Part shown: positions 1-45,440 of the stretch, piece after piece | How positions within the stretch are numbered: the first letter of the stretch is position 1 | Layout of the letters: every line of letters starts with the position of its first letter | Source: an uncultured Clostridia bacterium | GTDB taxonomy: Bacteria; Bacillota; Clostridia; Oscillospirales; Acutalibacteraceae | NCBI GenBank assembly: GCA_944376265.1 | Contig: CALWCD010000010.1 | Span: 1 to 45,440, forward strand | Reading direction: 5' to 3' | DNA length: 45,440 nt | Position numbers and translations under genes: made by a program | Notes under the pieces: generated by a model | The model's input: the letters and a program-made list of their open reading frames with translations, nothing else | Told to the model about the DNA's origin: nothing | Databases searched by the model: none

Positions 1-42
1 ATTGCCCACCGCCTCCGGGAAAAAGACCTTTCCACGCATTGA
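1..42 (+). CDS. C-terminal tail of an upstream gene (partial)
   Basis: Frame 1 is open from the window edge and reads 13 codons ending ...REKDLSTH before TGA at 40-42. It may be the end of an upstream gene, but 13 residues allow no family call, and a chance open stretch is possible. The promoter of the next gene overlaps its stop codon. Confidence 0.25.
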   Translation: MAHRLREKDLSTH

Positions 43-67
43 CATTCCAGGAGGTACTGAGTAGAAT
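39..67 (+). promoter_or_regulatory. Sigma-A type promoter of the alpha-galactosidase gene
   Basis: TTGACA at 39-44 and TAGAAT at 62-67 are separated by exactly 17 bp, close to consensus. Transcription would start near 74. This leaves a short leader with AGGAGG at 86-91 and argues against the upstream in-frame ATG at 66. Confidence 0.7.
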
Positions 68-98
68 GGAGACAAAATCAAACGCAGGAGGAATGAAT

Positions 99-1253
99 AT
101 GCAGGACAAATATTTGGGCATCACCCCGCCTATGGGGTGGAATTCCTGGAACACCTTCACTTGGAACATCAACGACCAGCTGATCCGCCAGACCGCCGAC
201 GTAATGGTGGACAGCGGCCTGAAAGACGCAGGTTATGAGTATGTGGTCATCGACGACTGCTGGAGCCTGAAGCAGCGGGACGAAAAGGGCTTTCTGGTGG
301 CAGACCCGGAGAAGTTCCCCCATGGCATGAAGGCGGTGGCGGACTACGTTCACAGCAAGGGGTTGAAATTTGGCATGTACTCCTGCTGCGGCACCCACAC
401 CTGCGCTGGGTATCCTGGCAGCTTTGAGCACGAATTCCAGGACGCGGAGACCTTCGCCTCCTGGGGTGTGGACTACCTGAAGTATGACAACTGCTACAAG
501 CCCCGTCACGCTGACGGAGAAATGCTCTACAAGCGCATGTCCCTGGCCCTGCGCAACTGCGGCCGTGACATTCTCTTCTCCGCCTGCAACTGGGGCGTGG
601 ACGGAGTCCACCAGTGGATTCAGGGTTCCGGCGCCCAGCTGTTCCGCTCCACCGGGGACATTCAGGACAGCTGGGAGTCCATCAAGAACCTGGCTCTGTC
701 CCAGATCGACAAGACGCCTTTCTCCGGTCCCTACTGCCACAACGACATCGACATGCTGGTGGTGGGCATGCATGGGGGCAGCAACAACGAGTTCATCGGG
801 ACCATCGGGGGCTGCACCGATGAGGAGTACCGCACCCACTTCTCCCTGTGGGCCATCATGAACTCTCCCCTGATGATCGGCTGCGACATTCGCTCCATGA
901 GCGATTACACCAAGGAGACCCTCACCAACCCGGATGTGATCGCCATTAACCAGGACATTGAGTGCCGTGGGCCCTACTGCGTCCGCCAGTGGAACAACCC
1001 GGACAATGTGCTTTCCCTGATCAAGCCTATGAGCGACGGCTCCCTGGCCATCGGCATGTTCAATTTCGGGGATGTGCGCAGCGAGATGTCTCTCCAGTTC
1101 TGGGATCTGGGCCTGCCGGTGGCCGCCGGCGTGGGCCTGGAACTGTACAACTGCTGGACCCACGAAAGCGAAGGCCGGTTCTTCGAGCGGTACGCCGGGA
1201 TTATCGAACCCCACGGCTGCCTGATGTTCCGCGGGAAGCTGGTCCGCCGCTGA
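99..1253 (+). CDS. GH27 family alpha-galactosidase
   Basis: 384-residue cytoplasmic glycoside hydrolase (no signal peptide) predicted to release terminal alpha-galactose from oligosaccharides such as melibiose or raffinose. The TIM-barrel start GITPPMGWNSWN is near the N-terminus. The family nucleophile lies in LKYDNC (Asp130) and the acid/base in RSTGDIQD (Asp187). A C-terminal beta domain follows the NSPLMIGCD stretch. The start at 99 is chosen because AGGAGG (86-91) is 7 nt upstream and the promoter at 39-67 would place upstream ATGs at or before the transcript start. Its stop overlaps the start of the next gene (TGATG). GH27 also contains alpha-N-acetylgalactosaminidases, so substrate specificity is inferred. 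Confidence 0.9.
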   Translation: MQDKYLGITPPMGWNSWNTFTWNINDQLIRQTADVMVDSGLKDAGYEYVVIDDCWSLKQRDEKGFLVADPEKFPHGMKAVADYVHSKGLKFGMYSCCGTHTCAGYPGSFEHEFQDAETFASWGVDYLKYDNCYKPRHADGEMLYKRMSLALRNCGRDILFSACNWGVDGVHQWIQGSGAQLFRSTGDIQDSWESIKNLALSQIDKTPFSGPYCHNDIDMLVVGMHGGSNNEFIGTIGGCTDEEYRTHFSLWAIMNSPLMIGCDIRSMSDYTKETLTNPDVIAINQDIECRGPYCVRQWNNPDNVLSLIKPMSDGSLAIGMFNFGDVRSEMSLQFWDLGLPVAAGVGLELYNCWTHESEGRFFERYAGIIEPHGCLMFRGKLVRR

Positions 1254-1456
1254 TGGCCAACTACAAAACCTGCAAACAGTGCGGGGCGTCCTTGGGCGGG
1301 GATGACATTGCCATTTTCCGCAAGCTGGTGAACCGGGGCGCGGAGGAATTTCTCTGTATCGACTGCCTGGCGGCCTATTTTGACTGCCCTCGGGAGGAGA
1401 TCGAAAAGCGCATCCGCTGGTACCGGGAGAGCGGCCAGTGCACGTTATTTCGCTGA
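1253..1456 (+). CDS. Small zinc-ribbon protein
   Basis: 67 residues translated from an ATG overlapping the alpha-galactosidase stop (TGATG), so probably translationally coupled. Two knuckles, CKQC near the N-terminus and CIDC in the middle, fit a treble-clef or ribbon zinc site. The rest is charged and helical (EEIEKRIRWYRES). There is no signal peptide or membrane segment. The function is unknown; the coupling suggests co-expression with the glycosidase rather than a shared enzymatic role. Confidence 0.7.
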   Translation: MANYKTCKQCGASLGGDDIAIFRKLVNRGAEEFLCIDCLAAYFDCPREEIEKRIRWYRESGQCTLFR

Positions 1457-1554
1457 ATCCCTCTAAATTTTGTGGTTTTCCCGGAAAAACCCTGTTTTTG
1501 CCCCCTACATTTTGACGTGAAGTGTGAATAGTTTGTGAACATTACAAAAGAGGG

Positions 1555-1583
1555 TTGCAATCTCTCAAAAGGCGTGCTAGAAT
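1555..1583 (+). promoter_or_regulatory. Sigma-A type promoter with downstream TGTAAC repeats
   Basis: TTGCAA (1555-1560), a 17-bp spacer and TAGAAT (1578-1583) form a good promoter about 78 bp upstream of the small membrane protein start at 1661. Three TGTAAC hexamers (1583-1588, 1594-1599, 1614-1619) begin at the end of the -10 box and may be an operator. Confidence 0.6.
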
Positions 1584-1660
1584 GTAACCAAATTGTAACA
1601 CTTGTCATCGAAGTGTAACCATCCGAAGAAGGGTGGCCGCTTTTGAAAGGAGTGTACGGA

Positions 1661-2005
1661 ATGCGGAAAAAACTGGTGCAAAACCTGCTGTCTTTCCTGC
1701 TGGTGCTGGCGCTGACGGTATGTGCGGTGGGCGCCCTGAGCATGGTCACCCAGGCCAAAACCGACCCCGCCCTTCCCACCGTGGAAGAAACCGCTTCCGT
1801 CGCGGAGCTTTCCGCATCCGTAGCCCGTCCCATGGCGGCGTCTCCGCTGTTGTGTGTGGCAGCGTTCCTGGCAATCCTGCTTCTGGTGGGCGTTGGGCTC
1901 ACCCTGTACCGCAGGGAAAAGCTGCGGGGCAAGGACACGCCTCAGGGGAAACGGAGCTACGTTCCTCGGGAGGACATGTCCTTTGCGGGCAAGAACAGAG
2001 TATAA
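1661..2005 (+). CDS. Small membrane protein of unknown function
   Basis: 114 residues. It has a basic N-terminus (MRKKLVQN), a hydrophobic signal or anchor segment (about residues 8-27), an Ala/Ser/Glu-rich outer stretch, a second membrane segment (about 65-84) and a short basic cytoplasmic tail. The start at 1661 follows AAGGAG at good distance; an in-frame TTG at 1643 is less likely. I do not recognise a family. It is monocistronic, with its own promoter at 1555-1583, and faces a leftward operon. Confidence 0.6.
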   Translation: MRKKLVQNLLSFLLVLALTVCAVGALSMVTQAKTDPALPTVEETASVAELSASVARPMAASPLLCVAAFLAILLLVGVGLTLYRREKLRGKDTPQGKRSYVPREDMSFAGKNRV

Positions 2006-2125
2006 GGGTTTTCGTCCTTTCATATTTTACCTCGGAACAGGGCCGGCAGCTTTGCCGGCTCTGTTTTTGACAGTTCCCCCGAAAGGGAAAAGGTGCGGCG
2101 CAAAAATGCGTCACACCTTTTTTTG

Positions 2126-2506
2126 TCACCGTTTGCTGTTGGCGAACTGGGCCGCTTCTTTCAACCAAGCCAGCAGCTCCTCGTCCATGTCCTCCGGCGA
2201 GCCGATCACCACGTGATGGGTCCAGCGGTTGGGATAGGGCTCTGTTTTCACGGCGATCCGGGGATGCTCCACCGGATAGGCCAGTCCAAAGGTCACCGTG
2301 AGATAGGGGGAGGGCAGGTCCTTTTTCCGACGCACCGCCAGCAGAGATGCGCATCCGAACTGGTGCCTCAGGTAAAAGCTGATCTGGCTTTTGCCCACTT
2401 TCAGGGTCATGTCCGGGAGAGCCGCCTGCAGTTTTTCCTCCAATGCCTGGTACAGAGACAGGGCCCCGGGACTTTTTTCGAAAAAGAACAGCACATCCTG
2501 GTCCAT
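2126..2506 (-). CDS. DUF5655-like hypothetical protein
   Basis: 126 residues starting MDQDVLFFFEKSP. A central core with KVGKSQISFYLRHQFGCASL and a later VTFGLAYPVEHPRIAVKTEPYP resembles the DUF5655 fold, a small domain often found alone in Firmicutes. The function is unknown. It is the last gene of a leftward set (dtd, acyltransferase, this gene); its start lies a few bases after the upstream stop at 2512. An in-frame GTG at 2515 would give three more residues. Confidence 0.6.
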   Translation of the reverse strand: MDQDVLFFFEKSPGALSLYQALEEKLQAALPDMTLKVGKSQISFYLRHQFGCASLLAVRRKKDLPSPYLTVTFGLAYPVEHPRIAVKTEPYPNRWTHHVVIGSPEDMDEELLAWLKEAAQFANSKR

Positions 2507-2511
2507 CGCGG

Positions 2512-3426
2512 TCACCCTTTCCGGTTGAGGATCTTCTCCCCGTCGAAGAGCAGGACACCAAAGCCGCTGCCGGTCTTGTTCCCTTCCATCAGCCATTTTT
2601 TGAAGGCACGCTGCATGGAGGTGTTTTCCGGCAGGTCCGCCGGAGGATTCTGGTATTCCCCTCCAAAGACCCGCCAAGCGTCGTGAAATTCCTCAGACTC
2701 CTCCCAGCGGATCACGTCGAAGTCACTGGAGAAACTGACAATATTGGAAGTGGGGGAGAGGATCTCCCGGTTGCGGGGATACAGCAGCCAGGAATCGCAC
2801 ACGCACACAAGGGGTTTCCCCTGAAGCTCCTCCTTGAAAAACCCATATGCCCGCTTATAGGAGTCCAGCCGGGCGGCTTGGTCAAAGGGTTCCCTGCTGG
2901 AGGGAATGTGGACGCTCTTCACCGGGTCTCCGGGGCGGATGACGTACTCTCCCCACACATAGGGGGTATCCTCCTTGTAGACGGTGTTTTCAAACTCCAG
3001 CCGTCCCAGTTTTAAAATATCGCAGGAATAGAAAATAGGATACCAGAACGCCACAAAGTTGCCCCACACGCCCTGCACGTTTTTGCACTCCATCACCTTG
3101 AATTTCAGATCCCGGAAGGTCTCCCACACAAGGTCTTCCGGCACTCCCTTTTCCAGGTAGGACGCCACAGCGGGCTTTGCCGCCTGGATGAGAAACAGCA
3201 GCCACACCGTGTAGGGGTGTACACTGCTTTCCCGGGCGATGGTTTGGATGAGGGGTTCCGCCAGCTGGATGTTCAGATCCTGGCGGTAAAAGGAGTCCAC
3301 CCCACTGTCCAGAGCGGCTTCCTGCCCGGATTGCGCCAGGGCAGCGGCGCACCGGAGGGCTTCCTCCCCGGCTTCCTGTGGAAACCCTGTCTTGTTCATC
3401 AGCAGCTTCATAAAATCCAGGTCCAT
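2512..3426 (-). CDS. Acyltransferase domain-containing protein (GNAT-like, NAT_N type)
   Basis: 304 residues. The N-terminal helical part, then the central motifs WGNFVAFWYPIFYSCDILKLGRLEFE and EYVIRPGDPVKSVHIPSS, followed by the C-terminal GNAT-like half, match proteins commonly named acyltransferase domain-containing protein in Clostridia. The substrate is unknown. The start at 3426 follows GGGGAGG on the minus strand; a TTG six codons earlier is less likely. It lies 20 bp downstream of dtd and just upstream of the DUF5655-like gene, so the three probably share one transcript. Confidence 0.65.
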   Translation of the reverse strand: MDLDFMKLLMNKTGFPQEAGEEALRCAAALAQSGQEAALDSGVDSFYRQDLNIQLAEPLIQTIARESSVHPYTVWLLFLIQAAKPAVASYLEKGVPEDLVWETFRDLKFKVMECKNVQGVWGNFVAFWYPIFYSCDILKLGRLEFENTVYKEDTPYVWGEYVIRPGDPVKSVHIPSSREPFDQAARLDSYKRAYGFFKEELQGKPLVCVCDSWLLYPRNREILSPTSNIVSFSSDFDVIRWEESEEFHDAWRVFGGEYQNPPADLPENTSMQRAFKKWLMEGNKTGSGFGVLLFDGEKILNRKG

Positions 3427-3446
3427 GCCAAAACGCCTCCCCAAAG

Positions 3447-3902
3447 TTATTTGCCAATCTTTTCCGTGTCGATGAAAATGGTGACCGGCCCATTGTTGGC
3501 CACCAGCACATCCATGTGCGCGCCAAACTCCCCGGTTTCCACCTTCCGGGTGCCCAGGGCTTTGGAGCGCGCCACGAAATGGCGGTAAAGCCTGTCCGCC
3601 TCTTCCGGGGCCGCCGCCCTATCAAAGGAGGGCCGGCGGCCCTTCTTGCAGTCGGTGCCCAGGGTGAAGTTGGACACCACCAGCAGTTCCCCGTCCACGT
3701 CCTCCAGGGACAAGTTCATTTTTTCGTTTTCGTCGGTGAAAATCCGCAGCCCCCGCACCTTTTCCGCCAGGAACTCCGCCTGGGACTCCCCGTCCCCCTT
3801 CATCACGCCCAGAAAGACCACCAGTCCCTGACCGATCTCCCGGGTTTCCTTGTAGTCGATGGTGATCTGCGCCCGGCTCACCCGTTGGATCACTGCCCGC
3901 AT
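3447..3902 (-). CDS. dtd: D-aminoacyl-tRNA deacylase
   Basis: 151 residues, the usual length for the family. The enzyme hydrolyses D-amino acids mischarged on tRNA in the cytoplasm. The sequence starts MRAVIQRVSRAQI and contains KGRRPSF and the conserved NNGPVT (Gly-cisPro) motif near the C-terminus. The other catalytic motif, usually SQFTL, reads SNFTL here, a Gln-to-Asn change. The start at 3902 has GGGAGGGAG just upstream. It is the first gene of a leftward operon with the acyltransferase and DUF5655-like genes. Confidence 0.93.
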   Translation of the reverse strand: MRAVIQRVSRAQITIDYKETREIGQGLVVFLGVMKGDGESQAEFLAEKVRGLRIFTDENEKMNLSLEDVDGELLVVSNFTLGTDCKKGRRPSFDRAAAPEEADRLYRHFVARSKALGTRKVETGEFGAHMDVLVANNGPVTIFIDTEKIGK

Positions 3903-3970
3903 AAACTCCCTCCCGTTTCTAAAAGCTGCCCCTATCTTAGCACACTTTCCCCCAAAAAGCCAGGAGCTTC

Positions 3971-3999
3971 TTGCGCCGGGGAAACGGGACTGATATAAT
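3971..3999 (+). promoter_or_regulatory. Sigma-A type promoter of the aldose-1-epimerase-like gene
   Basis: TTGCGC (3971-3976), a 17-bp spacer and a perfect TATAAT (3994-3999) lie 35 bp upstream of the start codon at 4035. They sit in the divergent gap between dtd and this gene. Confidence 0.7.
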
Positions 4000-4034
4000 G
4001 AGGGCAAGAACTCTCGGAACAAGGAGGAGTACCC

Positions 4035-4913
4035 ATGCTTTACACAGTTTCAAACGGCAAGTACACCGCCCAGGTGGATTCCACCGGCGCCCAGCTGGTC
4101 TCCCTGAAGGGGCCGGACGGCTTTGAGTACGTCTGGACCGGGGACCCGGCCTACTGGAAAGGCCACGCTCCGGTGCTGTTCCCCATTGTGGGAGGCCTGC
4201 GGGACAACAAGGCGCTTCTGGAGGGCCGGTGGGTGGAGATGGGCCGGCACGGCTTCGCCCGGCACCAGGAATTTTCCCCGGCAGAGCAGGGGGAGGGGCT
4301 CCTCTCTTTGGAGCTGACACCCAACCAGGAGACTGAGAAATGCTATCCCTTCCGCTTTGCTTTCACGGTTACCTATGCTCTGACGGAAACCGGCTACACC
4401 ACCACCTTCACGGTGGAGAACCGGGGAGACCGGCCCATGCCCTTTGTGGTGGGCGGACACCCTGGGTTCAACGTTCCGGTGGACGAGCAGGCGGCCTTTG
4501 AGGACTATGTGATCCGCTTTGAGCAGGAGGAGACCCAGCGCTGCCCGGTGATCCGCCTGGATACCTGCTTGCTGGATCCCACCCAGACCGCCTTTGAGAT
4601 GACCGCCCAAAAGGAGATTCCCCTGCGGCACGATCTGTTTTACCAGGACGCCCTGGTGTTCGAGGGGCTGAACTCCTCCACCGTGGCGGTGGTGAACCCC
4701 TCCACCGGCAAGGGCGTTGAGATGGACTTTTCCCAGTTCCCCCTGTTGGGAATCTGGTCCTGCGTCAACGACGGGCCCTATGTGTGCTTGGAGCCCTGGA
4801 CAGGCTGTGCCACCCAGACCACGGAAGGGGACACGTTCGAAGAGAAGAAGGGCATGGAGCTTCTGCCTGCCGGGGAGAAGCGGTCTTACAGCTTCCAGGT
4901 GCGGTTTCTGTGA
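4035..4913 (+). CDS. Aldose 1-epimerase family protein
   Basis: 292 residues of the galactose mutarotase-like fold. Recognisable features are the LFPIVGGLRDN and GRHGFARHQEF stretch, the central VGGHPGFNVP (family catalytic His) and a late WSCVNDGPYVCLEPW containing the general-base Glu. The sequence is closest to the LacX/YeaD-like branch that acts on sugars or sugar phosphates of uncertain identity. RBS AAGGAGG lies 6-7 nt upstream. It is monocistronic: own promoter at 3971-3999 and a strong terminator at 4955. Confidence 0.85.
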   Translation: MLYTVSNGKYTAQVDSTGAQLVSLKGPDGFEYVWTGDPAYWKGHAPVLFPIVGGLRDNKALLEGRWVEMGRHGFARHQEFSPAEQGEGLLSLELTPNQETEKCYPFRFAFTVTYALTETGYTTTFTVENRGDRPMPFVVGGHPGFNVPVDEQAAFEDYVIRFEQEETQRCPVIRLDTCLLDPTQTAFEMTAQKEIPLRHDLFYQDALVFEGLNSSTVAVVNPSTGKGVEMDFSQFPLLGIWSCVNDGPYVCLEPWTGCATQTTEGDTFEEKKGMELLPAGEKRSYSFQVRFL

Positions 4914-4954
4914 CGCCCCCTGGAGGACAGCCGGCTGACAATCTATCTGCGCGA

Positions 4955-4988
4955 AGGACAGGAGCGGGAACTCCTGTCCTTTTCTTTT
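4955..4988 (+). terminator. Rho-independent terminator after the epimerase gene
   Basis: A perfect 10-bp stem, AGGACAGGAG (4955-4964) with CTCCTGTCCT (4971-4980), is followed by TTTCTTTT. Confidence 0.85.
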
Positions 4989-5229
4989 GCCGAAGGGGAG
5001 GGCAGCGGAGGAGGAAAACGTTCGCCTATACAAAACGAAACGGTTTTGCCCTGTTTTTTCAGCGAAATACCGAAGGGGAAATTTGAAAAACCCCCTTCCC
5101 TTTTTTGAAACGAGGGCTATAATTATGGGAGCCTGAAAACAAGGCTTTTTCCCCCAGGGACCTGTCCTTGAGGGAGAGAAATTCAGTGTTCGCGCCGGGA
5201 GCCGCCCGACGCGAGAGGGAGGAAAAACT
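4989..5229 (+). promoter_or_regulatory. Leader region of the ABC exporter operon
   Basis: No gene is visible in this stretch. A perfect -10 box TATAAT lies at 5118-5123 with no convincing -35 at 17 bp, so it may need an activator. The transcribed leader of about 100 nt contains a GC-rich hairpin (TTCGCG...CGCGAG around 5187-5214) just before the GGAGG of the first gene, which could affect translation. Confidence 0.4.
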
Positions 5230-6996
5230 ATGTTTCAGCTAAAGTGGGTGTGGAAGCAAATGGAAGGCTTCCGAAAACGATACGTTTTCGCCCTGTGCTC
5301 CACCGCGGTGCTCTCTGTGCTGGCCCTTGGCAACTCTGTCATCACCGCCAACATCATGGACACCGTGTTCGAGCCTCTCACCGAAACCGGCTTGGTAACC
5401 CAGGAAGTGATCCGCCATCTGCTGATCCTGGTGGGGGTACTTGTTGGGTTCACCTTGTTCCGCACCAGTTTCAACTACTGTTCCGTTCTCACCTACGAGA
5501 CCTGTTCCCAGAAGCTGATCTACAAGCTGCGCCGTGACCTGTACAAGAACATGCAGGAGCAGGACCAGGCCTTCTACGGCAAGAACCGCACCGGCGACCT
5601 GATGACCCGCCTCACCGGCGACATGGACATGATCCGCTTCGCGGTGGCCTGGGTGCTGCGGCAGCTCATCGACTGCTCGGTGCTGTTTCTCACCACCTCC
5701 ATCACCTTCCTGGTGACGGACTGGCTTTTTGCCCTGTCCATGCTGGCGGTGACCCCCATTATTTTCGCCTTGACCTATGTGTTCTCCAAACGGGTCCATC
5801 CCCTGTACGTGGACCTGCGGGAGCGGCTTTCCCAGCTGAACACCTGCGCCCAGGAGAACATTTCCGGCAACCGGGTGGTGAAGGCGTTTGCCCGGGAGGA
5901 CTACGAGATCAACCGGTTCGATGAGAAAAACACCGACTACAAGAAGGCCAACACCAAGGCTTCCCTGCTGTGGCTGAAGTTCAGCCCCTACATCGACGGC
6001 CTGTCTCAATCTCTGGCCATTGCCGTGGGGCTGGTGGGCGGTGCGTTCCTCATTTCGGGGCGCATCTCCATTGGCACCTTCACCCTGTTCAACTCCCTTA
6101 CCTGGACGTTGACCAACCCCATGCGCATGCTGGGCATGCACCTGAACGACCTGCAGCGGTTCTTCGCCAGCTCCACCAAGATCATCGAGCTGTACTATGC
6201 CAAGTCCACCATCACCTCCCGGCCCGATGCCAAGCCGGTGAAAACCCGGATGAAGGGGGAGATCGACTTCAAAGGAGTGGACCTGGATCTGCACGGCATG
6301 CCGGTGCTGCGGGACATCAACCTGCACATCCAGCCCGGGGAGACCGTGGCCATTATGGGGCCCACCGGCTCCGGCAAGACTTCTCTGGTGAACCTGATCC
6401 CCCGCTTTACCGATGTGTCCGGCGGGGTGCTCTCCATTGACGGCACCCCTGTGGGCCTGTATGACCTGCACGGCCTGCGCCACTCCATCGGCATCGCCAC
6501 CCAGGATGTGTTCCTGTTCTCCGACACGGTGGACGGCAACATTGCCTACGGCGACACCAGCCTTTCCGAGGAGGATGTGAAGCGGTACGCCAAAATGGCG
6601 GACGTGGACTTTGTGGAAAAACTGCCCGACGGCTTTGACACCCTCATCGGCGAGCGGGGCACCGGTTTGTCCGGCGGTCAGAAGCAGCGTATCGCTCTGG
6701 CCCGGGCGTTGGCGGTGCGGCCTTCCGTCCTCATTCTGGACGACACCACCTCCGCCGTGGACCTGGAAACGGAGAAGTACATCCAGGAGCAGCTTGCCAA
6801 CCTGGATTTCCCCTGCACCAAGATCATTGTGGCGCAGCGTATCTCCACCACCAAGCGGGCGGATAAGATCGTGGTGCTGGACAAGGGGCGCATTGCCGAC
6901 ATCGGCACCCACGAGGAGCTGTCCCAGCGTCCCGGCTATTACCGGGAGGTATTCCTGCTGCAAAACGGCATGGACGTGGAAAGGGAGGTGGTCTAA
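5230..6996 (+). CDS. ABC exporter half-transporter, degenerate-site subunit
   Basis: 588 residues: six membrane helices (about 20-310) fused to an ATPase domain. Walker A is GPTGSGKTS (377-385) and the signature is canonical LSGGQ (480-484). However, the catalytic Glu after Walker B is Asp (LILDDTTSAVD, Asp505) and the switch His is Gln (VAQRIST, Gln536). This is the pattern of the non-hydrolysing half of heterodimeric type IV exporters such as BmrC/BmrD or TM287/288. It is directly followed by its partner, start codon adjacent. The substrate (drug, lipid or peptide) cannot be read from the sequence. Confidence 0.9.
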   Translation: MFQLKWVWKQMEGFRKRYVFALCSTAVLSVLALGNSVITANIMDTVFEPLTETGLVTQEVIRHLLILVGVLVGFTLFRTSFNYCSVLTYETCSQKLIYKLRRDLYKNMQEQDQAFYGKNRTGDLMTRLTGDMDMIRFAVAWVLRQLIDCSVLFLTTSITFLVTDWLFALSMLAVTPIIFALTYVFSKRVHPLYVDLRERLSQLNTCAQENISGNRVVKAFAREDYEINRFDEKNTDYKKANTKASLLWLKFSPYIDGLSQSLAIAVGLVGGAFLISGRISIGTFTLFNSLTWTLTNPMRMLGMHLNDLQRFFASSTKIIELYYAKSTITSRPDAKPVKTRMKGEIDFKGVDLDLHGMPVLRDINLHIQPGETVAIMGPTGSGKTSLVNLIPRFTDVSGGVLSIDGTPVGLYDLHGLRHSIGIATQDVFLFSDTVDGNIAYGDTSLSEEDVKRYAKMADVDFVEKLPDGFDTLIGERGTGLSGGQKQRIALARALAVRPSVLILDDTTSAVDLETEKYIQEQLANLDFPCTKIIVAQRISTTKRADKIVVLDKGRIADIGTHEELSQRPGYYREVFLLQNGMDVEREVV

Positions 6997-8766
6997 ATGG
7001 CACGCAACAAGTTTGATGTGGACGAGACCCTGGAAACCCCATTTAACATAAAACACCTGCTTCGGGCCGGCACTTATGTGGGCCGCCACAAGAAAAAGAT
7101 GATCCTTTCCCTGTTGTTTTCCGCCATTTCCGCCGCCTGTTCCCTGGTGGGCCCCCTGCTGATCCAGCGGACCATCGATGTGTCCGTGCCCAACAAGGAC
7201 TATTTGGAACTGGTGTGGCTCTCTGTGGTGATGCTTATCTCCATCGTGCTGTCCATCCTGTTCTCCCGGGCCCGGTCCAAGTACATGATCGTGGTGGGCC
7301 AGGAGATCATCTACGACATCCGGAAGGACCTGTTCGAGCACCTGCAGAAGCTGCCCTTCCAGTTCTACGACGACCGGCCCCACGGAAAGATCCTCACCCG
7401 TGTCATCAACTACGTGAACTCCGTCTCCGACGCCCTGTCCAACGGCATCATCAACTTTGTGCTGGAGATTTTCAACCTGCTGCTCATCGCCGTGTTCATG
7501 TTCCTGTGCGATGTCCGCCTGAGCCTGATCGTCTTGGCGGGCATTCCCCTGTTTCTGGTGATTGTCCTGCTGATCAAGCCCGCCCAGCGCCGGGCATGGC
7601 AGGACGTGTCCAACAAGAGCTCCAACCTGAACGCCTACCTCCACGAGAGCCTGGACGGCATGAAGATCACCCAGGCTTTCACCCGTGAGGAGGAGAACCG
7701 GGAGATCTACGACAAGCTGAACAAGAAGTGCGTCTCCACCTGGATGAAGGCCCAGTACACCTCCAACCTGGTATGGTACTCCGTGGACAACATCTCCACC
7801 TGGGTGGTGGGGGCCATGTATATCATCGGCCTGATGATGCTGGGACCCGCCATGCAGATCGGCACCTTGATCGCCGTCTCCTCTTACGCCTGGCGGTTCT
7901 GGCAGCCTATTTTGAACCTTTCCAACCTGTACAATACCTTTATCAACGCCGTGGCCTACCTGGAGCGCATCTTCGAGATGATCGACGAGCCTGTCACCGT
8001 GGACGACGCTCCCGGCGCCACGGAGCTGCCTCCCATCACCGGCCGTGTTACCTTTGACGACGTGACCTTCTCCTATGACGGCAAGGTGAACATTCTGGAG
8101 CACTTCAACCTGGATGTGCAGCCCGGCGAGTCCATTGCCCTAGTGGGACCCACCGGCGCCGGAAAGACCACCGTGGTGAACCTGATCTCCCGGTTCTACA
8201 ACATCAATGAGGGCCGGCTCCTGCTGGACGGCCACGACATTGCCGGGGTGACCCTCCACTCTCTCCGCTCCCAGATGGGCATTATGCTCCAGGACAGCTT
8301 CATCTTCTCCGGGACCATTATGGACAATATCCGCTATGGCCGCCTGGACGCCACGGACGAGGAGGTTATCGCCGCCGCCAAAACGGTGCGGGCCGACGAG
8401 TTCATCCGGGAGATGGAGGACGGCTACTACACCCAGGTGAACGAGCGTGGTTCCCGTTTGTCTCAGGGCCAGCGGCAGCTGGTGGCCTTTGCCCGCACGC
8501 TGCTCTCCGACCCCAAGATCCTGGTGCTGGACGAGGCCACTTCCTCTATCGACGCCAAGACGGAGCGGCTGCTCCAGGAGGGCTTGCAGGCCCTGTTGAA
8601 GGGACGCACCTCCTTTATCATCGCCCACCGGCTGTCCACCATCAAAAACTGCGACCGCATCCTGTATATCTCCAACAAAGGCATCGCGGAGATGGGGAAC
8701 CATCAGCAGCTTCTGGAACGCAAGGGCTACTACTATCACCTGTACACCGCTCAGCTGGAAAGCTGA
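6997..8766 (+). CDS. ABC exporter half-transporter, catalytic-site subunit
   Basis: 589 residues with the same layout as its partner. The ATPase domain has Walker A GPTGAGKTT (384-392), Walker B LVLDEATSSID with the catalytic Glu513, and the switch His544 in IIAHRLST. Its signature is LSQGQ instead of LSGGQ (488-492). Thus the degenerate nucleotide site (Walker motifs of subunit 1, signature of subunit 2) and the canonical site (the reverse) are cleanly separated. It begins immediately after the upstream stop and is followed by a terminator at 8780. Confidence 0.9.
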   Translation: MARNKFDVDETLETPFNIKHLLRAGTYVGRHKKKMILSLLFSAISAACSLVGPLLIQRTIDVSVPNKDYLELVWLSVVMLISIVLSILFSRARSKYMIVVGQEIIYDIRKDLFEHLQKLPFQFYDDRPHGKILTRVINYVNSVSDALSNGIINFVLEIFNLLLIAVFMFLCDVRLSLIVLAGIPLFLVIVLLIKPAQRRAWQDVSNKSSNLNAYLHESLDGMKITQAFTREEENREIYDKLNKKCVSTWMKAQYTSNLVWYSVDNISTWVVGAMYIIGLMMLGPAMQIGTLIAVSSYAWRFWQPILNLSNLYNTFINAVAYLERIFEMIDEPVTVDDAPGATELPPITGRVTFDDVTFSYDGKVNILEHFNLDVQPGESIALVGPTGAGKTTVVNLISRFYNINEGRLLLDGHDIAGVTLHSLRSQMGIMLQDSFIFSGTIMDNIRYGRLDATDEEVIAAAKTVRADEFIREMEDGYYTQVNERGSRLSQGQRQLVAFARTLLSDPKILVLDEATSSIDAKTERLLQEGLQALLKGRTSFIIAHRLSTIKNCDRILYISNKGIAEMGNHQQLLERKGYYYHLYTAQLES

Positions 8767-8779
8767 CCTGATCCAACGC

Positions 8780-8820
8780 GCAGCCGGCCTTGAGGAACCA
8801 GGGCCGGCTGCGGCTGTTTT
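8780..8820 (+). terminator. Terminator of the ABC exporter operon
   Basis: GCAGCCGGCC (8780-8789) pairs with GGCCGGCTGC (8802-8811) and is followed by GGCTGTTTT. Confidence 0.8.
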
Positions 8821-8910
8821 CTCCCGAAGGCAGAGCTTTCGCCCCTTCGGGGAGGTGCTCCGGCAGGAACGGAAACGCCTGTGAGCCCTGAGGGTTCCGG
8901 TGTTTTGAAA

Positions 8911-8950
8911 AGCGCGAAAAATCCGGCGGATACCCTCATCCGCCGGATTT
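8911..8950 (-). terminator. Terminator of spo0A
   Basis: A perfect 13-bp inverted repeat, AAATCCGGCGGAT (8919-8931) and ATCCGCCGGATTT (8938-8950), is followed on the minus strand by TTTTCGCGCTTTTC. It lies about 100 bp beyond the spo0A stop. Confidence 0.8.
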
Positions 8951-9052
8951 CTACAAGATATTGAGCTCGTTCACAATTTATTTACAAGAAAATGGGACGT
9001 TCCTTCATAATTCGACAAAAAAGGCGGCTTCATTCGTGTATGCTTAATCACG

Positions 9053-9817
9053 TCAGGAGGCGCTGGCCATCTGCAGGCAGAGCTTGTCAGAGATCATGGC
9101 AATGAATTCGCTGTTGGTGGGCTTCCCCCGGGCGTTGTGGATGGTATAGCCGAAGTAGGAGTTCAGCACCTCCACGTCGCCCCGGTCCCAGGCGACCTCT
9201 ATGGCGTGGCGGATGGCCCGCTCCACCCGGGAACTGGTGGTGTTGTACCGTTTGGCCACATTGGGGTAAAGCTGTTTCGTCACGGCGTTGATGATTTCCG
9301 GGTCCTCCACGGCCATGAGGATGGAATCCCGCAGATAGTGGTAGCCTTTGATGTGGGCAGGCACGCCGATCTGGTGAAGGATCTCGGTGACCTGCATGCG
9401 AAGGCTGTTGCTCAAAGGCTCGGTATCGAAATGCTTGCCCTTTACGGAGAGCAGGGTGAGGATGCGGTCGGCCATTTCGTTCTTGTCATAGGGGGACAGG
9501 GCGAAATAGGCAACACCGGCCGCGGTGATCTCCCGCTCGATGATGGGGTTGGTATACGAGGAGGTCACTATGTAAAGGGGTTTTTCCAAGGCGGCGTCTT
9601 GTGCCACCGCGTGGATGACCCCGATGGCATCCAGGCCCGGCATCAGAAAGTCCATGAGTACAAGCTGGGGCTTTTCTTCCCGAATTTTTCCCAGCAGCAG
9701 GGTGCTGTCCCGTTTCAGAAAAAGGGGATGCACCCCGCGCTGGGATAATTTCTGGATCGGTTCCCGGCCCCATTCGCCGTCTTCCGAACATATTATTATC
9801 TTACTATCTTTTTCCAT
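9053..9817 (-). CDS. spo0A: Spo0A, master regulator of sporulation
   Basis: 254 residues: a receiver domain (1-125) joined by a linker to the Spo0A DNA-binding domain (about 140-254). The latter has the near-invariant [19 protein letters not shown] stretch. The phospho-acceptor is Asp56 ([11 protein letters not shown]). The receiver is unusual: the acidic pair is Glu12-Asp13, and the conserved Lys of the KPF motif is Ser108 (ALSPYDK). GGAGG precedes the start at 9817. As in many Clostridia, it lies just downstream of spoIVB on the same strand. Confidence 0.95.
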
Positions 9818-9952
9818 GACGAACCTCCTGGCAGTGATTTATTGTAAAGGAATTTTACCATAACTTGGAAAGAATCGCAAGTGGTTTGCCTGAAAAATCT
9901 GGAAAAAGATCGTGCCGAAAAAAGGCGAAAAGTGGCTTAAAACCTGGATGTT

Positions 9953-11074
9953 TCAGCGTTCGACTTCCTTCGCCGCACCACATGTTTGACATTCTTCCCA
10001 CATCACTTGAGCAAAAATACCATATCCTGTTGTGGAGTCCTCTGTGAACACATGGGTCACGGCGCCGGCAAGCTTCCCACCCTGGAAGATGGGACAGCCG
10101 CTCATGCCTTGAACAATACCTCCTGTCCGTTCCAAAAGCCTGGGGTCTGTAATTTGGACCACCAGGTTTTTTGTTTGCTGGTCCTCTCCCACAATCTGGG
10201 TGATCTCCCCGTCGTACAGCTGGGGGCCGGTTTCATCCAGGCTCACCAATAGCTGTACGGCCCCGCAGGCCACCTGGTCCCGGGGAAGAATCTCCACAGC
10301 CTCCCCTGTGGGAGGTTGGGACAGAGTGCCGTAGACGCCGGTCTCCTGGTTGGCCAGAAGGGTGCCCAGGCTTTCATCGGAGGAGAAATATCCCTGGAGC
10401 TGTCCCGGTTCGTTCTCCTTGCCTTTGACGATGCCGCTCAACGTGATGGGCGCCGGCTCTCCGGACCTTAGGGCCATCACCCCGTTGGTGTCCATGTCAC
10501 AGATGCCGTGGCCCAGGCCCGCAAAGACACCGGTGGAAGGGTCGTAAAAGGTGAGGGTGCCAATGCCCGCGGCGCTGTCACGGACCCACATGCCTGTCTT
10601 GAAAGAGCCCTCCCCATAGACGGGGGTGATCTGGGCCTCAAAGACCTGTTCGCCCCGCCGCACCTGGAACGTGATAGGGTTCCCGCCGCTCTGGCCGATA
10701 TAGCCCGCCAGGGAGGCGTTGTCGGGGATGTCCCGGCCGTCGGCCTTCAGCAGATAGTCCCCGGGCTGGATGCCCGCTTCCTCGGCGGGGCAGCGGACGC
10801 CGCTGTCCGTGACAATGTCCGAGAGGGAGGCTACGATCACCCCGTCGGTGAACAGCTTGATGCCGAAGGTGGTGCCCAAGGGAATCACTTTGCCGGGAGC
10901 GTTTTGGCTGCTGCCTTCAGGACCGGCCGCCGTCTCCTGGGAGGAGAGGAATTCCTTTCCGCTGTTAAAGACAGAGGCTTCCAGGGCGGTGGGGCTGTCA
11001 TTTTGGTCCAGCACTCCCACGCACCCCAGCATGCACAAAGCGGTGGTTCCCACGCCCAGAGCGAACAGCTTCAC
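9953..11074 (-). CDS. spoIVB: SpoIVB, intramembrane signalling serine protease
   Basis: About 373 residues: N-terminal membrane anchor, PDZ domain (PAEEAGIQPGDYLLKADG) and SpoIVB peptidase domain with His189 (GLGHGICD) and the nucleophile Ser325 (GMSGCPIFQGG). In the forespore-to-mother-cell pathway SpoIVB triggers SpoIVFB to cleave pro-SigmaK, and that substrate gene is in this window. The conventional start is the GTG at 11074, but it has no ribosome site. The frame is open upstream to an ATC at 11122 preceded by AGAGAGG at proper spacing, adding the basic segment IKSIFKHCTKRNLLKA. The true start may therefore be non-canonical. Confidence 0.92.
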   Translation of the reverse strand: MKLFALGVGTTALCMLGCVGVLDQNDSPTALEASVFNSGKEFLSSQETAAGPEGSSQNAPGKVIPLGTTFGIKLFTDGVIVASLSDIVTDSGVRCPAEEAGIQPGDYLLKADGRDIPDNASLAGYIGQSGGNPITFQVRRGEQVFEAQITPVYGEGSFKTGMWVRDSAAGIGTLTFYDPSTGVFAGLGHGICDMDTNGVMALRSGEPAPITLSGIVKGKENEPGQLQGYFSSDESLGTLLANQETGVYGTLSQPPTGEAVEILPRDQVACGAVQLLVSLDETGPQLYDGEITQIVGEDQQTKNLVVQITDPRLLERTGGIVQGMSGCPIFQGGKLAGAVTHVFTEDSTTGYGIFAQVMWEECQTCGAAKEVER

Positions 11075-11122
11075 TGCTTTCAGCAGGTTTCGTTTGGTGC
11101 AGTGCTTAAAAATGCTTTTGAT

Positions 11123-11573
11123 ACGCGTTCCTCTCTTTTCCGGGCAAAATGTGCGAAAAAAGATTTTCGTGCCCGGAATTACTCTGCCACCGGAGATGAA
11201 AATTATTTTGACAATTAAAAACGCTCCTGCGCAAAAGAGGCAGGAGCGAGAATTTTTGGTCTGCCGCGACGATGGAGTGTTGGCCGCGAACCGACTGCTG
11301 CCGGTTCTTGCTCCACCGAAGGACAGTATTTAAAAATATGAAAGAGAGATCATTTACACAAATGGATCAAAGTGAAGGTTTGTGGCAACCACTTCCTTTC
11401 TCGTTTCATTGTCTAAAGTCTAAGCCATAAATATGAAGGGCTCATAAGGAAATTTTGAAAAAAACGTAAGGAATTTATGAACAGAGCTTGAATGAAGAAA
11501 AAGCGGAAACTGTGGATATTGCCGAAAAAGGGGAGGGTTTCCAGATTTTAGCGATTTAAAGCGGCTTTTCATG
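11123..11573. other. Long intergenic region upstream of spoIVB
   Basis: No convincing gene. At 11220-11247 a stem CGCTCCTGC / GCAGGAGCG has T-rich flanks on both strands and may act as a terminator. From about 11340 to 11570 the DNA becomes much more AT-rich than its surroundings. I saw no tRNA, riboswitch or known small RNA motif. A spoIVB promoter should lie at its left edge on the minus strand, but I could not fix it. Confidence 0.4.
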
Positions 11574-11602
11574 TTGAAACGCCGTCATTTTTGTGATAAG
11601 AT
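11574..11602 (+). promoter_or_regulatory. Sigma-A type promoter of the ParA-like ATPase gene
   Basis: TTGAAA (11574-11579), a 17-bp spacer and TAAGAT (11597-11602). The start codon at 11692 leaves a leader of about 80 nt. Confidence 0.6.
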
Positions 11603-11691
11603 TAAGGATATCCACTTCATGGGAGGGCAGAAATTGCAGGAAACCGGCCCTCTACTTGCAAGAAGGGGATATGGAAAAAAGGGAGGAACCT

Positions 11692-12360
11692 ATGAGCGAG
11701 CAAGCCAGAATCACCGTGATCTGCGGCCACTACGGCTGCGGCAAAACCAACCTGGCCCTGAACCTGGCCTTGGATGCCGCCGCGGCAGGGGAGAGGGTCA
11801 CTGTGGCGGACCTGGACATTGTCAACCCCTATTTCCGCTCTTCGGAATACGGCGGGCTGCTGGAGGAGCAGGGCATCCGGTTGATTGCCCCTGTGTTTGC
11901 CGGCACCACCCTGGACACCCCCACCTTGCCTCCGGAGCTTTACTCCCTGTTTGATCCCAGCGCCGGGAAGGTGTTCATCGACGCGGGGGGAGACGACGCG
12001 GGCGTCACGGCTCTGGGGGGCCTTCACCAGCTGCTGGAGGAAGCAGGCTACGAGATGCTCTACGTCATCAACCGGTACCGGGTGCTGTCCCAGACTCCGG
12101 AGGAGGCTCTGGCCCTGCTGCGGGAGATCGAGACCGCCAGCCGGCTGAAAGCCACCGGGCTGGTGAACAATTCCCACCTGGGTGTGGAGACCACTCTGGA
12201 CACGCTGCTGGGAGGACTGGACTTTGCCCGCAAAACGTCGGAGCTCACCGGGCTGCCCCTGCTGTACTCCACTGCTCCGGACTTCGCCCTGAAGCCGGGT
12301 GAGACGCTGCCGGAAGGTTTCCGCACGGTCAAGCGCCACGTGAAATTTATGTGGGAGTAA
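11692..12360 (+). CDS. P-loop ATPase (ParA/MinD-like) next to the oxidoreductase cluster
   Basis: 222 residues with P-loop GHYGCGKTN near the N-terminus, VTVADLDIVNPYFRS (switch-like Asp) and a later FIDAGGDDAG. ATPases of this type often sit beside ferredoxin and 2-oxoacid:ferredoxin oxidoreductase genes in Clostridia, where an assembly or maturation role is plausible but unproven. The start at 11692 follows GGGAGGAAC; an in-frame ATG at 11671 has a weaker site. It is separated from the ferredoxin gene by a repeat-containing gap. Confidence 0.75.
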   Translation: MSEQARITVICGHYGCGKTNLALNLALDAAAAGERVTVADLDIVNPYFRSSEYGGLLEEQGIRLIAPVFAGTTLDTPTLPPELYSLFDPSAGKVFIDAGGDDAGVTALGGLHQLLEEAGYEMLYVINRYRVLSQTPEEALALLREIETASRLKATGLVNNSHLGVETTLDTLLGGLDFARKTSELTGLPLLYSTAPDFALKPGETLPEGFRTVKRHVKFMWE

Positions 12361-12364
12361 GTGC

Positions 12365-12420
12365 GGAGTGCCTCCGCTGTCATGCCGCGCCCCGGGCGGC
12401 GGGCTGAAAGGCCCGCGCTG
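12365..12420 (+). repeat. 56-bp direct repeat, copy 1
   Basis: Identical over 56 bp to 12482-12537. It is GC-rich and contains a hairpin (GCGGGCTGAAAGGCCCGC). It begins just after the ATPase stop codon. Confidence 0.9.
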
Positions 12421-12481
12421 AGGAAGAGGAGGGCGCACGTCCGCGTCGAACCCCGGGTGGAGAGACGCAGCTTGGAGAATG

Positions 12482-12537
12482 GGAGTGCCTCCGCTGTCAT
12501 GCCGCGCCCCGGGCGGCGGGCTGAAAGGCCCGCGCTG
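12482..12537 (+). repeat. 56-bp direct repeat, copy 2
   Basis: Exact second copy of 12365-12420, offset 117 bp, with a different sequence in between. It is a possible REP-like intergenic element. Confidence 0.9.
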
Positions 12538-12554
12538 GGGCATGATTCAAGATC

Positions 12555-12583
12555 TGTCAACACAGTACCACTTGTAGTATTCT
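12555..12583 (+). promoter_or_regulatory. Probable promoter of the kor operon
   Basis: TGTCAA (12555-12560), a 17-bp spacer and TATTCT (12578-12583), 40 bp upstream of the ferredoxin start, in an AT-rich pocket after the GC-rich repeats. Confidence 0.4.
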
Positions 12584-12623
12584 AATATGTGTTAGAGAAA
12601 AATCCTGAAGGAGGGAAAACGAT

Positions 12624-12830
12624 ATGGCAAAGATCATTGTGGATGAGAAGGTCTGCAAGGGCTGCGGGATGTGCGTGCACGCATGTCCCTTAAAGATCAT
12701 CGCCCTGGACAAGAGCCGCCTCAACGCCAAGGGTTACCATCCCGCCAAGCTGATGGAGCCTGAAAAGTGTGTGGGCTGCGCTTCCTGCGCCACCATGTGC
12801 CCTGACACGGCCATCACAGTCGAACGGTAA
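12624..12830 (+). CDS. korD: 2[4Fe-4S] ferredoxin subunit of 2-oxoacid:ferredoxin oxidoreductase
   Basis: 68 residues with two cluster-binding motifs, CKGCGMCVHACP and CVGCASCATMCP. This is the delta or ferredoxin-like subunit that passes electrons from the thiamine enzyme to soluble ferredoxin. RBS GAAGGAGG is well placed. It is the first gene of a four-gene operon in the order delta, alpha, beta, gamma. The final acceptor and the oxo-acid (2-oxoglutarate or branched 2-oxo-acids) cannot be told from this subunit. Confidence 0.9.
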   Translation: MAKIIVDEKVCKGCGMCVHACPLKIIALDKSRLNAKGYHPAKLMEPEKCVGCASCATMCPDTAITVER

Positions 12831-12879
12831 AAAATTGTTCGGGGGCGGTTGCGCCCCTGAGAAAGGAATGGATTTACTT

Positions 12880-13926
12880 ATGAAGGTTTTGATGAAGGGC
12901 AACGAGGCGCTGGCCGAAGCCGCCATCCGCGCCGGCTGCCATCACTTCTTCGGCTATCCCATCACGCCCCAGACCGAGCTGGCGGCGTATATGTCCAAGC
13001 GCATGCCCCAGGTGAACGGCACCTATCTCCAGGCGGAATCTGAGATCGCCGCCATCAACATGGTGCTGGGCGCCTCCTCTGCTGGTGTGCGCGCCATGAC
13101 TTCCTCCTCTTCTCCCGGCGTCAGCCTGAAGGGCGAGGGCATCTCCTACATGGCTGGTTCCGACCTGCCCGCTGTCATCATCAATGTGCAGCGGGGCGGC
13201 CCCGGCCTGGGCGGCATCCAGCCCAGCCAGGCGGACTACTGGCAGGCCACCAAGGCCACCGGCCACGGCGACTTCCAGATTCTGGTGTTCGCTCCCTCCA
13301 CCGTCCAGGAGATGGTGGACCTGATCTCCCACGCTTTCGACACCGCCGATAAGTACCGTATGCCCGCCATGATCCTGGCCGACGGCATGCTGGGCCAGAT
13401 GATGGAGCCTGTGGAGCTGCCCGAGGAAGGCTCTGCGAACCTGCCCGAGAAGGAATGGGCGGCCAAGGGCCACGGCGGCAAGCGCGCCCACAACATTATC
13501 AACTCCCTGTATCTGACTCCCGAGAAGTTGGAGCAGCTGGTGAAAGAGCGCTTTGAGCGCTACGAGACCGTGAAGCGCAACGAGCAGATGGCGGAAGAGT
13601 ACCTCACCGAGGACGCTGACGTGGTGCTGGTGGCTTACGGAGCCTCCTCCCGTGTGGCCCGCAGCGCGGTGAACAAGGCCCGGGAAAAGGGTCTGAAGGT
13701 GGGTCTGGTGCGGCCCATCACCCTGTGGCCTTTCCCCACCGACGCCCTGAACCGCGCCGCTTCCCACGCCAAGAATTTCCTGGTGGTGGAGATGAGCATG
13801 GGCCAGATGGTGGACGACGTGAAGCTGGCCATCGACTGCAAGGTGCCCGTCCACTTCTACGGCCGCACCGGCGGCATGATCCCCACCCCCGCGGACGTGC
13901 TGGCTCAGATCGAAGCACTGCTGTAA
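12880..13926 (+). CDS. korA: 2-oxoacid:ferredoxin oxidoreductase, alpha subunit
   Basis: 348 residues. It contains the pyrimidine-binding domain start GNEALAEAAIRAGCHHFFGYPITPQTE, the SSPGVSLKGEGISYMAGSDLP loop and a C-terminal transketolase-like part (VGLVRPITLWPFP). This subunit forms half the TPP site of the CoA-dependent oxidative decarboxylase. The family resembles VorB/KorA, so 2-oxoglutarate or 2-oxoisovalerate are candidate substrates. The start at 12880 follows AAAGGA; an in-frame ATG at 12868 would add MDLL. It lies 49 bp after the ferredoxin gene. Confidence 0.9.
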   Translation: MKVLMKGNEALAEAAIRAGCHHFFGYPITPQTELAAYMSKRMPQVNGTYLQAESEIAAINMVLGASSAGVRAMTSSSSPGVSLKGEGISYMAGSDLPAVIINVQRGGPGLGGIQPSQADYWQATKATGHGDFQILVFAPSTVQEMVDLISHAFDTADKYRMPAMILADGMLGQMMEPVELPEEGSANLPEKEWAAKGHGGKRAHNIINSLYLTPEKLEQLVKERFERYETVKRNEQMAEEYLTEDADVVLVAYGASSRVARSAVNKAREKGLKVGLVRPITLWPFPTDALNRAASHAKNFLVVEMSMGQMVDDVKLAIDCKVPVHFYGRTGGMIPTPADVLAQIEALL

Positions 13927-13978
13927 CCACAGAGAAGATAGGAGTTTGGCTCTCCAGACTCCGGAAAGGGAACATACT

Positions 13979-14731
13979 ATGGCTATTGTATTTCAAAAAC
14001 CGTCTACCTTGACTGACGCGCCTATGCACTACTGTCCCGGCTGCACCCACGGCATTGTCCACCGCCTGGTGGCTCAAGCTCTGGAAGAGCTGGGTGTGGA
14101 AGGCAAAGCCGTGGGCGTTGCCTCTGTGGGCTGCTCGGTCATGTGCTATGATTATTTCACCTGCGATATGGTGCAGGCTCCTCACGGCCGCGCCCAGGCT
14201 GTGGCAACGGGCCTGAAGCGTGCCCGTCCCGACAACGTGATCTTCACCTACCAGGGCGACGGCGACCTGGCTGCCATCGGCACCGCGGAGACCGTCCATG
14301 CGGCTACCCGGGGAGAGAACATCACCGTCATCTTCATCAACAACGCCATTTACGGCATGACCGGCGGCCAGATGGCTCCCACCTCTCTGCCGGGGCAGAT
14401 CACCCAGACCACCCCCTACGGCCGTGACACCAACACCGCTGGTTATCCTGTGCGGGTGTGCGAGATGCTCTCCACCTTGAGCGGCGTGGCCTTCGCCCAG
14501 CGCGTCACCGTGGACAACGTGAAGAACGTGAACATCGCCCGGAAAGCCATTAAGAAGGCGTTCCAGAACCAGATCGAGGGCAAGGGCTACTCCATTGTGG
14601 AAGTGCTGTCCACCTGCCCCACCAACTGGGGCCTGTCTCCTGTGGAAGCCCTCAAGTGGCTGGAGGACAACATGATCCCCTACTATCCCCTGGGGGTCTA
14701 TAAGGATGTAGAGGAGGGCGTGAAGAAGTAA
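13979..14731 (+). CDS. korB: 2-oxoacid:ferredoxin oxidoreductase, beta (TPP) subunit
   Basis: 250 residues. It carries the N-terminal CPGCTHG and the TPP/Mg motif GDGDLAAIG...NNAIYGMTGGQMAPT. It pairs with the alpha subunit to bind thiamine diphosphate. The start at 13979 has AAAGGG upstream. The gene follows korA by 52 bp and is separated from the gamma gene by 115 bp rich in hairpins. Confidence 0.92.
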   Translation: MAIVFQKPSTLTDAPMHYCPGCTHGIVHRLVAQALEELGVEGKAVGVASVGCSVMCYDYFTCDMVQAPHGRAQAVATGLKRARPDNVIFTYQGDGDLAAIGTAETVHAATRGENITVIFINNAIYGMTGGQMAPTSLPGQITQTTPYGRDTNTAGYPVRVCEMLSTLSGVAFAQRVTVDNVKNVNIARKAIKKAFQNQIEGKGYSIVEVLSTCPTNWGLSPVEALKWLEDNMIPYYPLGVYKDVEEGVKK

Positions 14732-14846
14732 AGGCCCGAGGCCTTTCCTTCTTCCGGGTTGCCCTTCTCCGGTCGGACCGGAGATCCCGGCTGAGCCGGG
14801 CACCGGGCAACACCGCGGCTCGCATGAAGAAAGGAGCTATCACAGC
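14732..14846 (+). promoter_or_regulatory. Structured spacer between korB and korC
   Basis: A perfect short hairpin AAAGGCC-CGA-GGCCTTT (from 14730) is followed by CCTT. A second set of GC-rich complementary segments (CCCGGCTGAGCCGGG, GGGTTGCCC/CGGGCAAC) precedes the korC ribosome site. They may process or attenuate the transcript. Confidence 0.45.
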
Positions 14847-15398
14847 ATGAAAAATCTGAATATTCTCTTTGCCGGTTTCGGCGGCCAAGGCGTGCTGTTC
14901 GCCGGTAAAGTGGTGGCTTACGCCGCTTTGATCGCCAACAAGCAGCTTTCCTGGCTGCCCTCTTACGGCCCCGAGATGCGGGGCGGCACCGCCAACTGCA
15001 GCGTGTGCGTCTCCGACGAGGCCATCGGCTCTCCTCTGGTGACCAACCCCAACGTGCTCATCGCCATGAACCTGCCCTCCTTTGACAAGTTCATCAACGC
15101 GGTGGAGCCCGGCGGCGTGGTCATCGTGGACTCCAGCCTTATCGACAAGAAGGTGGAGCGGGACGACGTGACCGTGTACTACGTGCCCTCCTCCTCTCTG
15201 GCAGAGGAAAACGGCCTGTCCGGCCTTTCCAACATGATCCTGGTGGGCAAGCTGTTCCAGGAAGTCTGCACCCAGGGCGACTGCGCCTTCTGTGACAGCG
15301 ACATTCTGGACCAGGCGGTGCAGAAATGCATCCCCGCCCGGAAGGCCCAGATGCTGGACTTCAACCGCAAGGCCATCCAGATCGGCGCCCAGCAGTGA
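14847..15398 (+). CDS. korC: 2-oxoacid:ferredoxin oxidoreductase, gamma subunit
   Basis: 183 residues with the family start [23 protein letters not shown] and [18 protein letters not shown]. The gamma subunit stabilises the alpha/beta pair and helps bind CoA. GAAAGGAG precedes the start. A terminator at 15407 ends the operon. Confidence 0.92.
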
Positions 15399-15406
15399 GA
15401 ACCATG

Positions 15407-15435
15407 AAAACGCTCCGGAGACCGGAGCGTTTTTT
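15407..15435 (+). terminator. Terminator of the kor operon
   Basis: AAAACGCTCCGG pairs with CCGGAGCGTTTTTT around a 3-nt loop, 8 bp after the korC stop. Confidence 0.88.
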
Positions 15436-15436
15436 G

Positions 15437-15465
15437 TTGCCATGGGAGGGCGGCGGTGGTAAAAT
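15437..15465 (+). promoter_or_regulatory. Promoter of the GGADGPT-motif gene
   Basis: TTGCCA (15437-15442), a 17-bp spacer and TAAAAT (15460-15465), placed directly after the T-run of the kor terminator. Confidence 0.55.
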
Positions 15466-15508
15466 GGACGCCAAGGCGGGAAATTGTCCCGAAAAAGGAG
15501 TGAGCGTT

Positions 15509-16543
15509 TTGGAGCGGAGAGAAACTGGAGCGGAGTGGTGGGTCACTTCCCAGGCCAGCTTTTGGGACCACAGCCGCCGGGAACGGCCGGGCATCCAACT
15601 GCCCTTTACCGGGGAGTTCGATTGGGCTGGGGCACACTGGGTGGTGCCGGGGGTGTACTCCTGTGGGAAAGCTCTGGTGGTGGACTTTTGCCGCCAGGTA
15701 GAGCCGGAGACCATGGAATCCTTCATGAAGAAGTGGGGCCTGACCCCGGAGAACGACGACATCAGGAATTTTACCAAGGAGCAAACCACCGCCATGGAAG
15801 CGGAAAACCCCATGAGTTTTTTCTTTCATCCCACTGGGGTAGTGAATGGCCGCAACCTGAGCAGTGACCGGGGCTCCGCCACAGGGTACCTGCCCTTTTC
15901 CTGGGGTAGAGGCCAAAAGGAGGGCGTCCGGGCGGTGGACCACTATCACTTGGACCCCTCCAAAGCCTGGCATATCTGGCGGTTCTCCTTTCCCTGGAGC
16001 CGCCGCCGGGAGGTGCGGTCCCTCTCCTTCCGGCTGGAGGCCGAAGAGGTTCGCCTGCCCGGAGCCTCCTTCCAAATCCAGCCGGGGGAGCGGGTGGACC
16101 TGACCCATCCCGTCACCGGGGAGAGGGTGACCCTCACAGCGGTGGACCTGGAGCGGGAGACAATTGAGAACTCAGGGCTTTCCGGCCTGGGGGACTGGGA
16201 GGTCCCCTGCCACTGCTGGAAACTCACCTATACCCTGGAGCCCGCTCTGGAAAACTTCTCCCTGGAGGATGTCCTGGAGGGAGACCAGATGCGCCCCAGA
16301 GATCCCAAAGAGGGGGAGACCCGTGGGGGCGGGATCGCTATGGCTTCCATGGCCAGCTCCGTAGGGATCATCGGCGGAGCGGACGGTCCCACGGCGCTCT
16401 ACATAGGGGAGAACCAGACGCCTGTCTGCCGCGCTGCCTATTCCGGTCTCCGGTTTCAACCCGTGGAAACCGTCACCTGGATGCCGGTGTTCCGGGAGAA
16501 GCCGGCTGAGGAGAAGACGGTTGTGTTGAAAAAAACAGGCTGA
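15509..16543 (+). CDS. Soluble protein of unknown function with a GIIGGADGPT motif
   Basis: 344 residues from a TTG start at 15509, chosen because AAAGGAG lies 8 nt upstream. No signal peptide or membrane helix is seen. Most of the protein is beta-rich with aromatic and charged strands, and I do not recognise a family. Near the C-terminus, residues 285-295 read VGIIGGADGPT. This string is otherwise the hallmark of the sodium-translocating decarboxylase beta subunit (OadB/GcdB/MmdB), where it lies in a membrane protein. Homology-based pipelines may mislabel it for that reason. It has its own promoter and lies 29 bp before the TIGR04076-type gene. Confidence 0.6.
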   Translation: MERRETGAEWWVTSQASFWDHSRRERPGIQLPFTGEFDWAGAHWVVPGVYSCGKALVVDFCRQVEPETMESFMKKWGLTPENDDIRNFTKEQTTAMEAENPMSFFFHPTGVVNGRNLSSDRGSATGYLPFSWGRGQKEGVRAVDHYHLDPSKAWHIWRFSFPWSRRREVRSLSFRLEAEEVRLPGASFQIQPGERVDLTHPVTGERVTLTAVDLERETIENSGLSGLGDWEVPCHCWKLTYTLEPALENFSLEDVLEGDQMRPRDPKEGETRGGGIAMASMASSVGIIGGADGPTALYIGENQTPVCRAAYSGLRFQPVETVTWMPVFREKPAEEKTVVLKKTG

Positions 16544-16572
16544 CACAGCCTGGCACAGAGAGGAGGGAAAAT

Positions 16573-16836
16573 ATGCCAAGACCCAAAATCACACTTACTG
16601 TAGTGGGCAAGCTGGGCCCCTGCGGGTGCCACCACGGCCACAAGGTGGGGGACTCGTTCAACTTTGACACCGACCGGGACAAGCTTTGCCCCATGGCCCT
16701 GCACGCCGGGTTTCCCTATATCGATATCCTCCGGTACGGGGGAGAGCTGCCCCTTTCCAAAGAGGGGGATCTGCGGTTCTGCTGTCCCGACGCGGACGTG
16801 GCCAACGTGTTTCGCCTGGAAGTGGACAAGGGCTGA
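16573..16836 (+). CDS. TIGR04076 family protein
   Basis: 87 residues rich in Cys and His: GPCGCHHGHKVGDSF, LCPMALHAGFPYID and RFCCPDADV. This pattern fits the TIGR04076 family, short proteins of unknown role in anaerobes. RBS AGGAGGG lies 7 nt upstream. It follows the GGADGPT-motif gene and probably shares its transcript. Confidence 0.75.
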   Translation: MPRPKITLTVVGKLGPCGCHHGHKVGDSFNFDTDRDKLCPMALHAGFPYIDILRYGGELPLSKEGDLRFCCPDADVANVFRLEVDKG

Positions 16837-16906
16837 CTTTTTTCACCAGTCTGTCAGGTTTTCCACGGCTCCCACATAGACATGGTAACACCATGAAAGA
16901 AGGGAA

Positions 16907-17125
16907 GTGGCAGTCGTGTTCACACAGCTTTTAGATCTTCTGTCCCATGTTGTCTGCCTGTTTTTGCACGTTACCGGAGGCGGCACCTTTCCTCGGGCGC
17001 TCTCCGCCGCCCAGGAAAAGAAATGCCTGGAGGAGATGGCACAGGGCAGCCAGGCGGCCCGCCAGAAGCTCATCGAGCACAACCTGCGGCTGGTGGCGCA
17101 CATCATTAAAAACGGCTGCCCGTAA
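16907..17125 (+). CDS. sigK: sigK 5' segment: pro-sequence and region 1.2/2.1 of sigma-K (interrupted)
   Basis: The frame encodes a hydrophobic pro-sequence (FTQLLDLLSHVVCLFLHVTGG), then TFPRALSAAQEKKCLEEMAQ and KLIEHNLRLVAHIIK, the signature of pro-SigmaK. The homology stops at codon 17108-17110. The next codons (NGCP, stop) come from the inserted element. The start is GTG at 16907 or, better spaced from AAGAAGGG, GTG at 16916. In sporulating mother cells pro-SigmaK is cleaved after SpoIVB signalling and directs late coat genes. The frame continues at 28358 once the 11,250-bp element is removed. In the arrangement seen here it cannot encode a sigma factor. Confidence 0.92.
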   Translation: MAVVFTQLLDLLSHVVCLFLHVTGGGTFPRALSAAQEKKCLEEMAQGSQAARQKLIEHNLRLVAHIIKNGCP

Positions 17126-17129
17126 GGGA
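17094..17129 (+). other. Left attachment site (attL) of the sigK element
   Basis: The sigK arm TGGCG (17094-17098) lies 9 bp before AA at 17108-17109 inside an A5 run. The element arm TGCCCGTAAGGGA (17117-17129) lies 7 bp after it. The arms are inverted partners of those at the right end, each centred on the same AA dinucleotide. Confidence 0.8.
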
Positions 17130-18734
17130 CGCTTTGTTCCTGTCCCATACGTATTCCCAGGAAGCTCCTGTGTTCAGAGAGATCTCCAGCCGAACTGCCT
17201 CCGAGGTGCTTTCCTTTTTTACCACAATCCGGTTTAGAAGTTTCCCCACAAGTCCATGATTTTCCCGGCCCTGGAAGGAGAGCTCCTCCTCCAGGGCTTT
17301 TTTGATTTCCGCCAGATTTTGGGAGGCGAGCCCCTTCCTGGGTTCCTCCTGGAGGGCAGCCTCTTGGGAAAGAAGTGTTTGCAGCTGGGCGTTGCACTGG
17401 TCATTCCACTGTTTGAACTCTTCCAGGGAGATGGTGCCGTTCAGGTTCATTTCCAGCAGGCGCTCCTTCTTCTGCTGGAGGAGGGCTTTTTCCTGTGTCA
17501 GGCAGTTCCTCCGTGTTTGGCTGTCCTCCTTTTTGCCGGCGGCCTGGAGGACCTGGAGCACGGTATTCACAATGGCTTCCCTGTCCCACAGGACCTGGCT
17601 GAGCACAGAGGCCATCAGCCTATCCAGTTCCCAGGTGAACAGCCTGGGGGAGCTGCACCCGGTTTTTCCCTTTTGGTGGTAGACCTTGCACTCCCACACT
17701 TCGGTGCCGCCCTGACGGGTTTGCCGCAGCCGCCGGTGGTAGCTGGTGTTGTGGGCCTCACAGAGGATCTTCCCGCTGTACGAGTAGCGGCTGTGGTAAT
17801 CCGCGGCCTGCTGGTGCGCCTTGATCTGTTTGCTGCGCAGCCGGTAGAGGGCGTTGGCCCGGTCCCACAGCTCCTCGGACACAATGGCAGGGACGGCAGG
17901 GTCGGGGTAGAGCACCCAGTCCTCTTCGTCCAGGAAGACCCGGCGCTTGGTGCGGTAGTCCACAGTCTGGCTTTTCCCGGCGCAGTACCAGCCTTTGTAC
18001 TTGGGGTTGCAGAGCATGTGCCGGATGGTCACCTCGTTGAAAGCGTTTCCCCGGCGGCTGGTACAGCCCTCCTTGTAAAGCTGTTGGGAGATCTTCCGAA
18101 TGCCCAGCCCCTGGTTGGCGTACAGGTCGAAGATCCGCCGGACAATGGCGGCTTCCCGCTGGTTGACGGTGAGCACACAGTCCTTCTTGTCGTAGCCCCA
18201 CAGCGTGTCGTTTCCCAGCACATGGCCGTTTTTTATGGCCTGGTGGAAGCCGAACTTCAGCCGCTCCGAAAGCTTTCGCACCTCATCCTGGGCCACGCCC
18301 GCCATAATGGTCAGCCGGAACTCGCTGTCCGGGTCCATGGTGTTGATGTTGTCGTTTTGGAACAGCACTCCCACGTCGTGCTCCAGCAGCTCCTGGGTGT
18401 ATTGTATGCTGTCCAGGGTGGAGCGGGAAAACCGGGAGATCTCCTTGGTGATGATGAAATCGAACCGTCCGGCTTTGGCATCCCGGATCATCCGGAGAAA
18501 GCTGTCCCGATTTTTGGTGCTGGTGCCGCTGATGCCCTCATCGATGTACCCGGGAATGTAAGTCCAGCTGGGTTTGGACTGGATCAGCTCCGTATAGTAC
18601 TGTACCTGGTTTTCCAGGCTGTTCAGCTGCTCGGTTTTGTCGGTGGACACCCGGGCGTAGAACGTCACCCGCAGGGGCAGGTCGAAAATGGACCTGCCTT
18701 TTCCCATCTCACTGCGCACTTTCAGAATGTTCAT
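17106..18734 (-). CDS. Large serine recombinase of the sigK element (SpoIVCA-like)
   Basis: 542 residues. The N-terminal resolvase domain has the catalytic Ser30 in YARVSTD, then YIDEGISGTSTKNRDSF and SRFSRSTLDSIQYT. The recombinase domain follows (GYDKKDCVLTVN...IRKISQQLYKEG), then a zinc-type domain (C..H, WECKVYHQKGKTGCSS) and a C-terminal coiled coil (KALLQQKKERLLEMN). This is the domain order of phage-type serine integrases and of B. subtilis SpoIVCA. It points leftward, and its TAA (17108-17106) overlaps the attL crossover. Joining the element ends would also supply TAA (CCCTTAAAAACGG), so the protein ends identically in the circle. Predicted job: excise the element from sigK. Confidence 0.93.
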   Translation of the reverse strand: MNILKVRSEMGKGRSIFDLPLRVTFYARVSTDKTEQLNSLENQVQYYTELIQSKPSWTYIPGYIDEGISGTSTKNRDSFLRMIRDAKAGRFDFIITKEISRFSRSTLDSIQYTQELLEHDVGVLFQNDNINTMDPDSEFRLTIMAGVAQDEVRKLSERLKFGFHQAIKNGHVLGNDTLWGYDKKDCVLTVNQREAAIVRRIFDLYANQGLGIRKISQQLYKEGCTSRRGNAFNEVTIRHMLCNPKYKGWYCAGKSQTVDYRTKRRVFLDEEDWVLYPDPAVPAIVSEELWDRANALYRLRSKQIKAHQQAADYHSRYSYSGKILCEAHNTSYHRRLRQTRQGGTEVWECKVYHQKGKTGCSSPRLFTWELDRLMASVLSQVLWDREAIVNTVLQVLQAAGKKEDSQTRRNCLTQEKALLQQKKERLLEMNLNGTISLEEFKQWNDQCNAQLQTLLSQEAALQEEPRKGLASQNLAEIKKALEEELSFQGRENHGLVGKLLNRIVVKKESTSEAVRLEISLNTGASWEYVWDRNKASLTGSRF

Positions 18735-18903
18735 CCGGATCCGCCTCCTTGTCTCCCGGCAGGGGATACCCCACCAGCCGGGGAAAATCGGTCATGGAAT
18801 CAACCAGATCCAAAGCGGCGGAACAGGCGTCTTTGGATAGAAGCTCCCGGCGCGTCAGAGCTTTTATAAGCTCGCGGACGATCTCCCGGTCTATATGGTC
18901 CAT
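18709..18903 (-). CDS. Small protein coupled to the recombinase
   Basis: 64 residues from ATG at 18903 (AGAGGTG lies 6 nt upstream; an ATG two codons earlier is possible). The sequence is acidic and mostly helical (DREIVRELIKALTRRELLSKDACSAALDLVDSM). It overlaps the recombinase start by 26 bp, so the two are probably translated together. I do not recognise a family. Partners of serine integrases that decide excision versus integration (directionality factors) are often small and encoded next door, so this is a candidate, by position only. Confidence 0.55.
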   Translation of the reverse strand: MDHIDREIVRELIKALTRRELLSKDACSAALDLVDSMTDFPRLVGYPLPGDKEADPDEHSESAQ

Positions 18904-19311
18904 TGCCATCACCTCTACTAACCCATATGAGAGATCAGAGGTGTACAGCACTGGAAGTGGAGACGCCTGATTCGGTACGTAGGACCCAGCCCCTTCCCAG
19001 AGAAGGGGGAAACAAACCCGAACAGCATCTTCTGAGTGACAAAAGAAAGACGAAACCCATGCTGGTCTGCTCGGTCATCTCTTTCACCTCTGTCGGCGGT
19101 TATCCAGGAAGTTCTTCCGGCCGCTTGGCGGGTGTTCAAAATGGTCTGAAAAAAGGAAAAACAATCCGGAGAGAAGGCGGGGGAAAGCAGTCGTTTCGCC
19201 GGAAACAGCAGATGTTTCCGGGACTTTCCCTGGGGGGAGAAAGCCATGGAACCGCCACGGATCTTCCCGGAGAAGCAGTGCCAAACAGCAAGAATAGAAT
19301 GCGAAAATACA
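18904..19311. other. Divergent intergenic region of the sigK element
   Basis: About 400 bp between the leftward recombinase operon and the rightward kinase gene. No gene with coding character was found. It should contain the promoter of the recombinase operon. I looked for a sigma-E type promoter on the minus strand and found no convincing match. Confidence 0.4.
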
Positions 19312-19339
19312 TTGCAATTTACCACAAAATTGGTATAAT
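19312..19339 (+). promoter_or_regulatory. Promoter of the kinase/phosphatase operon
   Basis: TTGCAA (19312-19317), a 16-bp spacer and a perfect TATAAT (19334-19339), about 67 bp upstream of the kinase start, in an AT-rich patch. Confidence 0.65.
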
Positions 19340-19405
19340 AATACAAAATACTGCTTTTTCTTTCCCATTGTTTGCATGTGGAAGGACCCGAAGGGGGACT
19401 TGGGA

Positions 19406-22399
19406 ATGTCCAGAACCTGTTCAAATTGCTTTCAGCCTCTGCCGGAGGGAGTGGAGGTTTGTCCTGCCTGCGGATATGACCAGCGAAAGGATCAAGGAAA
19501 CTATCCGCTGGCGCTGCCGGTGGGGACAGTGCTCAACGGCCGGTATATTTTGGGAAGGGTGCTGGGCCAGGGCGGCTTCGGCATCACCTATGTGGCGAAA
19601 GACCACCGCACAGGCGGCCTTGTGGCGGTGAAAGAGTACTTTCCCGACACAATGGCCACCCGCTCTCAGGGTCCCGCTGTCACAGCCTACACAGGCCAGC
19701 GGGAGGAGAACTTCTCCTACGGCAAGGAGTGCTTTCTCAACGAGGCGAAAACCTTGGCGGAATTTATTGGAAATCCCAACATCGTGCGGGTATACAGCTA
19801 CTTTGAGGAGAACAACACCGCCTATTTTGTCATGGAATACGTCCAGGGCATCAGCCTCCAGGAGTACCTGAAGGAACGGGGCAGAATCCCCTGGCAGGAG
19901 GCCAAGAGGATCCTGTTTCCGGTGATGGAAGCCTTGGAGGCGGTCCATGCCAAGGGGATCGTCCATCGGGACGTGACCCCGGACAACATCTATCTCACCC
20001 GGGACGGCCAGGTGAAGCTGTTGGATTTCGGCGCCGCCCGGTACAGCCTGGGGGATAAGAGCCGCAGCCTGGACGTGGTGCTCAAACACGGGTTCGCCCC
20101 CAAGGAGCAGTACTCCCGCCACGGCCGGCAGGGCCCCTTCACCGATGTGTATGCTTTGGGGGCCACCTTCTACTTTGCCATTACCGGGCGGGTGCCCCCG
20201 GACTCCATTGACCGCCAGGACGAGGACGACCTGATCCTGCCCAGCAGCCTGGGAGTGAAAATCCCCGTGGGGGTGGAGGACGCTCTGTGCAAAGCGCTGG
20301 CGGTCTCCGCTCAGGACCGTTTCCAGACCATGGGAGAGTTTCAGCTTGCCCTGAGCAGGGGGGAGCTGGATGCCGGGGAGGTTCCTCCCCCGCAGCCTCC
20401 TTCCCAGGGGACGGGAGGGGAAACCGACTTCGGAACAGGGGGAGACGGCACAGTTCCGCCCCAGCCCCCGGAGAGAGGGGGAGGCGGAGCCGTGTCTTCT
20501 GGGGAGCTCACCCCGGAAAAGAAAAAGAGGCTTCAAATTGTCATAGGAGCGGTGGCGGCACTCTTCGTGGTGGTCACCCTGTCGGTTCTGGCCGCCAGCA
20601 TGTTGGGGAAGGCGCCGTCCGCTGTCCCCGATGACTTCCAGACCTCTGAAAGCGGAGTGAGCTCCTCCGTGGAGGAGGGCGAGAACGCTTCCCAGCAGGA
20701 GGATCAGGTGGTTTCCCTGGAAGACGGGGAGACATTCCGGCTGCGGACCAGGCTCTATTCCTTTGATGACCAGGGAGTCCTGGAAGAGGTCACTCTGTAC
20801 GAGTTTGACGGCTGGGGCAACGAAGTGGGCTATGCCGACTATTTGCCCGACGGGTCCCTGGAATCCTATTCCAGGAAGGTCTACGACAGCAGCGGACGGA
20901 AGATTGAGGAAACCCATTTTGAGGCGGACGGCACCATGACCAGCCGTTACGAGGACCTTTACGAGGGAAACACCCTCCAGGAATACTCCTGGAGAGAGGG
21001 GGAGGAACGGGTTCTGGATGGGGAAAGCACCTTTGACGATGACGGCAACCAGCTGACCCTGACCAGCTACAATGAGGACGGTTCGGTGGATTATACCCGG
21101 GAGTATGAATATGACAGCCAAGGGAACTTGGTTTACAAGAACTTTGGGTCGTACCAGGAGGGTTCTCTGGAGAGCCTGATGGAGTACCAGTACTCCTATG
21201 ACAGCCAGGGAAACCAGGTGGAGGAACAGACTTTCCGCAACGGAGAGCTGTACCAGGTGACCCAGTGGGAGTTTGACGGAAACGGGAACATGCTCTTCGA
21301 ATACGAATACGACAAAACCATGGCCCTCCAGTATGCGTCGAAATTCCAGTACGACAGCCAGGGAAACCAGATCTTTGACGGGTGGTACGATAAGGAGGGA
21401 GACCTGAGGATCGTATACGAAAACGAGTACGACCAGTACGGGGAATGCGTGCTGGCCTATTCCGACACTTCCCCGGAGGACCCTGAAGAGGATGACGCCA
21501 GCCTGTTCACCTACGAAAACCAGTACGACGAAGAGGGCAACCTGGTGCGGGAAATCGCCTATTGCGACGGAGTGCTGTGGTGTGTCCGGGAGTATGAGAC
21601 CCGAACGGTGCCCGCCCAGCCCGGCGGCGACCCGGACCTGGAGCTTGCTCCGCCGGAGGGGGAAATCACAGTGGACGCCCCTCAGGCTCCCACCCAGGTG
21701 AGCGTGGACAAGAGCCAGTTCCCCAAAACGAAGGATGCGTTTGTGTCCCCGGCAGCGGGCAGCTCCACGCCTGAACCAGAGGTTTCCCAAGCCGCCCAGT
21801 CCGGGGAGTTCACCGGCTCCCAGCACGGCATTACCGGCGCCAAGTTCGCCATTCAGGAAATCCAAGGCCAGGAGGGCTTCGCAGGGCAGCACAGCGGTTC
21901 TCCCTGCGGCGGCCTGGTGGAGATGGAAGACGGCCCCTGGTTCCTGGCTCTGTACGAGCGCAGCACCGGGGAAGAAGAGTACGCGGTCTACTACTCCCTC
22001 TACGACCTGCGGGGCAACGGCCTGGTGGTCCCTGCCTGCGAAGAGCTGTTTGTGCCCGTGGGGGGAAACAATGGAAAGGTGGGCATTTATCAGGACAAGG
22101 AGGGCGTTTCCTACCTGATGGTGGAGAGACGCCAGGCGGACGGGCAGACAGTGTACACCTCCTATTCCTACACGCCCATCACAGCGGACGGCCTCACCTT
22201 GGAGGGAAGCTGTTTCGGCTCCTCGGAAGTGAATTACGACAAGGGAACGGGGGTTTACATTGTGGGGGACACCAAAACGGACGAATCTGGTTTCCAGGAT
22301 TTCCAGAACCGGTTCACCCCCGTGTGCTCCATGGACCTGTTCGGCAGCTATGTGGGCAACGTGATCACCTTTGAGGACTTTCTTCAAAATTATGGATGA
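19406..22399 (+). CDS. Membrane Ser/Thr protein kinase with YD-like repeat sensor domain
   Basis: 997 residues. N-terminal zinc ribbon (Cys5, Cys8, Cys19, Cys22). Kinase domain about 46-318: glycine loop GQGGFG, Lys76 in VAVKEY, HRDVTPDN (Asp189), LDFGAAR (Asp207) and GFAPKEQY. A Pro/Gly linker precedes one membrane helix (about 378-399). The outer part (about 440-730) has repeats of the form YDSQGNxV/FDGNGNM, like the YD repeats of WapA/RHS proteins. A final beta-rich domain (about 810-997) contains GGADSPCGGL-type loops without a recognised family. All catalytic residues are present. The start at 19406 has AAGGGGG upstream. It heads an operon with FHA-type and PP2C genes, suggesting a kinase/phosphatase switch sensing something outside the membrane. 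Confidence 0.85.
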   Translation: MSRTCSNCFQPLPEGVEVCPACGYDQRKDQGNYPLALPVGTVLNGRYILGRVLGQGGFGITYVAKDHRTGGLVAVKEYFPDTMATRSQGPAVTAYTGQREENFSYGKECFLNEAKTLAEFIGNPNIVRVYSYFEENNTAYFVMEYVQGISLQEYLKERGRIPWQEAKRILFPVMEALEAVHAKGIVHRDVTPDNIYLTRDGQVKLLDFGAARYSLGDKSRSLDVVLKHGFAPKEQYSRHGRQGPFTDVYALGATFYFAITGRVPPDSIDRQDEDDLILPSSLGVKIPVGVEDALCKALAVSAQDRFQTMGEFQLALSRGELDAGEVPPPQPPSQGTGGETDFGTGGDGTVPPQPPERGGGGAVSSGELTPEKKKRLQIVIGAVAALFVVVTLSVLAASMLGKAPSAVPDDFQTSESGVSSSVEEGENASQQEDQVVSLEDGETFRLRTRLYSFDDQGVLEEVTLYEFDGWGNEVGYADYLPDGSLESYSRKVYDSSGRKIEETHFEADGTMTSRYEDLYEGNTLQEYSWREGEERVLDGESTFDDDGNQLTLTSYNEDGSVDYTREYEYDSQGNLVYKNFGSYQEGSLESLMEYQYSYDSQGNQVEEQTFRNGELYQVTQWEFDGNGNMLFEYEYDKTMALQYASKFQYDSQGNQIFDGWYDKEGDLRIVYENEYDQYGECVLAYSDTSPEDPEEDDASLFTYENQYDEEGNLVREIAYCDGVLWCVREYETRTVPAQPGGDPDLELAPPEGEITVDAPQAPTQVSVDKSQFPKTKDAFVSPAAGSSTPEPEVSQAAQSGEFTGSQHGITGAKFAIQEIQGQEGFAGQHSGSPCGGLVEMEDGPWFLALYERSTGEEEYAVYYSLYDLRGNGLVVPACEELFVPVGGNNGKVGIYQDKEGVSYLMVERRQADGQTVYTSYSYTPITADGLTLEGSCFGSSEVNYDKGTGVYIVGDTKTDESGFQDFQNRFTPVCSMDLFGSYVGNVITFEDFLQNYG

Positions 22400-22414
22400 G
22401 AGGGGAGAGGGACC

Positions 22415-22639
22415 GTGAAATATACAGAGTGCGCCAACGGCCATGTGTACGATTCCGACCAGTACGCCGCGTGCCCCTACTGCAACCATGCGGGAATGGA
22501 GATCCAGTTCGGGCCGGGGGAGGGCGGAAAGACCGTGGCCCCCGGCGCCTGCCGGAAACGGGAGGAACTGTCCAACAGGACAGTGGCTGTTTTCCAGCAG
22601 AAATACGGCCTGGACCCGGTAGTGGGGTGGCCTGTATGA
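22415..22639 (+). pseudogene. Truncated FHA-domain adaptor gene (N-terminal zinc ribbon only)
   Basis: 74 codons from a GTG with GAGGGGAGAGGG upstream. MKYTECANGHVYDSDQYAACPYC is the usual zinc-ribbon start of FHA proteins in such kinase operons, and KYGLDPVVGW is the stretch that normally leads into the FHA domain. The frame ends two codons later, where PP2C sequence begins. A deletion apparently removed the FHA domain and the start of the next gene. The TGA overlaps the ATG of the PP2C remnant. Confidence 0.65.
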
Positions 22640-23073
22640 TCTACCAGGAACGGCTGTGGTTTGCCAGCGTGGGGGACAGCTGCCTGTACCTGCTGCGGGA
22701 CCATCAGCTGGGCAGGCTGAACCGTCCTCACAATATGCGCCACCTGCTCTACCTCCAGGAGCTTCAGGCGGGGAGGGCCGACCCCGTTCCCGGGCGGGAA
22801 CACCCGGAGTCCGACGCTTTGACCTCGTTTCTGGGCATGGAGGACATGGAGCAGGTGGACCTGTTCCGAAGGCCTCTGTCCCTGGAGCAGGGAGACGTGC
22901 TGCTGCTCTGTTCCGATGGCGTTAGCGGCACCCTTCCGGAGGAAGTGCTTGTGGCCTGCCTGGAGCAGGATACCCCTCGGTTTATGTGCAAGGCCATGGA
23001 GCAGGAGATTGTGAAACGGGCCCTGTCCCACCAGGACAACTACACCGCGGTGGTTATTCGCTGTGTGAAATAG
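22636..23073 (+). pseudogene. N-terminally truncated PP2C phosphatase
   Basis: 145 codons from ATG 22636. It holds the later PP2C motifs: FASVGDSCLYLL, LLLCSDGVSGTLP and HQDNYTAVVIR. The first third of the domain, with the metal-binding Asp of the DGxGG motif, is missing. Without it the product should be inactive as a phosphatase. It could still be translated by ATGA coupling to the FHA remnant. It lies directly at the presumed deletion joint. Confidence 0.7.
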
Positions 23074-23089
23074 GGAGGATGAAACCGAA

Positions 23090-23191
23090 ATGAAAAAGAA
23101 TGTGCCGGCTTTTTTGCCCATGACCATTCTCGCCGGCGCCGGCAAGACCCGGGTCTGTCTGGGAAATCTGCTGAGTGCGGGGGTGAAGTGA
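23090..23191 (+). CDS. 33-codon ORF, possible gene relic
   Basis: MKKNVPAFLPMTILAGAGKT... follows a good GGGAGG site and ends against the next PP2C gene. Its position, between two PP2C genes of a kinase/FHA operon, is where a von Willebrand A (TerY-like) gene is often found, and MKKNVPAFLPMTILA could be the start of one. The metal-binding DxSxS motif is absent. I cannot name it with confidence. Confidence 0.3.
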   Translation: MKKNVPAFLPMTILAGAGKTRVCLGNLLSAGVK

Positions 23192-23196
23192 GCCCT

Positions 23197-23925
23197 ATGG
23201 CCATGTATGACAGCTTTTTCTTTACCAGTCCCGGCGGAAGGGACCACAACGAGGACGCCTTGGGAGACAAGGAGTGGGAGGCGGGCCGGCTGTTTTTGCT
23301 GGCGGACGGCCTGGGAGGCCACCAGCGGGGGGAAGTGGCTTCCGCCTGCGTGGTAAACGCCCTGGAAAACGCCCCGGAGCCTTCCGGGGACCAGGAGCTG
23401 CCCCAGTGGCTGTTCCAGCAGGTCCAGGCGGCAAACCAGAAGCTGCTGGCGCTGCGGGAGTCCACCGGATGGTCTATGAAGAGCACCCTGGTGGCATTGT
23501 TTCTGGGGGAGGAGGAAGCCTGCTGGGCCCATGTGGGGGATTCCCGGCTGTACTTTTTCCATCACGACCGCCTGGAGGCCGTCACCAGCGACCACTCTGT
23601 GGCGTTTGCCAAGTACAAAAACGGGGAGATCACCCGAGGCCAGATCGGCAGGGACGAGGACCAGTCCAGCCTGCTGCGGGCCTTGGGAAACCCGGAGCGC
23701 AGCCATCCGGACCTGGGACAAAGCTGGGAACCGCCCCAGGAGGGGGACGGCTTCCTCTTGTGCTCCGACGGGGTGTGGGAGTACCTGTACGACCAGGAAG
23801 TGCTGGCGGATTTTCTGAAGACCGAAACCGCCCGGGAGTGGGGAGAACTGCTGCTTCTCCGGGTGATGGAGCGGGCCTGCCCCGGAAACGACAACCTTTC
23901 TTTGATCACGGTCCGGGTGGTGTAG
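23197..23925 (+). CDS. PP2C family Ser/Thr phosphatase, complete
   Basis: 242 residues with the full motif series: GRDHNEDAL, LADGLGGHQRGEVAS, STLVALFLGEE, AHVGDSRLYFF, LLCSDGVWEYL and GNDNLSLITVRV. The conserved aspartates for the two-metal centre are present. It is predicted to reverse phosphorylation by the kinase of the same operon. The start at 23197 follows GGGGGTGA; a GTG at 23188 overlapping the upstream stop is possible. About 100 bp with no clear gene separate its stop from a large hairpin. Confidence 0.88.
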   Translation: MAMYDSFFFTSPGGRDHNEDALGDKEWEAGRLFLLADGLGGHQRGEVASACVVNALENAPEPSGDQELPQWLFQQVQAANQKLLALRESTGWSMKSTLVALFLGEEEACWAHVGDSRLYFFHHDRLEAVTSDHSVAFAKYKNGEITRGQIGRDEDQSSLLRALGNPERSHPDLGQSWEPPQEGDGFLLCSDGVWEYLYDQEVLADFLKTETAREWGELLLLRVMERACPGNDNLSLITVRVV

Positions 23926-24043
23926 CGCTCCGGCGGAGATGTTGGTGAAGGGCGTTTCCATGCACCTGGCGAACCGTCCCCGCAGCGGGGCAGAGACCGC
24001 CATCGCCTGTGCCAACCTCCGCTTTTAAGGCATGGCAAGCAAA

Positions 24044-24098
24044 ACAGCGCTCCCTTTGTCAGGGCGAATTACTCGCTGGCTGACACAGGGAGCGCTGT
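24044..24098. terminator. Bidirectional terminator between convergent genes
   Basis: A long inverted repeat, ACAGCGCTCCCTTTGTCAG with CTGACACAGGGAGCGCTGT, lies between the end of the PP2C gene (plus) and the end of the sugar isomerase-like gene (minus). Confidence 0.7.
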
Positions 24099-24131
24099 CT
24101 GTTCTGGTCCTGTTTTGGCAGGGCCTTGCTC

Positions 24132-24989
24132 TCAGGTGAGGGTCCCGGGCCTTCCCTGTCCGGAGGAGAGGTATTGGGGAAAGTGTTCCCGAAGGAAATT
24201 CATGGCGGTGTTGTATTCCTGGAAGGTGTTCAGGTGTTCCAGAAGCAGGGGAGTGTCCTCCGGCAGCCGAGACAGGTGGTCCAGATAGCACCCCAGTTTG
24301 CCTCCGCCGGTGCCCAAAAGAGTCTCCTGGATCATCACCGTGGTGCCCTCCCGCAGGACGATGTCCTTTAGGTGGCAGCTGGCAATGGACTTGCTCAGCA
24401 GGGAAAAAGCCTGGTCCATCAGTTCTTCCTGGTGGGTGTAGGTGTAGGGGTCCCGGACGAAGTTCCACACGTCCATGTGGACCCCGCAGCCCTTCCGGTC
24501 CACGTCCCGGAGGAATTGCTGGTACTGCTGGGGACTCCAGGGGAGCATCCACTGCATGGGTTCCAGGGCGTAGACAGTGTGCCGGGGTTTCACCGTGTCG
24601 CACAGGCGCTGCACGAATTCCACGTTCTTCTGGTAAAGGGCCGGGTCAAAGTTTTCCCGGTAGCAGTAAAACCACTTGTCTCCCGCCGCTCCCGACACGT
24701 TGACGCAGCAGTCGGCCTGAACGTACTCCGCCAGGCGGAACTGCTCCAGGCACCGTTCCCGGGCGGCTTTGGCCCGGGCAAGGTCGGGAAAGTGGGGGGA
24801 GTCCCACACGCCCACCTCGGCAATGCGCAGGTCGTGTTCCTTGGCGGCTTTCACGTAGCCGTCGATAAGGGAGACCGGCGCCCGGTAGTCCACCGGGAAC
24901 GAGGTGGCCCGAAAGCCGTGCTCCACCAGAATTTCCGCCCATTGGTCCGGCGAGTCGTGGGGCGGGGCAAAGTTGATTCCTATTCTCAT
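24132..24989 (-). CDS. Sugar phosphate isomerase/epimerase-like TIM-barrel protein
   Basis: 285 residues, start at 24989 with AAGGAGGAG 8 nt upstream. It begins MRIGINFAPPHDSPDQW. Likely metal ligands lie in VYALEPMQW, GVHMDVWNF, ASCHLKDI and LLLEHLNTF, as in the xylose isomerase-like superfamily. The cytoplasmic enzyme probably isomerises or epimerises a sugar or sugar acid; the substrate is unknown. It is divergent from the GH43 gene, which suggests joint use in glycan breakdown. Confidence 0.8.
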   Translation of the reverse strand: MRIGINFAPPHDSPDQWAEILVEHGFRATSFPVDYRAPVSLIDGYVKAAKEHDLRIAEVGVWDSPHFPDLARAKAARERCLEQFRLAEYVQADCCVNVSGAAGDKWFYCYRENFDPALYQKNVEFVQRLCDTVKPRHTVYALEPMQWMLPWSPQQYQQFLRDVDRKGCGVHMDVWNFVRDPYTYTHQEELMDQAFSLLSKSIASCHLKDIVLREGTTVMIQETLLGTGGGKLGCYLDHLSRLPEDTPLLLEHLNTFQEYNTAMNFLREHFPQYLSSGQGRPGTLT

Positions 24990-25132
24990 GTGCGTGCTCC
25001 TCCTTGAAAAAACTGGGCGAGAGGGGAACCGCCTGGAGAGCAGGCGGATGGCCGCGCCCTCTTCAGCGGGCCCCATCACCCGGGAAGCGTGTCTTCCCTC
25101 TATACAATACCACAATCTTCCGGATTTTTCCC

Positions 25133-25161
25133 TTTACTTTTTGAAAATAGCGTAGTACACT
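25133..25161 (+). promoter_or_regulatory. Promoter of the GH43 gene
   Basis: TTTACT (25133-25138), a 17-bp spacer and TACACT (25156-25161), 32 bp before the start codon. Confidence 0.5.
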
Positions 25162-25193
25162 AACAAAAAATCTTGTATTAGGAGAGAGTTGTC

Positions 25194-26723
25194 ATGAAGA
25201 TCAATCCCATCACCCGCTTGGACTATCCCGACCCGGACGTGATCCGCGTAGGGGAATGGTACTACCTGGTCACCACCACCATGTATTTCTTTCCCGGCGG
25301 GGAGATTCTCCGCTCTCGGGACCTGGTCCACTGGGAGCATCTGAGTTACATGTTCGACTCCCTGGACTCCACCCCCGGCCAGCGGCTGGAGGGCAGCGAA
25401 AACATCTACGGCAAGGGCATGTGGGCGGCATCCATCCGGTTCCACCAGGGCAGATTTTACGTGTGTTTCTGCGCCAACGACACGGAACAGTCCTACCTGT
25501 TCACCGCCGAAGACCCTGCCGGCCCCTGGCAGCGGCTGCCCATTGAGGGCTTTTACCACGACGCTTCCCTGCTCTTTGACCAGGACGGCCGGGTATACCT
25601 TGCCTACGGCCACCGGGATATTTACATTGTGGAGCTGAAAGAAGACCTGAGCGGGCCCAAGCCCGGGGGCTTGAACCGGATGGTGGTCTCCGACCAGGGA
25701 AATCCCCGGCTGGGATACGAGGGGTCCCACCTGTACCGCATCAACGGCAAGTACTACCTGTTTCTCATTCATTCCCGCCGGGACCGGTGGCGCAGGACCG
25801 AAGCCTGCTTCGTGGCCGATTCCCTGGAGGGTGAGTTCACCGGCGGCGACGTGCTGGACGACGACATGGGCTACCTGGATCAGGGAGTGGCCCAGGGCGG
25901 CATTGTGGACACTCCCGACGGCCGCTGGTACGCCATCCTTTTCCAGGACCGGGGCGCCGTGGGGCGCATTCCCGTGCTGGTGCCTGTGCGCTGGGAGAAC
26001 GGCCTTCCCGTTTTCGGGGAGAAGATGCAGATTCCGGAACGCTTCCCCCTGCCGGAGACCTCCCTTACCGGCCCCATGGTGGAAAGCGACGGCTTCACCA
26101 CGTCCGGCGGCCCGCAAACTCATGGCACCTTTGGGCTGAAGAGCTGCTGGCAGTTCAACCACCAGCCGGACCTTCCCCTCACCCACCTTGACCGGGAGCA
26201 GGGGACCTGGTCGGTGACCACCGGCAAGCTCTGCGCCGACGTGACCCAGGCCCGGAACACCCTGACCCAGCGGATGCTGTTCCCTCGGTGCGGGGCGGAG
26301 ATCACCCTTTCCGGCGAGTCTCTGAAAGTGGGAGACGTGGCGGGGCTGTGCGTGCTCCAGAGCTGCTACGGGCTCATCGGCCTCACCCGTACGGAGGAAG
26401 GCTACCGGCTGACTGTCCGCACCCGGGAAAACGACCAGACCACCGGGGTCACCCCGGAACAGGAGTGGGAGAGCATCCCCTGGGAGAGCGCTCAGGTGCA
26501 GCTGCGGGTGGAGGCAGAGTTTGACCAGATGGCAGACCAGGCTGTGTTCTACTGCCGTGAGCCTGGTGAGGAGACTTGGACCCGGCTGGGCCCGGCCCAC
26601 AAGCTGTACTTCAAGCTGGAGCACTTCACCGGCTGCCGATTTGGCTTGTTTGCTTACGCCACCCGGGAGACCGGGGGCACGGCGGTCTTCTCCAACTTTG
26701 TCTACGACACCCGGGAGGATTGA
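25194..26723 (+). CDS. GH43 family glycosidase (beta-xylosidase / arabinofuranosidase type)
   Basis: 509 residues, no signal peptide. An N-terminal five-bladed propeller (about 1-300) carries the three GH43 acidic residues: Asp13 in YPDPDV (base), Asp123 in YHDASLLFD and Glu176 in YEGSHLYRING (acid). A C-terminal beta-sandwich (about 310-505), common in GH43 subfamilies that trim xylan or arabinoxylan, follows. AGGAGAG precedes the start. It acts inside the cell on imported oligosaccharides. It belongs to the sugar-related cargo of the sigK element together with the TIM-barrel gene. Confidence 0.87.
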   Translation: MKINPITRLDYPDPDVIRVGEWYYLVTTTMYFFPGGEILRSRDLVHWEHLSYMFDSLDSTPGQRLEGSENIYGKGMWAASIRFHQGRFYVCFCANDTEQSYLFTAEDPAGPWQRLPIEGFYHDASLLFDQDGRVYLAYGHRDIYIVELKEDLSGPKPGGLNRMVVSDQGNPRLGYEGSHLYRINGKYYLFLIHSRRDRWRRTEACFVADSLEGEFTGGDVLDDDMGYLDQGVAQGGIVDTPDGRWYAILFQDRGAVGRIPVLVPVRWENGLPVFGEKMQIPERFPLPETSLTGPMVESDGFTTSGGPQTHGTFGLKSCWQFNHQPDLPLTHLDREQGTWSVTTGKLCADVTQARNTLTQRMLFPRCGAEITLSGESLKVGDVAGLCVLQSCYGLIGLTRTEEGYRLTVRTRENDQTTGVTPEQEWESIPWESAQVQLRVEAEFDQMADQAVFYCREPGEETWTRLGPAHKLYFKLEHFTGCRFGLFAYATRETGGTAVFSNFVYDTRED

Positions 26724-26769
26724 CTTCCCCTGGGGGAAAGGCATTTTGGGAATTTCCTTTGGACATCAC

Positions 26770-26800
26770 TTGACTTCAAGTAAACTTTAGGTGATAAGAT
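26770..26800 (+). promoter_or_regulatory. MerR-type promoter with 19-bp spacer
   Basis: TTGACT (26770-26775) and TAAGAT (26795-26800) are separated by 19 bp that contain an imperfect dyad (CTTCAAGTAAACTTTAGG). The long spacer with a dyad is typical of promoters twisted open by MerR-family activators. It reads into the aldo/keto reductase relic and then the alcohol dehydrogenase. No MerR gene is present nearby. Confidence 0.6.
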
Positions 26801-26811
26801 AGACAAGCAGG

Positions 26812-26956
26812 ATGCAGCCGGGCCCCAGAACGTGCCGGTAGTCATCCAAGGCTGCATGCGGATGCCCGCTCTGTCGGTGGAAGAGGCGGCAGAGGTGATC
26901 CGCACCGCCTGCGACCACTGCATCAGCTATCTGGCGGCCGGGAAGTACTTGCCGTA
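26812..26956 (+). pseudogene. Relic of an aldo/keto reductase gene (N-terminal part)
   Basis: One frame reads NVPVVIQGCMRMPALSVEEA, then AEVIRTACDHCISYL and a stop at 26956. This matches the N-terminus of clostridial aldo/keto reductases (VPVVIQGCMR...LIRTALDHGINFFDHADIYG), cut just before the catalytic Asp/Tyr part. It lies right behind the MerR-type promoter, the usual place for such genes. Only about 45 codons remain. I infer a deletion that moved the promoter close to the alcohol dehydrogenase. Confidence 0.6.
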
Positions 26957-27012
26957 ACGGATTTGGAAGCAAGCGGACTACCGTGAAATTTTATCAAAGG
27001 AGAGAAATCACC

Positions 27013-28191
27013 ATGGATAATTTTACGTTCTACGCGCCCACGTATTTTTCCTTCGGCAAGGGAGCGGAAGCTCAGGCCGGCGGCCTTGTGAAGCGGTTCG
27101 GCGGCACCAAGGTGCTGCTCCATTACGGCGGCGGAAGCGTGATCCGCTCCGGACTGCTGGGAAGAGTGAAGGAGTCTTTGGAAAAGGAGTCCATCCCTTA
27201 CCTGGAGCTGGGAGGCGTCAAGCCCAACCCCAGAAGCGGTCTGGTCTATGAGGGCATCGACCTGTGCAGAAAGGAGCACATCGACTTTGTCCTGGCAGTG
27301 GGCGGCGGAAGCACCATCGACTCCGCCAAGGCCATTGCCGCCGGCACAGTGTACGACGGGGACTTCTGGGACTTCTATGAGGGCAAGCCTGTCACCGAAG
27401 CGCTGCCCATCGGCACCATCCTGACCATCGCCGCCGCCGGTTCCGAGGGCTCTCCAGACTCCGTCATCACCAAGGAGGAGGGCATGATCAAGCGGGGCGC
27501 CAGCGGCGAGGCGTACCGGCCCAAGTTCTCCATCCTGAACCCCGAGCTTACCCAGACCCTGTCCCCCTACCAGACCGCCTGCGGCGTCACGGACATTCTG
27601 GCCCACCTGTACGAGCGGTACCTGACCAACACCCAGAACGTGGAGACCACGGACCGGATGATCGAGGCCCTTATGCTGGCCATGATCCACGAGGCTCCCA
27701 AGGTGATAGAGAACCCCAACGACTACGAGGCCCGGGCCAATATCATGTGGGCCGGGATGATGGCTCACAACAATTCCTGCGGCGTGGGAAGAAGCCAGGA
27801 CTGGACCAGCCACAACATCGAGCACGAGCTGTCCGCTCTGTACGACTGTGCCCACGGCGCCGGTTTGGCCGTGACCATGCCTGCCGTGTTCCAGTACACC
27901 ATGAACCACGACGTCACCCGGTTCGTGAAGGCGGCCGTCAGAGTCTGGGGCTGCCAGATGGACTTTGAGCATCCGGAAGCGACCGCCAAGGCGGGCATCG
28001 AAGCCCTGCGCAGTTTCCTTATCTCCATTGGCATGCCCAAGAACTTTGAAGAGCTGGGTGCCAAGGAAGAAGATATCGAAAAGCTGGCCCACACCTGCTG
28101 CTATGGCAGCGAGGGCGCCAATGGCACCATCAGCGGCTTCACCACCCTGACCCAGAAGGACGTGGAGGCCATCTACCGCCTGATGCTGTAA
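27013..28191 (+). CDS. Iron-containing alcohol dehydrogenase (BDH/YqhD-like)
   Basis: 392 residues with AAAGGAG 9 nt upstream of ATG 27013. The nucleotide-binding part has VGGGSTIDSAKAIAAG. The metal site is intact: Asp194 and His198 in DILAHLYE, His267 in TSHNIEHE and His281 in CAHGAGLAVTMP, the same positions as in YqhD. Family members reduce aldehydes to alcohols with NAD(P)H. The physiological substrate is unknown; with the MerR-type promoter upstream, aldehyde detoxification is plausible. A terminator at 28223 follows. It is the last gene of the sigK element. Confidence 0.9.
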   Translation: MDNFTFYAPTYFSFGKGAEAQAGGLVKRFGGTKVLLHYGGGSVIRSGLLGRVKESLEKESIPYLELGGVKPNPRSGLVYEGIDLCRKEHIDFVLAVGGGSTIDSAKAIAAGTVYDGDFWDFYEGKPVTEALPIGTILTIAAAGSEGSPDSVITKEEGMIKRGASGEAYRPKFSILNPELTQTLSPYQTACGVTDILAHLYERYLTNTQNVETTDRMIEALMLAMIHEAPKVIENPNDYEARANIMWAGMMAHNNSCGVGRSQDWTSHNIEHELSALYDCAHGAGLAVTMPAVFQYTMNHDVTRFVKAAVRVWGCQMDFEHPEATAKAGIEALRSFLISIGMPKNFEELGAKEEDIEKLAHTCCYGSEGANGTISGFTTLTQKDVEAIYRLML

Positions 28192-28222
28192 TCCTCCAGC
28201 AGGTTTTCCGTTTTCACAGACA

Positions 28223-28266
28223 AAAGATCCCTTTCGGCTGAGAGTTTGCCGAGAGGGATCTTTTTG
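28223..28266 (+). terminator. Terminator of the alcohol dehydrogenase gene
   Basis: AAAGATCCCTTTCGGC pairs (one bulge) with GCCGAGAGGGATCTTTTT. It would also keep cargo transcripts out of the sigK 3' segment. Confidence 0.85.
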
Positions 28267-28337
28267 CGTGAGCACCCGGATGTGTTGCCGGAGAGGGAGG
28301 AGACACCACCGGCTTTGGGAGTGGCTGAGGAAAATGT

Positions 28338-28373
28338 TCCCTTATGGGCATCCCTTAAAAAAGTATTACGCCA
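28338..28373 (+). other. Right attachment site (attR) of the sigK element
   Basis: The element arm TCCCTTATGGGCA (28338-28350) lies 7 bp before AA (28358-28359). The sigK arm CGCCA (28369-28373) lies 9 bp after it. TCCCTTATGGGCA is the inverse of TGCCCGTAAGGGA at the left end with one mismatch. Confidence 0.8.
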
Positions 28374-28810
28374 GCCAGAACGACCAGGAGGATTTGATCT
28401 CCATCGGAACCATCGGGCTGATCAAAGCGGTGGACACCTTCGACCCACAGAAGGGCATCCGGCTGTCCAGCTACGCCTCCCGGTGCATTGAGAACGAGAT
28501 CCTCATGTTCTTCCGCAGCGGGAAGAAAACTGCCCAGGACGTGTCCCTCAACGAGCCCATCGATACCGACAAGGAAGGCAACGCCTTAACCATCCTGGAC
28601 ACCATGGCGGTGGACGACACCATTGTGGACAGCATCGATGTAAAGCTGAAGAGCGAGAAGCTGTATGGGTACCTGCAGACCGCTCTCACCCGGCGGGAAC
28701 GAGAGGTGGTGTGCCGCCGGTATGGCCTCTGCGGATTCCGGTCCCAGCCCCAGCGGGTGGTGGCAAAGCGGCTGGGCATTTCGCGCAGCTATGTATCGCG
28801 CCTAGCCTAA
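28358..28810 (+). CDS. sigK: sigK middle segment: regions 2-4 of sigma-K, truncated at its 3' end
   Basis: From 28358 the frame reads KKYYASQNDQEDLISIGTIG, then GLIKAVDTFD, YASRCIENEILMFFRSGKK, DVSLNEPIDTDKEGN and LTRREREVVCRRYG, the conserved order of SigmaK regions 2, 3 and 4. The last helix-turn-helix reads RVVAKRLGISRSYVSR and then LA-stop. Normal SigmaK continues IEKRALMK... for about 25-30 residues. Joined to the 5' segment this gives about 212-215 residues, short of the usual length. The break at 28801 coincides with the start of the conjugative element. Without its recognition-helix end the product is probably inactive. Confidence 0.88.
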   Translation, partial: KKYYASQNDQEDLISIGTIGLIKAVDTFDPQKGIRLSSYASRCIENEILMFFRSGKKTAQDVSLNEPIDTDKEGNALTILDTMAVDDTIVDSIDVKLKSEKLYGYLQTALTRREREVVCRRYGLCGFRSQPQRVVAKRLGISRSYVSRLA

Positions 28811-28816
28811 CGTAAG
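28793..28816 (+). repeat. Junction repeat, copy 1 (sigK/ICE boundary)
   Basis: 24 bp spanning the second sigK break (GTATCGCG...TAACGTAAG). It matches 28881-28904 at 18 of 24 positions. Confidence 0.55.
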
Positions 28817-28880
28817 CGGGTGCCTCAAAGCCGCATAAATACTGGCTTTTTCGACAGTGGCTTCCAGGCCGTTTTTGGGG

Positions 28881-28904
28881 GGATCGCGGCGCGCTTAATG
28901 TAAG
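28881..28904 (+). repeat. Junction repeat, copy 2
   Basis: GGATCGCG...TTAATGTAAG, same orientation as 28793-28816 and 88 bp inward. Candidate integrase-binding or former junction sequence. Confidence 0.5.
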
Positions 28905-29073
28905 TGCCGGTAAATTTCACAAAAACAAAAGTGAAGGTCCGTCAATTCACACAAAGCCCTGTTTTTTTGCCTTCCGGCTGTTTTGGACCCAAATCCGCGG
29001 TTCCAAGGTGATCCCAGACCGAAAATCTCCTGGGGAAGGGGGGCCATTTCTGTGAAAGGGAAGCATCGCACCT

Positions 29074-29103
29074 TTGCCTTTTCCCCCTCCTGTGGAGTAA
29101 GAT
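29074..29103 (+). promoter_or_regulatory. Promoter at the ICE left end
   Basis: TTGCCT (29074-29079), an 18-bp spacer and TAAGAT (29098-29103), 23 bp before the small ORF at 29127. Confidence 0.45.
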
Positions 29104-29126
29104 GGGGACCAAGGAGGTGCTCACCC

Positions 29127-29297
29127 ATGAAACAACCCAAGATCCGTCTTACCCTGAACCACACCGAGACCAACCTGCTGCTGCTCAGCCTGAACCAGCT
29201 GCGGAACCTTTGGCTGAAAAAGGACAGCGACACCTTTCTGGTGGACGAGTTGTTCCTGAAGATCGTGAAAAAGGCGGGGAGGAGGCTCCCCTTATAG
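29127..29297 (+). CDS. Small ICE protein of unknown function
   Basis: 56 residues, MKQPKIRLTLNHTETNLLLL..., with AAGGAGG 7-8 nt upstream. It is Leu-rich and basic, with amphipathic helices and no clear membrane span. It is the first gene of the element and is isolated from parA by a terminator, so it is expressed as a separate short transcript. I do not recognise the family; short first genes in such elements are often regulators, but nothing here proves that. Confidence 0.55.
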   Translation: MKQPKIRLTLNHTETNLLLLSLNQLRNLWLKKDSDTFLVDELFLKIVKKAGRRLPL

Positions 29298-29302
29298 CTC
29301 TG

Positions 29303-29331
29303 CGAAAAGACACCCGCCCGGGTGTCTTTTT
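29303..29331 (+). terminator. Terminator after the first small ICE gene
   Basis: AAAAGACACCC pairs with GGGTGTCTTTTTTT around a 4-nt loop. Confidence 0.85.
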
Positions 29332-29394
29332 TTGCGCCCAGCAGGGATGTCCCGGGAAAGGAGGTCCTGGACGGAACAGAGAAGGAGGCAGAAC

Positions 29395-30225
29395 ATGAAC
29401 CAAACCAACTGCCGGATTATTGCCCTGGCAAACCAAAAGGGGGGCACCGGCAAAACCACCACCACGGTCAACCTGGGGGTGGGGCTGGCGCGCCGGGGGA
29501 AGAGAGTCCTGCTGGTGGACGCCGACCCCCAGGGAGACCTGACCACCTGCCTGGGCTGGCGGAACCAGGACAGCCTGCATCCCACCCTGGCCTCCCTCAT
29601 GGAGGCGGCCATCCGGGAGGAACCGGCGAACCTGGAAAAGGCGGTGCTCCACCACCGGGAGGGGGTGGACCTGCTGCCCTCCAACATTGAGCTTTCCGTC
29701 ATGGAGATGGCCCTGGTCACCGCCATGAGCCGGGAGTTCACCCTGAAGGAGGTGCTGTCCCCGGCCCGGCCCCGGTACGACTACATCCTCATCGACTGTA
29801 TGCCCTCCCTGGGTATGGTCACCATCAACGCCCTTGCCGCTGCCGACAGTGTGATCATCCCGGTGCAGGCCCACTACCTGCCCGCCAAGGGTATGACCCA
29901 GCTGCTGCGCACCGTTTCCCGGGTGCGGCGCCAGATCAACCCTGGCCTGCGGGTGGACGGCGTGCTGCTCACCCTGGTGGACAGCCGCACCAACCTTGCC
30001 CGGCAGACGGCAGAGACGCTGCGGGAAAATTACGGCAGCGTCCTGCACATCTACCAAAGCCGGATTCCCCTGGCGGTGAAAGCCGCGGAGGTGAGCGGGG
30101 CGGGGGAAAGCATTTACGCGTACGACCCGGGGGGCAAAGCAGCGGCGGCCTACGAGTCCTTTACCAAGGAGGTGCTGGATGGCGAAAAGCAGCGAGCGAA
30201 GCTTCAGCCTGCCCTCGCTCGATGA
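29395..30225 (+). CDS. parA: ParA family partition ATPase
   Basis: 276 residues. A deviant Walker A NQKGGTGKTTTT near residue 15-24, VDADPQGDLTTCLGW and YDYILIDCMPSLGM identify a ParA/Soj ATPase. The start at 29395 follows GAAGGAGG. Together with ParB it probably stabilises the excised circular form of the element before transfer. The parB start lies 47 bp inside the end of parA, so the pair is coupled. Confidence 0.93.
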   Translation: MNQTNCRIIALANQKGGTGKTTTTVNLGVGLARRGKRVLLVDADPQGDLTTCLGWRNQDSLHPTLASLMEAAIREEPANLEKAVLHHREGVDLLPSNIELSVMEMALVTAMSREFTLKEVLSPARPRYDYILIDCMPSLGMVTINALAAADSVIIPVQAHYLPAKGMTQLLRTVSRVRRQINPGLRVDGVLLTLVDSRTNLARQTAETLRENYGSVLHIYQSRIPLAVKAAEVSGAGESIYAYDPGGKAAAAYESFTKEVLDGEKQRAKLQPALAR

Positions 30226-31150
30226 CCTGTTCACCACCCAGGCGGAGCGGGAAGAGGCCAGGCTGGAAAAGGTGGTGCTGCTGTCCCCGGAGGAGATCAG
30301 CGAGTTTCCCTGCCACCCCTTCCAGGTGCGTATGGACGCCGCCATGGAGGAGATGGTCCGAAGCGTCCGGGAGAACGGGGTGCTGGTGCCGGCCCTGGTG
30401 CGTCCCAAGGAGGGAGGCGGCTACGAGATGGTGTCCGGTCACCGGCGCAGGCAGGCCGCCCAGCTGGCGGGTCTTTCCCAGCTGCCCTGCATTGTCCGGG
30501 AGCTCACCCAGGACCAGGCCGTTGTCATCATGGTGGACAGCAACCTGCAGCGGGAGCAGATTCTCCCCAGCGAAAAGGCATTTGCCTACAAGATGAAGCT
30601 GGACGCCATGAAACGGCAGGGGCAAAGGACGGATTTAACTTCGACCCCAGTGGGGCCGAAGTTATTATTCCCACGTTCAAACATCGAGTTAGCGGTAGAG
30701 AGTCCCGATGGAAAAACACAAATCCAACGCTACATCCGCCTGACCCACCTGGTTCCTCCGCTCCTTGCCCTGGTGGACAACGCGGTTCTGAAAGAGCCGG
30801 GGAAACCTCAAATGGCGCTGCGCCCGGCGGTGGAGCTTTCCTACCTGCGAAAAGAGGAACAGCTGGATTTGGCCCAGCTTATCCAAGAGCTGGAATCCAC
30901 CCCTTCCCACGCCCAGTCGCTGAAATTGCGGAAGCTTTCCGAGGAACAGGAGCCAGAGGGGCGGCTGGCCCGGGACGCCATCCTGGCCATTCTGGAGGAG
31001 GAAAAGCCCAACCAGGTGGAGCAGGTGAAGATTCCCAGAGACCGCATTTCCAAGTTCTTCCCGGCGGGGACGCCTGCCAGAAAAATGGAAGAGACCATTG
31101 TGAAAGCCCTGGAGCTGTACCGCAGGCGCCAGCGGGACAGGGAACGGTGA
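30179..31150 (+). CDS. parB: ParB/RepB family partition protein
   Basis: 323 residues. The ParB nuclease-like domain includes PCHPFQVRMD, VSGHRRRQAAQLAG and LQREQILPSEKAFAYKMK. This is followed by the RTDLTSTPVG stretch and the QIQRYIRLTHLVPPLL helix-turn-helix, with a helical C-terminal half. AAGGAGG lies 4-5 nt upstream, inside parA. Codons 152-184 (about 30,630-30,730) change abruptly from GC-ending to rare A/T-ending codons (TTA, TCA, AGT, GTA, ACA) and contain a near-perfect 29-bp palindrome at 30636-30664. ParB presumably binds a centromere-like site; this palindrome is one candidate. Confidence 0.9.
   Translation: MAKSSERSFSLPSLDDLFTTQAEREEARLEKVVLLSPEEISEFPCHPFQVRMDAAMEEMVRSVRENGVLVPALVRPKEGGGYEMVSGHRRRQAAQLAGLSQLPCIVRELTQDQAVVIMVDSNLQREQILPSEKAFAYKMKLDAMKRQGQRTDLTSTPVGPKLLFPRSNIELAVESPDGKTQIQRYIRLTHLVPPLLALVDNAVLKEPGKPQMALRPAVELSYLRKEEQLDLAQLIQELESTPSHAQSLKLRKLSEEQEPEGRLARDAILAILEEEKPNQVEQVKIPRDRISKFFPAGTPARKMEETIVKALELYRRRQRDRER
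30636..30664. promoter_or_regulatory. 29-bp palindrome inside parB (candidate parS or operator)
   Basis: TAACTTCG, CCCCA and the mirrored TGGGG, CGAAGTTA pair around a central G with a single mismatched pair. It lies in the codons for the family-conserved LTSTPVG stretch, so protein conservation may explain part of it. The rare codon use around it does not follow from that. Confidence 0.45.
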
Positions 31151-31160
31151 AGCTGTCCGC

Positions 31161-31215
31161 CAGGGGGAAGCCGCGCCTTCAGCCGGAGAATGAAGGAGGC
31201 GCCAGGTTCCCCCTC
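31161..31215 (+). other. Long imperfect hairpin after parB
   Basis: GGGGGAA (31163-31169) pairs with TTCCCCC (31207-31213), and GCGCCTTC (31173-31180) with GAAGGAGGCGC (31192-31202, one bulge). There is no T-run, so it is an RNA structure or protein-binding site rather than a plain terminator. The AT-rich stretch at 31245-31290 follows. Confidence 0.5.
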
Positions 31216-31324
31216 TCCACACCTCACCCCCTGTTTCAACTATCCCAAAAGAAGATATTATGAAGTATAGATATTCAAAAGAGTAAAAAACACACCATGA
31301 AACATCATTGCACAGTGAGAGAGG

Positions 31325-31350
31325 AAAGCCTGGAGAGATCCGGGCTTTTC
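31325..31350 (+). terminator. Weak terminator before the transfer operon
   Basis: AAAGCCTGG pairs with CCGGGCTTTT, then CTTGTTT. It lies about 50 bp before the next start codon and could act as an attenuator for the genes downstream. Confidence 0.45.
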
Positions 31351-31398
31351 TTGTTTGGGGCAGGTCCCTGCTCTGTGCAAGCCGAGAAAGGAGTGGGC

Positions 31399-31599
31399 AT
31401 GGCAAGAGAACACTTTGAAAAAAGGCTGCTCCGGGTCCTGTGGGAGGCGGGATACCTGCCCGGGTGCCTGACGGTCATCACCCCGGAACAGCTGGTGGAG
31501 GTGCCGGGCATCACCGTGCCGGGGATTCGGGCGGTGCTTCGCCTGCAGAAGGAGCTCCGGCGGGAGCGGGCCCAGTGGGAACAGGAGGTGGTTTCATGA
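31399..31599 (+). CDS. Small ICE protein with helix-hairpin-helix-like stretch
   Basis: 66 residues from ATG 31399 with GAAAGGAG upstream. The segment TPEQLVEVPGITVPGIRAVLRLQ looks like a helix-hairpin-helix DNA-binding turn, and the tail is charged and helical. The stop overlaps the next ATG (ATGA). The function is unknown; its position suggests DNA processing or regulation of the transfer genes. Confidence 0.55.
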   Translation: MAREHFEKRLLRVLWEAGYLPGCLTVITPEQLVEVPGITVPGIRAVLRLQKELRRERAQWEQEVVS

Positions 31600-31982
31600 G
31601 GCCGGAAATGTCCCCTTGGGGGGAAATCGATCACTGCGTCCAGCTGTGTCCCGGTGTGTATGAGGTGTCCACCCCCAGCCACGGGGGAGTGATGGCCCAG
31701 CTGGGGGCGGCGTCCAGAATCTTTTCCGCAGCAGCCAGACGGTATGGCTTTGTGGAGGGGGGCTATCTCTGCTTTGAGGAGGACTGCGACGCGGCGGTGG
31801 CCATTCGGGAGCTGCTGGACCGTGGAAAGGTCACTCCTCCGGTGAACCGGTATTACGGCCCCGGGGAGTACGAGAAGGCCATTGACCGGTCCATCCAGCG
31901 GTATCAGCCGGAATACTGGCAGGCAAGGCAGAAGCGTTTGGAACAGAAGGCCCGCCGGCGGGAAGGGAGGGACGGCCTGTGA
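31596..31982 (+). CDS. DUF7007-like ICE protein
   Basis: 128 residues. WGEIDHCVQLCPGVYEVSTPSHGG followed by YLCFEEDCDAAVAIRELL resembles the DUF7007 domain found in clostridial conjugative elements. The C-terminal third is basic and helical (YWQARQKRLEQKARRREG). The start overlaps the upstream stop, and its own stop overlaps the GTG start of ardA. The function is unknown. Confidence 0.6.
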   Translation: MRPEMSPWGEIDHCVQLCPGVYEVSTPSHGGVMAQLGAASRIFSAAARRYGFVEGGYLCFEEDCDAAVAIRELLDRGKVTPPVNRYYGPGEYEKAIDRSIQRYQPEYWQARQKRLEQKARRREGRDGL

Positions 31983-32638
31983 GGGAAGAACCGGTCTTTT
32001 CCGCCTTTGTCACCAACCTGGGCAAGTACAACGAGGGGGAACTGGCGGGGGAATGGGTAAACTTTCCCACCAGCAACGGGGAGATGCAGCAGGTGTTCCG
32101 CCGCATCGGTCTGAGCCCCCGGTACGAGGAGTGGTTCATCACCGACTACGACAGCTCCGTCCCCGGCCTCACGGATTCCCTGGGGGAATACGAGAGCCTC
32201 AGCGAGCTGAACTACCTGGCCCATCTGGTCCGGGACCTGGGAGATCTTACCAAACTGGAGGCAGTTCTGGACCTGGGGGAGTCCACCGGAAGCGTGAAAG
32301 AGCTGATCAACCTGACGGAAAACCTGGACTGTTTCGAGTTCCTGGAGGGGGTCCGGGACGACAGCGGCCTGGGCTATTACTGGGCGGAAGACAGCGGCTG
32401 TTACGACACCGGCAGAATGGGTCCCCTGGCCCGGTACCTCGATTACGAAGCCTTCGGGCGGGACATCCGGCTGGAGGAGGGGGGCGTGTACGGCGCAGGG
32501 GGCTACGTCCGGTACACAGGGGACGGCTTCAGAGAGCTGTACAGCGGAGACCTGTCCCACATTCCGGAGGAATACCGCATCAAAGGGCCGGAATGCGCCC
32601 GGCAGCATTCCTCCCGGCCGTTTTTCCCAGAGCGGTAA
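31979..32638 (+). CDS. ardA: ArdA family antirestriction protein
   Basis: 219 residues from a GTG overlapping the upstream stop (GTGA). It begins FSAFVTNLGKYNEGELAGEWV and has YEEWFITDYDS, SLSELNYLAHLV and FEFLEGVRDDSGLGYYW. ArdA proteins are acidic DNA mimics that block type I restriction enzymes and protect incoming single-copy DNA in the recipient. The strongly acidic composition fits. Its place in the leading part of the element is typical. Confidence 0.9.
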   Translation: MREEPVFSAFVTNLGKYNEGELAGEWVNFPTSNGEMQQVFRRIGLSPRYEEWFITDYDSSVPGLTDSLGEYESLSELNYLAHLVRDLGDLTKLEAVLDLGESTGSVKELINLTENLDCFEFLEGVRDDSGLGYYWAEDSGCYDTGRMGPLARYLDYEAFGRDIRLEEGGVYGAGGYVRYTGDGFRELYSGDLSHIPEEYRIKGPECARQHSSRPFFPER

Positions 32639-32654
32639 ACAAGGAGGTTATCCC

Positions 32655-33605
32655 ATGTACTACACCAAGGAACAGATCCAGCAGGCCCGGCAGATGGACC
32701 TGCTCACCTACCTGCAGCGTTGGGAACCCCAGGAACTGGTCCGTGTGTCCGGCAGCGTCTACTGCACCAAGACCCACGACAGCCTGCGGATCTCCAACGG
32801 AAAGTGGTTCTGGTTTTCCCAAGGAGTGGGCGGGGTCAGCGCCTTGGACTATCTCATCAAGGTCAACGGCTGCTCGTTTCTGGAGGCCATGGAAACTCTT
32901 TGCGGCCGGGCAGAGGCCGGGCTGCCTGTGGCCAGAGGTTCTCCAGAGGAGCCCAGACCCAAGGAGCTGTGCCTCCCGGAACGAAGCCCCACCCACCACC
33001 GGGTGATGGCCTATCTGACAGGCCGGGGCATCCACCGGGAGATTGTGGAGTACTGCATCGGCACAGGACGGCTCTACGAGAGCCTGCCCCGCCGCAATGC
33101 GGTGTTTCTGGGGTTTGACTCCCAGGGGAAAGCCCGGTTCGGCTGCCAGCGGGGAACGGGGAAGGCCAGGTTCCACGGGGACTTGACCGGCAGCGACAAG
33201 CGCTACGCCTTCTCCCTCACCGGGGACAGCGACGGTCTCCACTTGTTTGAAGCCCCCATCGACGCCCTTTCCTACGCTGCCCTGTGCAAGCTGGACGGCA
33301 TGGACTGGCGGGGAGAAAACCTGCTGGCCCTGGCAGGAGTGCACCGGCCCAGCGGGAGGGGAATTCCTCGGCTGCCCTTGGCTCTGGAGTCCTTCCTGAA
33401 GGACCACCCCCAGGTGAAAACGGTCTATCTCCACCTGGACAACGACCTGCCCGGGCGGCAGGCAGCCCAGGGAATACTGGCGGCCCTGCCGGAGGGAATC
33501 CGCGGGGAAAACCGGCCGCCGCCCTTTGGAAAAGATGTAAACGACACCCTGTGCCACCGGCTTGGGATCTCCCGGCAGAAGGAGGCGCAGAAGCGGGAGC
33601 GCTGA
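32655..33605 (+). CDS. DUF3991/toprim domain protein
   Basis: 316 residues. The N-terminal zinc-less DUF3991 part (YCTKTHDSLRISNGKWFWFSQG, GGVSALDYLI) resembles primase entry domains. The C-terminal toprim fold has LHLFEAPIDALSYAAL and VYLHLDNDLPGRQAA, with the Glu and Asp pair of primases and topoisomerases. It may prime or process element DNA during transfer. AAGGAGG precedes the start. Such proteins lie next to mobC/relaxase in Tn1549-like elements. Confidence 0.85.
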   Translation: MYYTKEQIQQARQMDLLTYLQRWEPQELVRVSGSVYCTKTHDSLRISNGKWFWFSQGVGGVSALDYLIKVNGCSFLEAMETLCGRAEAGLPVARGSPEEPRPKELCLPERSPTHHRVMAYLTGRGIHREIVEYCIGTGRLYESLPRRNAVFLGFDSQGKARFGCQRGTGKARFHGDLTGSDKRYAFSLTGDSDGLHLFEAPIDALSYAALCKLDGMDWRGENLLALAGVHRPSGRGIPRLPLALESFLKDHPQVKTVYLHLDNDLPGRQAAQGILAALPEGIRGENRPPPFGKDVNDTLCHRLGISRQKEAQKRER

Positions 33606-33721
33606 ACCGTTCCAAGGAGGGGAGGGAATGACAGACCGCAGCAAGCATCGCCGATGGTCACCCACCGGCAGGAAAACTCCAGGGGCTGCCCCTGGAACCC
33701 CAAAAGGCAAGGAGGAACACT
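33606..33721 (+). other. Candidate oriT region upstream of mobC
   Basis: A 116-bp gap directly before the mobC/relaxase pair. It carries an 8-bp perfect stem, TCCAGGGG-CTG-CCCCTGGA (33678-33696), followed by ACCCC. Origins of transfer often lie here and contain such a hairpin beside the nick site. A short ORF crosses the region but looks accidental. No nick consensus could be assigned. Confidence 0.35.
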
Positions 33722-34048
33722 GTGCGCAAAAGAAACCGGCGGGTCCAGGTCCGCTTGACAGAACAGGAATACAGAGGGTTTTTGAAGCGGGTGGGGTCCA
33801 GCGGGCTGTCCCAGGAGGAATACCTGCGGCAGCTGCTTCGGGGTCTTGTTCCCCGGGACCTGCCCCCGCCGGACTACCACCGGTTCATGGAGGAGCTGTA
33901 CCAGGTGGGCAGCCTTCTCCGGCAGCTCTCCCACCAGGCCCAGGCCCTGGGCGCCGTGGACGCTGCCCGCTGCGAAAGCGCGGTGGAACAGTTCCGGCAG
34001 CTGGTGGAAGAGGTCACCGCCGCCGTGATTTCGCCCGGGAGGCTGTAA
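33722..34048 (+). CDS. mobC: MobC-like relaxosome accessory protein
   Basis: 108 residues from a GTG with AAGGAGG upstream. The N-terminal RVQVRLTEQEYRGFLKRV, followed by GLSQEEYLRQLLRG, is a ribbon-helix-helix type start, and the C-terminal half is helical (VEQFRQLVEEVTAAV). MobC proteins bind oriT and assist the relaxase, which is encoded 2 bp downstream. Confidence 0.82.
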   Translation: MRKRNRRVQVRLTEQEYRGFLKRVGSSGLSQEEYLRQLLRGLVPRDLPPPDYHRFMEELYQVGSLLRQLSHQAQALGAVDAARCESAVEQFRQLVEEVTAAVISPGRL

Positions 34049-34049
34049 T

Positions 34050-35435
34050 ATGGCGGTCACCTCACTGTGGGCGGTGCGGGGGAACCTGGGCGGGGTTTTG
34101 GACTACGCCGCCAACCCGGAAAAGACCCAGAACCCCGGCTTCGAGCAGGAGGGGGATCTGGCCCATCTGATCCGCTACGCGGTCCAGCAGCGGAAAACCA
34201 CCGTTCGGGAGGAGGGGGTGGCCGTGAAGCAGTTTGTCACCGGTATCCACTGTGACCCTGCCACCGCACGCCGGGAGATGGCGGCGGTGAAACAGCGCTT
34301 CGGCAAAGAAGGGGGGATCATTGCCTACCACGGGTACCAGTCCTTCGCCCCGGGAGAGTGCACCCCGGAGCTGGCCCATCAAATCGGCGTACAGCTGGCC
34401 CGGCAGCTGTGGGGAGGCAGGTACCAGGTGCTGGTTGCCACCCACCTGGACCGGGAAAACCACCTCCATTCCCATTTTGTCATCAACACCGTCTCCTTTG
34501 CCGACGGGAAAAAGTTCCACCGCACCGGCCGGGATTACCGCGCCATGCGGGAGGCCTCCGACGCCCTGTGCCGGGAGTACGGCCTGTCGGTCCTGGAGAA
34601 TCCCCAGCAAGGGAGAACCATGCAGTATGGGGAGTATCGGGCGGAACGGCAGGGAAAGCCCACCTGGCGCTCTCTCATCCGGAAGGACGTGGACGCTGCC
34701 CTTCGCCGGTCCATGACGGAGCGGCAGTTTGTTCAGGCCCTCCAGCAGATGGGCTACCAGGTGAAAACAGGGGCGGACATTTCCGTGCGGCCCCGGGGAA
34801 AAGAGCGGTTTTTCCGCCTGGGCCGGAACCTGGGCGAGGACTACTCCCCGGCAGGCATCCGCCGGCGCTTGCTGGAACAAACGTTCCCTGAAAGGAAGAG
34901 TCCTACCCGTCCCCGGAAGGTGCGGTGCAGGGGGAGGATCAAGCCCGCCCGAAAAGCCTACGGATTCCGGGCGCTGTACTACCACTACTGCTACTTGCTG
35001 GGGATTTTCCCCCAAAACAAGAGCCGCCTGCCCCGGCGGGTGTCTCCCGAACTTCGGGAGGAGCTGCTGCGGGGGGAGAGGTTTTCCCAGGAAGTGCGGC
35101 TGCTGTCCCGGCACAAAATCGATACGCTGGAACAGCTGAACGCGTACCGGGGCGGGGCAGAGGAGCGTCTGGAGGGACTGCTTTCCCAGCGGGCAGCCCT
35201 GTACCGGCTGGTCCGCACGGTGGCAGTCCAGGCGGAACCGGAGCGAAAGGATCGGGTAAAGGGGGAGATTTCCGCCCTCACCGGGCAGATCCAGAACCTG
35301 CGGAAGGAGCTGCGGCTGTGTGAGGACATTGCCGCGCGCTCTGAGAAAATGAAGGAAGCCCTGACGATTCAGGGAAAGGTGGAGCAAGCATTGAAAAAAG
35401 AACGCCCAGAACTGGGGGAAAGGATAATTTCATGA
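34050..35435 (+). CDS. MobA/VirD2-type relaxase
   Basis: 461 residues. The catalytic Tyr is probably Tyr19 (GVLDYAANPEKT), and the metal-binding three-His motif HLDRENHLHSH covers His132-His142. The C-terminal part (about 290-461) is basic with a coiled coil. The enzyme nicks oriT, stays bound to the 5' end and is pumped into the recipient with the DNA strand. It follows mobC immediately and overlaps the DUF3846 gene. Confidence 0.93.
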   Translation: MAVTSLWAVRGNLGGVLDYAANPEKTQNPGFEQEGDLAHLIRYAVQQRKTTVREEGVAVKQFVTGIHCDPATARREMAAVKQRFGKEGGIIAYHGYQSFAPGECTPELAHQIGVQLARQLWGGRYQVLVATHLDRENHLHSHFVINTVSFADGKKFHRTGRDYRAMREASDALCREYGLSVLENPQQGRTMQYGEYRAERQGKPTWRSLIRKDVDAALRRSMTERQFVQALQQMGYQVKTGADISVRPRGKERFFRLGRNLGEDYSPAGIRRRLLEQTFPERKSPTRPRKVRCRGRIKPARKAYGFRALYYHYCYLLGIFPQNKSRLPRRVSPELREELLRGERFSQEVRLLSRHKIDTLEQLNAYRGGAEERLEGLLSQRAALYRLVRTVAVQAEPERKDRVKGEISALTGQIQNLRKELRLCEDIAARSEKMKEALTIQGKVEQALKKERPELGERIIS

Positions 35436-35836
35436 ATGTGCTGGTAGTAGAACCGGGGATCCTCCCCTATGAAAAGGAGATCAACGGCCTGAAGGAAATG
35501 CAGGCGGTGGTGGGAGGCACCATCACCGCCATTTACCCCTGGGAGGACACAGCGGCCATCGTCTGCAACGACGAGGCGCTGCTTCTGGGGATGCCCTTCA
35601 ACCGCAGCGTGGAAGGGGGCTATGGGGGCGTGTTCGGCCCGTTTTTCGTCTGCGGACTGGGGGAAGAGGACTTCTGCGCCCTCACCCCGGAACAGATGAA
35701 GACCTACAAGGACAGGTTTCACCAGGCGGAGCTGCTGGTGGGCTTTCGGGGAGAGGAGCCGGTTACCTGGAAAATCCCCGCCCGGGCCAGGGAGCAGGTC
35801 CGCCGCAAACCCAGGTCCCAGGACCTGGAACGGTAA
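35432..35836 (+). CDS. DUF3846 domain protein
   Basis: 134 residues. MNVLVVEPGILPYEKEINGL..MQAVVGGTITAIYPWEDTAAIVCNDEAL is the typical DUF3846 beginning, a short domain of unknown role that is frequent in conjugative elements and phages of Firmicutes. The ATG overlaps the relaxase stop. Confidence 0.8.
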   Translation: MNVLVVEPGILPYEKEINGLKEMQAVVGGTITAIYPWEDTAAIVCNDEALLLGMPFNRSVEGGYGGVFGPFFVCGLGEEDFCALTPEQMKTYKDRFHQAELLVGFRGEEPVTWKIPARAREQVRRKPRSQDLER

Positions 35837-35850
35837 GGGGGTGAGCCCAC

Positions 35851-36438
35851 TTGTACACCGATGCCCCCGACCAGGTGCTGCGCCTGAGCATGGAAGGGGT
35901 GGAGTTCGCCCTGAAAATCTCCGGGGCCGCCGCAAAAAATGTTGCCGCTGCCCTCTACGCCGTGGCGAGGGACCAAAAGCGCACCAAGGGAAAGGCCGGA
36001 ATCACCGCCATGCTGCGGCAGCAGCGCCCCTTGACCGTGTACACCATTCCCAAGGCGGACTGCCCGGAATTTGCCAAGCAGGCCAAACGCTACGGGATCT
36101 TGTACGCCCCCATTCCCCTGAAGAAGGGAGACGACACCCTGGACCTTATGGTGTTCCAGGACGACGCTCCCCGGGTCAACCGGATCGTGGAGCGGCTGAG
36201 TCTAATGGTGCCGGACGCCGCCTCCCTTCAAACCGGCCTGGAGCAGGCCAGGGAGGGGGCCGGCCCTTTCCCGGAACGGAGGGAGAGGGGATCTCTGTCC
36301 GGGAGTATCTCCGAGCCCGGCAGGAGTTCCGAAAGGACTGGGTCTGACCGCCCCTCCGTGCGGAAGGAGCTGGAGAAGCTGAAATCCCGGGGGAACCCTC
36401 CCCAGCCCCAGGCCAAAGGGGGGAGGGCTCCCCGATGA
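35851..36438 (+). CDS. pcfB: PcfB family protein (DUF3801)
   Basis: 195 residues from a TTG 14 bp after the previous stop, with GGGGGTGAG upstream. The core GVEFALKISGAAAKNVAAALYAVA, then AMLRQQRPLTVYTIPKADCPEFAKQAKRYGILYAP matches PcfB. In pCF10 this protein links the relaxosome to the coupling protein PcfC. The tail is disordered and basic. Its stop overlaps the traG start (ATGA), as expected for a partner. Confidence 0.87.
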   Translation: MYTDAPDQVLRLSMEGVEFALKISGAAAKNVAAALYAVARDQKRTKGKAGITAMLRQQRPLTVYTIPKADCPEFAKQAKRYGILYAPIPLKKGDDTLDLMVFQDDAPRVNRIVERLSLMVPDAASLQTGLEQAREGAGPFPERRERGSLSGSISEPGRSSERTGSDRPSVRKELEKLKSRGNPPQPQAKGGRAPR

Positions 36439-38243
36439 AGCCGAAACAGCCTGTGCCGCCCTGGCTTTACGTTCTGGGAATCGTTCCGGCGGTGTGGCTG
36501 GGACTGCTGATGGCCCCCTCTCTTTCCGGGGGCCTGGAGGGGATGGCGGAAAACCTTCCCCGTGCCTTGAGCAGTCCGTTTTCCATTTCCTGGTGCCAGG
36601 ACAGCCTGAGGTCGGTCCTTTTCGCCCTTGCCGCCTACGGTTTGGGCGTGGGGGTCTTTCTTGCCTCCCGCCACCCCTACCGCCGGGGGGAGGAGCACGG
36701 CTCCGCCCAGTGGGGCAGTCCCCGCAGGGTGAACCGGAAATACGCCGCCAAACCCTTTGAGGCCAACCGGCTGTTCACCCGGCACGTGCGCATGGGATTG
36801 GACACCCGCAGGCACCGGCGGAACCTGAACACGGTGGTGGTGGGCGGGTCCGGTTCCGGCAAGACCAGGTGTTACGCCAAACCCAACCTGTGCCAGGGAA
36901 ACACCAGCTTTGTGGTGCTGGACCCCAAGGGGGAACTGCTCCGGGACACGGGGCAGTTGCTGGAAAAGAAGGGGTACGAAGTCCGGGTGCTGGACCTGCT
37001 CCACATGGAAAAAAGCTTCTGCTACAACCCCTTTGTCTACCTTCGGGACGACAACGACGTCCAGCGGCTGGTGACCAACCTGTTCAAGTCCACCACCCCC
37101 AAGGACAGCAAATCCAGCGACCCCTTCTGGGACACGGCAGCCTCCATGCTGTTGATGGCCTTCATCCTGTACCTCAAGTACCAGGCCCCGCCCCAGGAGC
37201 AGAACTTTTCCACCGTGCTGGAGCTGCTCCGGGCGGCGGAGGTGCGGGAGGAGGATGAGAGCTACCAGTCCCCGGTGGACGAGCTGTTCGACCGGCTGGA
37301 AATGCGCTTTCCGGACCACATCGCCCTGAAGTATTACCGGGACTACCGCTCCGGCTCCGCCAAGACACTGAAGTCCATTCAGATCACCCTGGCGGCAAGG
37401 CTGGAGAAATTCAACCTTCGTTCCCTCTCGGCCCTCACCGCCGCGGACGAGCTGGACCTGTCCAGCCTGGGGGAGAAAAAGACGGCCCTGTTCGCCCTAA
37501 TCCCCGACAACGACACCAGCTTCAACTTCCTGGTGTCCATCCTCTACACCCAGATCTTCCAGCAGCTGTTCCACCTGGCCGACCACAAGTACGGGGGCAG
37601 CCTGCCGGTGCCGGTCCACTTTCTCATGGACGAGTTCTCCAATGTGAGCCTGCCCGATGACTTCGACAAGCTGCTGGCCACCATGCGCAGCCGGAATATC
37701 TCTGTGTCCATTATCTTGCAGAACCTTGCCCAGCTGAAGGCCCTTTTTGAAAAGCAGTGGGAAAGCATTCTGGGCAACTGCGACGAACTGCTCTACCTGG
37801 GCGGCAACGAGGCCTCCACCCACAAGCTGCTCTCCGAAAGCTACCTGGGAAAGTCCACCCTGTGGCTGGATTCCTACGGCAAAAGCCGGGGGCGGGGCGG
37901 AAGCTGCACCACCAACATGAGCCTCATTGGCCGGGAGCTGCTCACTCCCGATGAGGTGCGAATGCTGGACAACCGGTACGCCCTACTGTTCATCCGGGGA
38001 GAGCGGCCGCTGCTGGATGAAAAATACCAGATCTTAAAACACCCCAGCGCGGCCCTGACTGCCGACGGGAAGGCTGTCCCCTACGAGCATGGGGGAACAT
38101 CCCGGGCGGCGGCCAGTCTCACCGCCCCGGCAATTGCCAAGGGGGAGGCTCCGCAGGAAAGGAACCCTCTGCCGGAAGCTGCTCTGTACACCGACGAAGA
38201 ATTGGAAACGCTGTTTGACGTAAAGGAGGAACCCAGCCTATGA
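36435..38243 (+). CDS. virD4: VirD4/TraG-type coupling ATPase
   Basis: 602 residues. Two N-terminal membrane helices (about 10-30 and 60-78), then the motor domain with Walker A GGSGSGKT (138-144 region), LDPKGELLRDTG and Walker B FLMDEFSNVSLP. It hands the relaxase-DNA complex to the type IV secretion channel. The length is normal and all motifs are intact. The stop overlaps the Maff2 start. Confidence 0.94.
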   Translation: MKPKQPVPPWLYVLGIVPAVWLGLLMAPSLSGGLEGMAENLPRALSSPFSISWCQDSLRSVLFALAAYGLGVGVFLASRHPYRRGEEHGSAQWGSPRRVNRKYAAKPFEANRLFTRHVRMGLDTRRHRRNLNTVVVGGSGSGKTRCYAKPNLCQGNTSFVVLDPKGELLRDTGQLLEKKGYEVRVLDLLHMEKSFCYNPFVYLRDDNDVQRLVTNLFKSTTPKDSKSSDPFWDTAASMLLMAFILYLKYQAPPQEQNFSTVLELLRAAEVREEDESYQSPVDELFDRLEMRFPDHIALKYYRDYRSGSAKTLKSIQITLAARLEKFNLRSLSALTAADELDLSSLGEKKTALFALIPDNDTSFNFLVSILYTQIFQQLFHLADHKYGGSLPVPVHFLMDEFSNVSLPDDFDKLLATMRSRNISVSIILQNLAQLKALFEKQWESILGNCDELLYLGGNEASTHKLLSESYLGKSTLWLDSYGKSRGRGGSCTTNMSLIGRELLTPDEVRMLDNRYALLFIRGERPLLDEKYQILKHPSAALTADGKAVPYEHGGTSRAAASLTAPAIAKGEAPQERNPLPEAALYTDEELETLFDVKEEPSL

Positions 38244-38581
38244 ACAAAAAGAAACTCACCCAGCCAAAGCCTTTGAACAAAAAGGGCCGCCGGGCCTTTG
38301 CCCTGTTTGCCGTCTCCACCCTGCTGACAGGGGGGCTTGCCACCACTGCCTTCGCCACCAGCGGAGGGGACCCCCTGACGGTGGTGAACAACCTGTCCGA
38401 CTTCATCTTCGGCCTGATCCGTGCCGTGGGCATCATCCTGCTGGGCTGGGGCGTGGTCCAGGTGGGACTTTCCTTCCAGTCCCACGATCCCAGCCAGCGC
38501 TCCCAGGGGTTTCTCACCTTGGCAGGCGGGGTGGTGATCACCTTCGCCAAGGAAATCCTGGACCTGATTACCGGGGGCTGA
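38240..38581 (+). CDS. Maff2 family mobile element protein (pilin-like)
   Basis: 113 residues. A basic start, a signal-like helix (FALFAVSTLLTGGLATTAFA) with a plausible AFA cleavage site, and two further hydrophobic helices (FIFGLIRAVGIILLGWGVV, GGVVITFAKEILDLI). This is the size and topology of VirB2/Maff2-type subunits found before trbL-like genes in clostridial ICEs. Confidence 0.85.
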   Translation: MNKKKLTQPKPLNKKGRRAFALFAVSTLLTGGLATTAFATSGGDPLTVVNNLSDFIFGLIRAVGIILLGWGVVQVGLSFQSHDPSQRSQGFLTLAGGVVITFAKEILDLITGG

Positions 38582-38621
38582 ACCGTGGACTGCCTGACAC
38601 TGGAAGAAGGGAGGAAGCCTC

Positions 38622-39458
38622 ATGAGCGACAACTGGGTGGTCCAGAACCTGGAAAACGCCCTGAATACCTGGAACGACTCCATGACGGAGATCTGGCAGC
38701 TCATCACCCAGAGCCCGGCGGACTTTAAAGGGGGCGGCATCTGGAGCGTGATCCTCAACATCCACGACGGAGTCCGGGCCGTTGGACTGGCGCTGCTGGT
38801 GCTGTTCTTCCTGGTGGGGGTCATGCGCACCTGCGGCAGCTTTGCAGAGCTGAAGCGCCCGGAAGCGGCCCTGAAGCTGTTCGTCCGGTTTGCCCTGGCA
38901 AAAAGCGTGGTCACCTACGGCCTGGAGCTGATGCTGGCCCTGTTCGACATTGTCCAGGGTTTGGTGTCCGCCATCCTGAACGCTTCCGGCCTGGGAGGCG
39001 CCGAGGACATGGTGCTGCCGGAGGAGATCGTCACAGCGGTGGAGGACTGCGGCTTTTTCGAGTCCATCCCTCTGTGGGCCGTGACCCTCATCGGCGGGCT
39101 GTTTATCACGGTGCTGTCCTTCCTGATGATCCTGACCGTGTACGGGCGGTTTTTCCGCCTGTACCTGTACACCGCCATCGCGCCCGTCCCACTCTCCACC
39201 TTTGCAGGGGAGCCCACCCAGAATGTGGGCAAGAGCTTTCTTAAAAGTTATGCCGCCGTGTGCCTGGAGGGCGCCATCATAGTGCTGGCCTGTGTGATTT
39301 TCTCCCTGCTGGCCACAGCCCCGGCCGTGGTGGAGTCGGACGCCGCCGCCGTCACCCAGGTGTGGAGCTATGTGGGAGAGCTGATCTTCAACATGCTGGT
39401 GCTGGTGGGCACGGTGAAAATGGCCGACCGGGTGGTGCGGGAGATGATGGGACTGTGA
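38622..39458 (+). CDS. TrbL/VirB6-like inner membrane channel protein
   Basis: 278 residues with five or six membrane helices (for example VGLALLVLFFLVGVM, LWAVTLIGGLFITVL, AIIVLACVIFSLLATA). The amphipathic N-terminus, NWVVQNLENALNTWNDSM, is usual for this ICE family. VirB6-like proteins form part of the inner-membrane channel. GAAGGGAGGAAG precedes the start. It is placed between the Maff2 and prgI genes as in related elements. Confidence 0.85.
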   Translation: MSDNWVVQNLENALNTWNDSMTEIWQLITQSPADFKGGGIWSVILNIHDGVRAVGLALLVLFFLVGVMRTCGSFAELKRPEAALKLFVRFALAKSVVTYGLELMLALFDIVQGLVSAILNASGLGGAEDMVLPEEIVTAVEDCGFFESIPLWAVTLIGGLFITVLSFLMILTVYGRFFRLYLYTAIAPVPLSTFAGEPTQNVGKSFLKSYAAVCLEGAIIVLACVIFSLLATAPAVVESDAAAVTQVWSYVGELIFNMLVLVGTVKMADRVVREMMGL

Positions 39459-39471
39459 AAAGGAGGCCTAT

Positions 39472-39801
39472 ATGGAAATAAAAATCAATCGGGAGATCCG
39501 CAACTACACAGAGAGTGTGTTCTTCGGCCTGAGTCTGCGCCAGTGCGTGTTCTCCGTGCTTGCCATGGCGGTGGCGGTGGGGCTGTACTTTCTGCTGCGG
39601 CCCGCCCTGGGGCTGGAGACTTTGTCCTGGGTGTGCATTTTGGGGGCGGCCCCCTTTGCCGCCCTGGGGTTCATCGCCTACCACGGCATGACCGCCGAAC
39701 AGTTTCTCTGGGCCTGGCTGCGCTCTCAGGTGCTGGAGCCCAGGCAGCTGAAATGCCAGCCCTTCAACCTGTATCTGGAACTTCTGAAAGGGGGCCGATG
39801 A
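39472..39801 (+). CDS. prgI: PrgI family protein (VirB3-like)
   Basis: 109 residues. MEIKINREIRNYTESVFFGLSLRQ, then two membrane helices (CVFSVLAMAVAVGLYFLL and WVCILGAAPFAALGFIAY). VirB3-like proteins associate with VirB4 at the membrane. The stop overlaps the virB4 start (ATGA), as is common for this pair. Confidence 0.9.
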   Translation: MEIKINREIRNYTESVFFGLSLRQCVFSVLAMAVAVGLYFLLRPALGLETLSWVCILGAAPFAALGFIAYHGMTAEQFLWAWLRSQVLEPRQLKCQPFNLYLELLKGGR

Positions 39802-42143
39802 TGCTCAAATCCGTGAAAAACCAACGCAAGCTGGAACGGGAGCGGTACGCCGTTCCCCGCAGTGTGCAGGATGTGATCCCCATCCGGCGCATCTGGAAAG
39901 ACGGGGTGTTCCTCTGCGGCAGCCTGTACACCAAAAGCTTTTCCTTTTCCGATATCAACTACCGGGTGGCCAGCCGGGAGGACAAGGAGAGCATGTTCCT
40001 CTCCTACGCTTCCCTGCTCAACTCCCTGGACAGCGGCTCCTGCGCCAAAATCACCGTGAACAACCGGAGGGTGGGCCGGGCAGCGCTGGAGGACTCGGTG
40101 CTCATGCCCCTCCAGGGAGACTTCCGGGACAAATACCGGAAGGAGTACAACCAGATGATCCTGGACAAGTCCACCGGGGCCAACGGCATTATGCAGGAAA
40201 AGTACGTGACACTTTCTGTGGCCAAAAAGAACGTGGAGGAGGCCCGCTCCGCCTTTGCCCGTGTGGGGGCGGACCTGACCTCCCGCTTCGCGTCTCTGGG
40301 GTCGCGCTGCCGGGACCTGGATGCCCAGGAGCGGCTGCGCATCCTCCACGACTTCTACCGCCCCGGGGAGGAGGAAGGGTTCTCCTTCCACCTGAACACT
40401 GCCGCCCGGCTGGGGCACCATTTCAAGGACGCCATCTGTCCCGACAGCATAGAGCAGTCCGCCGACCACCTGAAGCTGGGAGACCGGTACTGCCGGGTGC
40501 TGTATCTGAAGGACTACGCCAACTACATCCGGGACGAGTTTGTCAGCCAGCTGACCGACCTTCCCACGGACCTGATGCTCTCTCTTGACATTCTGCCCAT
40601 CCCCACCGACGAGGCGGTGCGGGAGGTGGAAAACCGGCTGCTGGGGGTGGAGACCAACATCACCAACTGGCAGCGCCGCCAGAACCAAAACAACAACTTC
40701 TCCGCGGTTATCCCCTACGACATGGAACTGCAGCGAAAGGAGAGCAAGGAGTTCCTGGACGACCTGACCACCCGGGACCAGCGGATGATGCTGTGCGTGC
40801 TCACCCTGGTGCTCACAGCGGATTCCTACCGGCAGCTGCAGAGCGATACCGAGTCCATCCAGACCATAGCCAGAAGGCACATGTGCCAGATGGCGGTGCT
40901 GAAGTTCCAGCAGCTGGACGGGCTGAACACAGTGCTGCCCATAGGGGTGCGGAAAATCAACGCCTTTCGCACCCTCACCACGGAGAGCCTGGCGGTATTC
41001 ATGCCCTTCAAGGTCCAGGAAATCCAGGACAAGGGAGGCATCTACTTTGGGGAGAACGCCATTTCCCACAACCTGATCCTGTGCAGCAAGGAGAACCTCC
41101 TGAATCAGTCGGCGTTCCTGCTGGGAGTGCCGGGAGCGGGCAAGTCCTTTGCCGCCAAGGAGCAGATCGCCTTTCTCATGCTCAACACCCAGGACGACAT
41201 CCTGATCTGCGATCCGGAAAACGAATTCGGACCCCTGGTCAAGGCCCTGGGCAGGGAGGAAGCAGCGGTGATCCACATGGCCGCCGGCGGGAAGGACCGC
41301 TTAAACGCCATGTACATGGTGGAGGGCTACGGGGAGCGCAACCCCATTGTGGAGAAATCTCAGTTTGTCATGTCCCTCATCGAGCAGATCGATCGGCGGG
41401 GCGTGGGACCTCAGCACAAGTCCATCATCGACCGGTGCACGGGGTACGTGTACCAGGACGCTCAGCTGTCCGGAAAACCGGCCACTCTCTGCGACCTTCG
41501 CCAAAAGCTTCTGGAGCAGCCGGAGGAGAAGGCGAAGGACATTGCCCTTTCCCTGGAGCTGTTCACCACCGGCTCTCTGGATATCTTCGGCAGGGAAAGC
41601 ACTGTGGACCTGGACAAGCGGGTGGTGGTGTTTGACATCCGCAGCCTGGGGGAGCAGCTGAAGGCCACCGGCCTGCTGGTGATAACGGACACCATTTTAA
41701 ACCGGGTAACCCTGAACTGGAAAAGGGGCCGCCGCACCCATGTGTTCATCGATGAGTTTCATGTGGTGTTTGAGAACCAGCAGAGCGGCATCTTTTTCAA
41801 CTCCGCCTGGAGGCAGTTCCGCAAGCGGGGGGCCTATCCCACCGCTATCACCCAGAACGTGGAATACCTGCTGGATTCCGTCCAGGCCAGCACCATGCTC
41901 TCCAACTCCGAGTTTATCGTTATGCTGAACCAGGCGGCCTCTGACCGGGAGAAGCTTGCAAAGCTTCTGAACATCTCCCGGGAGCAGATGGATTACGTCA
42001 CCAACGCCCAGGCAGGGTGCGGCCTGCTTCGCTACGGCAGCGCCCTGGTGCCCTTTGTCAACCAGTTCCCCAAGGACACGGAGCTGTACCAGCTGATGAC
42101 CACCAAGCCCGGCGAGGGGGTGTTCGGAGGCGCCCATGGGTAA
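39798..42143 (+). CDS. virB4: VirB4-type conjugation ATPase
   Basis: 781 residues. The start ATG at 39798 overlaps the prgI stop; the open frame upstream is a shadow of prgI. The N-terminal VirB4 domain is followed by Walker A GVPGAGKS (443-450) and Walker B VFIDEFHVVF, with the arginine-rich and LSNSEFIVMLNQAASDR motifs near the C-terminus. This ATPase powers assembly and operation of the type IV secretion channel. The length is typical. Confidence 0.94.
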   Translation: MMLKSVKNQRKLERERYAVPRSVQDVIPIRRIWKDGVFLCGSLYTKSFSFSDINYRVASREDKESMFLSYASLLNSLDSGSCAKITVNNRRVGRAALEDSVLMPLQGDFRDKYRKEYNQMILDKSTGANGIMQEKYVTLSVAKKNVEEARSAFARVGADLTSRFASLGSRCRDLDAQERLRILHDFYRPGEEEGFSFHLNTAARLGHHFKDAICPDSIEQSADHLKLGDRYCRVLYLKDYANYIRDEFVSQLTDLPTDLMLSLDILPIPTDEAVREVENRLLGVETNITNWQRRQNQNNNFSAVIPYDMELQRKESKEFLDDLTTRDQRMMLCVLTLVLTADSYRQLQSDTESIQTIARRHMCQMAVLKFQQLDGLNTVLPIGVRKINAFRTLTTESLAVFMPFKVQEIQDKGGIYFGENAISHNLILCSKENLLNQSAFLLGVPGAGKSFAAKEQIAFLMLNTQDDILICDPENEFGPLVKALGREEAAVIHMAAGGKDRLNAMYMVEGYGERNPIVEKSQFVMSLIEQIDRRGVGPQHKSIIDRCTGYVYQDAQLSGKPATLCDLRQKLLEQPEEKAKDIALSLELFTTGSLDIFGRESTVDLDKRVVVFDIRSLGEQLKATGLLVITDTILNRVTLNWKRGRRTHVFIDEFHVVFENQQSGIFFNSAWRQFRKRGAYPTAITQNVEYLLDSVQASTMLSNSEFIVMLNQAASDREKLAKLLNISREQMDYVTNAQAGCGLLRYGSALVPFVNQFPKDTELYQLMTTKPGEGVFGGAHG

Positions 42144-43971
42144 AGGCATCAAAACGAAGGCAGCCCAGCAGGCAAAGACTCTGGAGACCGTGGGAGAGCC
42201 TGGCCGGCGGATGAAGCAGCGCTTTCTCCGCACCAGACAGCAGAGCGCCCGCCAGGCGCCGCCCCCCGAGGAAGCCGCGCCGCCCCCGGGGAAGGAGACC
42301 GCTGCCGGGGAAACCCCTGGAAAGGGTTCGGCCATTCCTTCTTCTGCCAGGCGCCGCGGCCGTAGGGTTCTCTCCCCGGGCCAGCGGATGAAAGCTGCCT
42401 TCCTCAAGGCGAAGGAGGCGGCCGTCAGAGAACAGCCCATCTGCCAGGAAAACGCTGGGGAAGCCCCTTCCCCGGTTGGGGAGACCGTAAACCAGGTGTC
42501 CGAAAAAACGGAGAGAGCCCTGGAATACTCTATCCGAAAAACAGGACAGTTGACCAAACGTGTCACACCTTCTGGTCCCTCCGCCACTGTGAGAACCAGG
42601 CGGGAAAGCAGTCCGTTTTCCAGAGGCCGTGACCCTGGGCCTCGCTCCAGGGAGGGCGCAGCCCCTTCTTTTCAGGGCACATCCCGCCGGAGAAACCCCG
42701 CCCCTTCCAAAGTGAGGAGGCTGAAAACGCCTTCTTCCACCCTTCCAGCCTCCCGGCAAACTGCCGTGGCCGGCATCAAGGCCCGCCAGGGGGCAGTGGT
42801 TCAAGGGAAAGCTGCAGCCCCTGCCCTTCAGCGCCAGGCCCGCATGGTTCGTGCCAGAGCCGGCGCGGCCTCCCATACAGCCAAGCGGGCCGCAAAGGTT
42901 TTCGCCCGAGCCGCGAAAGCTGCCATGGCCGGGGCCAGGTCTCTGGGGGCAGCCCTTTTGGCAGGGGGCGGGGTCATGCTGCTGGCGGTGGTGGTACTCT
43001 GCCTGATGGGGTTCTTGCTTGGTTCCTGCTTCGGCATTTTCTTTTCCGGGGAGGATTCCGGCACCGGTGAGACCATCCACACCGCCATTGTGGAGATCAA
43101 CCTGGCGTACCAGGAGCGGCTGGAGAAGCTGCAGGAGGAAGGCGCCTTCGACACCCTGGAGATCTCCGGCACCCAGGCGCCTTGGAAGGAGGTGCTGGCC
43201 GTCTACGCCGTGAAAACCACCACAGACCCCCACGGCCGGGACGTGGCCTCCATGGACGGGGAGCACCTGGCATTGCTGTCCCAGGTGTTCTGGGAAATGA
43301 ACCAGCTTACCGCCGCCGCGGAGACCAGGACAGACGGGGAGGGGGAGACGGAACAAAGGGTTCTGGTGGTAACCGTGTCCCGGAAAACGGCCCTGGAAAT
43401 GGCGGCCCAGCTGGGGTTTGATGACAGCCAGAAAGAGCAGCTGGAGGAGCTGCTTTCCCCGGAATTCGACCAGCTTTGGAACCAGCTGCTCTACGGCGTC
43501 GGTCTGGGCGGCGGCAGCGGGGACCTTGCGGCGGTGGCGCTGTCCCAGGTGGGCAATGGGGGCGGCCAGCCCTACTGGAGCTGGTACGGGTTCCCCAGCC
43601 GGGTGGAGTGGTGCGCCTGCTTTGTCTCCTGGTGCGCGGAACAGTGCGGACTGATCGACAGCGGTGCGGTCCCCCGGTTTGCCGGTGTGGGCACGGGGGT
43701 TGGGTGGTTTCAGGCCCGGGGCAGGTGGCTGCCCGGCAGCGGTGTGCCGGAGCCGGGGATGCTCATCTTCTTCAAATGGTACGGCAGCGACGCCTCTGTG
43801 GCCGACCACGTGGGCATTGTGGAGAAGGTGGAGAATGGCCTGGTGTACACCATTGAGGGCAACTCCGGCGACATGGTCCGCCGATGCAGCTACCCCGTGG
43901 GATACGGGGAGATCCTGGGATACGGCGCCGTAGAGGACGCCCCTTCCCGGGAGGAGAAAAATTTGACCTGA
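42136..43971 (+). CDS. CHAP-domain cell-wall hydrolase of the transfer system
   Basis: 611 residues. The cytoplasmic N-terminal 270 residues are Arg/Lys/Ala/Pro-rich, low in complexity and contain a duplicated unit (PGRRMKQRFLRTRQQSAR and PGQRMKAAFLKAKEAAVRE). One membrane helix (about 275-297) follows, then an outer linker and a C-terminal CHAP domain (about 470-600). Its active residues are Cys493 (EWCACFVSW), His558 (DHVGIVE) and Asn576 (EGNSGD). It corresponds to the peptidoglycan hydrolases that open the wall for the channel (VirB1/TcpG role). The start overlaps the virB4 stop. Confidence 0.88.
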   Translation: MGKGIKTKAAQQAKTLETVGEPGRRMKQRFLRTRQQSARQAPPPEEAAPPPGKETAAGETPGKGSAIPSSARRRGRRVLSPGQRMKAAFLKAKEAAVREQPICQENAGEAPSPVGETVNQVSEKTERALEYSIRKTGQLTKRVTPSGPSATVRTRRESSPFSRGRDPGPRSREGAAPSFQGTSRRRNPAPSKVRRLKTPSSTLPASRQTAVAGIKARQGAVVQGKAAAPALQRQARMVRARAGAASHTAKRAAKVFARAAKAAMAGARSLGAALLAGGGVMLLAVVVLCLMGFLLGSCFGIFFSGEDSGTGETIHTAIVEINLAYQERLEKLQEEGAFDTLEISGTQAPWKEVLAVYAVKTTTDPHGRDVASMDGEHLALLSQVFWEMNQLTAAAETRTDGEGETEQRVLVVTVSRKTALEMAAQLGFDDSQKEQLEELLSPEFDQLWNQLLYGVGLGGGSGDLAAVALSQVGNGGGQPYWSWYGFPSRVEWCACFVSWCAEQCGLIDSGAVPRFAGVGTGVGWFQARGRWLPGSGVPEPGMLIFFKWYGSDASVADHVGIVEKVENGLVYTIEGNSGDMVRRCSYPVGYGEILGYGAVEDAPSREEKNLT

Positions 43972-44004
43972 TAAAACCTATGGAAACCGATAATGAATAC
44001 GTAT

Positions 44005-44033
44005 TAGACAGAGAACCTTTCCGGGGGTATACT
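44005..44033 (+). promoter_or_regulatory. Promoter of the lipoprotein/CMD operon
   Basis: TAGACA (44005-44010), a 17-bp spacer and TATACT (44028-44033), about 30 bp before the start at 44064. It lies in an AT-rich patch right after the transfer operon. Confidence 0.6.
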
Positions 44034-44063
44034 GAATGCAGTACCCATCCGGGAGGAATGACT

Positions 44064-44537
44064 ATGAAACATCATCGAAAGGCACTGCTCCTGTGGGGGG
44101 CGGCCCTGGCGCTGTCTGCCTGCGGGTGCGGGGAAGTCCAGCCCGGTTCGGAAAGCCGGGAGGAAAGCGCCCTGTCCCATCAGCTGGTGGAGGTGAGGTG
44201 GGAGGATCACACCGTGACCTACCGGCTCAATGGCAGCCCGGCGGCGGAGTCCCTGGCAGAACAGCTTCCCCTCACGGTGGAGATGGAGGATTTCAGCACC
44301 AACGAGAAGATTTTCTACCCACCTCAGCCCCTGGACACGGAACACACCCCCACTGCCCGGAGAGGCGCCGGGACGCTGGCCTATTACCAGCCCTGGGGAG
44401 ACGTGGTGCTCTTTTACGGAGACTACCGTGAGAACCCGTCCCTGTTCGAGCTGGGCCAGGCCGTCTCCGGCGGGGAACTGGTGGAGGAGATCACCGGCAC
44501 CGTGACCATTGCGGCGGCGGAAACAGAACAGAAGTAA
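44064..44537 (+). CDS. Lipoprotein with cyclophilin-like domain
   Basis: 157 residues starting at ATG 44064 (GGAGG 7 nt upstream). The N-terminus MKHHRKALLLWGAALALSACG is a lipoprotein signal with a lipobox LSAC. The mature part (VRWEDHTVTYRLNGSPAAESLAEQLPLTVEMEDF, then GTLAYYQPWGDVVLFYGDY) matches the cyclophilin-like proteins common in Clostridia. These lack known isomerase activity and are often found near aldo/keto reductases, flavodoxins and CMD proteins. It should be anchored outside the membrane. It forms an operon with the CMD gene 9 bp downstream. Confidence 0.8.
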   Translation: MKHHRKALLLWGAALALSACGCGEVQPGSESREESALSHQLVEVRWEDHTVTYRLNGSPAAESLAEQLPLTVEMEDFSTNEKIFYPPQPLDTEHTPTARRGAGTLAYYQPWGDVVLFYGDYRENPSLFELGQAVSGGELVEEITGTVTIAAAETEQK

Positions 44538-44546
44538 GGAGAGAGC

Positions 44547-45317
44547 ATGATGGATCGAGCGGAGAGAACCGAACAGAATATGCAGGAATTATTCCACACC
44601 CATGCCGCCGGCAGGGAGGGGACCGACCACGAGTTTATGAGAATCCTTCAGGGGTTCATCTTCGGGGACGTGTGCCATACCGGCAGCCTGGACAACCGGA
44701 CGCGGGAGCTGGTCACCGTGACCGTGCTCACCACCCTCAGCACCTTGCCCCAGCTGCAGGCCCATGTAGGGGCGGCCATGAACGCCGGATGCACGCCGGT
44801 GGAGATTCGGGAGGCGGTGTACCAGTGCGCCCCCTTTATCGGGTTCCCCAAAACCCTTAACGCCATTGCCGTGATGAACCAGGTGTTCCAGGAGCGGGGG
44901 GTGTCCCTTCCCCTGCCGGAGCAGGGAACCGTGGACCGGGAGGAGGACCGTTACTCCCGGGGCCGGGAGCTCCAGGAGCCCCTTTACGGCAGGGAGATCG
45001 CCCAGCGCTACACCTGGCTGCCCGGGGAATTCGCCCAGGCGGTGCCCCGTTTTTTGACGGAACTCTGCTTCGGGGACTTCGCCACCCGAACCGGCCTGGA
45101 CGGCAAAACCAGAGAGCTGCTTCTGGTGACGCTTTTGGCCGCCTTGGGCGGCGCCGAGGTCCAGGTGAAGAGCCACGTAGCCGGCGCCCTGAAGGCGGGC
45201 AGCACCCGGGAGGAAATTGTCTGCGCCCTGGTCCATGCCAGCGGCTACATGGGCATCCCCCGGCTGTTCAACAGCCTGAACGCCTGCAAAGAGCTTTTGG
45301 CTTCCCACACTTCCTAA
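44547..45317 (+). CDS. Carboxymuconolactone decarboxylase family protein (two-domain)
   Basis: 256 residues with two tandem CMD/AhpD-like domains: first RTRELVTVTVLTTLSTLPQLQAHVGAAMNAG (about 50-80), second KTRELLLVTLLAALGGAEVQVKSHVAGALKAG (about 190-220). The CxxC pair of AhpD peroxidase partners is absent, so a thiol peroxidase role is not supported. A decarboxylase or redox-related role is possible. RBS AAGGAGAG. It is cotranscribed with the cyclophilin-like lipoprotein; a strong terminator follows. Confidence 0.85.
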   Translation: MMDRAERTEQNMQELFHTHAAGREGTDHEFMRILQGFIFGDVCHTGSLDNRTRELVTVTVLTTLSTLPQLQAHVGAAMNAGCTPVEIREAVYQCAPFIGFPKTLNAIAVMNQVFQERGVSLPLPEQGTVDREEDRYSRGRELQEPLYGREIAQRYTWLPGEFAQAVPRFLTELCFGDFATRTGLDGKTRELLLVTLLAALGGAEVQVKSHVAGALKAGSTREEIVCALVHASGYMGIPRLFNSLNACKELLASHTS

Positions 45318-45334
45318 CAGACGCCGAAACAAGG

Positions 45335-45371
45335 GCGCGCTGCAGTTTCCATGCTGCAGCGCGCTTTTTTT
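45335..45371 (+). terminator. Terminator after the CMD gene
   Basis: A perfect 11-bp stem, GCGCGCTGCAG with CTGCAGCGCGC, followed by seven T. Confidence 0.9.
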
Positions 45372-45392
45372 AGTGCCTTTAGGCTTAACAAA

Positions 45393-45413
45393 ACCCCTGG
45401 TTCTACCAGGGGT
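45393..45413. repeat. Perfect inverted repeat near the window end
   Basis: ACCCCTGGT-TCT-ACCAGGGGT in AT-rich surroundings, just after the CMD terminator. It could be a terminator of a leftward gene outside the window or a protein-binding site. Confidence 0.5.
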
Positions 45414-45440
45414 AAATAAAAAGCCTTGGCAAATAAAACC

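Follow-up and report, generated by a model that had tools for sequence, protein, structure and literature searches.

As read from the sequence, the sigK gene of this genome lies in three pieces separated by two different mobile elements, because its C-terminal part stops near 28,800 in the window (the whole 45,440-nucleotide stretch of DNA that was analyzed) and its tail lies behind another large serine recombinase (LSR) on a second contig, C54. The element carried whole in the window appears to be of the skin type, and the gene that it interrupts seems to offer three sites of recombination, here named A, B and C, used singly or together. Since the gene is cut at the same fixed places in relatives it is probably reassembled at each sporulation, and we assign a probability of roughly 0.7 to the reading that sigK is a developmentally reassembled gene with two attachment sites in use here. 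The genome is a metagenome-assembled genome (MAG) of 116 contigs which also encodes SpoIVA. In keeping with the original prediction, no intact second sigK, nor any other second copy, was found in this genome (96% complete).

At site A, sigK is interrupted at codon 68 by an element of 11,250 bp (17110-28359). The SigK model NF004471 matched the N-terminal part (16907-17109) over profile positions 3-68 and the C-terminal part (28358-28810) over positions 65-216, and the first piece has the hydrophobic start typical of pro-sigma-K, as judged by eye. Both junctions share an AA dinucleotide (17108-17109 and 28358-28359), and removal of the element at this AA gives the join VAHIIKKYYASQ, which is in frame and puts the break at HII/KKYY. 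A short core repeat lies inside inverted arms at both ends of the element; 16 of the 22 mirrored arm positions agree, a level reached by 4 of 200,000 random window pairs. Scanned simply for inverted repeats, the element gave 505 pairs, which was uninformative. The element has its own LSR at one end, with a stop codon that overlaps sigK sequence, Resolvase and Recombinase domains that pass the Pfam cut-offs and a zinc ribbon scoring just under its own. Junctions, NF004471 matches and LSR domains agree with the original prediction that a skin-like element carrying an LSR gene splits sigK, and both junction coordinates that it gave, 17109 and 28358, were right. The small ORF overlapping the LSR start is a candidate directionality or accessory factor, which we left without a Pfam family as its matches were marginal only (such as SHOCT and YqgQ-like). 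No -35 match was found for the CATA box upstream of it, and a search for a sigma-E-like promoter upstream of the window's sigK found none.

Table 1. Features of the split sigK locus, with positions in the window.
Feature	Position	Strand	Basis
sigK piece 1, codons 1-67 plus two bases of codon 68	16907..17109	+	NF004471 match, junction reading
Site A, left copy of AA crossover dinucleotide	17108..17109	+	Junction comparison
Left terminal arm, site-A element	17110..17131	.	Mirrored-arm comparison
Site-A LSR, 542 aa	17106..18734	-	Resolvase, Recombinase domains
Small ORF, 64 aa, overlaps LSR start	18709..18903	-	Comparison across loci
CATA box (-10, sigma-E type), upstream of small ORF	18926..18929	-	Motif search
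Cargo: Ser/Thr protein kinase, 1007 aa	19376..22399	+	Pfam match
Cargo: PP2C-type phosphatase, weak match	22396..23073	+	Pfam match
Cargo: PP2C phosphatase	23188..23925	+	Pfam match
Cargo: sugar isomerase/epimerase-like TIM barrel	24132..25115	-	Pfam match
Cargo: GH43 glycosidase	25194..26723	+	Pfam match
Cargo: iron-containing alcohol dehydrogenase	26983..28191	+	NCBIfam/Pfam match
Right terminal arm, site-A element	28336..28357	.	Mirrored-arm comparison
sigK piece 2, codon 68 (AA crossover copy 28358-28359) to SYVS	28358..28798	+	NF004471 match, junction reading
Site C left junction, AGCTATGTATCGCGC, sequence departs from sigK beyond	28787..28801	+	Junction comparison
Integrative conjugative element (ICE) at site C, left part	28802..45440	+	Domain matches

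The C-terminal part in the window ends as SYVSRLA followed by a stop at 28810. This is not the true end of sigK but a second interruption, by a conjugative element in its 3' end, which is absent from the original prediction. The element encodes ParA, ParB, ArdA, a Toprim protein, a MobA/VirD2 relaxase, a VirD4-type coupling protein, a VirB4-like ATPase and a CHAP protein, and so has the relaxase, coupling protein and secretion ATPase of an ICE. Its left end is in the window and runs to the contig end; its LSR (4371-5996) and right end are on C54 (locus L076), where sigK piece 3, the tail, starts at 6047 directly behind the LSR. The window's contig, C10, and C54 are separate and unlinked contigs of the MAG that we take to be continuous. 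The site-C LSR belongs to another clade than the site-A LSR. Where the LSR of a locus is at least 49% identical to it, a sigK tail adjoins the LSR in 14 of 15 loci, a count that takes in the window's own, against 0 of the 7 loci below 49%. In one genome (G005) the site-C LSR stands beside the sigK body and not beside the tail.

Homologous junctions are present in many other genomes. LSRs of the site-A clade lie next to sigK in 73 of 83 distinct loci; these come largely from Oscillospiraceae, isolates included, and do not support the proposal of an independent or highly diverged case. At the 25 LSR loci of the family that are more distant, no sigK piece was seen. In every full-length member of the site-A clade the reading frame is open and the YARVST catalytic motif is present, and the same junctions occur in strain-titled records (Intestinibacillus massiliensis, Oscillibacter sp. 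PC13, Flavonifractor sp. An82 and Anaeromassilibacillus sp. An200). The small upstream ORF was found in 63 of 80 site-A loci, the upstream regions of the other 17, among them G006 and two 48% relatives, giving no match to it at E<=0.01. A CATA box stands at a fixed position in 59 of these 63 loci (4.5 expected), and the -35-like stretch is also terminator-like in most loci. Site-A elements were found in both orientations, which is not explained by the crossover core AA, this being non-palindromic. Other relatives are cut at site B; several genomes have two sigK breaks and one has all three. Among cultured commensals, sigK is cut at A and C in Flavonifractor sp. An82 and An100, at A, B and C in Anaeromassilibacillus sp. 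An200, and at A in Intestinibacillus massiliensis. As the original prediction had led us to look for, empty sites exist in the genus, sigK being uninterrupted in 18 of 29 genomes, with tails present in all 18.

The cargo of the site-A element had been called unusual. This holds but says little, since among the 25 commonest of 93 Pfam families none occurs in more than 6 of the 71 cargo ORFs (of at least 90 aa) from the 19 site-A elements whose two ends share a contig. Cargo was consequently dropped as a clue to function. The constant features of these elements are the LSR, the palindromic att arms, the small upstream ORF and the CATA box.

We propose that at site A a skin-type element, bounded by palindromic arms around the crossover AA, would be excised in the sporulating mother cell, where the small ORF and the LSR would be expressed jointly from a promoter of sigma-E type. 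Directed by the small protein, the LSR would act on attL x attR, and an 11.25-kb circle would be released. At site C the conjugative element with the second LSR would also leave, restoring SYVSRIEKKALEKLRREF. Complete pro-sigma-K would then be made only after both excisions, and both elements would be retained in the forespore. Against this proposal count the missing -35 match and sigma-E-like promoter in the window, the separate contigs C10 and C54, the place of the site-C LSR in G005, the 17 upstream regions with no match to the small ORF, the two orientations of site-A elements and the rarity of a joined attP. For gut Oscillospiraceae and relatives in general we lean slightly towards a wider model, in which sigK is a hub whose three recombination sites are fixed, two or more of them having their own dedicated recombinase clades, and are used singly or together, up to all three. 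The last sigma factor of the mother cell would then be under an AND gate made of two or three independent excisions, into which conjugative elements could plug.

Developmental excision might instead be confined to site A, the site-C ICE being a passenger and SigK working although its C terminus is shortened to SYVSR and some residues encoded by the element. About 20 residues are cut off at site C and the early stop supplied by the element end has a similar form in many loci, as this would have it, but the break falls inside the helix-turn-helix of sigma region 4, a region found by a domain match, and the tail lies in frame behind the LSR in the 14 of 15 loci given above, although a discarded tail needs no frame. 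We therefore regard a shortened SigK as unlikely. It is less likely still that the elements inserted recently and irreversibly and that sigK is dying in strains that no longer sporulate. On the genus sigK tree broken and intact copies are intermingled, with at least six changes, and in one locus (L111) the C half of sigK is degraded and carries a stop, both as expected of a dying gene. Against this, the recombinases are open, the junction frame is exact, SpoIVA is present, and dN/dS of the sigK pieces is 0.03-0.10 (0.04 for an intact pair), which points to purifying selection on the pieces although part of their divergence may predate insertion.

A third possibility, to which we give somewhat less than an even chance, is that sigK is a parking place harmless in growing cells, where LSRs are selected for the site, excision is driven by the parasite and the host gains nothing. 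It fits the lack of a common cargo, the gains and losses within the genus and the presence of a conjugative element at site C. That many lineages have retained the small ORF and the CATA box hints at an adjustment to sporulation, from which a parasite would profit as well. A parking place and a developmentally reassembled gene differ in benefit and share the same mechanism. The 116 contigs and a second break that spans a contig end would also fit a faulty assembly or a MAG that mixes strains, a view hardly credible and already contradicted by identical junctions in many separate assemblies, strain-titled records included.

Site A is probably also a site already in use in Bacillus cereus biovar anthracis, which further weakens the claim of an independent case; this equivalence presumes that position 195, in the numbering of that protein, is the HIV/KK site A. 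Island IV, inserted in sigK at position 195 and with excision and circle demonstrated, is described as free of phage genes and as having a 545-aa LSR that runs antisense to the 5' part, like the window element, but differs in its 22 kb, its restriction-modification cargo and its single break (PMC10745906). Skin-type excision in sporulation is reported as proven in this organism, in B. subtilis and in C. difficile (PMC10745906, PMC5025042). The B. subtilis skin is likewise a sigK element that encodes an LSR and is excised in the mother cell (PMC10745906, PMC5025042). It differs from the window element in being 48 kb long and prophage-like, at another site (AATGA, which looks like site B of relatives) and the only break. 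The window's sigK is continuous at CIENEIL, where AATGA lies, and the Pfam and NCBIfam matches of the element's cargo are to non-phage genes. In C. difficile, skin-Cd has the LSR CD1231 and the 72-aa directionality factor CD1234 under sigma-E control, a model for the LSR and small ORF here, but it is 14.6 kb long, its site and orientation are other than in B. subtilis, and sigma-K is without pro-sequence; continuous sigK is reported to cost fitness or spore quality there (PMC5025042). The gin element in gerE of Bacillus cereus ATCC 10987 is also non-phage and removed in sporulation by an LSR with a small factor, but it makes one break in another gene (PMC5595907), and Alicyclobacillus phage MMB025 is a mobile element in sigK with a SpoIVCA-type LSR and a short core (TCTC), but is a 105-kb infectious phage (PMC13141910).

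The skin element has been called an exception in clostridia (PMC5025042). Here sigK is broken in 11 of 67 sigK-bearing genomes of the family (a one-per-genus sample of 75 genomes) and in 10 of 28 within the genus (29 genomes). Of wider interest, one recombinase clade is linked to a single site of this single gene, and a sporulation gene harbours a conjugative element. Because cultured gut commensals carry one, two or three breaks beside unbroken relatives, why sigK is split becomes testable. Gene callers and sporulation-gene surveys may overlook sigK in such genomes.

That the site-A LSR has its home on phages or plasmids was considered and rejected, the best identity being 38% in phages and 34% in plasmids. 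A search of a viral collection with this LSR gave five loci, one at 65% that adjoins a sigK piece (L220), one at 83% that is cut at a contig end (L221) and three at 37% or less. Ten viral contigs matched the near-palindromic att pattern, and none of the five recombinases tested was on them. A joined attP was found in 0 of 398 genomes of the family. In support of reassembly, one genome of Flintibacter muris has both a joined attP and a sigK that is continuous across site A.

The original prediction that sigK is split by an element was borne out, as the two parts in the window, which is the whole of contig C10, cover complementary positions of the SigK models. No intact second sigK, which would have argued against this, was found elsewhere in the genome (G000; 2.37 Mb, split over 116 contigs, with completeness 96% and contamination 1.24%). 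Apart from the window sigK, the SigK model matches best on contig C45; that gene scores 247 bits, below the cut-off of 299, shares 42% identity with the window sigK and is presumably SigE. Loci and arms were compared by eye to locate the crossover. On the left of the element the first AAN codon varies at its third base (AAC, AAT, AAG or AAA), and two lysine codons are conserved on the right, which puts the exchange at the AA that opens codon 68 (site A). The arms are mirrored about this AA, with agreement at 16 of 22 positions in the window element. This element measures 11,250 bp, and its removal would give the join HIIKKYY, in agreement with the predicted junction of 17109 with 28358. Site A is probably already known as the insertion site in sigK of island IV, the element of Bacillus cereus biovar anthracis.

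Coordinates of junctions, recombinase genes and sigK parts (LSR, large serine recombinase).
Feature	Sequence	Coordinates	Remark
AA crossover copies	window	17108-17109 and 28358-28359	from locus comparison
Site-A LSR	window	17106-18734	
Site-C LSR	contig C54	4371-5996	541 aa, directly before sigK tail
sigK tail and gene behind	contig C54	from 6047	immediately after an LSR
Joined site-A arms	L113, Flintibacter muris	11607-11650	predicted attP form
sigK C half after site-A element	L111	11764-12081	looks degraded, stop in SYV*H
Fragments resembling site-C LSR	L060, genome G010	5649-8161	directly downstream of uninterrupted sigK

A scan of named genomes for the LSR gave 80 loci. Adding those from the genus and family brought the number tested to 87, with L109 omitted because it shares a contig with L051. 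A sigK half adjoins the LSR at site A in 77 of the 87 (the N half in 32, the C half in 45), or in 73 of 83 distinct loci once four duplicates are removed. Among the others, the contig end is reached in L134, L154, L182, L186 and L187, the sigK half is 4.7 kb distant in L136, the contig of L172 measures 3.2 kb, L183 and L184 are 48% relatives, and L113 has a joined attP beside the LSR. At 25 more distant family LSR loci (34-45% identity) no sigK piece was found within at most about 1.5 kb on each side. Since one LSR clade adjoins sigK at site A in so many loci, the original proposal of an independent or highly diverged case is not supported. The LSR switches sides repeatedly on the LSR tree, the N label requiring 11 changes, 7 of them forced by well-supported branches. 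The LSR may adjoin either half of sigK, yet the AA core is non-palindromic. Nine LSR Recombinase-domain matches were seen in G000 (C10, C25, C29, C34, C35 and C54), those on C10 and C54 being tied to sigK.

Site-A elements with both ends on a single contig number 19 and range from 3.0 to 11.2 kb. Their 71 larger cargo ORFs match 93 Pfam families, the most frequent being found in 6 ORFs. Cargo does differ among elements, but the window's load of kinase, phosphatases, GH43 and dehydrogenase, considered unusual in the original prediction, is one among many.

sigK is broken a second time near its 3' end (site C). Piece 2 terminates SYVSRLA*, where uninterrupted relatives continue RIEKKALEKLRR. Past the break the window carries conjugative-element genes to the contig end (ParA, ParB, ArdA, relaxase, coupling protein and VirB4-like), and C10 is presumably linked to C54, which holds the tail. 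By eye, a short ORF seems to precede the site-C LSR. A search of 398 family genomes with the C54 LSR, scoring at most three candidates per genome, gave 22 loci. The LSR adjoins the sigK tail in 14 of the 15 loci at 49% identity or more, the window's own included (nine by script; L193, L194, L195, L199 and L203 by eye in DNA; L201 is the exception), and in none of the 7 below 49%. Site C is readable in 35 of the 73 site-A loci: 22 are continuous, one is a paralogue (L123) and 12 are broken, of which 11, including the window, are clear and one, L111, is degraded; most element ends are closely similar. Site B, which resembles the B. subtilis skin site, is readable in 52 of the 73: 33 are continuous and 19 were scored as broken, 17 of these clearly (L140 stops at a contig end and L083 is doubtful). 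L157, from Anaeromassilibacillus sp. An200, has breaks at A, B and C together. In searches of open PMC text we found no description of a sigK interrupted at two or more positions within a single genome, of a conjugative element within sigK, or of such sigK elements in Oscillospiraceae.

Besides its site-A break, sigK of G005 has an abnormal 3' end. There (L051, L052) a site-C LSR lies beside the sigK body and the gene normally following sigK is just upstream of the N part, an arrangement that points to an inversion or some other rearrangement. The fragments in L060 may be a scar left by an old element.

In Flintibacter muris the joined arms lie beside the LSR and away from sigK, and nearby frames resemble ParA and other mobile-element genes. 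Its sigK has no interruption at site A and is broken at C. This may be a natural product pair, in a single case where excision and a not-yet-integrated element look alike. The window LSR ends in a stop codon that falls within sigK sequence at the crossover; excision would therefore extend the frame from 542 aa to a predicted 603 aa in the circle (588 aa in L113), which might make the reaction one-way. Excision would be timed to the sporulating mother cell, and both excisions would probably be needed for a complete sigK.

A 64-aa ORF, predicted to form a two-helix hairpin (mean pLDDT 80, pTM 0.58), overlaps the start of the site-A LSR. Searched with the window's copy, 63 of 80 distinct site-A LSRs have an upstream match at E≤0.01, and a profile of the small ORFs, a different method, gave none at E≤0.01 (best 0.02) among 56 control LSR loci. 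CATA stands 24 to 37 bases ahead of the start codon in 59 of the 63, against 4.5 expected by shuffling and 3 to 11 in adjacent stretches. Its distance from an upstream ATTTT or ATA is similar to the spacing in sigma-E promoters; the same stretch also looks terminator-like in most loci, and no -35 match was found upstream of the window's CATA box. The small ORF is a candidate directionality or accessory factor.

Empty sites in relatives, which the original prediction proposed to look for, are common in the genus: 18 of 29 genomes have an uninterrupted sigK, all with tails. Site A is broken in four (G000, G005, G006, G015) and site B in six (G001 known from its N part only), and sigK was not found in G023. 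When the states A, B and uninterrupted are mapped on the sigK tree of the genus (28 members), at least 6 changes are required. In a family sample of one genome per genus (n=75, completeness ≥90%, matches at E≤1e-13, counted from rows), at least 56 are uninterrupted, at least 11 are broken and 8 lack sigK among the matches listed. Among these matches, breaks fall at site A in G000, G106 (scored from a match starting at residue 62) and G110, at site B in G049, G058, G059, G066, G120 and G122 (from its N part alone), and at site C in G000, G053, G056 and G059. Nei-Gojobori dN/dS of the window sigK pieces against G015, G016 and G005 is 0.03-0.10, ratios that are rough because several dS exceed 1. 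It is 0.04 for the C piece of the uninterrupted pair G016-G004, whose N piece is not calculable, and 0.17 and 0.30 for the recombinases.
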